From the NCBI GenBank assembly GCA_012026835.1, contig VEPN01000023.1:1-44284 (forward strand): DNA of 44,284 nucleotides, in the 5' to 3' direction. A model generated the notes under the pieces. It saw only the letters and a program-made list of their open reading frames with translations. It did not search any database and had not been told where the DNA came from. This document shows positions 1 to 44,284 of this stretch, one piece after another. The stretch's first letter is position 1, and each line of letters starts with the position of its first letter. The DNA is from Candidatus Methanoperedens sp. (GTDB taxonomy: Archaea > Halobacteriota > Methanosarcinia > Methanosarcinales > Methanoperedenaceae). The position numbers were made by a program, and so were the translations under genes.

Positions 1-97
1 TCAATTAGCCATTTTTTATTAACTTGTAGCATGTTTTTTATACGTTCGAAAAACTGGTCAAAATAGAAAAAGGATTTTTTGAGTTAATTGGATTCTC

Positions 98-148
98 TCA
101 AAAAGGTTTAACTATTATGAATAAAGTTATAATCGCCATACATAACAA
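98..148 (-). pseudogene. 3'-end remnant of a DASS/SLC13 transporter gene
   Basis: On the minus strand 16 codons plus a stop read LLCMAIITLFIIVKPF, nearly the same as the last residues of the intact DASS transporter that ends at 10254 (LLCIVIITLFIIVKPL). At DNA level 31 bases (104-134) are identical to 10260-10290, and similarity continues a few bases further. A stop codon lies directly before the first matching codon and nothing transporter-like precedes it, so only the gene's tail is present. The rest of 1-230 is AT-rich and shows no other gene. Confidence 0.6.
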
Positions 149-230
149 TTAGGACATTACCGGGGATTGAATAAAATTATGGTTTCTTTTAATCTATCTC
201 TTATCCATTGATCATCTACGCATATTAATC

Positions 231-902
231 CTATGCCAGCAGCACTGATATTATACCTGTCAAAAATATTGCATCAAAGGTCCCTGCTCCTCCTACCGAA
301 ACCACAGGCACACCCAGGTCAGGGATTTTTTTAAAATTAAGTATATCAATACCAATGAGACACCCAAGCGTACCAGATATGTAAGCAATTATTGGGGCAT
401 TGTGAGGAGAAATCATAAGAGCTACAGCAGCCGCGAGAACGGGTGGAAACAGCGCATGGATAGCTATCCCCGAACCCTTCACGGGCTTGGCTATCTTATG
501 AATGATAACTGCCACAACAATAATTCCGATCAACACCTCAATTATGCTTACCATCGTGAACAGGAATCCGGACATCAGTACCGGAATAACAGCACCGCCC
601 ATATTGATCGCTATTAATGTGCTCCGTTTAATTTCAGCAGGTAAGTCTGCATTACGGCAACGACAATCGAACTTCAGGTCTGGCGTTATTGGGACACGTG
701 ATATGACTCTTTTGATTGGGATGTTCGCATAACCGCCAAGCAGCGATAAAAAAATAAAATAGATTGAATACTCCGGGGGAAAACCCAGCTTTTTGAAAGC
801 AATTCCAAATAAATTTATGCTTATCAATATAAAAACAAATACGATTATAAAAAATAAGGCAATAAGTGATGCTTTGTTCTTTAGATAAATAAGAAATGAC
901 AA
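231..902 (-). CDS. DUF1614 family integral membrane protein
   Basis: A 223-residue hydrophobic protein with an N-terminal hydrophobic segment and several more membrane spans. The C-terminal stretch GVPVVSVGGAGTFDAIFLTG is the characteristic signature of the DUF1614 family, whose members are found in archaea and bacteria and have no established function. A Cys-x-Cys pair (CRCRNA) lies in the loop after the second hydrophobic segment. The start is a TTG one base after the stop of the upstream cation exchanger gene, so the two are probably cotranscribed and translationally coupled, which hints at a membrane or ion-related role. The family call is good; the function is unknown. Confidence 0.75.
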   Translation of the reverse strand: MSFLIYLKNKASLIALFFIIVFVFILISINLFGIAFKKLGFPPEYSIYFIFLSLLGGYANIPIKRVISRVPITPDLKFDCRCRNADLPAEIKRSTLIAINMGGAVIPVLMSGFLFTMVSIIEVLIGIIVVAVIIHKIAKPVKGSGIAIHALFPPVLAAAVALMISPHNAPIIAYISGTLGCLIGIDILNFKKIPDLGVPVVSVGGAGTFDAIFLTGIISVLLA

Positions 903-903
903 C

Positions 904-1863
904 TCAATTCTCCATTTTCATAAAATCATTCCCAAAAGCCACGCTCACAAGAACAAAAATCACATATATTCCAAGAAAAATTTCCCCTTCCCTTCTGTCG
1001 ATAACATAACCGGACTTTTTGAAAACAATCAGCAATACTGAGAGCAGCAACATGAACATAATTTGAACAATAATAACCTCCGGAGCAATGCTGATGGGCC
1101 TGATGACAGCCGCAACTCCGAGAACCCACAGTATGTTGGCAACATTGCTTCCAATGATATTTCCCAGAGCCATTGTCATATATCCTTTCCGTGCTGCAGA
1201 TACTGAAACGAACAATTCAGGCAGGGATGTCCCGACCGACATGAGCAAAAGGGCGATAAGATATTCTGATACTTGAAACGCCATAGCAAGTTCTATTATT
1301 GAATTTACAAGAATCCTTGCTCCGATGAGTATCCCTGTTAATCCAAACAGCACTCCGAGAATATTCTTCATGAAACCGTCTTTTCCTATGGTTTCAACAC
1401 CCAATTCGCTGTACACGGAAATTAAGTGCCTCAGATAAAGAATATAAGAAATTATGAATACAATTCCCCCGATCCTCCCGATTCCTCCTGCTGCAAGTAT
1501 AAACATCGATGCAAGGGTCAATATTAAAAGATGTATCCAGCCGCTATAGATCTCGGTGTGTTTTATTGCGAGGGGTCTAATAACGCATGTCAGACCGAGT
1601 ATCAAGGCGATATTTGTGATGTTGCTCCCTATGATATCCCCGAAGGCTATTTGCCCATGGTTGATGTACGAAGCATAGGAATCAGATGCAAGTTCGGGCA
1701 GTGAGGTACCCAGTGCAACAATAGTTATCCCGATAATAAAATCGGAAACTCCGAACATCTTTGCCAGTTTTGAGGCTCCTTCTGTGAAAATATCGCTGGA
1801 TTTGATAATAATCGGGATCGAAATAATGAATAATAATAGACTTAAAATCATTTCTGATGGCAT
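904..1863 (-). CDS. Na+/Ca2+ exchanger-like CaCA family antiporter
   Basis: A 319-residue polytopic membrane protein with the two inverted alpha repeats that define the calcium/cation antiporter superfamily. The first has GTSLPELASD (about residues 52-61) followed by AFGDIIGSN; the second has GTSLPELFVS followed by ALGNIIGSNVANI. The acidic residues of the two GTSLPE motifs form the cation site in this family. Length and layout match prokaryotic YrbG-type exchangers, which usually extrude Ca2+ using Na+ or H+. It is divergent from a P-type ATPase whose membrane residues also suit Ca2+, and is followed by a DUF1614 gene. The transported ion is inferred. Confidence 0.88.
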   Translation of the reverse strand: MPSEMILSLLLFIISIPIIIKSSDIFTEGASKLAKMFGVSDFIIGITIVALGTSLPELASDSYASYINHGQIAFGDIIGSNITNIALILGLTCVIRPLAIKHTEIYSGWIHLLILTLASMFILAAGGIGRIGGIVFIISYILYLRHLISVYSELGVETIGKDGFMKNILGVLFGLTGILIGARILVNSIIELAMAFQVSEYLIALLLMSVGTSLPELFVSVSAARKGYMTMALGNIIGSNVANILWVLGVAAVIRPISIAPEVIIVQIMFMLLLSVLLIVFKKSGYVIDRREGEIFLGIYVIFVLVSVAFGNDFMKMEN

Positions 1864-1947
1864 TGTTATCCCAATTTTCCATATTCCTGATATACTGTCT
1901 GGTGAAGTTAGTTATATTACGAGGAACCTTATTACATTTAAGAGTTT
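1864..1947. promoter_or_regulatory. Divergent promoter region, exchanger / P-type ATPase
   Basis: The 84 bases between the divergent start codons hold an AT-rich TATA-like element, AGTTATATTACG near 1908-1919, about 30-40 bases before the ATPase ATG. This suggests a very short or absent leader for the ATPase. No clear Shine-Dalgarno precedes that ATG. Promoter placement is inferred from spacing only. Confidence 0.4.
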
Positions 1948-4638
1948 ATGAATAATCGGGGAATAAGTGAAAAGTGGTACGCATCTGATTTAGAGACGGT
2001 TTTTCAACACCTGCAATCCGGAAGATTCGGTCTTAAGTCCGGAGAAATAAACAACAGGTTGTCTAAATTTGGATATAATGAACTGCCTGAAAAGAAAAAA
2101 ATTTCACCTATTGCAATTTTCCTTTCGCAATTTAAGAATTACCTGGTTCTAATCCTTATCGGCGCCGCAGTTATTTCAGCCTTTACAGGTGAAACCACCA
2201 ATGCATATGTCATAATTTTTATTATCGTATTCATCTCTGTTCTCGGTTTTTTCCAGGAATACAGGGCGGAGAGGGCGATGGAAGCCCTTAAAAAAATGGT
2301 CGCCTTTGAAGCAAGGGTTCTTCGCGACGGTACAGTGAAAAAAATCCCGATAAGGGAACTGGTTCCAGGGGACATCATCTATATTGAAGCAGGAGACAGG
2401 ATACCTGCGGATGCCAGGTTAGTAGAGGCGGTCAATCTTGAAACCGTGGAATCCTCCCTGACAGGCGAATCTCATCCTGTATCAAAGAGCACGGAGGCAT
2501 TGAATTACGACATGCCTGTTGCAGAACAGAAAAACATGGTCTTTATGGGCACTGTTATTGCACGGGGCAATGGCATAGCCGTAGTAACAGGCACGGGCAG
2601 GAATGCGCAGATCGGCAGCATCGCGCAAATGATACAGATAAAAGAGGAAGAGCCTCCCCTTAAGATAAGATTTGCAAAGCTTGCAACCCAGCTTGCAAAA
2701 ATTGTTTTGCTTGCAAGCCTGGCAATCCTTATAACAGGAATAATGAGAGGGCAGGATATTTTCGGAATGCTCGTGATCGCTTCGGCTCTTGCAGTTGCGG
2801 GCATACCCGAGGCCTTACCGTTCATAGTGACTGCCACTCTTGCCCTTGGCACTCAGAGGATGGCAAAGCGCCATGCAATAATCAGGAAGCTTCCCGCTGT
2901 TGAGACGCTCGGGTGCGCCACGGTCATATGTTCTGATAAGACTGGAACTATCACCCGCGGTGAAATGACGGTTCAGAAGATTTTCACAGATGCGACTATC
3001 GATGTGACAGGCACAGGTTACGCTCCTGAAGGTGAATTCCACAGGAATGGAGGGAAAATAGAGCCTTTGCTGGATGCCCGCCTTTCAGAGCTTTTAACTA
3101 TCGGCATGCTGTGCAACAACTCCTTTCTTGAGTCCGGGGGGGGATGGCGCATCATCGGAGATCCGACAGAAGGGGCCCTGCTTGTAGTCGCAAAAAAAGC
3201 AAACATAAGTGAACACTATCCGCGCGTCACTGAACTGCCCTTTGACAGCGAGCGCAGGCTCATGAGCACCCTTCATAAAACACCGCACGGTATTGCTGCG
3301 TTCATAAAAGGAGCGCCTGAAGCTGTACTGGGATTATGCACAAATATCTACGAAGGCGGCTCTGCCAGACTTTTGAAAGATGATGACCGGGAAAGAATCA
3401 TGGAAGCAAATAAGTCAATGGCGCAGGAAGCACTGCGCGTTCTTGCTTTTGCAGAAAAGAGGTTTGAAGGCGCAGGATGCGGTAAATATACATCATCTTG
3501 TGTTGAGCAGGATCTTGTTTTCGTGGGACTCGTGGGAATGATGGACCCGCCAAGAGAGGAGGTAATAGGAGCCATTGCCACATGCAAAAGTGCAGGGGTA
3601 AAAACCGTGATGATTACCGGGGACAATAAACTCACCGCCACAGCAGTAGGAAAAACCATAGGGCTGCTCGATGATGGGGATGTACTGGAAGGAAATGAGA
3701 TAGAGAAAATGAGCGATGAGGAATTAAGCAGAGCTGCGGGATCGGTTTCCATTTATGCACGGGCATCACCGGCGCACAAATTAAGGATCGTGGACGCTCT
3801 GAAACGCAACGGGCATATCGTGGCCATGACGGGTGATGGAGTGAATGATGCTCCGGCCCTTAAAAAAGCGGATATCGGCGTAGCTATGGGAATTACAGGG
3901 ACTGATGTTGCAAGAGAGGCTTCTGATATGGTTATCACAGATGATAACTTCGCAACAATAGTGCATGCCATCGAGGAGGGACGTCGGATTTACAGTAATA
4001 TACAGAAAGGGGCCTGCTACCTTCTCTCCAGTAATTTTGCCGAAGTCGCCATCTTATTTACTGCCGTAGTGATACTTGATTTTCCAATCGTTCCCCTGCT
4101 TGCACTTCAAATACTATTTGTTAATCTTGTTACCGATGAGTTCCCGGCCCTTGGTTTAACAGTTGAGCCCGCAGCAAAGGATGTTATGAAGATGCCGCCC
4201 CGCGATCCAAAAGAAAATATCCTGTCAAAAAGAATAGTGCTGTACACTGTCGGAATAACGTCAACGATCTTTGTGGGAACTTTTGCCCTCTTTGCATGGT
4301 CATGGAACATAACCCTGGATCTTCCCCTGGCAGAGAGAACTGCATTTGCGCAAACGACCGCTTTTGCTACCCTTATTACTTTCGAATTATTCAACGCACT
4401 GAACAGCCGGTCACTTGAGCATTCCATATTCAGGACAGGTCTCTTTACAAATAAAAGGCTGCTTCTTGCGCTGTCCGGTTCTATTATTGCCATGATGCTT
4501 GCTATTTACTGGCAACCTGTGGCGGCAGTATTTAAAACAGCGCCTCTTGGGTTGGAGGCATGGATAAGAATACTGCTGGTTTCAAGCACCGTAGTTCTTA
4601 CAGCGGAAATAATGAAAAAATTTATTAGGTTTAAATAA
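1948..4638 (+). CDS. Cation-transporting P-type ATPase, Ca2+-ATPase-like (P2 type)
   Basis: An 896-residue P-type ATPase with every core motif: an N-terminal cation-ATPase domain, LTGES actuator loop (172-175), the phosphorylated Asp330 in SDKTGT, a nucleotide-binding domain with KGAPE, and the hinge TGDGVNDAPALKKADIGVAMG just before the C-terminal membrane half. The M4 motif is IPEALP rather than IPEGLP. M5 has SSNFAE and M6 has NLVTDE, keeping the Asn, Glu, Asn, Thr and Asp that bind Ca2+ in SERCA. It therefore most likely pumps Ca2+ out of the cell, although archaeal members are often annotated only as cation pumps. It is divergent from a CaCA exchanger, and its last 8 bases overlap the convergent COG2426 gene. 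Confidence 0.9.
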   Translation: MNNRGISEKWYASDLETVFQHLQSGRFGLKSGEINNRLSKFGYNELPEKKKISPIAIFLSQFKNYLVLILIGAAVISAFTGETTNAYVIIFIIVFISVLGFFQEYRAERAMEALKKMVAFEARVLRDGTVKKIPIRELVPGDIIYIEAGDRIPADARLVEAVNLETVESSLTGESHPVSKSTEALNYDMPVAEQKNMVFMGTVIARGNGIAVVTGTGRNAQIGSIAQMIQIKEEEPPLKIRFAKLATQLAKIVLLASLAILITGIMRGQDIFGMLVIASALAVAGIPEALPFIVTATLALGTQRMAKRHAIIRKLPAVETLGCATVICSDKTGTITRGEMTVQKIFTDATIDVTGTGYAPEGEFHRNGGKIEPLLDARLSELLTIGMLCNNSFLESGGGWRIIGDPTEGALLVVAKKANISEHYPRVTELPFDSERRLMSTLHKTPHGIAAFIKGAPEAVLGLCTNIYEGGSARLLKDDDRERIMEANKSMAQEALRVLAFAEKRFEGAGCGKYTSSCVEQDLVFVGLVGMMDPPREEVIGAIATCKSAGVKTVMITGDNKLTATAVGKTIGLLDDGDVLEGNEIEKMSDEELSRAAGSVSIYARASPAHKLRIVDALKRNGHIVAMTGDGVNDAPALKKADIGVAMGITGTDVAREASDMVITDDNFATIVHAIEEGRRIYSNIQKGACYLLSSNFAEVAILFTAVVILDFPIVPLLALQILFVNLVTDEFPALGLTVEPAAKDVMKMPPRDPKENILSKRIVLYTVGITSTIFVGTFALFAWSWNITLDLPLAERTAFAQTTAFATLITFELFNALNSRSLEHSIFRTGLFTNKRLLLALSGSIIAMMLAIYWQPVAAVFKTAPLGLEAWIRILLVSSTVVLTAEIMKKFIRFK

Positions 4639-5131
4639 ATATCTTTGCCCCGGTTACTGTCAATGCGGTAATTATAATGCCAGCGATAATAACTCCTGCA
4701 AGTATCGCAAGGAACGCATTCTTGAATTTGAATCCGAAGACAAAAGCTGCTGCGCATCCAGTCCATGCGCCTGTCACCGGAAGTGGCACACCCACGAATA
4801 TTGCAAGACCCATAGAGCCATATTTCTCAAATTTCTCATTGTGTTTGTGATAAGTCCTGTTGAAAAGCCATGTGAAGAACATATCCCCTATCTTCCACCG
4901 CCGCAGAAAATTCGATACAGGTTCAAGGAACAGCAGCAACGGCACTACAGGCATCATGTTGCCAATCACAGATAATGCAAATGCCGTAATTGGGTCAATA
5001 TTGAACTTGATAATAGCTATTGGAATAGAAAGACGGAGTTCTGAAACAGGCAGTGCTGCCAAAAGGACTATTATGAGTTCTTTACTCGGGATAAATCCAA
5101 AAATATTCAGGAGCGTTTCTTCAAAGGTCAT
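4631..5131 (-). CDS. COG2426 'small multidrug export' family membrane protein
   Basis: A 166-residue membrane protein with about four to five spans. The segments ALPVSELRLSIPIAI, SVIGNMMPV and a later VGVPLPVTGAWTG are hallmark regions of the Sm_multidrug_ex family (COG2426). The two loop motifs around conserved prolines resemble the re-entrant loops of DedA-like proteins. Despite the family name, drug export has not been shown for archaeal members and the substrate is unknown. The gene is convergent with the P-type ATPase and overlaps its end by 8 bases; its ATG follows an A-rich stretch without a clear ribosome binding site. Confidence 0.75.
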   Translation of the reverse strand: MTFEETLLNIFGFIPSKELIIVLLAALPVSELRLSIPIAIIKFNIDPITAFALSVIGNMMPVVPLLLFLEPVSNFLRRWKIGDMFFTWLFNRTYHKHNEKFEKYGSMGLAIFVGVPLPVTGAWTGCAAAFVFGFKFKNAFLAILAGVIIAGIIITALTVTGAKIFI

Positions 5132-5190
5132 TTTTTTATCGACATTGCGTATAATTGATTAACAAGTGCTTCAGGTTTCTCCATCAGGGT

Positions 5191-5692
5191 TCAATAAGAG
5201 AATATCATATAAAAATTAGTCGCTTTTGTAGTCGATCTATATTTCAGTATCATATTCGATTGCCCTTTATTTTTGTCACCGTAAAGGAATGGAATTATTT
5301 CAACCTTTCCAATCACCATTAACATAATTAGTGCAAGTTTCAAATGCACGGCAGGAGTAGCCGATACAATCCCTACTGATAATCCCGTTGTGCCAAAAGC
5401 AGAAACCGCCTCGAACATTGAGTCAATCAGTCCGAAACCTGAGAACGATAGGAGCGCTCCGGTGACAACTATCAGGGCAACAGATAGAAGAATAAATACA
5501 AGATTTACTAAAATATCTTCCTCATCATAAATATTGCCATCGAACTCTATATGCGGAAATTATGTCAAGCGGATACACTGCACGTACAGCGAACACGCCA
5601 ATAGCAGAGATGAATCCCATGACGATGGGAAAGGCAACGAGGATTCCTGCAAGCTGAAGAACAAGACCCATATTTGCCAGTACCGGACGCAT
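5191..5692 (-). pseudogene. trkH: Decayed trkH (K+ transporter) with internal deletion and frameshift
   Basis: Two pieces of a TrkH/KtrB-type potassium transporter lie in the minus strand. The 5' piece (about 5692 down to 5545) reads MRPVLANMGLVLQLAGILVA, the usual TrkH N-terminus and first membrane helix. It breaks at DIISAYR. In another frame the second piece then reads IEFDGNIYDEEDILVNLVFI and continues through FEAVSAFGTTGLSVG, a canonical TrkH pore-loop region near the C-terminus. About 300 middle residues of a normal protein of roughly 480 are missing and the frame is shifted, so it cannot be functional. The C-terminal end after FLYGDKNKGQ no longer resembles the family. No trkA partner is visible in the window. 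Confidence 0.75.
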
Positions 5693-5800
5693 GTCATATA
5701 ACTTTACATTAATATATATAGCTTGGCTAAGATCACACCGGGTCCAAGACCGGAAAGTGTTATAGTATATTAAGAAACAATTGAGTGCAGAGGAATAGAT

Positions 5801-7036
5801 TTGTACAAAATCAAACCGGCTGAATTCTATGATATCGCAGCACAGGTAGGTTTTTATGGACTGGAAAAAGGCGGTCTTACAGGAAAGAAGGACTACGTAA
5901 GGAAATACTGGGAAGATATCGTAATTAAGTCAATAGTACGCAGTCCTATTGAAAAACTTTTGGAAAGAAAGGGTGATATCCGCGTAATTGATCTTGGCTG
6001 TGGCAGCGGGGAGGGTTTTGAATTGCTTACCCATGTACCTGTCAGCCAGCCTCTAAATTGTGGCAAACAGTGTTTTGTCCTGTCCCCGGAACAAATTTCT
6101 TACACAGGGGTCGATATCAGCGATTCTATGATTCAGCAGGGCAGGAAAAATTATGAGACCCGGAATAATGTGCAGTTCGAACAGGCAGATTTGAACAAAG
6201 GTTTCCCGCTCAAAGATGAAAATCCTTTTGATATTTACTTCTCTTCTTACTCTTCCCTTTCGCATCTGGAGCCGGAAAAGCTCCAGCGGCTTGTTGAAGA
6301 GGTCTTGAACCATGCTGAACCCCCGGCTTTCATTGTTTTTGATTTGCTGGGGAAGTATTCACCTGAATGGCCAAAATACTGGAGTGAGAACAGAACAGTA
6401 CTTCCCTATAATATGGCATATCTTATTCCACCTGAATTACGGGGTAAAGAATCCATCCAATGGTTCGATACATGCTACTGGACACCTTCTATGTTATACG
6501 ATTTGCTTGAAGCGGCAGCTGAAAAAACTGAAGCATGCATTCAGGTAGTTCAATGCGTTGACCGCTCTATTTTTGTGGGCAGGCATATGGAAACCGGTCT
6601 GTTTGAGGCGCCGTGTTTTAATTATCGCTATCAGATCAACCGCTTTTTTGACAGGGATTATAGAGGGGAATTAGAGTACCTGAATATTGACCTTGACTGG
6701 TGCGTAAAATTTGGAAAACTACAGCCGCAGGTATGGGCACGCCTGCAGGACTATAAAGAAAAATGGAATTGCGTAATAAATCTCGTTGAAGCATTACTCC
6801 ACGGTAATGATGACATGGTCTCATATCTTATCGAGACCACAATACCGGATATTTCAAACGAGTTAAAGTTCCTGACATGGCTTTACAGAAATGCATATCG
6901 ATTCCCGGCTGTGGATTTCTGGGCAAGTGTGATGGGACCGCAAATTGCTGTAATCCTGCGCAATATAGAAATGTCTCTCGGGCCTGCACTGGGGTGCGGA
7001 CATGGATTATTATGCGTGGTAGAAATCACGAACTAA
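5801..7036 (+). CDS. Class I SAM-dependent methyltransferase, substrate unknown
   Basis: A 411-residue protein with a Rossmann-type methyltransferase domain in its first half. Motif I is RVIDLGCGSGEG (61-72), the acidic loop after strand 2 is GVDISDSMIQQG, and the motif IV region is FDIYFSSYSSLSHL. The second half (about 230-411) is helical and matches nothing I recognise; it may decide the substrate. The start is TTG at 5801 with GAGG about 8 bases upstream, and no better in-frame ATG is nearby. The gene stands alone: upstream is the trkH remnant, downstream a convergent peptidase gene 11 bases away. Small-molecule methylation is the general inference. Confidence 0.75.
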   Translation: MYKIKPAEFYDIAAQVGFYGLEKGGLTGKKDYVRKYWEDIVIKSIVRSPIEKLLERKGDIRVIDLGCGSGEGFELLTHVPVSQPLNCGKQCFVLSPEQISYTGVDISDSMIQQGRKNYETRNNVQFEQADLNKGFPLKDENPFDIYFSSYSSLSHLEPEKLQRLVEEVLNHAEPPAFIVFDLLGKYSPEWPKYWSENRTVLPYNMAYLIPPELRGKESIQWFDTCYWTPSMLYDLLEAAAEKTEACIQVVQCVDRSIFVGRHMETGLFEAPCFNYRYQINRFFDRDYRGELEYLNIDLDWCVKFGKLQPQVWARLQDYKEKWNCVINLVEALLHGNDDMVSYLIETTIPDISNELKFLTWLYRNAYRFPAVDFWASVMGPQIAVILRNIEMSLGPALGCGHGLLCVVEITN

Positions 7037-7047
7037 TTAATTCAGGC

Positions 7048-8964
7048 TCAGGCAACCACTATGAATTCGCCTGCTGCCGAACCTGTTTTCTTTCGGCTGT
7101 AGTATGCGCTCACAGTATAGGTATACTCCCCTGTTTTCACTCTCTTCGGAATCCGCCATGATTTCTCTATGGATTTCTGCTTTCCGACCTCCATATTATT
7201 GATTTTTTCAACAAGCTTTTTAACCATGAGATTTTTTTCATTATGAATACTTATGGTAATTTTTGCCTTCTTCCAGGCAATTTCACCAGCGTTCGTCACA
7301 TTAATTGAAAATGTCAAAATGCTTCCCGCCCGAACCAGATATGGCTCCACCTCTGTTTGCATTTCCACTTTTACCAGTGGAAATAGAATTCCCCGCTTCA
7401 CTAAAACTTCCCTGATTAAATGCTCATATGCACCATCGTAAATATTTTTATCTGCAATGATAATTGCATCTGCAGCGTCCTCAAACCTTGAATTAAGATT
7501 GAGATTAAAATTACTTTCAATGATCAATCGGGTGGCTATATCCCTCGCAGCAAGCCTCCTTGCTTTGATCCGGGAGGCTCCGCCCATCTGCAAATATATA
7601 TCCCAGAGAGCAGCAGACCATATCTCTCCATCACGGTCGCAGCTATCCAGCCCCAGGAAATCCTCTGGATAATGCTTTTTACTGTCCACCCGGCTTATGC
7701 AATCACCTATTTTTCCGATGCCGTTCCAATCCCCAACGCATTCGCGGTTAAAGCCGTCATTTATCTCAGCAAAAAAACACGCCGCAAAAAAATCACAAAA
7801 TCCCTCAGCGATAGGACAGGAATTCCAGTTAAACCCAAAACCCGGCACCTGTTCATCCAAGACAGCATGGCAGTACTCGTGGAGGATTATATCTGCGTCT
7901 TCTGCATCGTCAATATACCATGTGCCAAATGTTATCTCCCTGGTGTCGGGGCTGTAATATGAGTTATTGACGAAATCCCCGTGGACATTTACCTTTATGG
8001 CTTTACTGCACAGGTTAGTGAATCCGAGGCTTCGTATATACCGCGCAGTCTCATCAATATGATAATATGCCATGACTTCCTTGAAATGCGGATCAGACCT
8101 TGAATAATTAAAAATCAAATCCATCTCTTTTGCCCTGTTCTGCGTTGATTCGGTATTTATATAAGGACCCCTTAGATAGCCCGAGCCGTCAAGATCCTTT
8201 AGAATAACGCTGGAATAGGCTCTTTCAGGAATTTCGGATTCAGCGCAAAGCGTTCTATCCCCAAGTGCAACTACAGGATTTGGAATGAAAACCCTTCCTA
8301 TGCCGTTTGCTTTCAGAAGCGCATCCCGGATTTCCAGTATATTGCCAGTTTTAAAATCAAGAAATACGTGCCATTCCCCGACAGGGTTAATCAGGGTGAC
8401 TTCTACTTTCCATGCTGCATAGTATGTGTCTTTTTTTGGGTAGATAACACGTCCTGTAGAGGCTGGTTTTGCAAGCTTTTTTTCTTCATGAAACGCGTCT
8501 AAAGCTATCTGTATTGCATCTTCCTGTGAGATACCTTTTTCGATTGGCAGTTCTACAAACATATCAGGATAATAGCATGCATCAATTTTGTTGATTCTGG
8601 TATTTTTATCCATGTGAACCGAAGTAAAAGCGTTGTAAACAGGCAGTTCATCGAATACCTGCTGGAATACTATGTGATATCCTCCAAGGCTGTCTGTTTC
8701 TCTTATAAGCTTTAAATCTTCTAAATTTTCTTTCATCCTGAATAATTTAAAATACTCTGACAGGAATTTCCTTGCTGCTTTTTCCGGATTTTCCTTTATC
8801 TCAACTGATAAAACTCCGCATAAATGAGAAGGAATCCCTTGTTTACTCCATATAACATGGAGGTTCAAGTCCAGTCTCTTTAGCTTTTCCAGAGCATATA
8901 GCTGGGATTTTGTAGACTTTATAGACGTTATCCGCCATTTCTTATGCCTGCCAGAATTAACCAA
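7048..8964 (-). CDS. M4/M36-like zinc metallopeptidase with FTP-like propeptide and C-terminal beta domain
   Basis: A 638-residue protein. Residues about 60-215 resemble the FTP/PepSY propeptide region of thermolysin- and fungalysin-type proteases. The catalytic core has HEYCH (362-366) as the zinc HExxH motif, and IAEGFCD supplies the third ligand Glu387 and Asp391. The last 115 residues or so (from VKVEMQTEVEPYLVRAG) look like a CARDB/immunoglobulin-like beta domain. Such enzymes are normally secreted zymogens, but the N-terminus (MVNSGRHKKWRIT) is basic and polar with no visible signal peptide. The gene overlaps the NSS transporter gene by 8 bases at the end of an apparent three-gene operon, which suggests a link between protein or peptide breakdown and solute uptake. 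Confidence 0.82.
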   Translation of the reverse strand: MVNSGRHKKWRITSIKSTKSQLYALEKLKRLDLNLHVIWSKQGIPSHLCGVLSVEIKENPEKAARKFLSEYFKLFRMKENLEDLKLIRETDSLGGYHIVFQQVFDELPVYNAFTSVHMDKNTRINKIDACYYPDMFVELPIEKGISQEDAIQIALDAFHEEKKLAKPASTGRVIYPKKDTYYAAWKVEVTLINPVGEWHVFLDFKTGNILEIRDALLKANGIGRVFIPNPVVALGDRTLCAESEIPERAYSSVILKDLDGSGYLRGPYINTESTQNRAKEMDLIFNYSRSDPHFKEVMAYYHIDETARYIRSLGFTNLCSKAIKVNVHGDFVNNSYYSPDTREITFGTWYIDDAEDADIILHEYCHAVLDEQVPGFGFNWNSCPIAEGFCDFFAACFFAEINDGFNRECVGDWNGIGKIGDCISRVDSKKHYPEDFLGLDSCDRDGEIWSAALWDIYLQMGGASRIKARRLAARDIATRLIIESNFNLNLNSRFEDAADAIIIADKNIYDGAYEHLIREVLVKRGILFPLVKVEMQTEVEPYLVRAGSILTFSINVTNAGEIAWKKAKITISIHNEKNLMVKKLVEKINNMEVGKQKSIEKSWRIPKRVKTGEYTYTVSAYYSRKKTGSAAGEFIVVA

Positions 8965-10249
8965 GCTTTATCACTCTTGTCATGAGATTGATGAAGAGTA
9001 TAAGCGGTATGAAAATTTTTATTATGAGTATAAATAACTTCTGCATCCATCTGCCGCCCCCGATCTGTTTGAAAATGATATTCTGATCAAAAAACCATCC
9101 TGCGATTATGCTTAAAACAAGTCCGGCTGTTATGATGCCGATGGTACCGAAGGCAAATTCCTTGAGGTCAAGAAGAGGCATTCCGAATAGTTCCAATTTA
9201 AGAGCTGTGTAGCTTAAAGCTGAGGGCAGCCCAACCAGAATGATGATTGTCGAGACTATCAAGGTGGCTTTTTTCCTTTCAAAGCCGTATGAATCGATGA
9301 GAGTAGCCACAGGTACTTCAAGCATGGAGACGGCAGAAGTGAGGGCGGCAAAGAAAAGAAGTAAAAAGAAAACAGCCCCCAGGAAAATCCCAAAACTCAT
9401 TTCCTGAAAAACTGAGGGCAGGGTTACAAAAGCAAGCTGCACTCCTGCTGCCGGGTCAAGCCCGAAAGAGAAGACGATGGGAAATATCACTAATCCTCCA
9501 AGAATTGCGACGGTCAAATCAGAAACTGTAATTATAGCAGCACTTTTCACTATATTCTCATCCCTCATGTAACTCCCGTAGGTGAGCATGATGCCTGTAC
9601 CAACTCCCAATGAGAAAAATGCCTGCCCGAAAGCTGCCGTCCATACAAAAGGATCTGATAGTTTTGAGAAATCAGGAGTTAAGTAATACTCAATCCCATT
9701 TATTGCACCAGGAAGCGATAAAGAAAAAGCCAGCAGCAGAAGCAGCATTGCAAACAAGAGAGGTATGAGGAACCTGGAAAGTTTTTCAATGCCCTGCTTA
9801 ACGCCTGTCCTTACCACAAAAAAAGTTATTCCCCCTGAAATTAAAAAGAACAGCAATGGATAATACGAGCCTGTAAATAATGAAAAAGACTTTGGTTCAC
9901 CCATAACAAAAAAAAGAAAGTAAGCAAGCACCCAGCCTGTGATCACAAGATAATAGCTCAGTATCATACCCATAACAAAGACCAGGAGAAAGCCTGCGAT
10001 CCTGAATTTTTTTCCAATTGTACTAAAAGCTGGTACTACAGAAGTCTTAAAGTGCCGCCCCAAAGCAAACTCAAGAATCATCAGGGGAAGGCCGAAAAGG
10101 AAGACAGCAATAAGATACGGAATGAGAAAAGCGCCGCCACCGTTCATGCCCACTATGTATGGGAACCGCCAGATGTTTCCTATTCCAACTGCAGAGCCTA
10201 TGCTCGCAAGGATGAAGCCGATACTGGATGACCATTTTTCCCGTAACAT
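8957..10249 (-). CDS. Na+-dependent neurotransmitter:sodium symporter (SNF/NSS) family transporter
   Basis: A 430-residue membrane protein with about 11 spans. Its N-terminus, GFILASIGSAVGIGNIWRFP, followed by NGGGAFLIPY, is the canonical TM1 of NSS transporters such as LeuT, TnaT and MhsT, with the unwound region that binds Na+ and substrate. Prokaryotic members carry amino acids by Na+ symport; which amino acid is used here cannot be told. It starts 4 bases after the stop of the DASS transporter gene and overlaps the peptidase gene by 8 bases, so the three probably form one transcript. Bacterial homologues often have 11 rather than 12 helices, which fits. Confidence 0.9.
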   Translation of the reverse strand: MLREKWSSSIGFILASIGSAVGIGNIWRFPYIVGMNGGGAFLIPYLIAVFLFGLPLMILEFALGRHFKTSVVPAFSTIGKKFRIAGFLLVFVMGMILSYYLVITGWVLAYFLFFVMGEPKSFSLFTGSYYPLLFFLISGGITFFVVRTGVKQGIEKLSRFLIPLLFAMLLLLLAFSLSLPGAINGIEYYLTPDFSKLSDPFVWTAAFGQAFFSLGVGTGIMLTYGSYMRDENIVKSAAIITVSDLTVAILGGLVIFPIVFSFGLDPAAGVQLAFVTLPSVFQEMSFGIFLGAVFFLLLFFAALTSAVSMLEVPVATLIDSYGFERKKATLIVSTIIILVGLPSALSYTALKLELFGMPLLDLKEFAFGTIGIITAGLVLSIIAGWFFDQNIIFKQIGGGRWMQKLFILIIKIFIPLILFINLMTRVIKLG

Positions 10250-10253
10250 GATT

Positions 10254-11648
10254 CTAAAGAGGTTTAACTATTATGAATAAAGTTATAATCACTATACATA
10301 ATAAATTCATCCAAAATCCGGCCCTTGCCATTTGGGGAATCGTCAGATGACCCGTGCCAAAAACGATGGCATTTGGGGGCGTGGCTACGGGCATCATGAA
10401 AGCAAGTGAGGAGGATATAGCTGCTGCTATCATTAATCCCAGGGGCTCCATCCCCAGTACAGCAGCGAGGGAAGCGGTAACAGGTATAATAATTGTAGCA
10501 GTAGCTGTGTTTGAGGTTATTTCGGTCAGGAAAAGTGTGAAAGTAACTACTGCCAGGATTATAACAACAGCAGGCATGCCTTTCAGGAAAAGAAGTTGCT
10601 GCGCCATCCATGCTTCCAGACCGGTCTCTGTAAAGCCCCTGGCTATCGCAAGCCCCCCTCCAAGCAAAAGCACTATATCCCAGGGAAGCCGAAGTGCATC
10701 ATTCCACTTTAGCAGCGCTTCCCCGTTTCCCGCGGGGATGAGAAAAAGCAGAAAAGCCCCAAAGATAGCTATACTTGAATCAGTAATCATTGGCAGATAT
10801 TTACCCCACAAAGCTCTTGTGACCCACAGAGATGCCACTAATAAAAACACGGTTAACACCCTTTTCTCCTGAAGTGTAATTTTTCCAAGTTTTTTTATAT
10901 CTTCTTCAATCCCGTCTCCCAGCACCTTTATTTTTGGCGGATATGCGACATACACCAGATATACCCAGCAGACTATCAAAATAAAAGACGCAAGCGGAAA
11001 TCCAAAAGAAGCCCACTGCAAGAATGTTATCTCAGTACCATAGAATGTCCGGTAGATACCTGCAAAAATCAGGTTCGGTGTGGTACCGATAAGGGTGGCA
11101 ATCCCGCCTATGGAGGCTGCATAGGCCACCGACAGCATAATAGCAGTATTGAAATTTTTATCTTCCGCTGACTTTGATACCTGAAAAATAATCGCGGTGG
11201 CTATAGGTACCATCATCATAGCTGTGGCAGTATTGCTTATCCATGCTGAAATAAAAGCTGTCGCTGCCATGAACCCCGCTATTGTTCTTCTTGGGCTTGT
11301 TCCAATAGCTTTCACAATAAGCAGCGCGATCCTGACATGAAGTTTCCATTTTTCAATGGCAATCGCTATGAAAAATCCCCCGATCAGGAGGAAGATTATC
11401 TGGTTTCCATACTCTGCTGTGACTTTTCCGGTTTCAAGCGCTCCAAGCAGTGGGAAAAGAATTATCGGAAGAAGTGAAGTGGCAGGAATCGGGACAGCTT
11501 CGGTCAGCCACCAGCATGCCATCCATGCAGTGCTTGCTGCTATTGATTTTGCTTCCCATGACAGCCCTTCCATATCTGAGAAAAGAATCAGCAGAAACAG
11601 CAAGGGACCAAGCACCAAGCCTGTATATTGTCTTGAAATCATTATCAT
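10254..11648 (-). CDS. DASS/SLC13 family sodium:anion (dicarboxylate) symporter
   Basis: A 464-residue polytopic protein. The N-terminal CWWLTEAVPIPATSLLPI and C-terminal FMMPVATPPNAIVFGTGHL segments are SLC13 hallmarks. Both SNT motifs that bind Na+ and the substrate carboxylate are present, as ISNTATAMM and TSNTATATI. Family members import succinate, malate, citrate or sulfate with Na+. It is the first gene of the apparent operon with the NSS transporter and the metallopeptidase. A TATA-like CTATAAATA lies at about 11706-11714, and an inverted repeat sits near the expected transcript start. A 3'-end copy of this gene is found at 98-148. Confidence 0.88.
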   Translation of the reverse strand: MIMISRQYTGLVLGPLLFLLILFSDMEGLSWEAKSIAASTAWMACWWLTEAVPIPATSLLPIILFPLLGALETGKVTAEYGNQIIFLLIGGFFIAIAIEKWKLHVRIALLIVKAIGTSPRRTIAGFMAATAFISAWISNTATAMMMVPIATAIIFQVSKSAEDKNFNTAIMLSVAYAASIGGIATLIGTTPNLIFAGIYRTFYGTEITFLQWASFGFPLASFILIVCWVYLVYVAYPPKIKVLGDGIEEDIKKLGKITLQEKRVLTVFLLVASLWVTRALWGKYLPMITDSSIAIFGAFLLFLIPAGNGEALLKWNDALRLPWDIVLLLGGGLAIARGFTETGLEAWMAQQLLFLKGMPAVVIILAVVTFTLFLTEITSNTATATIIIPVTASLAAVLGMEPLGLMIAAAISSSLAFMMPVATPPNAIVFGTGHLTIPQMARAGFWMNLLCIVIITLFIIVKPL

Positions 11649-11665
11649 CCCACCAGATCATTTTT

Positions 11666-11693
11666 GGTTTATTAGATTTTATCTCAATAAACC
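11666..11693 (-). promoter_or_regulatory. 8-bp inverted repeat in the DASS operon leader
   Basis: GGTTTATT and AATAAACC are perfect inverted arms separated by 12 bases. They lie 18 bases before the DASS ATG and about 13-40 bases downstream of the TATA-like CTATAAATA at 11706-11714 (read on the minus strand), so they cover the expected transcription start. This is a good position for a repressor operator, but no regulator is identified. Confidence 0.4.
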
Positions 11694-11844
11694 TCTAACC
11701 TGATTATTTATAGTATTATGCCATCCGCTTCCAGTGGGGAACAGTTTAGCCCTTCCATCTCTTTTGTGTATGTTTAGTTTACAAAATTGAAGTACCGACC
11801 ATTTGGCACTATTTCGAAGGCGGAGATGAATTGATACCTCCGAA

Positions 11845-12036
11845 CTAAAACTCACGTTTAAATAACAGATAAACCCAGGAAGTTATATTGCCATTACCTG
11901 AGCCGCCGCCACCTGATGTAAATTGTACGAAATCCCAGCCTTGCTCTGTCATGGCTTCAATCTCTTTTTCAATCGCATCAGGCTCAGGAGGAACTGTAGC
12001 TCCACTTGTTAAACATACAACTTTGTATTTCTTCAT
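11845..12036 (-). CDS. DUF4177-like small protein
   Basis: A 63-residue protein. It begins KKYKVVCL, has a central EKEIEAMTEQGWDFVQF, a flexible GGGGSGNG stretch and a final strand SWVYLLFKREF. The strand-helix-strand layout with EQGW is typical of DUF4177 proteins, whose function is unknown. AGGAG lies about 12 bases before the ATG. It sits 47 bases downstream of the long aminomutase gene on the same strand and may be the last gene of that cluster. A truncated relative with close DNA identity occurs at 23110-23217. Confidence 0.65.
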   Translation of the reverse strand: MKKYKVVCLTSGATVPPEPDAIEKEIEAMTEQGWDFVQFTSGGGGSGNGNITSWVYLLFKREF

Positions 12037-12083
12037 AATCGCAGATTCTCCTGTGTTCTAATCAATGTGCCTATATTCATAAA

Positions 12084-13901
12084 TTAGAAATAGTACCAGA
12101 TTGATGCATAATCTTCAACGTTTTCATTATCACCCTTCAATCTTCTGAGATAATCGTATATCGCTACGTCTGTGTAATTATACGGCTCAACCAGTGCGTA
12201 TCTGGACTCCCATGGGTAGAAACGGTATACCCGCCGCCCGTCTTCCAGTATCATTATCACTTCATGGTCCTGCCGCGCTCGCAGATGCGTTTTCCCGAGC
12301 CTCGGGACGTTGAAAACCGGTTCATCCGTTCTCTCGATGCCTGGCAGGAGCCTCGCCTCCTCTTTTCTCTTCTGCTCGATTCTTGCAATAGGCACACGAT
12401 AATCAATAGTTTCATCTTTTCCCTTTGTGTTGAAAGTGTAATAAGGATCAATGCCGGATTTTTTTAGAACTTTTCTCAACAGGCAGGATTCATATTTTTT
12501 GCTGTTATAATACGTAAAAACCTGCTGGTTATATAGATTAATCCCGGCCTTCTTTATTCTTTTTATCGCTTCCAGTGAATCTGGCGTGAGTTCTGTCGGG
12601 TGCTCAAAATGCGTGACGATACATAATTCCCTTACTCCAAGTTCATGATATTTGCTAAATATTTCCACAAGCTCGCCAGTAATTCGCTGCGGCATTGTCA
12701 CAATGATCCTGGTACCGATCCTGATTCTTTCAACATGTTCTATATCTGATATTCGGGACAGTAACCAGTCAATATTTGTATTGTCAAGGGTCAGGGGGTC
12801 CCCACCGGTTATCAGTACCTCTGTGATATGAGGATTATCACGTATCCATTTTATGGCATTGCCCATGGTTTCTTCTGAAAATACGGCGTATTTGATATCT
12901 GTGATTTCCCAGTTTCTCTGGCAGTAGACGCATATCTGCGGGCAGGAATCAAAGGGTTTAAGTATCAATATCTGCGGATACCGTCTGGTTATTCCTTTTA
13001 TCGGGCTTGTGGATTTTTCATCCATGAAATCAAGTGTGGATCCGAATTCCAGACCCCGGACATAATTAAGGCAATAGTTAACACTGGGCAGCACCTGCGC
13101 TCTTATCGCACGGTCGTATATCCCTTTGTTATTACTGTCAAAAAGCGAAAGGTAGTAGGGAGTTATCTGGAACGGGATATTATGTTCTTTCGCGGTTTCA
13201 AGTCCTCTTAATTCTTCATCGCTGAGTTTGACTATCTTTTTTAAAGAGTCTATATCTGATATTATATTTTCAATATGCCATCTGTAATCATCCCAGTCTG
13301 ATTCGCTTGCATGTAAAATTTCCTGAATGAACTCCTTATTCCTGCTTCTTTCCCGGATAAGATCATCATCTAATCCCGTTTTATACTGTCTGAAATAAAG
13401 TTCCATGCCGGATGCATAATTGTCAAGTGTTTTTGTGCGTTCCACTGCAGCTTCATGTCCGCTTAATCTTAGAAATAATGGCGCTTCCTTTTCTTTATAC
13501 AATCTCGAATCGCAGTTGATACCCTTGAAGAGAAATATCATTTCCAAGAAAAATCCTTCGTTCAATGTGTAAGATTTGGCTTTTTTCTTTGCGGCCCTGT
13601 ATAAGGAATTCAGGGCTGAATAATTAGTGATCTCCTCATTTTCCGTTCTTATGATATTCTTAAAAACCCTTATGCACTCCTTTGCATTATTCCTTTCAAG
13701 GATATTTGCATCTTTAAAGTGCTTATCTGAATAAATGTTAAAAAGATGTCTTTCCATATTGTTCAAGTAATCGAAAAGATTGTTCCTTGCCTCATGCAGG
13801 TCGTTGCTTGATTTAAGAAGACCGTGAATCTCCGGGTCGCATTCCCATAAAGTTTCCATCAGTTTCGTTTTATCATATTCCAGTAATTCTATCAACATCA
13901 A
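12084..13901 (-). CDS. KamA-family radical SAM aminomutase, glutamate 2,3-aminomutase-like, with long N-terminal extension
   Basis: A 605-residue protein. Residues about 200-545 align with lysine 2,3-aminomutase (LAM): [19 protein letters not shown], the radical-SAM cluster CPQICVYC (Cys320, 324, 327), ITGGDPL, RIGTR and the PLP lysine in LGKT (Lys537). At the two LAM positions that bind the substrate epsilon-amino group (Asp293 and Asp330 in the clostridial enzyme) I align Lys493 and Asn531. As I recall it, the same swap marks glutamate 2,3-aminomutase, so the product may be beta-glutamate. The first 200 residues are helical and absent from ordinary LAM. The C-terminal zinc cysteines of LAM are also absent. 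The ATG directly follows the GNAT stop. The aminomutase family is clear; substrate specificity is inferred. Confidence 0.8.
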   Translation of the reverse strand: MMLIELLEYDKTKLMETLWECDPEIHGLLKSSNDLHEARNNLFDYLNNMERHLFNIYSDKHFKDANILERNNAKECIRVFKNIIRTENEEITNYSALNSLYRAAKKKAKSYTLNEGFFLEMIFLFKGINCDSRLYKEKEAPLFLRLSGHEAAVERTKTLDNYASGMELYFRQYKTGLDDDLIRERSRNKEFIQEILHASESDWDDYRWHIENIISDIDSLKKIVKLSDEELRGLETAKEHNIPFQITPYYLSLFDSNNKGIYDRAIRAQVLPSVNYCLNYVRGLEFGSTLDFMDEKSTSPIKGITRRYPQILILKPFDSCPQICVYCQRNWEITDIKYAVFSEETMGNAIKWIRDNPHITEVLITGGDPLTLDNTNIDWLLSRISDIEHVERIRIGTRIIVTMPQRITGELVEIFSKYHELGVRELCIVTHFEHPTELTPDSLEAIKRIKKAGINLYNQQVFTYYNSKKYESCLLRKVLKKSGIDPYYTFNTKGKDETIDYRVPIARIEQKRKEEARLLPGIERTDEPVFNVPRLGKTHLRARQDHEVIMILEDGRRVYRFYPWESRYALVEPYNYTDVAIYDYLRRLKGDNENVEDYASIWYYF

Positions 13902-14393
13902 CTATCCCTGCCCGATTCGTTTTTCATATACCATAAAATGCCTTCCGGGTTTGTAGTAGTCCTGAACAGCCAGATTCCCCTCCACCTCTATTGTTTTCCC
14001 GATTTTTTCGCTGATATTTTTAAATCCCATTTTTTCAAAGAGCTTTTGAGAGGGAATGTTGACGGGATCGATAGTCGCTTCGATCCTGGTAAATCCCTTT
14101 TTCTCTAATTTTTCTTCAACCTCCCTGAGCAATTTTTTTCCTATTCCCTTTCCCTGATGAGGGGGATTTACGCCGATCTGCCATAAAAAACATGTACCAG
14201 GGAAACTCTGGGGAACAATTCCCATCACAAATCCCAAGATCTGCCCGTTTTCTTCGCCGATAAAACAATAATCCCCGAAGTAACGTAAGATAATTTTATA
14301 TACATGTTCAGGATAGTTCTCAGAAGGCAGACATACGGCAGTAAACTTGTGTATTTCTAAGAAGTCCTCCTGAGTGGCCGTTCTTATCTTCAT
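13902..14393 (-). CDS. GNAT acetyltransferase, EctA/AblB-like
   Basis: A 163-residue GNAT-fold protein. The acetyl-CoA loop is PHQGKGIGKKL (motif A, QGKGIG), preceded by FLWQIGVNP and followed by EATIDPVNIPSQKLFEKMGF. The FLWQIGV and PVNIPSQ stretches resemble diaminobutyrate acetyltransferase EctA more than a generic GNAT. Lying between two aminomutase genes, it most plausibly acetylates the terminal amine of beta-lysine to give Nepsilon-acetyl-beta-lysine, the role of AblB in methanogens. It is shorter than typical AblB as I know it (about 270 residues), so it may be a substitute or have another beta-amino acid substrate. Its start overlaps the ATP-grasp stop by 4 bases (ATGA), and it ends immediately before the downstream aminomutase. 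Confidence 0.78.
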   Translation of the reverse strand: MKIRTATQEDFLEIHKFTAVCLPSENYPEHVYKIILRYFGDYCFIGEENGQILGFVMGIVPQSFPGTCFLWQIGVNPPHQGKGIGKKLLREVEEKLEKKGFTRIEATIDPVNIPSQKLFEKMGFKNISEKIGKTIEVEGNLAVQDYYKPGRHFMVYEKRIGQG

Positions 14394-15748
14394 CCCGCCC
14401 CTCTCAATCTTTTAATATGTTCTACCTTTGAATCAATTAAATCCGTAGTTCCGATGTCTTTACGATAATAGAATTTCCCGCTCACCAGGGAAATAGCTTT
14501 CTCCACTTTTTCATTTGCTTCTTCGATGGTCTGTGCCCCGGCAATAAAAGCGATTCCTCTCTCTGTACCGACATTCAATTTACCCGTATTATCCGGGCCG
14601 CAGCTATAATAATACTTCAGACCATCTATTTTCTGGAGGGCTTCATGGTTTAGCTCCACTTCCAGGTTCAGATAGAGTTTTTCAGGATAACCTTGCGGCA
14701 CTATATATTTACAAACTGTTGCCTGGTTTTCAAAATAAAGTTCCTGTTCTTCTCCATGGAAAAGCTTGAGAATAATATCCAAAAGATTGTTTTTCAATAT
14801 GATAACGGTGTTCAGCCATTCAGGATCGCCAGGACGGAAGTTATATTCAATTAATTTGACTCCTTTAGATGTCAACATGAACTGACCGTATAAGAAACCC
14901 GAACAGATCTTCCCGGTTTCTTTCTGAAAACCATCAAGAGTCCCGCGGATGATCTCGCGTGCTTTTTCATAATCCTGCTCTTCCATAAAAGGAAGAAGAC
15001 ACCCCTGCTGGGAATAAGACCCCATACTTGCGGTGTTCGGTCCTTTTTCTCCGGGCAACAGCTTCTTGAAATCCTGGACAGCAGGGGTGAAAAGGATTTT
15101 CTCACCATGAACAAAGCATTGAACCGTGAACTCTTCTCCTTCCATTTTTTCTTCAATAATCACTCTGGGACTTCCCCCGATATTTCTTTCGATTATTTGT
15201 TGAATATACCCTTTGACTTCATTTTCATCTTTTAACTGCTCCCCAAAAACCCTGACACCGAGTCCATCAGTGAGCCCAATAGGTTTTACTGCAACCTGCC
15301 AGTCCATTTTTTCAGCGTAGTCAACCGCATTTTGAGATTTTTCAAAAATCTCAAAATGAGGAATGGCGGAGGGTATATATTTTTTAAGAAGTTTTCTGGT
15401 GAATTCTTTATTTGACTCCAGCTGGGCAGCGAGACGAACAGGTCCGAAAGCCAGGATATTATATGCTTCCAGCGCATCAACGAGACCTCTGGAAAGAGGA
15501 GAAGCGGTCGTGATAATGACAAGATCCACCTTTTTTTCCCTGGTATATTTCACAATAGTATCAATATCTTTTAGACTTCCAACATGGTAATCCCTTACCA
15601 GCGAAATAATACCGGGATTCGGAATATCCATATAAGAGAGAATCTCGATATCAGGATTACTGGAAATATTTTCAATAGTTATCTGTTCTTTTGCCCAGCT
15701 TCCAACGACAAGTATTCGTTCCACGAAAAATTTATCCGTTTTCATCAT
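14390..15748 (-). CDS. PurD-like ATP-grasp carboxylate-amine ligase
   Basis: A 452-residue ATP-grasp enzyme related to phosphoribosylamine-glycine ligase (PurD). It has an N-terminal Rossmann-like domain (RILVVGSWAKEQ), an ATP-grasp core with VAVKPIGLTDGLGV, EEKMEGEEFTVQ and PNTASMGSYSQ, and the metal-binding EYNFRPGDPEW. The glycine-rich GSGGREHA loop of true PurD is replaced by GSWAKEQI, and NTGGMGAY has become NTASMGSY, so the substrate has probably changed. Family chemistry joins a carboxylate to an amine through an acyl phosphate. The location between lysine 2,3-aminomutase and an acetyltransferase suggests an amide or dipeptide of a beta-amino acid rather than purine synthesis. The start ATG at 15748 is followed by a second Met codon. 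Confidence 0.8.
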   Translation of the reverse strand: MMKTDKFFVERILVVGSWAKEQITIENISSNPDIEILSYMDIPNPGIISLVRDYHVGSLKDIDTIVKYTREKKVDLVIITTASPLSRGLVDALEAYNILAFGPVRLAAQLESNKEFTRKLLKKYIPSAIPHFEIFEKSQNAVDYAEKMDWQVAVKPIGLTDGLGVRVFGEQLKDENEVKGYIQQIIERNIGGSPRVIIEEKMEGEEFTVQCFVHGEKILFTPAVQDFKKLLPGEKGPNTASMGSYSQQGCLLPFMEEQDYEKAREIIRGTLDGFQKETGKICSGFLYGQFMLTSKGVKLIEYNFRPGDPEWLNTVIILKNNLLDIILKLFHGEEQELYFENQATVCKYIVPQGYPEKLYLNLEVELNHEALQKIDGLKYYYSCGPDNTGKLNVGTERGIAFIAGAQTIEEANEKVEKAISLVSGKFYYRKDIGTTDLIDSKVEHIKRLRGAG

Positions 15749-15777
15749 TATTTTCTCAATTCTATTTTATAGAAATT

Positions 15778-17091
15778 CTATCTTTCGCATCTTCTTTCTA
15801 TCCTGTCAGTATGCTCAGGAATAAGTGAGATGGTGTCATCATAATCTGACAGCAATTTCTCAATGCCAATGGCATGTATTTCCTCTGCTTCATCGAGTTT
15901 CAGTTGTAGTTTGCAGTCCTGGCAATTCCTGTCACAAAAAACAGGTTCATAACTATCCGGTTCTTTATATGTGGTAATAACCCCTTCATAATTTCTCAAA
16001 ACCACTTTGTTCGTTGACCATGAGATCAAATACGTTGGCATGACAGGGATTTTCCCTCCTCCTCCCGGCGCGTCTATTACGTATGTAGGTACTGCGAAAC
16101 CGCTGGTATGCCCTATCAGGCTTTCCATGATTTCAATGCCCTTGCCAACAGGAGTACGAAAGTGGGATAATCCTTCCGAAAGGTCACACTGGTAGAGATA
16201 ATATGGCCTGACACGATTCTGGACGAGTTTGTGAACAAGTCTTTTCATGATTCGCGGGCAATCATTCACACCTGCCAGCAGAACGGTCTGGTTGCCAAGA
16301 GGGATTCCTGCATCAGCCAGTTTTCGCAGTGCCTCTTTTGAAGAGTCAGTTATTGCTCTTGGATGATTGAAATGTGTATTAATCCAGAGAGGATGGTGTT
16401 TTTTTAATACCGCCACCAATTCGTCAGTTATGCGGAACGGCAGCACAACCGGCATTCTTGTTCCTATGCGTATTACTTCTACGTGCGGAATCTTATGCAA
16501 TTCAGTGAGGATCCAGTCAAGATAATCATCTGATAGCATAAGAGGGTCGCCCCCCGACAATAAGACATCCCTTACTGCATGAGTATTTTTAATGTATTCA
16601 ATTCCTTTCACGATTTCATCCTTATCAGGGATCGAATCGACATCGCTTACTTTTCGTTTTCTTGTGCAATGCCTGCAGTAAATGGAGCAGATATTGCTTA
16701 TATGGAACAATACCCTGTCGGGGTATCTGTGTATGATCCCGGGAACAGGGCTGTCTCTGTCTTCTGCCAGAGGGTCTTTCATTTCATATTTATCGACGGT
16801 CAATTCCATCGGCGAAGGAAATGATTGTTTAAAAAAAGGGTCATTTCTATAGTCATCCGTATCTATCAAAGACAAATAATAAGGCGTTATTGAAAGAGGG
16901 AACTTTGCGATCGTTTTTTCAAGGAGTTTCCTTTCACTTTCTTCAAATTTAATACCGGTTAATTTCTCGAATGTTGGAATGTTCCTGATAGAATGTTTCA
17001 ATTGCCATTTCCAATCTTTCCAATTTGAAATCCTTGCTTTGGGATTTATTCTCTCAGCGATCTCCTGTTGTTTCTGGTTATAGATAGTCAT
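15778..17091 (-). CDS. ablA: L-lysine 2,3-aminomutase
   Basis: A 437-residue radical SAM, PLP-dependent enzyme converting L-lysine to beta-lysine. The sequence follows clostridial LAM closely: [36 protein letters not shown], the cluster CSIYCRHC (Cys135, 139, 142), [30 protein letters not shown] (Asp303) and [10 protein letters not shown] (Asp340, Lys347). Asp303 and Asp340 match the lysine-binding Asp293 and Asp330, so lysine is the expected substrate. A C-terminal CDRNCQDC cluster corresponds to the zinc site. In methanogens this enzyme starts synthesis of the osmolyte Nepsilon-acetyl-beta-lysine. Its ATG immediately follows the mscS stop codon, with AGAGGTGA inside the mscS end serving as ribosome binding site. 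Confidence 0.93.
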
Positions 17092-18183
17092 TCAATTCAC
17101 CTCTTTTTTTTCATTCAAATATATCGTCTGCGACGGGAATGCGATTTCAACATCCAGTTCTTCAAGCAGCTGCATGATCTTCAGATTGAATTCTTCCCTG
17201 ACACGGAGTGATTCAGCCCAATCCGTTGTCTTTGTGAAACAATAGATAAATATGTTCAAAGAATATGCTCCGAAATCATTGAACCTGACCATGTAAAACG
17301 AATGATCGAATTTCTCATCATCTTCGATTATCTTTTTTATGCCGGCCACTGCTTCTTTCATTTTGTTTACGGGTGTCCCGTATGTTACTCCGAGGTAGAA
17401 ATTTATCCTGCGTTTTTTCATTGCAGTGTAATTTATAATGCCTGTGTTAATGAACTGGCTGTTCGGCACCGTAACAAGGGCCTGATCGAACCTGCGGACG
17501 CGGGTAGTCCTGAACCCAACATCCTCTACCGTTCCCTCGATATCTCCAACCTGTATCCAGTCGCCGAGCTGGAAAGGCTTGTCTGAGAAGATGGTGATGG
17601 AGCCAAAAAGATTGCTCACCGTGTTCTGCGCCGCAAGGGCGAAAGCAAGGCCGCCGAGACCGAGACCCGCAAGCAGGGATGTTATGTTATAGCCAAAATT
17701 ATCAAGGATAAATAATATCCCTAAAGTAACAACAAGAACACGAAGGCTTTTTACAAGCAATGGAACAAGCTGGTCATCAAGCGTGCTATTTGTTTTTTTT
17801 GCTTCCCTGTAAAGGTAAACAGCTATGATATCTATAAGCTTGAAGACAAAATAAAGCATTATAAGAGAGAACGCAAGGATGTAGATGGTATGTACTATCT
17901 CGGAAATCTCAAAATTGTTGATCTTTTCAGGTAATTGCAGGGATAGTATGGCCAGATAGAAACCCTGCAGCAATATGAGATAATTGAGAGGACTTCTTAT
18001 TGCTTTCAAAAGCAGGTCGTCAAGTTCTGTTTCTGTATTTTTTACGATAATGGCCATTTTTTTATCTATTAAATGGATGAAAATGGATTTTAGTATAAAT
18101 GTGACAAATATTATACTAAAAAACAATCCGATTTTTCCAATAGATATGCCAAATAAATTTTGATTTAATATTTCTGAAATCAT
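17092..18183 (-). CDS. MscS-family mechanosensitive ion channel
   Basis: A 363-residue protein with about four to five N-terminal membrane helices. The pore helix region is SLLAGLGLGGLAFALAAQNTVSNLFGSITIF, reaching from about residue 167, followed by the beta domain FQLGDWIQVGDIEGTVEDVGFRTTRVR, both diagnostic of MscS. It opens when membrane tension rises and releases small solutes during hypo-osmotic shock. It is the first gene of the run leading into lysine 2,3-aminomutase, with no base between its stop and the next ATG. The coupling of a solute-release channel to solute-synthesis genes supports an osmotic role for the cluster. Confidence 0.92.
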   Translation of the reverse strand: MISEILNQNLFGISIGKIGLFFSIIFVTFILKSIFIHLIDKKMAIIVKNTETELDDLLLKAIRSPLNYLILLQGFYLAILSLQLPEKINNFEISEIVHTIYILAFSLIMLYFVFKLIDIIAVYLYREAKKTNSTLDDQLVPLLVKSLRVLVVTLGILFILDNFGYNITSLLAGLGLGGLAFALAAQNTVSNLFGSITIFSDKPFQLGDWIQVGDIEGTVEDVGFRTTRVRRFDQALVTVPNSQFINTGIINYTAMKKRRINFYLGVTYGTPVNKMKEAVAGIKKIIEDDEKFDHSFYMVRFNDFGAYSLNIFIYCFTKTTDWAESLRVREEFNLKIMQLLEELDVEIAFPSQTIYLNEKKEVN

Positions 18184-18347
18184 TATCGTGTGCCTATTTA
18201 TTTTTTAATCTTTTGCCTTTATTCGTTCCGCGATAAGTGTATAATTCTATTCGATCATTGCCCTGCTATATCGCAGACAAATCTTCGAAAAAACATGATG
18301 GAATTAACGAATTTAACTTTCCATCAACAATAAAAATAATGAATATT

Positions 18348-18357
18348 AAAAAAAAAA
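18348..18357 (-). terminator. T-run terminator after the 67-residue ORF
   Basis: A run of ten A on the plus strand is a T10 tract on the minus strand, about 18 bases after the stop at 18376. Oligo-T tracts terminate transcription in archaea. The bases between here and 18183 hold only AT-rich sequence, where the promoter of the mscS cluster should lie. Confidence 0.45.
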
Positions 18358-18375
18358 TCTGACGGTAGTATTGGA

Positions 18376-18579
18376 TTATTTGAGAAAAAGTTCATCATTT
18401 CGAAGCACTCCTTTTTTTCTTATCTTTAGTGTATCAACTTCCGTAATAGTTTCAAACCATATGCTCAGGAAAAACGATAGATAGTAGATTATTCTTTTTG
18501 CATGCTTTCCAAATTTCGTTCTTTCGGTTTGCCATGAGACAGGTACTGTCACCATTCCCACGGGTTGATCAAATTCCAT
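18376..18579 (-). CDS. Small hypothetical protein (67 aa)
   Basis: A 67-residue ORF of unknown family: a short N-terminal part (EFDQPVGMVTVPVSW), a hydrophobic aromatic stretch IIYYLSFFLSIWF that could be one membrane segment, and a charged C-terminus. A strong Shine-Dalgarno GGAGG lies 9 bases before the ATG, and a T10 tract follows the stop; both support a real gene. I recognise no homologue and assign no function. Confidence 0.4.
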   Translation of the reverse strand: MEFDQPVGMVTVPVSWQTERTKFGKHAKRIIYYLSFFLSIWFETITEVDTLKIRKKGVLRNDELFLK

Positions 18580-18709
18580 GTATTGTTGCCTCCATATTTG
18601 AATTAAAATAACTTAATATCCCGGATTTAAATCTGCGTATTTAACTCATGATTATTATGTATTATATATCTTTCGGATTTTTCAATTCAATCAAAATCAT
18701 CTACTCTTT

Positions 18710-19573
18710 TTACTTGGCTCTCACTACCAGAACAGGTCTGTTTGCTCTTCTCACCACTGCACAGGTAGTGCTTCCCACCAGTAATTCCTTTAACCAGCCT
18801 TTCCCGTGCGGGCTCATCGCAATTAATGAGACATCCTCGTCCTCAGCAGTTGAGATTATTTCCTCAGGCATGTTTCCCACACGAACATGGTCTTTCACAT
18901 TAAAACCTGCTCGTCCAAGCTCCTCTTTGATATCGCCAAGCTTGCTTTTCGCCTCATTGACATTTTCCTCTATTTCTTCTTCTGTTTCCCCTTTACTGAC
19001 CACATTCAGAAGAACCATTTCTTTAATATCTTTTATTTCTTTCATAAACGATATTGTCTTCTCTGCAGGTTCGGAAAAATCAGTCGGCAAAAGGACTTTT
19101 GAGAAAATCATCGGGCAGAATTTTTCATGTTTCAATCCTTCCAGGTCTTCCACTATTTTATATCGCATGATAAGTAGATTTGTCTTTGCATGATGCACTA
19201 CTTTTGAAGAAACACTTCCAAGAAAGAGATCCTTTATTTTGCTTTTACCTCGGGCACCCATAACAATCAAGGAGGCTTTTTCTTTTTCCGCAGTTTCCAG
19301 AATCTCTCTATAAACTTCGCCTTCTGTTATCACCTGCACTTTTGTTTTCACATTCAAACCCGGTTTCTCAAGATATCCTTTCTTCTCCTCCATGAGAATC
19401 TTAGCATTCTCGATATGCGGCCCGTGAGTCCAGCCATGCTTTGGAGAAGGATGCGTTGCATCAACTACATGTAATAGAAAGATTTCTTTTACCCCCGGAA
19501 TCTCACCAATGCATTCAAGGGTCTTCTGCGCATACTCTGAAAAATCTGTTGGAAATAAAACTTTTTCGAACAT
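18710..19573 (-). CDS. Tandem-domain universal stress protein (UspA family)
   Basis: A 287-residue protein made of two UspA domains. Each starts with the same strand: KVLFPTDFSEYAQKTLECI at residue 4 and KVLLPTDFSEPAEKTISFM near residue 157. The first ends with VMGARGKSKIKDLFLGSVSS, close to the G-2x-G-9x-G-S nucleotide-binding motif. The second ends with MSPHGKGWLKELLVGSTT. Such proteins bind ATP or AMP and are induced by stress. Partners are not shown by the neighbours; upstream on the same strand lie the small membrane protein and zinc-ribbon genes. TTTAAATAAAGATA at 19665-19678 could serve as its TATA box. Confidence 0.88.
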   Translation of the reverse strand: MFEKVLFPTDFSEYAQKTLECIGEIPGVKEIFLLHVVDATHPSPKHGWTHGPHIENAKILMEEKKGYLEKPGLNVKTKVQVITEGEVYREILETAEKEKASLIVMGARGKSKIKDLFLGSVSSKVVHHAKTNLLIMRYKIVEDLEGLKHEKFCPMIFSKVLLPTDFSEPAEKTISFMKEIKDIKEMVLLNVVSKGETEEEIEENVNEAKSKLGDIKEELGRAGFNVKDHVRVGNMPEEIISTAEDEDVSLIAMSPHGKGWLKELLVGSTTCAVVRRANRPVLVVRAK

Positions 19574-19660
19574 TTTATCCTCCCTTATTTTATTATTTCT
19601 AATTTCTTATATTTCAATCTAATGGTTTTGAAGCCTTCACAACCTTTAATGTCAGAACAT

Positions 19661-19708
19661 ATCTTTATTTAAATTCCGGTCAGGCACCATATAGGAGTAA
19701 TTCTTTCA
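19661..19708 (-). repeat. 48-bp two-copy repeat, copy 1
   Basis: These 48 bases match 22841-22888 with only two C/T differences. Both copies lie on the 3' side of a zinc-ribbon gene on the minus strand. In this copy the gene for a small membrane protein lies between the zinc ribbon and the repeat; in the other copy it has been removed. The repeat contains TTTATTTAAA, which may be a TATA box for the stress protein here. Confidence 0.7.
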
Positions 19709-19730
19709 GGTTGAAAGAATTTAATGATGC

Positions 19731-19880
19731 CTAACCTTTAGAAGAAATAAAAATATTATATAACAGCCATGCTATCATCAATATAATTAGGAATATGCCT
19801 ATACCTACGAACAGTATTCCTGTTCCCAGGTTCTTAATTCTCTCCTGAATTCTTTCCTTTTTGATTAACTCTATTTTCAT
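19731..19880 (-). CDS. Small single-span membrane protein (49 aa)
   Basis: A 49-residue ORF. A charged, helical N-terminus (MKIELIKKERIQERIKNLG) leads into one strongly hydrophobic helix (GILFVGIGIFLIILMIAWLL, about residues 21-40) and a short tail. Its ATG overlaps the stop of the zinc-ribbon gene as ATGA, so translation is probably coupled. The pair may be a soluble zinc protein plus membrane anchor, which is an inference. The second zinc-ribbon copy near 22.9 kb lacks this partner. Confidence 0.6.
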   Translation of the reverse strand: MKIELIKKERIQERIKNLGTGILFVGIGIFLIILMIAWLLYNIFISSKG

Positions 19881-20020
19881 ATATTGTTTACCTTCTGTTC
19901 CCTATCTGGTTCCGGAAACCTGCAGCCACATATCTTGCAGGTATGGGAGAAACCATTCTCCGTATGAAAGCACATACCTCCTGCCATACTGACAGTATGT
20001 CCACAGTGTTTACATATCAT
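19877..20020 (-). CDS. Small double-CxxC zinc-ribbon protein, copy 1 (47 aa)
   Basis: A 47-residue ORF beginning MICKHCGHT, with the second knuckle HTCKICGC. The two Cys-x2-Cys pairs (Cys3/6 and Cys28/31) plus nearby His and Cys residues make a rubredoxin- or zinc-ribbon-like metal site. A paralogue at 22886-23038 keeps both knuckles and the AGG-x4-HT-x-NGFSHTCKICGC core, so the family is under selection. It lies 25 bases after the DUF1646 gene, possibly in the mtrD transcript, and overlaps the membrane protein gene by four bases. No function is known to me. Confidence 0.65.
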   Translation of the reverse strand: MICKHCGHTVSMAGGMCFHTENGFSHTCKICGCRFPEPDREQKVNNI

Positions 20021-20045
20021 TATTTTCTCATTATTGTTTAGCTAA

Positions 20046-21185
20046 CTACAATATATAGCTCGGCGCGTAGAGTATTATGAAATATACCAGCATCGCTGCC
20101 AGACCCAATGGAACTCCAAGCCTTGCCCATTCTTTACTTGTGATTCCAAGTTTGTTGGCTGCGATAATATTGGGTATATTACCGGGTATGAGCATCCCGC
20201 CCGATACTAACAACCCCATCAGGACACTTTTGATTTTAATCGCCGGGTCAGGCAGACCAGGTACTATCATGGAGGGATCAACCTCAGCAGCAGCAAGGGT
20301 TGCATTATCCAGAATTGCGGATACCATATTCACCCAGTAAAGAGCTTCGCCTGCCATTTTGGTTACATACCACTCAATAATAGGGGTAAAACCTGTTCCA
20401 AGAAGTACAAGCGCCATTACGAACACATACACCTTTGCTGCTCTTATCAGCACGTCGTTTATTCTCTCATGAACCTTATCCGTCGCTGTGATATCATCCT
20501 TCGGCACTTCCTTTTCTTTTCTGGAGGCAAAGAATACGCCAATTATTCCGAATGCCAGAACACCAGGTATAATATATACTCCGAGTAAATCAAAAAGATA
20601 AAAGAAGCTCTCTTTCATCTTGGTTTTTATCACAATTGTGGAAAGCGGTTCACCGATCGGTGTAAGTGCAGCCCCGAGTCCGATGGCAAAACATGCAATT
20701 ATTGTTAAATTTACCATTGTCTTACGATTTAGTTGCAATGCACTGACTATCTCAACAAGGAGGAGCGCAGCAATGATGGCAGTGATCACGCTTGAAAGCA
20801 AACCGAGCACCACGATGACTGCAAAGACCACAATCTTAAGTGGTATTCTTATCAGTATTTTCTGCATTATAGTTCGGATATGCCCGCGTCCATAGTGGAA
20901 AATTAGTCCTGCAAATAGCACAGCAAGCGAGATTTCAATAGGGTCAACCAGTGCTTTTTCAACCAGATGGAAGTTCCAGTTGGGCAATGTCTCCTCAGCA
21001 CCCAATTCAGAACCGGGTGATATTTTCAGAAATAAAGAGTTCACTGTTACTGCCAATATACCCATCGAGAAAAGGAAAACCTCCAGATTATGTTCAATTT
21101 TTTTGATCAGAAAAGGGCCAAGGAGGACTATGAGGAAAATTAATAATAATCCTCCTGCGACCGTTAAACTGAACTCAAGACTCAT
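20046..21185 (-). CDS. DUF1646 family putative cation transporter
   Basis: A 379-residue integral membrane protein with about ten spans. I assign it to DUF1646, a family found in methanogens and some bacteria and related to ion transporters of the ArsB/NhaD type. Visible landmarks are GLGAALTPIGEPLSTIVI in the first half and LDNATLAAAEVDP and LIPGNIPNIIAA in the second, the paired discontinuous-helix regions typical of that fold. The NhaD-like landmarks make Na+/H+ exchange plausible but unproven. The start lies one base after the mtrD stop, so the two are almost certainly cotranscribed. That links it to a subunit of a Na+-translocating methyltransferase. Confidence 0.8.
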   Translation of the reverse strand: MSLEFSLTVAGGLLLIFLIVLLGPFLIKKIEHNLEVFLFSMGILAVTVNSLFLKISPGSELGAEETLPNWNFHLVEKALVDPIEISLAVLFAGLIFHYGRGHIRTIMQKILIRIPLKIVVFAVIVVLGLLSSVITAIIAALLLVEIVSALQLNRKTMVNLTIIACFAIGLGAALTPIGEPLSTIVIKTKMKESFFYLFDLLGVYIIPGVLAFGIIGVFFASRKEKEVPKDDITATDKVHERINDVLIRAAKVYVFVMALVLLGTGFTPIIEWYVTKMAGEALYWVNMVSAILDNATLAAAEVDPSMIVPGLPDPAIKIKSVLMGLLVSGGMLIPGNIPNIIAANKLGITSKEWARLGVPLGLAAMLVYFIILYAPSYIL

Positions 21186-21186
21186 G

Positions 21187-21918
21187 TTACATTCCCATTG
21201 AAATCAACATTGCCACAACACCAAGAACAAGGCTAATGCAAAAGCTTGTGATAGTATCTTTTGGAAGAACGCGCCTGAATTTCGGGTCGTGGAATCCTTC
21301 GATCGTACCGCCCACGCCATAAGATGGAACAACAGCATTGACATAAAAAACCCCCAAGGTAAATACTCCTGCAACCGCAGAAGCACTTAACGGGTTTATC
21401 AGGCTGCCGTATACACCTATCAGGACATAATAAATGAGCGATCCACCTATCCCGCCAAGTGCTGCTCCAATTACTCCGCTTACAAAACATACAGTCGGAA
21501 GTCCCTGTCCCTGCGTTCCTTTTGACATATAAAGATCCTGGCGCGCTCCTGTTATTGGGTCACGTTTGACCTGGGCTGAAGCGAAAGGTACTCCTACGCC
21601 ATAAGCGTAAATCAAACTGGCAGCGAACATTGCACTTGATATCATTATCATGGAACCCACTGCTCCCGCAGCCAATACTAAAGCCATCGGAGCATTTTCG
21701 ACATTTGCATACATATATGCAGCCGTTAACAGGCCTACAAGCCCGGAACCTGCCGCCAGTTCTACAGTCCCAGTACCTATACCCGTAGCCTGCGCCATCG
21801 CCGCAGGAGCGCCACCCACAGGCACGAAGTGCACACCTACACAAATAAGTGTGCCGCTAATCGCTATTAAAAGAATATTTGTCAGTGTTGCCGGGTCGAG
21901 TAATGAAATATCCACCAT
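21187..21918 (-). CDS. mtrD: Tetrahydromethanopterin S-methyltransferase subunit D, solitary copy
   Basis: A 243-residue membrane protein that reads as full-length MtrD: VGVHFVPVGGAPAAMAQATG, GTGTVELAAGSGLVGL, AGAVGSMIMIS, IYAYGVGVPFASAQVKRDP, GQGLPTVCFVSGVIGAALGG and GGTIEGFHDPKFRR. MtrD is one of the integral membrane subunits of Mtr, which transfers a methyl group between tetrahydromethanopterin and coenzyme M with Na+ movement. The other subunits (E, C, B, A, F, G, H) are not next to it, unlike the usual mtrEDCBAFGH operon. GGAGTGA lies 6 bases before the ATG. DUF1646 follows after one base. A minus-strand TATA-like element lies near 22110-22118, giving a leader of about 170 bases. Confidence 0.92.
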   Translation of the reverse strand: MVDISLLDPATLTNILLIAISGTLICVGVHFVPVGGAPAAMAQATGIGTGTVELAAGSGLVGLLTAAYMYANVENAPMALVLAAGAVGSMIMISSAMFAASLIYAYGVGVPFASAQVKRDPITGARQDLYMSKGTQGQGLPTVCFVSGVIGAALGGIGGSLIYYVLIGVYGSLINPLSASAVAGVFTLGVFYVNAVVPSYGVGGTIEGFHDPKFRRVLPKDTITSFCISLVLGVVAMLISMGM

Positions 21919-22126
21919 TTTTAATCACTCCTTTTTCCTTATCCTCAATGTGTCTTTGCGATTTTTGTTTTTGTTCCGGATAGAATAAATATCATTTCTT
22001 ACAGCGATTTCAGATTGCATATGTCGTTTCCTCCTTGATTTAAACAGAAATCACCATGAAAAATCATAGTGAGTGATGCGCCTGTTCTTTTGACTATCAG
22101 TACCAAATGTTATAAATCTTTCTAAT

Positions 22127-22155
22127 TTGTGATAGATTGTTATTAATTATCACAA
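22127..22155. promoter_or_regulatory. Inverted repeat between divergent mtrD and regulator promoters
   Basis: TTGTGATA and TATCACAA form perfect 8-base arms with a 13-base spacer. The site lies between a minus-strand TATA-like ATTTATAAC (22110-22118, toward mtrD) and a plus-strand TATA-like CTTTATAATTG (about 22173-22183, toward the regulator at 22205). A second short dyad, TACAAT/ATTGTA, overlaps the latter. This suits a site where one regulator controls both directions. A binding protein is not shown; the adjacent winged-helix protein is the obvious candidate. Confidence 0.45.
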
Positions 22156-22204
22156 TTTTATAGTTACAATAACTTTATAATTGTACACTCTCAAAGGATA
22201 ATCA

Positions 22205-22834
22205 ATGAATTTGATCAGGGAATTAAGAAATAGCATATGGGAAAAAGCTAATATCCGGAGAAAAGAATTGAAATGCAAAAAAGCAAAGGCATATGGCATG
22301 TATGAAAAACCTCCTTATCAGAACCTGCGAATACTGTTAGTTGTATTTATTATTCTGGTCTCTTTTTCTGCTGTAATACCATTCTACTCGAGAAATGGAT
22401 TTCAACCGGGTAAGTCTTGTGATGATCTTGAAGATGGTTCAAAACCACAACTTGAGTCTGAAAATGTAAACACTCTGATACAATCAGATTGTCTGCCTGA
22501 TTATAAGAAAGAATTTCTTACGTTATATATTCTTGGACTGGTTAATATAGATGAACTGACAATCTGGGTACTGGGGGTGGATAGAAGATTATTAGTATTA
22601 AAGATGATGCATGAAAAAAAGTTGTTACAGGCATCTGATATAGCAGATAGAACTGAGAGATCACTGCAGAATATCAGTTATGCAATGCGGGAACTGGAAG
22701 GGCAGGGATTGATCAAGTGCCTCACTCCCGGAAAGCATACATGGAAGAAGTTCATTCTGACAGAAAAAGGTACAGAGGTGTTTGAAAAACTCAAAAAAGA
22801 TAATCTTATTGGAGAAAAATTGGAATATGCTTGA
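22205..22834 (+). CDS. Membrane-anchored winged-helix transcription regulator
   Basis: A 209-residue protein. The basic N-terminus (about 1-37) precedes one hydrophobic segment, ILLVVFIILVSFSAVIPF. A polar linker with two cysteines (CDDLEDGSKP and DCLPDYKKE) follows. The C-terminal 75 residues form a MarR/ArsR-like winged helix: RRLLVLKMMHEKKLLQASDI, RSLQNISYAMRELEGQGLIK, then a wing and LTEKGTEVFEKL. It is divergent from mtrD across 286 bases holding an inverted repeat. The TATA-to-ATG distance of about 25-30 bases suggests a leaderless mRNA. It may sense a membrane or ion signal and control the mtrD operon; both ideas are inferences. Confidence 0.7.
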   Translation: MNLIRELRNSIWEKANIRRKELKCKKAKAYGMYEKPPYQNLRILLVVFIILVSFSAVIPFYSRNGFQPGKSCDDLEDGSKPQLESENVNTLIQSDCLPDYKKEFLTLYILGLVNIDELTIWVLGVDRRLLVLKMMHEKKLLQASDIADRTERSLQNISYAMRELEGQGLIKCLTPGKHTWKKFILTEKGTEVFEKLKKDNLIGEKLEYA

Positions 22835-22840
22835 GATTAT

Positions 22841-22888
22841 ATCTTTATTTAAACTCCGGCCAGGCACCATATAGGAGTAATTCTTTCA
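22841..22888 (-). repeat. 48-bp two-copy repeat, copy 2
   Basis: Second copy of the element at 19661-19708, with two mismatches. Its edge supplies the stop codon of the zinc-ribbon gene at 22886. The join with that gene lies at TGAAA, a short sequence that also occurs at both ends of the segment missing relative to copy 1. Confidence 0.7.
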
Positions 22889-23038
22889 TATACCTTCTGC
22901 GTGATGCTCATCTGTCTCCGGAAACCAGCAGCCGCATATCTTGCAGGTATGTGAGAAACCGTTACCCGTATGAAACCACAAACCTCCTGCCTTCATGATA
23001 GTATGTCCACAGTGTTTACATATCCTATCTGTCGCCAT
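22886..23038 (-). CDS. Small double-CxxC zinc-ribbon protein, copy 2 (50 aa)
   Basis: A 50-residue ORF: MATDRICKHCGHT, AGGLWFHTGNGFSHTCKICGC and a His-rich tail DEHHAEGI. Cys7/10 and Cys32/35 form the two knuckles. It is a paralogue of the ORF at 19877-20020, about 70% identical across the core. Here the small membrane protein gene that overlaps copy 1 is missing, and the reading frame ends inside the 48-base repeat. It is convergent with the membrane-anchored regulator gene. Function is unknown; small metal-binding or redox protein by motif. Confidence 0.6.
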   Translation of the reverse strand: MATDRICKHCGHTIMKAGGLWFHTGNGFSHTCKICGCWFPETDEHHAEGI

Positions 23039-23109
23039 GACCAATACCTGCAAGCATCATATTTGATTTAATAGCTATGTCAACATAATTGTTTAAGGGA
23101 ATATTAGTA

Positions 23110-23217
23110 TCATATATTATAAGTTTCTCCAATAAATTGCATTAAATCCCAGCCTTGTTCTGTCATGGTTTCGATCTCAGCCTGATAGCCTATGTTTTGT
23201 ACAGGCAGGATAGCCAT
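23110..23217 (-). pseudogene. Truncated DUF4177-like gene
   Basis: A 35-codon frame contains AEIETMTEQGWDLMQF, matching EKEIEAMTEQGWDFVQF of the intact protein at 11845-12036, with nearly identical DNA over about 35 bases. The N-terminal strand is replaced by unrelated sequence (MAILPVQNIGYQ) and the glycine-rich and C-terminal strand region is missing. It begins 8 bases after the PHA reductase stop. Most likely a remnant; a short expressed peptide cannot be excluded. Confidence 0.55.
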
Positions 23218-23225
23218 AAGAGGAT

Positions 23226-23966
23226 TTAGATAACCAATCCCCCGTCCACGCTGAGTACCGTGCCTGTAACGAACCCTGCATCATCTGAAGCAAGATAGAG
23301 GTATGCATTAGCGACATCCCTGGGCTCACCCAGCCTGCGAAGAGGTGTTTTCTCTTTCATCATCTCAAGTATCTTATCAGGAACACCTGCCGTCATCGGG
23401 GTCGCTATGAATCCCGGCGCTACAGCATTTACCCTGACCCCTTTCTTCCCAAGTTCTTTTGCCAGGCTTTTTGTCATGCCAATTAACCCGGCCTTGGCTG
23501 AAGCGTAATTGGTCTGGCCTACGTTACCGAATAATCCGACAATAGAGGATGCATTGATAATTACCCCGCTGCCCTGGTTGACCATGGTTCCAACCACGGC
23601 CTGGATACAATTAAAAACCCCCTTGAGATTGATGTTAATAACACGATCCCATTGATCTTCTGTCATTTTTAATATGAGAGCATCCTGTACAATGCCGGCA
23701 TTGTTTATCAGCACGTCTATTCTGCCATATTTCTCAAGGACATCCCCTGCCATCTTTATTGATTGTTCCCTGATAGAGGCGTCCAGTTTGATAAAAAACC
23801 CGTGGCCTCCTCTTTTTTCGATCTCCTCAACTGTTCCCTGGCCACTTTTCTCATTTATATCTGCTACAACGACCTTTGCTCCCTCAAGGGCGAACAGCAG
23901 GGCAGTTTCGCGGCCAATGCCGCTTCCTGCGCCAGTTATAATTACAACCCTGTTTTCAAATTTCAT
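23226..23966 (-). CDS. phaB: Acetoacetyl-CoA reductase-like SDR (PhaB/FabG family), copy 1
   Basis: A 246-residue short-chain dehydrogenase with the NAD(P)-binding TGAGSGIG (12-19), NNAG, the catalytic Ser (INASSIVG) and YASAK pair, and C-terminal VLSVDGG. The best role is NADPH- or NADH-dependent reduction of acetoacetyl-CoA to 3-hydroxybutyryl-CoA for PHA synthesis, because thiolase and synthase genes lie upstream on the same strand. FabG-type acyl carrier protein reduction is unlikely in an archaeon without fatty acid synthesis. A TATA-like element at 23981-23994 lies 15-28 bases before the ATG, suggesting its own leaderless transcript in addition to read-through. No Shine-Dalgarno is seen. 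Confidence 0.85.
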   Translation of the reverse strand: MKFENRVVIITGAGSGIGRETALLFALEGAKVVVADINEKSGQGTVEEIEKRGGHGFFIKLDASIREQSIKMAGDVLEKYGRIDVLINNAGIVQDALILKMTEDQWDRVININLKGVFNCIQAVVGTMVNQGSGVIINASSIVGLFGNVGQTNYASAKAGLIGMTKSLAKELGKKGVRVNAVAPGFIATPMTAGVPDKILEMMKEKTPLRRLGEPRDVANAYLYLASDDAGFVTGTVLSVDGGLVI

Positions 23967-23980
23967 AGCATATACTCTAC

Positions 23981-23994
23981 CATATATAATAAAA
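23981..23994 (-). promoter_or_regulatory. TATA box for the distal PHA reductase
   Basis: On the minus strand TTTTATTATATATG lies just upstream of the reductase ATG at 23966. With the usual 22-27 bases from TATA box to start site, transcription would begin at or next to the ATG, giving a leaderless mRNA. The spacing is the only support. Confidence 0.4.
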
Positions 23995-24017
23995 CGATCA
24001 ACTATTTCTACCGATGA

Positions 24018-24173
24018 TTACCCCGCAACGACTGCTTCCATCTTATCGCCGGATACCCTTTCAACTGCTGGCAGCTCCCCTACCAGCATTTCCTCCAGTA
24101 GTCCTTCCACGCTTAGCAGATATCGTGCCCTTTCCAGATCTATCTCTCCAAGAGTATCTTCATAACTTGCCAT
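24018..24173 (-). CDS. Small acidic protein within the PHA locus (51 aa)
   Basis: A 51-residue protein, MASYEDTLGEIDLERARYLL followed by a helical acidic stretch and ending GDKMEAVVAG. I choose the ATG at 24173 because a strong GGAGGTGA lies 5 bases upstream; an earlier in-frame ATG at 24200 overlaps the previous gene's stop but has no such site. It lies 23 bases after one PHA reductase gene and 51 bases before the next, on the same strand. I do not recognise a family. A granule-associated or regulatory role is possible from context only. Confidence 0.55.
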   Translation of the reverse strand: MASYEDTLGEIDLERARYLLSVEGLLEEMLVGELPAVERVSGDKMEAVVAG

Positions 24174-24196
24174 CTCTTTCACCTCCGTTAAATTTA

Positions 24197-25057
24197 TCAT
24201 ATGTATAATCCTCCGTTCAGGTCCAATACCTGGCCTGTTATATAATCACCGTCTTTTGAGACGAGGTAAGATACGGCCCCTGCGACCTCATGCGGCTTTC
24301 CCAATCTTCCAAGGGGGATTTTACCCAGGATTTTTTTCATTGATTCATCCGGTACCGAACTTAACATATCGGTTTCTATAAATCCCGGAGCCACAGCATT
24401 TACAGTTATGCCTTTGCCCGCGAATTCCTTTGCCAGGGCCTTTGTCATCCCTATTATGCCTGCCTTGGAGGCTGCATAGTTGACCTGCCCGAAATTACCC
24501 ATCCTCCCTATGACCGAGGATATGTTAACGATTCTCCCGTACTTCCTTTCAAGCATTCCTTCTATAACGGCTTTAGTTGTGTAAAAACTACCGTCAAGAT
24601 TCACAGATAATACTTCCTTCCACATCTGCGGGGTCATCTTGGCGAAAGATTTATCCCTGACTATTCCTGCATTGTTAATCAGGATATCTATTTTGCCAAA
24701 CTGCCTTATGATTTCATCCCGCATCCTGTTTACCTGCTCCATGTCGCTGATATCAGCCTGGCAGATGCAGGAATGCCTGCCTATCGATTCAATCATTTCT
24801 ACAACTTCCTTTGCATGTTCTCCTGTATCCAGGTTGTCAACCATCAGGGACAATTTCTCAATATCCTCTATCGTCCCGATCTGGCTTATCAGCCTCGAAA
24901 CAGATTCTGCCCGTTCCCTGGTATTCTGATAATTTATGGCGATATCTGCGCCTTCTTCTGCCAGCCTCAACGCTATCGCCATCCCGATTCCCCGCGATCC
25001 CCCGGTGACCAGGGCTACTTTTCCTTTCAATCGTGCTCCATTTCCATTTTTGTTCAT
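24197..25057 (-). CDS. phaB: Acetoacetyl-CoA reductase-like SDR (PhaB/FabG family), copy 2, with insertion
   Basis: A 286-residue SDR with TGGSRGIG, NNAG, the catalytic Ser (NISSVIG) and YAASK motif, and a C-terminal LDLNGG. It differs from copy 1 by about 30 extra residues between strand 2 and strand 3 (ISQIGTIEDIEKLSLMVDNL and on), before the usual QADISD. I start at the ATG at 25057 because AGGTGA lies 5 bases upstream inside the thiolase stop; a longer frame from 25108 would overlap the thiolase end. Expected to reduce acetoacetyl-CoA; the two reductases may differ in cofactor (NADH or NADPH) or in chain length. Confidence 0.82.
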   Translation of the reverse strand: MNKNGNGARLKGKVALVTGGSRGIGMAIALRLAEEGADIAINYQNTRERAESVSRLISQIGTIEDIEKLSLMVDNLDTGEHAKEVVEMIESIGRHSCICQADISDMEQVNRMRDEIIRQFGKIDILINNAGIVRDKSFAKMTPQMWKEVLSVNLDGSFYTTKAVIEGMLERKYGRIVNISSVIGRMGNFGQVNYAASKAGIIGMTKALAKEFAGKGITVNAVAPGFIETDMLSSVPDESMKKILGKIPLGRLGKPHEVAGAVSYLVSKDGDYITGQVLDLNGGLYI

Positions 25058-25062
25058 ATATT

Positions 25063-26241
25063 TCACCTGCCGATAACCATTGCAATACCCTGGCCTCCGC
25101 CGATGCACATGGTCGCAAGGCCGTACCTGCCATTCCTTCTTATTAATTCATAGAGAAGAGTTACCAGAATCCTCGTTCCGCTGGCACCTATCGGATGCCC
25201 CAGGGCTATGGCTCCCCCATTAACATTAAGCTTATCAGTATCCAGTTTAAGTTCCCTATTGACTGCAAGAGTCTGTGCAGCGAAGGCTTCGTTCTCTTCT
25301 ATCAGATCTATATTGTCCAGTTTGATACCCGCACGTTCCAGAGCTTTCATGGTAGCACAGACAGGACCGATGCCCATTACTTCAGGGGGTACTGCGCATG
25401 ATGCATAGCTCACTATAGTTGCCAGGGGTGTAATCCCTTTCTCCTTTGCCTTTTCCTCAGACATTAGAAGAACAGCGGCAGACCCGTCATTGATCCCTGA
25501 AGCGTTGCCAGCAGTAACCGTGCCGTCTTTTTTAAAAGCCGGTTTAAGCCTGGATAAGGTGTTCATATTCGTGCCGAAACGCGGGAACTCATCAGTATCA
25601 AAAAGCACTGGTTCACCTTTTTGCTGGGGTATCGATACAGGGACTATTTCTTCCTTAAACTTACCTGCCTTTATAGCGGCTTCTGCCCTGTTCTGGCTAA
25701 TTATTGCGAATTCATCCTGCTCTTGTCGTGAAATATTATATTTTTCTGCCAGTTTCTCTGCCGTTACCCCCATATGGTAATCATTAAAGATATCCCACAG
25801 TCCGTCGTATATCATCGTATCTACGATTTTCTCGTCCCCCATCTTCATTCCCCACCTGGCTTTCTTGAGGGCATATATGGAGTTTGACATAGACTCGGTC
25901 CCGCCAGCAAGCACAACATCCTCATCGCCAAGCATTATTGCCTGCGCACCAAGGGCGACGGATTTTAAGCCCGAACCGCAAACCTTATTCACACTAAAAG
26001 CCGGCACTTTTTCAGGGATCCCTGCCCATATTGAGCATTGCCTTGCTACGTTCATACCCTGCCCGCCAGAAAGGACATTTCCCATAATGACTTCGTCCAC
26101 TTCGCCCGGATCAGTACCTGCACGTTTCAGTGTCTCTTTCAATACTACAGATCCGAGTTTTCCCGGCAGGATATCTTTAAGATTTCCCCCGAATTTTCCA
26201 ATTGCCGTTCTTGCTGCCGATACTATAACTGCTTTTTTCAT
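25063..26241 (-). CDS. phaA: Acetyl-CoA acetyltransferase (beta-ketothiolase)
   Basis: A 392-residue thiolase with all active-site elements: nucleophile Cys88 in [10 protein letters not shown], His349 in [14 protein letters not shown], and the second Cys379 in [18 protein letters not shown] is also present. Length and motifs match degradative/biosynthetic acetoacetyl-CoA thiolases, which condense two acetyl-CoA molecules. It provides the first step of PHA synthesis here, upstream of the two reductases and downstream of phaC. GAGG lies about 9 bases before the ATG. The broken SDR at 26281-26607 separates it from phaC, so it may now depend on its own promoter or on read-through. Confidence 0.92.
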
Positions 26242-26280
26242 TTAAAACCTCATTCAATTTCAACTATACTATTATCAGCT

Positions 26281-26607
26281 CTATATTGTTAACCCGCCAT
26301 CAACGCACAGCACCGCCCCGTTAACATACCTTGCTTCGTCTGAAGCCAGATAAAGATACGCATATGCGATATCCCTCGGTGCATGGGATTTTTTGTTTCA
26401 TCGTTTTAGGAATGTTTTCAGGCATTATCGACCAGAAATCGGTAATGCATAAATAACTCCGCCATTCTTCTGTTTGATCATTATTCAATAACTGACCGGA
26501 TACCTCCTGTTTATGCGGGTTCCTTCCTCGGCAAACAACGTTGCTGTCTCCCTGCCAATACCGCTTCCAGCCCCTGTAATGATGGCAACCTTGTTTTCAA
26601 GTCTCAA
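26281..26607 (-). pseudogene. Internally deleted SDR (third PhaB-like gene)
   Basis: Two ends of a short-chain dehydrogenase survive. The 5' part, from a TTG at 26607 that overlaps the end of phaC, reads [20 protein letters not shown] and continues [11 protein letters not shown] before a frame change and stop. The 3' part reads [19 protein letters not shown] and [13 protein letters not shown], preceded in another frame by [14 protein letters not shown], matching the loop before that region in copy 1. About 130 codons of the middle, with the catalytic Ser and Tyr, are gone. It is closer to the reductase at 23226-23966 than to the one at 24197. It accounts for the 355-base gap between the thiolase and phaC. 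Confidence 0.85.
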
Positions 26608-27850
26608 CCATCTTCCCCCTTGTTTTACGACTCTTTCTCTTTTCCGGATAGGATCTTGACCTTTTCGGATATGATTTTGGTTCTTCTGGATGAGCCTCTT
26701 GCTCTTCTATAGCAGGCCTTGGTTCTTCTGTGTAAGCTTTTGGCGACTCTTCTGGAACAGGTTTTGGCTCTTCTGGATAGGATCTCGGCTTAAGCCACTG
26801 TGCGATACTGGGGACTACCACATTCTGGGACTTTGAACCCACGAAAATACCTATATGCCCTGTAGGAAAAACCATTGTTTCCTTATCCTCACTTGATACT
26901 GCATCATTCAGGGGCAGACTTGCATCATTGGGAACCAGATGATCAGTCTCTGCCATGACATTGAGGAGAGGCATGGTTATATTTTTTAGATTGATCTCTT
27001 TTCCGTCGAGTTTTAGCTTGTTCTTGATCAGGAGGTTCTTCTGGTAGCAGTCCTTAATGAACTGCCTGAAAGCTTCACCTGCCTGGTCGGGGCTGTCAAA
27101 TATCCATTTCTCCATTCTAAGGAACGTCTTGACTGTTTCCTCATTCCTGAGCCTGCATTCCTTATCATCGGGTTCGCACTCGATTCGCGAAAACAAGCCC
27201 ACATACTTATCGATCATGAGCCTGAACGGGTCAGTAAGCAGGAACCCGGCATTCAGAAAATCTCCAGGAACTATCCCATAGTTATCGACTACCTTATCCA
27301 CATCCAGATTCTTTGCCCACACATGCAGGAGGCCCTTATCAGTATCGAAGTTTATAGGGGTCACCAGGGTGATCAGGTTTTTAACTTTCTCCGGGTACAA
27401 AGACGCATACATGGTTGAAAGAGTTCCCCCCTGGCAAACGCCAAAGAGCGTGATCTTATCCATTCCTGATAGTTCCCGAATCTTGTTAACAGCGTTGTTT
27501 ATGTAACCGTTCACATAATCATCGAGTGTGAGGTATCTGTCGGCGCCCGAAGGATACCCCCAATCGATTATATATATGTCAAAACCCTCATCCAGCAGTT
27601 TCTTTACCACGCTTTTATCGGGCTGGAGATCCAGGATATAGTAGCGGTTCACAAATGCGTATAAAATGAGGACAGGAACGGGGTTCGGTTTTTCTACGAC
27701 AGGAATATAATGAATCAGTTTCATATCATCTTCTGTATAGACTACTTCGGAAGGTGTAGTGCCCACCGAAATGTCACCTGGTTCCAGCAGTATCCCGATC
27801 GCTTTTATGAATTTCCTGTAGTTTTCTATCGCATCAATCGCTTTCATCAT
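26597..27850 (-). CDS. phaC: Class III poly(3-hydroxyalkanoate) synthase subunit PhaC
   Basis: A 417-residue alpha/beta-hydrolase-fold polymerase. The lipase-like box is FGVCQGG with nucleophile Cys139; Asp303 in ETDHLVP and His332 in GHIGIFVG complete the triad, at nearly the same positions as in the Allochromatium class III enzyme. It polymerises 3-hydroxyacyl-CoA together with PhaE on granules. After about residue 355 there is an unusual Pro/Glu/Lys-rich tail of some 60 residues with repeated EEPKP, EEPRP and EEPKS-like units ending in basic residues, absent from typical bacterial PhaC. Its start overlaps the PhaE stop (ATGA). Confidence 0.94.
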
Positions 27851-28395
27851 CTCCCTCCGGATAGTTCTTTCATCCGGGACTTCAGTTCCCGGACTGTTTT
27901 CTTAAGAAGATACACCTCTTTGTTTATCTCATCGATTTCCGTTCTTGTAGGAAGACCAGATGGTTTAAGGTAATTCTCTTCAAGCACTTCCCTGTTATTT
28001 TTCTGGAAATCCATCAGCTGTGACATGAACGTCCCCATGTCTGAGGCAAAGTGGCCTGATTTCAGGAATTCTTTGAAAGTCTCACTGTAGGTTTCAATCC
28101 AGACCTCATAGAAATCCTCATACGACCTGGCAGATGGTTCCCCTTCGATCCTGGAGGCCATATTCTCGCGCATCCTGCGCATAGCCTCTATGAACACGTT
28201 CTGGAAATTGATCAGGGATTCCATCCACTTTGCATAAAGACTGACTGAAGTGGAGAAACCTCTTATCACTTTCTCTGTTTTTTCACGTGACGGGCCCATG
28301 GGGGGGATTTCTATTACCCTGCCATAGGTAGCTTCATAGGTCTTCAGCCACAGGTCGAAGAACTCATGCGTGGATTCGAAACTGGCCTTATCCAT
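27847..28395 (-). CDS. phaE: PHA synthase subunit PhaE
   Basis: A 182-residue helical protein immediately upstream of phaC, overlapping it by four bases. It contains two copies of an aromatic motif, HEFFDLWLKTYEATYGRV (about 10-27) and YEDFYEVWIETYSETFKEF (92-110), and ends with LPTRTEIDEINKEVYLLKK, the conserved C-terminal region of PhaE that precedes a coiled coil. Size matches haloarchaeal PhaE. PhaE is needed with PhaC for class III synthase activity. It begins 2 bases after the stop of a larger protein with the same motif. Confidence 0.85.
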   Translation of the reverse strand: MDKASFESTHEFFDLWLKTYEATYGRVIEIPPMGPSREKTEKVIRGFSTSVSLYAKWMESLINFQNVFIEAMRRMRENMASRIEGEPSARSYEDFYEVWIETYSETFKEFLKSGHFASDMGTFMSQLMDFQKNNREVLEENYLKPSGLPTRTEIDEINKEVYLLKKTVRELKSRMKELSGGR

Positions 28396-28397
28396 AC

Positions 28398-29477
28398 TTA
28401 CGCCTGGGAGGAACCCGTTTTCATCCAGGTATTTGACATACTTGCAAATGTGTCACCATACATCTTGGCTGCACTCTTTACCGGTTCCATCATTCTTTTC
28501 ATCGGCCCTACTGCAGGCATGTTTTCAAAGAAATCATCAAATGCCTTCTCGTAGGTCTTTACCCACAGGCCATAAAATTCTTTAAGTGCCGCCGGGTCTG
28601 CAGTGCGTTTTGAGATGTCTTCGGTCTTCTGGGATATTTTCTCAAGAGCCGCCAGCCAGGACTTGTACATGTTAAGGTAGACATTGGTACTCGTCGTGAA
28701 ATTCTCAAGCATTTCTTTTGAAGGTCTTGCGGATTCAACATTGAACAGTTTTCCGAATGTTTCACGGTACGTATCCATCCATAAATCGTAAAATTCCTTA
28801 TATACTTCATGGCCGGCTTCTCCCCTGGTTATCTCAGCCATTTTTCCGGAAAGCCTGAACATGGAATCAACCATCGGCCGGTATAAATTTGCGTATGAAT
28901 TCTTCCAGATTTTCGATATCTGGGCAAGGTTGTTCAAATAAATATGCGGTATGCCGCTCTGGTTTTCGAAGATCTCTTTTGTGCTTTCCATCACTGGTAG
29001 CGAGAAAATCTCATCAAAAATATTTCCGTACGTTTTCATCCACATATTATAATGTAGCCTGTATTTTTCCGGGTCCGGTGCCCCTTTGAACAGTTCTCTT
29101 GTCTTCTCAGAACTTTCTTCTAACCGGGCAATCCACGATTTGAAGACGTTACCTGTTTCTTCTGCGCTGTCCATGAGTTTCTCAAGTGCTTCCCTGTCGG
29201 ATTTCTGTGAGAGGGATGGATAGAATTTACTGAAGGTATTCTTGTATGATTGCATCCATTCATCATAAAACTCCTTATATTTCTCTGAGGTTGCTTCTTT
29301 TGAAAGCTCAGCACCTTTCTCAAACAGCTCTCCCATGGATTCGGTCCACGGCTTATACAGGTTTGTGTAGGAATCCTCCCACATTTTTGAAACTGCCGTA
29401 TAGCTGTCTTCCCATACCTTGAAAAAGTCTTTCGTTTTTTCGCTCTCTTCTTTCATTTCTTCGCTTTGTTTAACCAT
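28398..29477 (-). CDS. Large PhaE-like repeat protein of the PHA operon
   Basis: A 359-residue helical protein, the first gene of the PHA operon. The PhaE aromatic motif occurs four times: YKEFYDEWMQSYKNTFSKF (67), YRLHYNMWMKTYGNIFDEI (139), YKEFYDLWMDTYRETFGKL (226) and LKEFYGLWVKTYEKAFDDF (298). Spacing alternates 72, 87, 72 residues, and an accessory motif WEDSYTNLYKPW (34) recurs as WKNSYANLYRPM (191), so it appears to be a tandem duplication of a unit of about 159 residues. It lacks the PTRTEID tail of PhaE. It may act as an extra synthase subunit or a phasin coating granules. GGGAGTGA lies before the ATG. Confidence 0.75.
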   Translation of the reverse strand: MVKQSEEMKEESEKTKDFFKVWEDSYTAVSKMWEDSYTNLYKPWTESMGELFEKGAELSKEATSEKYKEFYDEWMQSYKNTFSKFYPSLSQKSDREALEKLMDSAEETGNVFKSWIARLEESSEKTRELFKGAPDPEKYRLHYNMWMKTYGNIFDEIFSLPVMESTKEIFENQSGIPHIYLNNLAQISKIWKNSYANLYRPMVDSMFRLSGKMAEITRGEAGHEVYKEFYDLWMDTYRETFGKLFNVESARPSKEMLENFTTSTNVYLNMYKSWLAALEKISQKTEDISKRTADPAALKEFYGLWVKTYEKAFDDFFENMPAVGPMKRMMEPVKSAAKMYGDTFASMSNTWMKTGSSQA

Positions 29478-29511
29478 AGAGTATTCACTCCCTTGTAGTT
29501 TTCAAATATTT

Positions 29512-29544
29512 AAATTAATAATTAATATAATTAATTATTAATTT
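29512..29544 (-). promoter_or_regulatory. Perfect 15-bp AT-only inverted repeat at the PHA operon promoter
   Basis: Arms AAATTAATAATTAAT and ATTAATTATTAATTT are perfect inverted repeats around the loop ATA. The element abuts the minus-strand TATA-like ATTTAAATATTTG (about 29502-29514), which lies about 25-35 bases before the PHA operon ATG at 29477. This placement suits an operator for a repressor. Chance dyads are more likely in pure AT sequence, but 15 perfect pairs are notable. Confidence 0.5.
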
Positions 29545-29848
29545 TGAGCATCTGACCTGCAAATACGGTTTTCCAGACCTATAATTTATAGACCTAAAAT
29601 CTGTATATATTTACAGTCCACTTCCTCCATCCTATATACATCATAATGTTATATAAACTTTTTTTTTACCATTAATCGTTATATTTTATCGCAATTTTTT
29701 AGGCCGGCACACTGCTGTTTTATTTTCAGGTAGGTTAGCTTGATAAACAAAAAAGCTGAAAAACTGCGGTACATCCTCGGTATAAAGGCTATTCTCTCTT
29801 ATTCATCATATTATTTACAGATAGGAGAAACAATCCTGTATTCATACT
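29545..29848. other. AT-rich intergenic region upstream of the PHA operon
   Basis: No convincing gene. It contains the dyad CTATAATTTATAG (29579-29591) flanked by direct AGACCT copies, a CTGTA/TACAG dyad just after, and a T9 run at 29659-29667. A plus-strand 39-codon frame from a TTG near 29740 has an AGGTAGG before it but no recognisable product. Confidence 0.3.
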
Positions 29849-30811
29849 TTACTTCTTGATTAAATTTACAAAATTTATTATAGGCTCGTATTTCTCTATC
29901 AATTTTTTATCTAAAATATATCTATTTTTAAACCATACAAGTTCCTTTATTGCGGTAAAAGACGCTTTTAACCAGGATTTAAACATATCTATATTTTTTC
30001 CCTTGTTACCTATAAAAAAAAGTTGACTTGTCCCTCCCTTAATATAACTAAAATGCGAAAATATGGTTCCCAGGACAAAATTACATCTTTTAATAAAAGG
30101 GAGATATGTATTTGCCCATAACGATGTATTTCTTACTCTATAATATATATTTCTTGATGAAGGGCGGCTGTCAGGTTTTTGTTTATGATAAAATAAGATG
30201 TCAGAGAAATATCTAATTTCATATCCCGCTGTTAAAGCTCTGGTGCTTAAATCTGTTTCATTCATATATATGAAAAGATCTTTATTATAATATCCGATAT
30301 CTTCCAGCATATTTTTCCTTAACCCTGCCCCTGCGCCATGAAAATCAATGTATGTATAGTTTATATATTTATCCAGCTCTTTTGATGTTATCGCCCCTTC
30401 TTTGGTCAATAGAAGATTCTCTGGCTGTTTTGTATAATAATTATAAATCTTACAGCTTATTATCCCTGTCCTGGGGTTCTTCTGAAATTCTTCTACGATT
30501 TTTTCTACTGTATTGTGCCCGCCCATCACTGCGTCATTATCCATCACAATAATATATTCACCCGTCGTATTGGCAAAACCAATATTAAAGGTCTCACAGG
30601 CCCCATAAGACGAGTCTGGCATAATTATTAATTTAACCTCAGGAAATTCACTACGAACCATTTCTATGGAGCCATCTGTTGAATGGTTATCAACCACTAT
30701 TACTTCAATATTTTTGTAAGTTTCATTTTTAATGGATTCTAAGCATTCTTTTAGGTCGTCTTTTCTGTTCCAGTTTGCAACTACCACAGAAACTTTCAGT
30801 TCTTCATTCAA
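29849..30811 (-). CDS. GT2-family glycosyltransferase
   Basis: A 320-residue glycosyltransferase of family 2 (GT-A fold). It begins with VSVVVANWNRKDDLKECLES, then the nucleotide-sugar site VVDNHSTDGS and the DxD-type metal site VMDNDAV (about 90-100); a later MNETDLSTRA matches the ED-like acceptor/catalytic region of rhamnosyltransferase-type members. The C-terminal third is aromatic and basic, perhaps membrane-associated. Such enzymes build surface glycans or glycolipids. GGGGGTGA precedes the ATG. It stands alone between the PHA and trehalose loci and is visibly more AT-rich than its neighbours, which may mean recent acquisition. Confidence 0.85.
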   Translation of the reverse strand: MNEELKVSVVVANWNRKDDLKECLESIKNETYKNIEVIVVDNHSTDGSIEMVRSEFPEVKLIIMPDSSYGACETFNIGFANTTGEYIIVMDNDAVMGGHNTVEKIVEEFQKNPRTGIISCKIYNYYTKQPENLLLTKEGAITSKELDKYINYTYIDFHGAGAGLRKNMLEDIGYYNKDLFIYMNETDLSTRALTAGYEIRYFSDILFYHKQKPDSRPSSRNIYYRVRNTSLWANTYLPFIKRCNFVLGTIFSHFSYIKGGTSQLFFIGNKGKNIDMFKSWLKASFTAIKELVWFKNRYILDKKLIEKYEPIINFVNLIKK

Positions 30812-31164
30812 TTTCTTTCACCCCCGTGAAAGTTACGATGATTTTATAAAATCCTGTATAATTCACTATAACCGCTACTAAGCAGGAAAATACATTTTGT
30901 GATACGTAGATTTGATACCTGAAAATGTATGCTCCCCAATAATCAATATTGATTGGCAAAGTTTAAAAGTTTTCGGTTTTTTGTATATCTATGAAGATAT
31001 ACCCTCTTTATCCAAGGTATGATGCCAATGACCCGATAAGTATGATTATATAATGTTTTATAGCCGCAGATAAGGATTACTTCTATCGTTTCCATCCCAT
31101 CCAATCCTCTGCCTCCATAGCATTGAAAGGTATATATGAGTTAGATTACTATATGTTATAATGG
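30812..31164. promoter_or_regulatory. Intergenic region with trehalose gene promoter and a nested palindrome
   Basis: No gene is seen. GTATATATG at about 31130-31138 lies some 27-35 bases before the trehalose gene ATG, so that mRNA is probably leaderless. At 30936-30956 CCAAT and ATTGG arms enclose CAATATTG, and AATCAATATTGATT (30941-30954) is itself a perfect 14-base palindrome; its role is unknown. Confidence 0.4.
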
Positions 31165-33363
31165 ATGAGGTTAGTGATAGTTTCAAACAGACTGCCGTTC
31201 ACGGTAGTCGAAAAAGAGAACGTATTGAAATTTAAAGAGAGCGTAGGTGGCCTTGTATCTGGTTTAAAGGCATACCTGGATGCGTTAAAGAACATTTCAT
31301 CCTCTGAGTATTCATGGATCGGGTGGCCGGGTATATCAGTAGATGACGGATTAAAAGAAAAGCTGAGATCACAAGCCCTTTCTGAATACCATGCATACCC
31401 GGTTTTTGTTCCTCAGGAAATCATGGAAGATTTTTACAATGGCTTCTGCAATAAAACAGTCTGGCCTCTTTTCCACTATTTCCCCTTCCTGACAGTATAT
31501 AAAGAAGACTTATGGAACCAATATAGGAAAGTCAATGAGATATTCCGTGATGCTGTGATGGAAGTCCTGAAACCTGGTGATACAGTGTGGATACATGATT
31601 ATCATTTCATGCTGCTTCCAGGGCTTCTGAGAGAAAAGATGCCCCATGTTCCAATAGGGTTCTTTCTGCATATCCCTTTCCCATCTTTTGAAATATTCCG
31701 TCTCCTTCCAAGAAAATGGCGCAAAGAAATACTGGAAGGAGTTCTGGGAGCAGATCTCATAGGCTTTCATACACAGGATTATACCCAGTATTTCCTGAGG
31801 TGCGTGCTGCGCATCCTGGGTCATGAGCACAGCATGGGAGAAATTCCTTTAGAGGATAGGGTTGTTAAAGCTGATACCTTACCGATGGGTGTTGATTTCC
31901 AGAGGTTCTGTGATGCTGTGAGCAACCCAGACGTGCAAAATGAGATGGAAAAACTGAAAAAGACGCTGAATGGTTTTAAACTTGTATTTTCAATAGACCG
32001 TCTTGATTATACGAAAGGTATCCTCAATCGCCTGCAGGGGTACGAAATCTTCCTTGCGAAAAATCCAGAGTGGCACAGAAAGGTGGTTCTTGCCCTTGTG
32101 GTCGTTCCTTCCCGTACCGAAGTGGAGCAGTATCAACAGATGAAAAAGCAGATAGATGAACTCGTAGGATTAATCAATGGCAGGTTCGGCAGCATTGACT
32201 GGACGCCGATACTATATCGGTACAGGTTCCTGCCATTTTCTTCCCTGATCGCGCAGTACTGCTCAGGCGACATCGCCCTCATTACTCCTTTGAGGGACGG
32301 CATGAATCTTGTTGCAAAAGAATACATTGCGACCAGGACAGATGGGACAGGAGTTCTGATTCTAAGCGAGATGGCAGGGGCTTCAAAAGAACTTGAAGAG
32401 GCAATAATCATAAATCCGAACCATACGGAGGAGATCGCTGAAGCTTTAAAAGATGCGCTGGAGATGCCGGTGGAAGAGCAGATAAGGCGAAACAGAATCA
32501 TGCAGGAGCGATTGCAGCGCTATGATGTTACCGAGTGGGTTGATGATTTCGTCTCTAAGTTGATTTTGATTAAGGAGGAGCAAAAGAGATATAACGCAAA
32601 GCTTCTTGATGACAGGATCAAAGAACAGATGCTTGAAAATTTCAGGAGAGCCAAAAGAAGGCTCATTCTCCTGGATTATGATGGAACCCTTGTCCCTTTT
32701 GCCGCCCGTCCTGAACTGGCAAAACCGGGAGTGGATATCCTGGAGCTCATGAACCGCCTTTCAAATTATCCGAAAACAGATGTGGTACTCACCAGTGGCA
32801 GGGATAGGAATACGCTGCGAAACTGGTTCGGTGCTTTAAATATATCATTTATTGCAGAGCACGGTGTCTGGATAAAGAAAAAGAACGAGGAATGGAGATT
32901 GACCAGACCCCTCAATACAGAGTGGAAGTCCCGACTTCTCCCAGTGCTTGAAGCGTATGTTGACAGGGTTCCGGGTTCTTTTGTGGAGAATAAAGAATTT
33001 TCCATAGTCTGGCATTACAGGAACAGCGATCCCGAACTTGCTTCTATGCGTGCAAAAGAACTCATGGATGATCTGGTAGATTTCACAGCCAATATAGATG
33101 TCCAGGTGTCGAAGGGAAACAAAGTGATTGAGGTCAGGAATGCCGGGATTAATAAAGGCACAACAGCATTGCATTTTATTTCAGAGGATTATGATTTCAT
33201 GCTTGCTATAGGTGACGACTGGACAGATGAGGATTTATTCAGGATTCTTCCTGATGAGGCTTACTCGATCAAGGTCAGGATGACCCCATCCCGTGCCAGG
33301 TTCAATTTGCATAACCACTACGAAGTTATCAGTCTGCTTAAATATCTGATTCATATATCTTAA
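31165..33363 (+). CDS. Bifunctional trehalose-6-phosphate synthase/phosphatase
   Basis: A 732-residue fusion. Residues 1 to about 475 form a GT20 trehalose-6-phosphate synthase: VIVSNRLPF, the WPG loop, VWIHDYHFMLLPGLLR, IGFFLHIPFPS, RLDYTKGI and LRDGMNLVAKEYIA. After a linker, a HAD-type trehalose-6-phosphatase starts near 495 with LILLDYDGTLVPF (Asp504, Asp506) and includes TSGRD, EVRNAGINKG and AIGDDWTDEDLF. The enzyme makes trehalose from UDP-glucose and glucose-6-phosphate in one polypeptide. Both halves look intact. The ATG at 31165 lies about 30 bases after a TATA box. Trehalose serves as a compatible solute or stress protectant; a transporter gene follows on the same strand. Confidence 0.93.
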   Translation: MRLVIVSNRLPFTVVEKENVLKFKESVGGLVSGLKAYLDALKNISSSEYSWIGWPGISVDDGLKEKLRSQALSEYHAYPVFVPQEIMEDFYNGFCNKTVWPLFHYFPFLTVYKEDLWNQYRKVNEIFRDAVMEVLKPGDTVWIHDYHFMLLPGLLREKMPHVPIGFFLHIPFPSFEIFRLLPRKWRKEILEGVLGADLIGFHTQDYTQYFLRCVLRILGHEHSMGEIPLEDRVVKADTLPMGVDFQRFCDAVSNPDVQNEMEKLKKTLNGFKLVFSIDRLDYTKGILNRLQGYEIFLAKNPEWHRKVVLALVVVPSRTEVEQYQQMKKQIDELVGLINGRFGSIDWTPILYRYRFLPFSSLIAQYCSGDIALITPLRDGMNLVAKEYIATRTDGTGVLILSEMAGASKELEEAIIINPNHTEEIAEALKDALEMPVEEQIRRNRIMQERLQRYDVTEWVDDFVSKLILIKEEQKRYNAKLLDDRIKEQMLENFRRAKRRLILLDYDGTLVPFAARPELAKPGVDILELMNRLSNYPKTDVVLTSGRDRNTLRNWFGALNISFIAEHGVWIKKKNEEWRLTRPLNTEWKSRLLPVLEAYVDRVPGSFVENKEFSIVWHYRNSDPELASMRAKELMDDLVDFTANIDVQVSKGNKVIEVRNAGINKGTTALHFISEDYDFMLAIGDDWTDEDLFRILPDEAYSIKVRMTPSRARFNLHNHYEVISLLKYLIHIS

Positions 33364-33392
33364 ATGTAAACTGGTGTTAAGTCAACTATCCA

Positions 33393-33420
33393 ACCCGAAA
33401 GGCTGGGTATTCTTCACCCA
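33393..33420 (+). terminator. Overlapping hairpins after the trehalose gene
   Basis: ACCC (33393-33396) can pair with GGGT (33405-33408), while TGGGT (33404-33408) can instead pair with ACCCA (33416-33420). The two are mutually exclusive. The site is 30 bases after the trehalose gene stop and about 90 before the MFS gene. It may be a terminator or processing site; arms are short. Confidence 0.25.
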
Positions 33421-33506
33421 TTGATTCCGACCAATAAAGATTTAATGTCTTCCTTCTTATGTGATGGGCTGATAGGATCAAGCTTAGAGGTTTACTTTAA
33501 GATACG

Positions 33507-35012
33507 ATGCGGTTCGAAGTTAAAGACAAACTAACAGAAGAAGAAATAGAAAACGGTCTCAAAGGAGTTATAAAAGACGGACTGGCCAGTCAGGCATTGA
33601 CGACGCTGACTGGCGGCATATTCCTCGTGGCCTTTGCACTCGAGCTTGGAGCTTCGAATGTAATCATAGGACTTCTGGCCGCCATTCCCCCTTTAGCTCA
33701 GTTAATTCAGATTCCTTCGATATACTTGGTAGAAAAGTACAGGAACCGGTGTAAAATATCCGTGCTTGCATCTGCCCTGAGCAGGACATTCTGGCTGCCG
33801 ATTGCTCTAATCCCGTTTATATTCTCCCCCCAGGAGGGTCTGATATTCCTTGTTATAGCTGTGCTGCTTTATCTGATACTTGGCTCAGTTGGAGGATGCA
33901 GCTGGAACTCATGGATGTGCGACCTTGTGCCTATGGATAAACTGGGGCTTTTCTTCTCAAAGAGGATGTTCTATGCCACGGTGGTGGGCATTGTTCTGAG
34001 CATAGCCGCCGGGATTTATATTGATTACTGGAAAAAATTATTCCCAGGTTACGCGCTGCAGGGCTATTCTGTTCTTTTCTTCCTCGGATTCCTTGCAGGA
34101 ATGATAGGTGTTTACTACCTTTCCACTATACCTGAGCCGCGCATGATGCCGGTAAATGGAAAAATAGATTTTCTTAAATTGATCTTGCAGCCCCTCAGGG
34201 ATGCTAATTATAAACAGCTTATAATATTCCTGGGTTCATGGAATTTTGCTGTCAACCTGGCGGCTCCATTTTTCACTGTTTACATGCTCATGGTATTAAA
34301 AATGGACATATCGTCCATTGTTGCTCTCGCGATATTAAGCCAGGTAATGAATCTCTCATTTTTGCGTATATGGGGAAGGTTTTCAGACAAATTCAGCAAC
34401 AAATCCGTGCTTGCCGTGAGCGGACCCCTGTTCCTGATAAGTATCTTTGCATGGGCATTTATGACGACGGCTTCAAAGTATCAGTTAACTATCCCGCTGT
34501 TGATAGTCATACACATCTTTACGGGTATTTCCACTGCAGGAGTGTCGTTAGCCTCCGGAAATATCGGTCTTAAACTTGCACCAAAAGGACAGGCAACTGC
34601 ATATTTAGCTTCAAATAGTCTTGTTAACTCCTTTGCAGCAGGTAGTGCACCGATTTTAGGAGGCAGGTTTGCAGATTACTTAGCAGGGCAAAAACTTTTT
34701 TTTACGCTGACCTGGGCAAGCCCGACTAAAGAGCTGAATCTTCAAACACTATACTTTGAACACTGGGACTTTTTGTTCTTATTTGCGTTTTTCATTGGCC
34801 TCTATTCTCTCCATAGATTAGCTATGGTAAAAGAAAAAGGAGAGGTTGAAGAAAAAGTATTAGTCCATGAGTTTATTGTTGAGTTAAGGAACGGAATGAG
34901 AAACTTCTCTACCGCAGGCGGACTCCGTCAGCTGACAAAATTCCCTTATTCGATTGTTAGAAGCAATCTCGAAAAGCGAATACACAAAAAAAATAAAACC
35001 TTACCCGATTAG
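33507..35012 (+). CDS. Major facilitator superfamily (MFS) transporter
   Basis: A 501-residue membrane protein with about 12 predicted spans in two halves. The second span region ASNVIIGLLAAIPPLAQLIQIP, the loop RNRCKISV and the central gap before LRDANYKQLIIFLGSW fit the MFS fold; the half-way motif GRFSDKFSNKSVL resembles the family's loop signature. The N-terminus is a charged helix (EVKDKLTEEEIENGLKG). Substrate is unknown. It follows the trehalose gene after 143 bases on the same strand, so sugar or solute movement is possible but not shown. Its end faces the convergent reductase gene across a short tandem repeat. Confidence 0.82.
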   Translation: MRFEVKDKLTEEEIENGLKGVIKDGLASQALTTLTGGIFLVAFALELGASNVIIGLLAAIPPLAQLIQIPSIYLVEKYRNRCKISVLASALSRTFWLPIALIPFIFSPQEGLIFLVIAVLLYLILGSVGGCSWNSWMCDLVPMDKLGLFFSKRMFYATVVGIVLSIAAGIYIDYWKKLFPGYALQGYSVLFFLGFLAGMIGVYYLSTIPEPRMMPVNGKIDFLKLILQPLRDANYKQLIIFLGSWNFAVNLAAPFFTVYMLMVLKMDISSIVALAILSQVMNLSFLRIWGRFSDKFSNKSVLAVSGPLFLISIFAWAFMTTASKYQLTIPLLIVIHIFTGISTAGVSLASGNIGLKLAPKGQATAYLASNSLVNSFAAGSAPILGGRFADYLAGQKLFFTLTWASPTKELNLQTLYFEHWDFLFLFAFFIGLYSLHRLAMVKEKGEVEEKVLVHEFIVELRNGMRNFSTAGGLRQLTKFPYSIVRSNLEKRIHKKNKTLPD

Positions 35013-35020
35013 TGAGTCCC

Positions 35021-35065
35021 GGTACTAATCCCAGTACTAATCCCGGTACTAATCCCAGTACTCCC
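35021..35065. repeat. 12-bp tandem repeat between convergent genes
   Basis: GGTACTAATCCC and AGTACTAATCCC alternate for three full units (35021-35056), followed by a partial AGTACTCCC. The array starts 9 bases after the MFS stop and runs across the last codons of the convergent reductase gene, whose Trp-Asp-stop is encoded by one unit. Copy number could vary without much effect on the protein. Confidence 0.8.
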
Positions 35066-36122
35066 TGAAAGTGACCCATAACCCGGGCAGATGCTGCTGC
35101 AATATCTCATTATTCTGACAGCACTCCAGTTTTTTTCTTTTTTCAAGAGACCTTGAAAGCGGTCTTCCAAGCAGTTTTTTAATTTTGCTTTCATAACGCG
35201 GGAGGAGGGTCATATCATCATTTTCCAATGCCTCAACTATCGTCTTCCCCGCTATCTCACCTGCAAGCAGGGCATTATTGATGCCCGCGCCTGTGATGGG
35301 GTCTGCCATGCCTGCACTATCGCCCGCAAGGAGGACGTTCCCGAAGCAGAGTTTTTCCCTGAGCCCCCCGACAGGGAGGGCGCCTGTGATGTATTCAATT
35401 ATCCTGCTATCCGGCATCCTGCTATCCGGCGTCCTGCTATCCGGCATCCTTCCCCCCAGCCTGTCTGCAACACCGGATTGCCTGATAAAGCTCTCAAGGT
35501 ACATGCGCGGGGATTTCGTTCCTGTTACTCCGACACCCACTTTTGCAGAGTCCTTTCCTGCCGGGTAAATCCATGCATATCCCCCGGGTGCATAATCCGT
35601 ATTAAAAAAAATCTCCGCTGTATCGTGTAAAGGTTTTATTCCCTTCAAACGATACTGGGCGCAAACTGCGATTTTTTGCTTTTTTAATCCCAGAAACGAT
35701 GCTGTTCTTGAAAAAACCCCGTCTGCACCCACAATGATCTTTCCTTTTGCATCCCCGCCCCGGAATTTTACAGAACCTGGAACCAGTCCAGTCAAAGGTG
35801 CATCCCATTTGATCTGTGCTCCTGCATCATTTGCTTTCATAGCAAGCGACATATCGAATGAAGGCCTGTCCACAACGAATCCGTTAAGAACAAAGTCATG
35901 GAAAGATGAATCAGGAAGATACGTCCGCATCTTTGTTATTTTTGACTGTATAAAGTCGCCAGCCGGGATTTCCATATTGATGGTACTATTGATATACCCG
36001 GCGCACGGAGACCTGCACCTGCTGTTCTTCTCGAGGATGAGGGTACGATAACCCGCTTTTGCTACAGTTGCAGCCGTAACAGAGCCCGCCGGGCCAGCAC
36101 CAATAATGATAGCATCGTACAT
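35049..36122 (-). CDS. Geranylgeranyl reductase family FAD-dependent oxidoreductase
   Basis: A 357-residue flavoprotein. The FAD-binding fold begins YDAIIIGAGPAGSVTAATVA (dinucleotide motif GxGPAG), followed by LILEKNSRCRSPCAGYI with the family's Cys motif. The second FAD motif is LLAGDSAGMADPITGAGIN. Archaeal members saturate geranylgeranyl chains of membrane lipids or reduce related isoprenoids, though many paralogues have unknown substrates. I start at the ATG at 36122, which overlaps the lipoate ligase stop as TGATG. Around residues 225-242 it carries a repeated [MTI]PDSR unit encoded by a 15-base tandem repeat, unusual in this family. The last codons overlap another tandem repeat. Confidence 0.82.
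   Translation of the reverse strand: MYDAIIIGAGPAGSVTAATVAKAGYRTLILEKNSRCRSPCAGYINSTINMEIPAGDFIQSKITKMRTYLPDSSFHDFVLNGFVVDRPSFDMSLAMKANDAGAQIKWDAPLTGLVPGSVKFRGGDAKGKIIVGADGVFSRTASFLGLKKQKIAVCAQYRLKGIKPLHDTAEIFFNTDYAPGGYAWIYPAGKDSAKVGVGVTGTKSPRMYLESFIRQSGVADRLGGRMPDSRTPDSRMPDSRIIEYITGALPVGGLREKLCFGNVLLAGDSAGMADPITGAGINNALLAGEIAGKTIVEALENDDMTLLPRYESKIKKLLGRPLSRSLEKRKKLECCQNNEILQQHLPGLWVTFREYWD
35401..35445 (-). repeat. 15-bp in-frame tandem repeat inside the GGR-family gene
   Basis: ATCCTGCTATCCGGC occurs twice and then with one change (GTCCTGCTATCCGGC), giving three consecutive 15-base units and a partial fourth. On the minus strand they encode repeated Pro-Asp-Ser-Arg with Met, Thr or Ile between. 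Length changes would keep the reading frame. Confidence 0.85.
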
Positions 36123-36865
36123 CAGCGATATACCCACTCGGACGAGTAGTATTTTGGCAAAAGGCTCTCTGTAAGGGATTTTTCTTTCGGGCTAAGACCA
36201 GCGGATTTTAATCTTACATGGAACCGTTCTTCGAATTTCCCTTTCATGACAGCTCTCACTTCTTCCATGTCGCGCTGCTCACCAAGCTCCCTATCAAGCC
36301 ATGTGAGGCCTTCCCTGATAGATGCTATCTTTTTGTCAAGGAACTTCTCTTTTGGTATATTTGATATCCGAAGCATCTCCTCGATATCAAAATCAAGCAG
36401 CAACGTGCCGTTCTGGAGAAGTTTCCCTTCCCATCTTGTCTGGGCATTGCCCGAGATTTTCTTATTATCAACAACTACATCGTTTATGGGACGGAAAGCG
36501 GCGTTCAACCCGTAGTGAACAAGCGTATCTATAAGGACGCCGCATACCTGTTTATACGATTCGATGATATCAAGGGGGAAAAGGTCGTTGTCAATTGTCC
36601 CGACCACGCCGTAGTTTATCTGCCTGCAACGGTCGTCTGAAAAAGCGATACCACCGCCGCTAATTCTGCGCGTAATGGTATAATCTTTGCACTGGTCAAG
36701 GTTTAATTCGACGTCAGCTTTCTGGAAAAAACCGAGTATTATGGATTTTTTGGGAGTCCAGAAAAAGAATGTGTTACCTTCATCTCCTTTTAATATCGCC
36801 TCATCCATTGCCATCATATCGCGTATGTCCACAAGCCCGAAATCTATGAAGCGCCATTCTTCCAT
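36122..36865 (-). CDS. lplA: Lipoate-protein ligase A, catalytic domain
   Basis: A 247-residue protein of the biotin/lipoate ligase fold. TRRISGGGIAFSDDRCRQIN matches the RRxSGG substrate loop, and KKISGNAQTRWEGKLLQNGTLLLDFD contains the catalytic lysine region. It activates lipoate with ATP and attaches it to lipoyl domains. The C-terminal accessory domain of bacterial LplA is absent; a separate gene just upstream (36868-37221) supplies it, as in Thermoplasma LplA/LplB. The spacing to that gene is 2 bases, and the stop overlaps the reductase ATG. No lipoylated enzyme is encoded in the window. Confidence 0.88.
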   Translation of the reverse strand: MEEWRFIDFGLVDIRDMMAMDEAILKGDEGNTFFFWTPKKSIILGFFQKADVELNLDQCKDYTITRRISGGGIAFSDDRCRQINYGVVGTIDNDLFPLDIIESYKQVCGVLIDTLVHYGLNAAFRPINDVVVDNKKISGNAQTRWEGKLLQNGTLLLDFDIEEMLRISNIPKEKFLDKKIASIREGLTWLDRELGEQRDMEEVRAVMKGKFEERFHVRLKSAGLSPKEKSLTESLLPKYYSSEWVYR

Positions 36866-36867
36866 AT

Positions 36868-37221
36868 TTATCCCTCCAGGGCTTTCATTATCGATTCCGT
36901 GAAATCAGAAGGTGCCGTACCAGGCGACTGGATATTTTCAATCCTGTATGTTTCTTCTATATTCTTCTGTATTTCATCGCGAATCGCAGGGGTTCCCTTT
37001 AACTTATCAAGCATTTTAAATATCGCTTCTTCAGGAAATAAAAAGAAATCTCCGGATATCGTTATTTCTTTAATCTGCCCGGACTCTATCAATACAAATG
37101 ACCTGATAAGGCCGCCCTTTGATTTATGTATCCCTTTTTTCATACGACCTTGGAAAAATCTATGTTCTTTTGATAGTATATATTCATTTGCCTGTTCCTT
37201 AAATCCGACCTTAGCAATCAT
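36868..37221 (-). CDS. lplB: Lipoate-protein ligase accessory (C-terminal) subunit
   Basis: A 117-residue protein equal to the C-terminal accessory domain of lipoate ligase. It contains KSKGGLIRSFVLIESGQIKE and ITISGDFFLFPEEAI, the beta-sheet core of that domain, then a helical end. In the two-component ligases of archaea such as Thermoplasma this subunit is needed for adenylation of lipoate. It precedes lplA by 2 bases. The start is shared with a promoter region divergent from the CBS protein gene, 63 bases away. Confidence 0.82.
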   Translation of the reverse strand: MIAKVGFKEQANEYILSKEHRFFQGRMKKGIHKSKGGLIRSFVLIESGQIKEITISGDFFLFPEEAIFKMLDKLKGTPAIRDEIQKNIEETYRIENIQSPGTAPSDFTESIMKALEG

Positions 37222-37284
37222 TTTTTCATGTCCCGAAATCTATATGATTCAGTCAATCCATATTGACATAAAGGGAGTGATTAC

Positions 37285-37713
37285 ATGAAAGTTAGTGAAA
37301 GAATGACAGATAAACCGGTCACGGTAGACATCTCAGCTACAGCCAGGGAAGCCGCTAAGATTATGAAAGAGAAAAATATAGGGACTGTCCTCGTTACAGA
37401 AGGCGATCGCCTTAAGGGCATTGTGACTGACAGGCAGATTGCCACCAAGGTAATAGCAGCAGGAAAGGACCCTGAGAAGACCAAGGTCAGTGAGTTCATG
37501 ACCGAGGATCCTGTTACAGCCAGCCCTGATATGGTAATATGCGACGCCACAGAAATCATAGGGGAAAATGGTTTCAGGAGAGTACCTGTCGTAGAGAACG
37601 AAAGGCTTGTAGGGATATTATCGGCAGCTGATGTCGCTATGCATGCAAGGACATGCAATGCATGTATGGAGAATTTATTCAGCGAGACTGAAAAAGCAGT
37701 TACTGAAGTCTGA
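37285..37713 (+). CDS. Paired CBS domain protein
   Basis: A 142-residue protein made of two CBS domains: VSERMTDKPVTVDISATARE with GTVLVTEGDRLKGIVTDRQI, and VSEFMTEDPVTASPDMVICD with RRVPVVENERLVGILSAADV. Such pairs bind adenosine nucleotides or SAM and regulate partner proteins. The tail has CNACMENLF, a Cys-x2-Cys pair that is not part of the CBS fold. GGGAGTGA lies 5 bases before the ATG. No fused effector is present, and the partner is unknown. Confidence 0.88.
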   Translation: MKVSERMTDKPVTVDISATAREAAKIMKEKNIGTVLVTEGDRLKGIVTDRQIATKVIAAGKDPEKTKVSEFMTEDPVTASPDMVICDATEIIGENGFRRVPVVENERLVGILSAADVAMHARTCNACMENLFSETEKAVTEV

Positions 37714-37770
37714 GAAATCAAAAGGATACCTCTCCCTCAAAATGTTTCCACAGTAGTTTACACTGTAAGG

Positions 37771-37807
37771 TACACGCAAGATATACGCAAGATGATATAC
37801 GCAAGAT
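37771..37807 (+). repeat. Three 11-bp direct repeats
   Basis: ACACGCAAGAT (37772-37782), ATACGCAAGAT (37783-37793) and ATACGCAAGAT (37797-37807) follow one another just before a strong hairpin and about 130 bases before the TIM-barrel gene. They may be protein-binding sites or simple slippage. Confidence 0.65.
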
Positions 37808-37811
37808 ATAT

Positions 37812-37849
37812 TTCCCGTTCAGTATAGAAAGCGATATACTGAATGGGAA
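37812..37849 (+). ncRNA. Strong hairpin between CBS and TIM-barrel genes
   Basis: Arms TTCCCGTTCAGTATA and TATACTGAATGGGAA pair over 15 positions with a single G-U pair and an 8-base loop GAAAGCGA. The element lies about 100 bases after the CBS gene stop and 88 before the chosen TIM-barrel start, right after the three direct repeats. It could be a terminator, an mRNA leader structure or an operator. No long T-run follows, so a simple terminator is less certain. Confidence 0.55.
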
Positions 37850-37936
37850 CACTGATACCCCTGAAGAGACAACTGCATAATGCAGCAGACCTTAGAACCC
37901 TTTATCCTCTTAAGGAGTATGTCAGACAGGTGGAAC

Positions 37937-38749
37937 ATGATAATCGGCGCATCATCTTTTGCAGGGAACATCCATGAGTTAAAGAACGAGGTTAAATCCA
38001 TCGAATTATATATCCCAAAACTGGGAGTTTACAAAGGGACAAAGTTGATAAAAGCCAGTATCAAAAAACTAAAGGATACGCTATCAGCATATGAATTGAC
38101 TACAACTATCCATGCCCCTTATTTCAGTGATTCCCCCAATTATCCTCATGAACTGGTGGTTGACACCGCACGGATGGATGATACCCAGAAAAGACTCATT
38201 GAAGAAAGCATAATGATAGCCGATGCCCTTGATTCAGGCATTGTGGTTATCCACCCAGGAAGGATTAACACTGACCGCAGGAAGTCTTTTGAGGATATGA
38301 CATCGGGTTTATCTGATATATCAGGATTTGCAGAAGACAGGAATGTGATGCTGGGGCTTGAAAATAAAGAAGGGACAGACCCCTGCAACCTGTGCTGTTC
38401 TGCCTCTGAATTAATAGAGGCCATAGAACAGATAGACTCAACGAATCTGGGAGCCACGTTTGATATCGGCCATGCCAATCTTACATGCAATGGTGACCCT
38501 TCAAGACTCCGGGATTTTGCCCGTATAATCAGGGAATATGTGGTTCATGTCCATGTTCATGATAATAACGGTATACTAACTGAAAAATACTGGGGAGATA
38601 CTCATGGTGCTCCCGGAACAGGAAATATTGATTTCTCTATTATGGAAGAACTTGATTTCAATGGTATCTATAATCTTGAAGTGTTCTCGGTAGAGGATAT
38701 CAGGAAAGGCAAGAAAGTGCTTGAGGGAATTAATAAAAACAAAAAATAA
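37937..38749 (+). CDS. Xylose isomerase-like TIM-barrel protein (sugar phosphate isomerase/epimerase)
   Basis: A protein of about 270 residues in the AP-endonuclease-2/xylose-isomerase-like superfamily. Metal-site segments are visible in order: TTIHAPYFSD, VVIHPGR, LGLENKEG, ATFDIGHANL, VHVHVHDNNG and GAPGTGNIDF. Archaeal members are usually annotated as sugar phosphate isomerases or epimerases, or endonuclease IV-like proteins; the exact reaction is unknown. I prefer the ATG at 37937 (MIIGASSFAG, with AGGTGG just upstream), since the family begins there. Longer frames from 37880 or 37919 are possible. It faces the convergent LysRS gene 5 bases on. Confidence 0.75.
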   Translation: MIIGASSFAGNIHELKNEVKSIELYIPKLGVYKGTKLIKASIKKLKDTLSAYELTTTIHAPYFSDSPNYPHELVVDTARMDDTQKRLIEESIMIADALDSGIVVIHPGRINTDRRKSFEDMTSGLSDISGFAEDRNVMLGLENKEGTDPCNLCCSASELIEAIEQIDSTNLGATFDIGHANLTCNGDPSRLRDFARIIREYVVHVHVHDNNGILTEKYWGDTHGAPGTGNIDFSIMEELDFNGIYNLEVFSVEDIRKGKKVLEGINKNKK

Positions 38750-38754
38750 AAGAC

Positions 38755-40263
38755 CTACTTGCTCGCTTCTTTAAACCTTTTTACCACGAAATCCTTTTCA
38801 AGCGACGCCAGGAAGTGTCCCGCGCGCGGGCCTGATTTGAGACCGAGGAGCGCCAGATATACAGTCTCGAAAACCTTTTTCCCGTCAAGCCCGGTTTCTT
38901 CTGCGACTTTATACATATTATCGTGGATTTCCTGGCCGCTCATGCCGTGCTCAAGTTCATCAGCGAGTATGGCAAGTGCCAGTTTCTGTTCCTTCGTGAA
39001 ACTTTTCACATGAGGCGGAAGTGTTTCCTGTACCTTGAACTTCACGAACAGGGGTGCATATTTATCAAGCCAGTTCCTTGCATTGTTTGCCCTCTGCCTG
39101 ATAGCTGCCATGTCCGAAGTATCGTAACTTGTACGCTTTAAAACTGTAAGCAGGTAATCAAAACCCCGCTCATCCGCTATCTGCACTGCAGTAACCATGT
39201 GCCTGAATGGGATATCAGAAGGTTTTGTGCCTTCGGTACTTGAAAGCTGGTATGCCCGCTTATCACCTTCCACCCTGTCGTATTCATCAATAAGATTTAG
39301 CAGTGAAAGTCCCGGGTCAAATTCAATGTGTTTTTCAGGTTTCTGCCTGATTATCAGGTATCGCAGGACTTCAGGCGGCACTATTTCAAGCATCTCGTTT
39401 ATTGAGATTGCAAGACCAGTGGATGAATGCATCGCCCCTTTACCTTTTAGCATTATCCATTCATATACTATCGGATATGGCGGCTCGTAATCATATATCT
39501 CGCGGCTTATCCTTTTTCCTGTATCGTAAGAACCGCCTGCCGTAGCATGGTCTTTGCCGAAAGGTTCAACAGTCGTGCCAAATATCGGCCACCGTGCCGG
39601 CCAGTCAACGCGCCAGGTGAGCTTTCCCCCCCCTTTCATGGAAACAGTACCCTCTGAGCCGCATTTACAGACATAATCGATGGTCTCTCTCTCGATGTCA
39701 AAACCAGTAACTTTAGTAGAATTCAGCCTGCTGCAGTCGTTACAGATGGGATTGAAAGGGCTCCATCCGGCTTCAAGTTCCCTGCCGGATACCTCTGAAA
39801 GTATGTTTGCTATTGCATCCCTGTTGATGAGGGCCTTTTTAATGGCTTCTACATATTTCCCTTCTTTATAGAGTTCATCTGCCCTGTAAACCGTCGGCTT
39901 GATACCCAGAATGTGCAGCGCTTCAATGAAAGGCAACAGGAAATGTTCTGAATAGCTCTTATGGCTGCCGCACGGACACGGGATGCTGGATAAGGGTTTC
40001 CCTACATGGTTCTCATAATCTTTAGAGAGGAAAGGATATACTTTGCGCAGAGGATCGTATGTATCCGCGATGTATATGAGGCGGACATCGGCGCCCTTAT
40101 CTTTGAGGGCCTTATAGATAGCATCTGCTGTCACCACTTCTCTCATGTTGCCAATATGTATTGCTCCAGATGGCGTAATTCCTGAAGCTACCGTGTGTTT
40201 TTTCCCGCGTGCAAGCGCATTTTCGGCAATAACGTCTGCCCAGTGTATTGTCTCTTGGTTCAT
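38755..40263 (-). CDS. lysS: Lysyl-tRNA synthetase, class I
   Basis: A 502-residue class I aminoacyl-tRNA synthetase of the archaeal LysRS-I type. [20 protein letters not shown] contains the HIGN signature (36-39); [13 protein letters not shown] corresponds to the KMSKS loop. Zinc-binding-like CPCGSH and CNDC with CKCG are present. It charges tRNA-Lys. I start at the ATG at 40263 with AGGAG just upstream, because alignment begins at [10 protein letters not shown]; an upstream in-frame ATG at 40308 would add 15 unrelated residues. Divergent from coaD across 67 bases. Confidence 0.93.
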
Positions 40264-40330
40264 TGCTCCTAAAATCGCACAGGAAATATTAAAAGATACT
40301 CTTATCATTTAACCGCACAATCCAGGTACT

Positions 40331-40786
40331 ATGGCATACGTAGCTGTTGGAGGAACTTTTGATCCCATGCACGATGGTCATAAAGCCCTGTTGAGGAGAG
40401 CCTGCGAGCTTGGACGCAACGGTAAACTGCTAATCGGGCTGACATCTGATGAAATGGTAAAAAACAAGACCCATGAAGTGCGGGATTTTCAGACACGCTA
40501 CAAAGAGATGATGAAATTTATGCGTGCCCAGGGAATAAACCATGTGATCGTCAGGCTGGATGATCCTTATGGTCCTACCATAAGTGATGATTTTGATTAC
40601 ATAGTTGTGTCACCTGAGACGCATCCAATGGCTTTGAAAATAAATAAGATAAGAGAAGAAAAAGGCCGGTGCCCGATAAAAATTGTTCTTGTTGATTATA
40701 TTCTAGCAGACGACGGATTGCCTATATCCAGCACACGGATTGCAAAAGGGGAGATAGACGAGCACGGAAAAGTCTTAAAAAAATAA
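40331..40786 (+). CDS. coaD: Phosphopantetheine adenylyltransferase, archaeal type
   Basis: A 151-residue nucleotidyltransferase. The N-terminal VAVGGTFDPMHDGHKALL has the TFD...HxGH nucleotide site, LLIGLTSDEMV is the next strand-loop, and SSTRIAKGEID contains the second signature. It transfers AMP to 4'-phosphopantetheine, the fourth step of coenzyme A synthesis. Archaeal CoaD is eukaryote-like and about this length. CAGG lies a few bases before the ATG. CoA supply matters to the PHA pathway but linkage here is not shown. Confidence 0.9.
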   Translation: MAYVAVGGTFDPMHDGHKALLRRACELGRNGKLLIGLTSDEMVKNKTHEVRDFQTRYKEMMKFMRAQGINHVIVRLDDPYGPTISDDFDYIVVSPETHPMALKINKIREEKGRCPIKIVLVDYILADDGLPISSTRIAKGEIDEHGKVLKK

Positions 40787-40804
40787 AAAATCTAAAAAAA
40801 GAAC

Positions 40805-41095
40805 TTAAATCTTTTCCAGCGTCTCGATCCCGACCTTCTTTACGAAGGGCTTATTGATCTTATCTGGCATCCATGCCGGTTTGTTCTTGGGAGCTGAGAT
40901 CATTTCTTTCCAGCCATTGAATATGTGTACCTTCTTTGTTCCACGTTCTCTCAGTCTTATCTCAACTGGTTTATTCTTAGTTCCCCCGATGCGGTTTGCC
41001 GCCTTGAGTGCTGCCTGGCGCGGCTGACGCCCTGTGAATACACCATCTTCTGTTCCGTTCTTACTTCTTAAAATAAAATTTTTGATTTCTGACAT
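40805..41095 (-). CDS. MC1-family chromosomal DNA-binding protein
   Basis: A 96-residue basic protein. NFILRSKNGTEDGVFTGRQP, then RQAALKAANR, IRLRERGTKKVHIFNGWKEM and PAWMPDKINKPFVKK match methanogen chromosomal protein MC1 throughout its length. MC1 is a monomeric architectural protein that bends DNA and is found mainly in Methanosarcinales and haloarchaea. AAGGAG lies about 12 bases before the ATG, and a dyad at 41142-41159 overlaps its TATA-like element. Confidence 0.95.
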   Translation of the reverse strand: MSEIKNFILRSKNGTEDGVFTGRQPRQAALKAANRIGGTKNKPVEIRLRERGTKKVHIFNGWKEMISAPKNKPAWMPDKINKPFVKKVGIETLEKI

Positions 41096-41141
41096 ATTGT
41101 GTTGCTCTCCTTGCAGCCTTCAGATGCTACAGGGACTACCA

Positions 41142-41159
41142 TATACATTATCATGTATA
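41142..41159 (-). promoter_or_regulatory. Inverted repeat at the MC1 promoter
   Basis: TATACAT and ATGTATA are perfect 7-base arms around TATC. The minus-strand TATA-like GTTTTATACATG overlaps it, 46-70 bases upstream of the MC1 start codon. A dyad at this place could be an operator, including for MC1 itself. The remaining bases up to 41358 are AT-rich and include CTTATATAAT (41327-41336), about 25-30 bases before the pilin-like operon ATG, suggesting a leaderless transcript there. Confidence 0.4.
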
Positions 41160-41358
41160 AAACTTATTAGCATGATATAGCATAAAATACATACTAAGAT
41201 ATGTAATTGAATATCTGTACAGGTTCCAAGCATGGTTGTCAGGGATGTAATTATCAGTCCAAAAAATGCCCTATTTCTTATAATGCTGGATGCAATTTTG
41301 ATACTGGCCCCTATCGTTTCATAATGCTTATATAATACATAACATACGTAGGCGTAAA

Positions 41359-41895
41359 ATGGTGGGAATAAATTTCTTAAAGGACGAATCGGCCGTAGAG
41401 GGCCTTCCATTGCGGATTGTAATAGCCATAATTCTTTTTTCAGTAATCCTGACCCTTTGTGCAAAAACATTGAACAATTTCGTAGGTGATATGAATGAAA
41501 AAAAACTCATGGGCGAACTTGACTTTATTGAAAAAAACGCTGCTTCAATGTATATGAATGGCGGGGCACGCGATATAAATAATCTTCTTGATTTTCCGGG
41601 AACTGTGGAAAACATTCGTGTGAATATTCCGGATAACGCAGCTTTTGTCGTTTTTGGCGCCATGCCGCAGGCTGATGGGAGTCCCCCAGTCGCAAGGGAG
41701 ACCCATGCTGATAATGTTTACTATTACGTCATGGCCGACGGGCGGGTACAGGGTAAATCCTCTGCCGCGCGCTTTTCAGCAAATGATACGGGTTTGAACA
41801 TGCCCGTGGTGCTGTATCCGGGAGAATATGAACTTACACTGGAACTTGTAAGGAATGGGAATGGTACTTATGTCACGATCGATTATTCCAGATAG
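41359..41895 (+). CDS. Pilin-like membrane-anchored protein 1
   Basis: A 178-residue protein, first of five overlapping genes. A short basic N-terminus (MVGINFLKDESAVEGLPLR) precedes a hydrophobic helix IVIAIILFSVILTLCA (about 20-35), followed by a polar domain predicted outside the membrane with a final beta-like stretch (YELTLELVRNGNGTYVTIDY). The KDES/TG-type motif before the helix recurs in the next four proteins. The layout resembles archaeal type IV pilins and accessory pseudopilins, not any protein I can name. A TATA box 25-30 bases upstream suggests leaderless expression. Confidence 0.65.
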   Translation: MVGINFLKDESAVEGLPLRIVIAIILFSVILTLCAKTLNNFVGDMNEKKLMGELDFIEKNAASMYMNGGARDINNLLDFPGTVENIRVNIPDNAAFVVFGAMPQADGSPPVARETHADNVYYYVMADGRVQGKSSAARFSANDTGLNMPVVLYPGEYELTLELVRNGNGTYVTIDYSR

Positions 41896-42523
41896 AACTA
41901 CACGGAAAATATTTAAAGATGAGACTGGATGGGCGGATTTCTTCATAACAAGAATCGGGTTGATATTATTTGCTGCCATGCTTTTACTTTCGGCGTTCAG
42001 GGTTTACCCGATGTTCTATGAGCATGAGACCGGCGCATACATGGATGCAGTTATCTCAGAGGTCGCAGCGAAAATAGAAGCAGTTGATACCACAACCATA
42101 CCTGAACATAAATATATCTATTCATTCGATGAAAAAAACAGGAATGTAAGAATTGAAATATCCACGGAATATGTTGCAGCCCGCGGGAACCTTAGTTCAT
42201 GGAGAGATAAAGAACTGGTACATGCCAAACCCCTGGCGACTTATGTTTATCCTTCAAATAGTAAATGGGGTAACACATCAGGATTAAGAGAGTATCTCAG
42301 CAGGAGAAATAATTTCAGCAAAAACGGAGCAGATTCAAGCCCCTTAAATTTTTCAAGAGATAAGGGGGATGTTGAGGAGATGTTTGAAAATATCAGAAGC
42401 GAGCTTGCCAGGGACCCTTTTGTAGTTGATCCTGATAAGCCGTTGATTATAGAAAAAGTAATAATACACTATACTGATCAGATGGGGGGCGCGAAAAGGG
42501 ATTATGTCCTCGTTTACCAGTGA
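41861..42523 (+). CDS. Pilin-like membrane-anchored protein 2
   Basis: A protein of about 220 residues. TRKIFKDETGWADFFITRIG precedes the hydrophobic helix LILFAAMLLLSAF; the remainder is a polar extracellular-type domain with several beta-like segments and an acidic end. The KDETG motif parallels the neighbours. Three in-frame ATGs exist at 41855, 41861 and 41870; I choose 41861 because AAGGA lies 7 bases upstream, but the choice is uncertain. It overlaps the preceding gene by about 35 bases and the next by 20, so the operon is tightly packed. Function unknown; likely pilus or secretion component. Confidence 0.6.
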   Translation: MVLMSRSIIPDRTTRKIFKDETGWADFFITRIGLILFAAMLLLSAFRVYPMFYEHETGAYMDAVISEVAAKIEAVDTTTIPEHKYIYSFDEKNRNVRIEISTEYVAARGNLSSWRDKELVHAKPLATYVYPSNSKWGNTSGLREYLSRRNNFSKNGADSSPLNFSRDKGDVEEMFENIRSELARDPFVVDPDKPLIIEKVIIHYTDQMGGAKRDYVLVYQ

Positions 42524-42980
42524 CGAAAGCGGAGTAATGGAACCATATAATGACATGCCGGCTATGGCGCTGGCTATTGTCGGATTTATCATTTTTATCG
42601 CCATTGTGGCCCAGGCATATACGGCATACCAGCAGAAGGTTTTCATAGCAGAGCACTACCAGGACGCTTCAAACCTGGCTGAGAAGCTGAGTAAGGATAG
42701 CGCTATTTTAAGCGGCAGTCGCACTGATGTCATCGGTGCCTCAGAAATTGAAACTATAAGCAGGAACCCGAAAGAGCTGATTGGAAAATACGGGACATAT
42801 TATAATTTTATGTTCAAGGTCGAGGCAGACCCGCAAGGCCGCGCATACAGCAAGGTCATAAAAGACCCTGATATCCCCGAATCCAGAACCGGGGTTGCAG
42901 CATCCGTACCTGTAACAGTCAGGCTCAATGATGTGCAGGAAGTGCCGGGTATCCTGACAGTCAGGGTATGGAGGAAATAA
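42504..42980 (+). CDS. Pilin-like membrane-anchored protein 3
   Basis: A 158-residue protein. MSSFTSDESGVMEPYNDMPA leads into the hydrophobic helix MALAIVGFIIFIAIVAQAY, then a polar domain ending in a basic strand (ILTVRVWRK). The SDESG motif before the helix matches those of its neighbours. The gene overlaps the previous one by 20 bases and shares one base (TAATG) with the next. AAGGGA lies only 2 bases before the ATG, so the start is moderately sure. Probably an accessory pilin of an archaeal type IV pilus-like system; this is inferred from architecture. Confidence 0.6.
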   Translation: MSSFTSDESGVMEPYNDMPAMALAIVGFIIFIAIVAQAYTAYQQKVFIAEHYQDASNLAEKLSKDSAILSGSRTDVIGASEIETISRNPKELIGKYGTYYNFMFKVEADPQGRAYSKVIKDPDIPESRTGVAASVPVTVRLNDVQEVPGILTVRVWRK

Positions 42981-44164
42981 TGGGAAAAAGAAGCGTTTTT
43001 TCTGATACGTGCGGTTTTTCAACGACTTTTGATATTCTTCTGTTTCTTGTCATGATCTCGATCGCTGCGATAATATTGCTTCCTGAAATCCCGGGCAGTA
43101 CCCAGGTCGAATCCGCGCTTGAGTCAAAAAACCAGAAACAATCATCCCAGACGCTGTTCACGCTCCTCAACGCAAGGGTGGATGAATTCGGGTATGTAGT
43201 AGCAGGCGACCAGATGGATGCAATAGCCATACCGCTTAATATCAGTAATTCCTCTGTTTATGAAACCGGGAAAAAAATCATAGCGGGCAAGGAGGTAAGG
43301 CATAAGACCTTTTCTGATATTGCAGCCGAAAATGCGGCGACGCAGTGGGTAATATACCATAATGGAACAACCATAAAACTGAACTTTTTAATGACAAATT
43401 ATACGAACAGCCTGGATAGTGTGATGAAAACTCATCTTGAAAGGCAAATAGGGGATAGATACAGCTATAACCTGACAGTCATGTGGAGGCCATTTGTTAA
43501 CGTGCCTATCGGGGGAGGTGTAAGCATAGGGGAGCCTGCTCCTGAAAATGCGTACACTGAATCGACATACATCACGATGCCCTACCGTGTGGGATTCACA
43601 CGCAAACGCGTTGAAGCGATAATTGATAATAATTTCAATAACAGCAAATTCGGGAACCTGTCTTCAAGCTTTGATGCCTTAAAGAAAAACGCAACTAACA
43701 GGACTGCAATAGAGGAAGAGATTTCCAGTAAAATATTTGATTCTATCAACGGGACAATAGATGAAGCTGTGGACGGGATAGTGGATGAAACGCTCGGACC
43801 TGTTATCGAGGATGCTAAAAGCACAATGATAGAACAGGTCAATAATCTGCTTCCGGAGTCTGATCTCATGTTTAGTATGGAGATTAATAATATGATCAAT
43901 AATATGCTGGATAGTGTTGTTTCTGAAGTGTCTGGTTCGGCCTCGGATAAGCTCAAGTCTTATCTCAAGGATGCTGCAAAAGAGGAAGTCCGGGAAATCG
44001 CAGATGAGGAAATAAAAGGACTGGTAACAGAACTTGCCGATTTGTATGTAAATAATGCCATGACCACAGCCGAGATCAGGGATCGCATTCTGACTGATGT
44101 CTTCTCGCGTATCAATATCAGCAGGGCACAGATTACGCTGTCCATCTGGGAGAAAAGAAGATGA
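42980..44164 (+). CDS. Large pilin-like membrane-anchored protein 4
   Basis: A 394-residue protein. The N-terminus MGKRSVFSDTCGFSTTFDIL runs into the hydrophobic LLFLVMISIAAIILL, followed by a long extracellular-type region. About residues 210-360 are helical and rich in Asp, Glu, Ser and Asn (EEEISSKIFDSINGTIDEAV, then several EAV- and EVR-type heptads), suggesting a coiled coil. Several N-x-S/T sequons could be glycosylated. I start at the ATG at 42980, with GGAGG 5 bases upstream; a longer frame from 42968 is less likely. Function is unknown; it probably belongs to the same surface machine as its neighbours. Confidence 0.6.
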   Translation: MGKRSVFSDTCGFSTTFDILLFLVMISIAAIILLPEIPGSTQVESALESKNQKQSSQTLFTLLNARVDEFGYVVAGDQMDAIAIPLNISNSSVYETGKKIIAGKEVRHKTFSDIAAENAATQWVIYHNGTTIKLNFLMTNYTNSLDSVMKTHLERQIGDRYSYNLTVMWRPFVNVPIGGGVSIGEPAPENAYTESTYITMPYRVGFTRKRVEAIIDNNFNNSKFGNLSSSFDALKKNATNRTAIEEEISSKIFDSINGTIDEAVDGIVDETLGPVIEDAKSTMIEQVNNLLPESDLMFSMEINNMINNMLDSVVSEVSGSASDKLKSYLKDAAKEEVREIADEEIKGLVTELADLYVNNAMTTAEIRDRILTDVFSRINISRAQITLSIWEKRR

Positions 44165-44284
44165 CAAAATCCTGGTTCCTGAAAGACGACACAGCCCGTG
44201 TCCCCTTTGCCGTGATCGGCGTATTTCTCATTATCGTTTCCCTTATCGTCTCCATGAACCTCACGCGCCTGGACATAAAAATGG
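44161..44284 (+). CDS. Pilin-like membrane protein 5 (partial, runs off the window)
   Basis: The start of a fifth gene of the operon, overlapping the previous stop as ATGA. Visible residues: MTKSWFLKDDTARVPFAVIG followed by the hydrophobic VFLIIVSLIVSM and NLTRLDIKM. KDDTARVPFAVIGV resembles the DRAVSPVIGV-type signal region of haloarchaeal type IV pilins. The rest lies beyond the window. Confidence 0.6.
   Translation, partial: MTKSWFLKDDTARVPFAVIGVFLIIVSLIVSMNLTRLDIKM

Follow-up and report, generated by a model that had tools for sequence, protein, structure and literature searches.

In methanogenesis, as in methane oxidation by archaea, the step coupled to Na+ is carried out by Mtr. To our knowledge, the recently found protein MtrI is the only described means of adjusting the coupling of this enzyme. 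The subunits MtrC, MtrD, and MtrE assemble into a globe whose central cavity lies below the MtrA corrinoid, and the Na+ site of the complex lies in MtrE (PMC10998594, PMC12774963); in methane oxidisers, Mtr is reversed and consumes the Na+ gradient (PMC9012536). Duplicated or accessory Mtr genes have been described in several archaea. In Methanococcales and Methanomicrobiales, a single subunit gene has been duplicated and retained for a long time as mtrA-1 and mtrA-2, with both copies lying inside the mtr operon and homogenised by gene conversion (PMC4632066). Additional Mtr genes in ANME-2 genomes, known as Mtr2, make up a whole divergent operon of about 40% identity (PMC9012536). The gene for MtrI of Methanosarcinales lies outside the mtr operon, and its product, an oxygen-responsive protein of 68 residues that binds MtrCDE in M. 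mazei and blocks its cavity on oxygen exposure, has been proposed to act on Mtr during stress as a protector or regulator (PMC12774963). Separately, DUF1646 proteins are predicted Na+/H+ antiporters, whose genes are under Na+-related regulation in bacteria, where a Na+ riboswitch class bears their name (PMC9337991).

The locus described here differs from each of these systems. It lies in a contig of Ca. Methanoperedens, of which a stretch of 44,284 nucleotides (the window) was analysed, and it contains a solitary paralogue of Mtr subunit D, mtrD2 (Table 1). Like canonical MtrD (mtrEDCBAFGH; PDB 8Q3V, 9QTQ), MtrD2 is a full-length family member that keeps the corrinoid-contact loops, and the MtrD2 clade shares a mean identity of 58% with M. 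mazei MtrD; unlike it, mtrD2 stands alone outside the mtr operon, at a separate locus where it has a regulator, a promoter, and a leader ORF to itself, within a Na+/osmotic operon, and in addition to an intact mtrD that the mtr operon retains. As with mtrA-1/mtrA-2, a single subunit gene is duplicated, but mtrD2 occupies a separate locus, has kept its distinct sequence, and is associated with cation transport. Whereas Mtr2 is an entire operon, MtrD2 represents a single subunit, closely paralogous to that of the main Mtr, and branches within the Methanoperedens MtrD proteins. In contrast to the small MtrI, it is a paralogue of a full pore-lining subunit. Finally, where a Na+ riboswitch class is associated with DUF1646 in bacteria, here a divergent regulator and a leader ORF are found, with no Rfam riboswitch match. 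We found no report of a DUF1646–mtrD pairing in the open-access literature searched.

Table 1. Features of the mtrD2 locus and its surroundings in the window
Feature	Position	Strand	Basis
mtrD2, solitary paralogue of Mtr subunit D	21187–21918	−	PF04207, TIGR01112, tree, constraint
DUF1646 transporter	20046–21185	−	PF07854 402 bits (cut-off 21.4); AlphaFold2 model; Foldseek
Leader ORF, 31 codons in the window, own Shine-Dalgarno and ATG	21925–22020	−	Open-frame conservation
BRE/TATA-like promoter element AGAAAGATTTATAACATTT upstream of mtrD2	22105–22123	−	Near-invariant in 15 species
Divergent regulator, winged-helix DNA-binding domain and N-terminal hydrophobic segment	22205–22834	+	Weak HTH_20/MarR/ArsR-type matches
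Small CxxC..CxxC Zn-ribbon-like protein	19877–20020	−	Adjoins DUF1646 or mtrD2 in most carriers
Small membrane protein	19731–19880	−	4-nt overlap with the Zn-ribbon gene; fused to Zn-ribbon in G012
Tandem-domain universal stress protein (Usp)	18710–19573	−	PF00582 164 bits
MscS-type channel, directly upstream of ablA	17092–18183	−	Profile matches; homologous ynaI-kamA-ablB operon in PMC11337218
AblA/KamA lysine 2,3-aminomutase (N-epsilon-acetyl-beta-lysine osmolyte synthesis)	15778–17091	−	TIGR03820 790.6 bits (cut-off 525)
GNAT acetyltransferase, EctA-like	13902–14393	−	TIGR02406 71 bits, below cut-off; Pfam GNAT
SLC13-type Na+ symporter	10254–11648	−	PF00939 246 bits; homologue of the post-Usp gene in BLZ2, FeB_1, and G021
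Na+/Ca2+ exchanger	904–1863	−	PF01699 198 bits; in the conserved cluster of BLZ2, FeB_1, and G021

The initial annotation, made from the sequence alone, had described a complete MtrD lying by itself one base upstream of a transporter gene, in an operon with small metal and membrane proteins, and this description holds throughout. The mtrD2 frame is intact, and its product passes the curated MtrD cut-offs over the full profile, with 278 bits in PF04207 (cut-off 25) and 284.6 bits in the mtrD equivalog TIGR01112 (cut-off 126.85). No other mtr gene adjoins it in the window; the DUF1646 gene, likewise intact and on the minus strand, is separated from it by a single base, and both small genes are real. 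Among named records, the MtrD is closest to those of the Ca. Methanoperedens isolates Mnv1, nzgw24, FeB_1, and BLZ2. A search of plasmids and viral contigs for mtrD2 gave no match.

The genome to which the window belongs (3.32 Mb, 99.8% complete) also carries a complete mtr operon on contig C53, including an mtrD of its own that is 79% identical to mtrD2; mtrD2 is thus not the sole mtrD of the genome in a new place. MtrE and MtrC are each encoded once, and no second copy of either was found in this genome. For MtrA there is a second, more distant match apart from the mtr operon, where the domain (C63:21143–21700) forms part of a larger protein with a 462-residue open frame.

MtrD2 orthologues occur in 15 of the 31 genomes of the genus, that of the window included, while about half of the genus lacks the gene. 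Fourteen are full length, those of the other genomes being 80–89% identical to the window's; the remaining one (G023) is cut off by a contig end after its first 81 residues. A further genome (G026), in which a contig end breaks the cassette inside DUF1646, is not among the 15. A full-length DUF1646 gene follows mtrD2 in 10 species and a gene split over two contigs in an eleventh (G006), with 1–2 bases between the two genes in the window and in G016, G017, and G019 and 34–139 bases in others; in three species, DUF1646 beside mtrD2 is absent or a remnant. The adjacency is therefore a conserved trait of the genus, and its recurrence in 11 species rules out an assembly artefact or a peculiarity of one genome. 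Of the 14 genomes that have a full-length mtrD2, 12 also have an intact operon mtrD. In the assemblies of two carriers, G027 and G030, mtrE and mtrC were sought and not found; in G030, whose completeness score is 100%, the likely cause is a contig missing from the bin.

In a maximum-likelihood tree, a single clade (support 95/89) unites all 14 MtrD2 sequences. It lies near the operon MtrD of Methanoperedens and at a wide distance from the divergent Mtr2 copies, ruling out an origin of mtrD2 from Mtr2. Trees of the cassette broadly agree with that of the mtr operon, but they are poorly resolved with regard to whole-cassette transfer between species. Outside Methanoperedens, no second MtrD was found among 295 genomes of the phylum and 60 relatives except in Mtr2-like operons, and the six re-examined genomes among those with apparent doubles proved to have split hits, sub-threshold matches, or Mtr2. 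Second divergent mtr operons of about 40% identity were seen at L037 (G014, M. nitroreducens ANME-2d), L038 (G006), L044 (G031), and L051 (G059), and these probably correspond to the published Mtr2 (PMC9012536).

Sequence comparison indicates that MtrD2 is under strong purifying selection. Its median dN/dS of about 0.07 is close to the values for operon MtrD (0.075) and DUF1646 (0.078), all of them rough since synonymous sites are near saturation, and it rules out a pseudogene; comparison by genome pairs shows higher conservation for MtrD2 than for operon MtrD in 56 of 66. The corrinoid-facing loops of M. marburgensis MtrD comprise residues D28–30 and D192–194 (PMC10998594), and the corresponding GAP and GGT contact motifs are kept in all 14 MtrD2 proteins save for one G to C change in one species. 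At several of the positions that set the clade apart, G28, I93, G109, I150, and F209 of the window protein among them, MtrD2 has the residue of M. mazei and M. marburgensis, whereas most operon copies differ. Over 104 columns conserved in 23 other MtrD proteins, deviating cells amount to 13.9% in MtrD2 versus 15.3% in operon MtrD and fall largely on the same columns, and the site variability of the two is correlated (Spearman 0.62). These patterns are most simply explained if MtrD2 is subject to the structural constraints that also act on normal MtrD. Residue differences specific to the MtrD2 clade are conservative, so that an altered coupling is not visible in the sequence.

The unit has a conserved order: divergent regulator, promoter, leader ORF, mtrD2, DUF1646, Zn-ribbon gene, small membrane protein gene, and usp. 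Orthologues of the regulator adjoin mtrD2 in nearly all carriers at 50–65% identity; in the window, its real start is probably at 22298, and the protein may be anchored in the membrane. The leader ORF stops just before mtrD2 in the window, and its frame is open to the mtrD2 start in all 15 species, compared with 2 and 1 of 15 for the other frames, over a distance from ATG to mtrD2 that ranges from 29 to 202 nt among species. This pattern suggests that translation of the leader ORF and mtrD2 is probably coupled. Together, the conserved promoter, the coupled leader ORF, and the divergent regulator indicate that mtrD2 is regulated separately. Control of mtrD2–DUF1646 by a Na+ riboswitch was considered and rejected, as no relevant Rfam match lies upstream (window 17–26 kb).

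The Zn-ribbon-like protein has no match in Pfam, and the small proteins were named, and the regulator's topology predicted, from sequence only. The two CxxC pairs of the Zn-ribbon-like protein span about 29 residues, not the 15 of the compact N-terminal four-cysteine ribbon of MtrI, and a PDB sequence search with its paralogous copy returned no MtrI chain; the protein was rejected as an MtrI. The paralogous copy (ORF 22886–23053) stems from a duplication of the Zn-ribbon gene and its downstream stretch across the regulator gene, seen as direct repeats at 19654–19708/22834–22888 (55 nt, 93%) and 19904–20018/22910–23024 (115 nt, 88%).

An AlphaFold2 model of the DUF1646 protein (57 homologues, pLDDT 82) has the fold of the ion-transporter superfamily, and its best Foldseek matches are VcINDY, ArsB, and NaDC (E from 6e-4, probability 1.00, TM about 0.5); the DUF1646 profile found nothing among PDB sequences. 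Since the protein scores 18.2 bits in the NhaD profile TIGR00775 (cut-off 577) and no riboswitch is present here, its assignment as a probable Na+/H+ exchanger is drawn from the family prediction (PMC9337991) together with the fold, and Na+ export would be the presumed ion and direction of transport. The association of mtr genes with cation exchange recurs in other arrangements. In METP1 (G003) and RifSed (G030, RifSed_csp2_16ft_3_45_12), where mtrD2 has no DUF1646 gene beside it, a nearby CBS-domain gene on the same strand is followed by a PF00999 Na+/H+ exchanger gene in the opposite orientation. Other DUF1646 subfamilies, about 52–64% identical, adjoin the mtr operon in G013, G018, G019, G020, and G022, the last with the order DUF1646–usp–mtrE, and DUF1646–Usp pairs also occur outside Methanoperedens, where one genome has three of them in tandem. 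The link between Mtr and cation exchange is thus independent of any single adjacency. At the mtr loci examined in other Methanosarcinales, the 6 kb around mtrD contained no DUF1646 gene. The three tandem DUF1646–Usp cassettes (L199 in G269, of the same class) are near-identical, with a period of about 2.27 kb, and suggest selection for gene dosage. Two to four tandem DUF1646 genes were further observed at L198 (G201), L201 (G178), L197, L205, and L206, in genomes of the same order.

The Usp gene has the same position in BLZ2, Mnv1, FeB_1, and others. In BLZ2, FeB_1, and G021, it is followed by genes for an SLC13-type symporter, a Na+/Ca2+ exchanger, and another membrane protein; their homologues in the window lie on the same strand, more distant from the mtrD2 unit. 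On that strand, the mtrD2 unit is followed in the window by mscS–ablA, a PurD-like ATP-grasp gene, and the EctA-like acetyltransferase gene. The homologous kamA-ablB operon of another Ca. Methanoperedens, with an MscS-like gene 1 bp ahead, is salt-induced, in a metatranscriptome study whose main text makes no mention of mtr genes (PMC11337218). The strain studied there, Vercelli 1, probably represents the same organism as isolate Mnv1, in which mtrD2 lies on NZ_FZMP01000181.1. In the window, the EctA-like protein may take the role of AblB; because the acetyltransferase there is EctA-like, with no clear AblB, the osmolyte of the cluster may differ. The ablA cluster also contains a second KamA-like radical SAM protein and the PurD-like ATP-grasp protein (12084–13901 and 14390–15748). 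Genes for ion transport and osmotic balance are abundant in the window; over 231–19573 and 31165–33363, it encodes the Na+/Ca2+ exchanger, a P-type ATPase, SNF and SLC13 symporters, MscS, AblA, and a trehalose-6-phosphate synthase/phosphatase fusion.

We consider it an even chance that MtrD2 is a conditional alternative MtrD that enters Mtr under Na+ or osmotic stress and is paired with a Na+-rebalancing exchanger. In such a scheme, the divergent regulator would, probably upon Na+ or osmotic stress, bring about a transcript that spans the leader ORF, mtrD2, DUF1646, and the small proteins up to Usp. MtrD2 would substitute for operon MtrD in part of the MtrCDE globes and alter the wall of the pore or cavity below the MtrA corrinoid, leaving the Na+ site untouched; the altered wall could change the Na+ affinity, leak, gating, or coupling of Mtr. 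Running in reverse, Mtr would let Na+ in, and the co-made DUF1646 protein, or in some species an unrelated Na+/H+ exchanger, would export it and so restore the gradient. The more specific proposal, that a salinity-driven swap of the D subunit changes the Na+ stoichiometry or leak of Mtr and goes together with a dedicated exchanger for Na+ encoded in the same operon, is put forward only tentatively; control of Mtr coupling by subunit exchange was not described in the open-access literature searched. Of the two readings in the initial annotation, one was that this MtrD, as a spare or a regulator, alters the Na+ coupling of Mtr. The conserved core, the contact residues, and the Na+/osmotic operon make it the better fit of the two as far as the alternative subunit is concerned, and the change in coupling is what we infer beyond that.

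The main rival to a stress-made alternative MtrD is a simple spare copy, that is, an equivalent subunit supplied as an extra or replacement in general stress or repair, with coupling unchanged and the site in a Na+ operon a matter of regulation only. Contact residues and core that match those of operon MtrD, and a Usp that belongs to the operon, agree with this explanation; yet the duplication of D alone, and not of E and C, would be odd for the repair of a 1:1:1 globe, and the tree shows MtrD2 and operon MtrD staying distinct throughout the genus, with no homogenisation. On balance, we regard a spare copy as somewhat unlikely. Usp and the Zn-ribbon protein could also mark a general or oxidative stress operon, in which MtrD2 would serve Mtr assembly or redox protection with a purpose like that of MtrI and Na+ would be incidental. 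The precedent of an oxygen-responsive protein that binds MtrCDE counts in its favour, but neither the cysteine spacing of the small protein nor the PDB search points to MtrI, and the wider neighbourhood is of Na+/osmotic rather than redox character, which leaves this possibility improbable.

The other reading of the initial annotation, an MtrD-based Na+ module of its own, would have MtrD2 act apart from Mtr, in partnership with DUF1646 or another exchanger in the membrane. It accords with the pairing of mtrD2 with such genes and with the presence of mtrD2 in G030, where mtrE and mtrC were undetected. We disfavour this module as unlikely: MtrE is where the known Na+ site is located, and MtrD only lines the cavity (PMC10998594, PMC12774963); moreover, MtrD2 retains the residues that face the corrinoid of MtrA, its site variability matches that of operon MtrD, and three carriers have no DUF1646 beside mtrD2. 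That MtrD2 lacks a special role, as a neutral duplicate carried along by chance in a transporter operon, would suit its patchy occurrence in the genus, but it is already contradicted by the purifying selection and sits badly with an old clade whose operon and promoter are conserved in 15 species; we give it very little credence.

Because a second MtrD sits with a sodium-type transporter and, in the window genome, near salt-protection genes, the locus suggests that Methanoperedens may swap a part of its central enzyme as sodium or salt conditions change. MtrD2 also hints at a way in which methane-oxidising archaea of fresh water may deal with salinisation. Conserved and under regulation of its own, this paralogue of a pore-lining subunit forms with operon MtrD a natural isoform pair for asking what part MtrD plays in coupling.

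On the far side of the regulator, the window contains a PHA cluster (23226–29477) with two SDR reductases, a thiolase, PhaC, and PhaE-like or phasin-like proteins, and a similar second PHA cluster on contig C89 adjoins another DUF1646 gene (L079).
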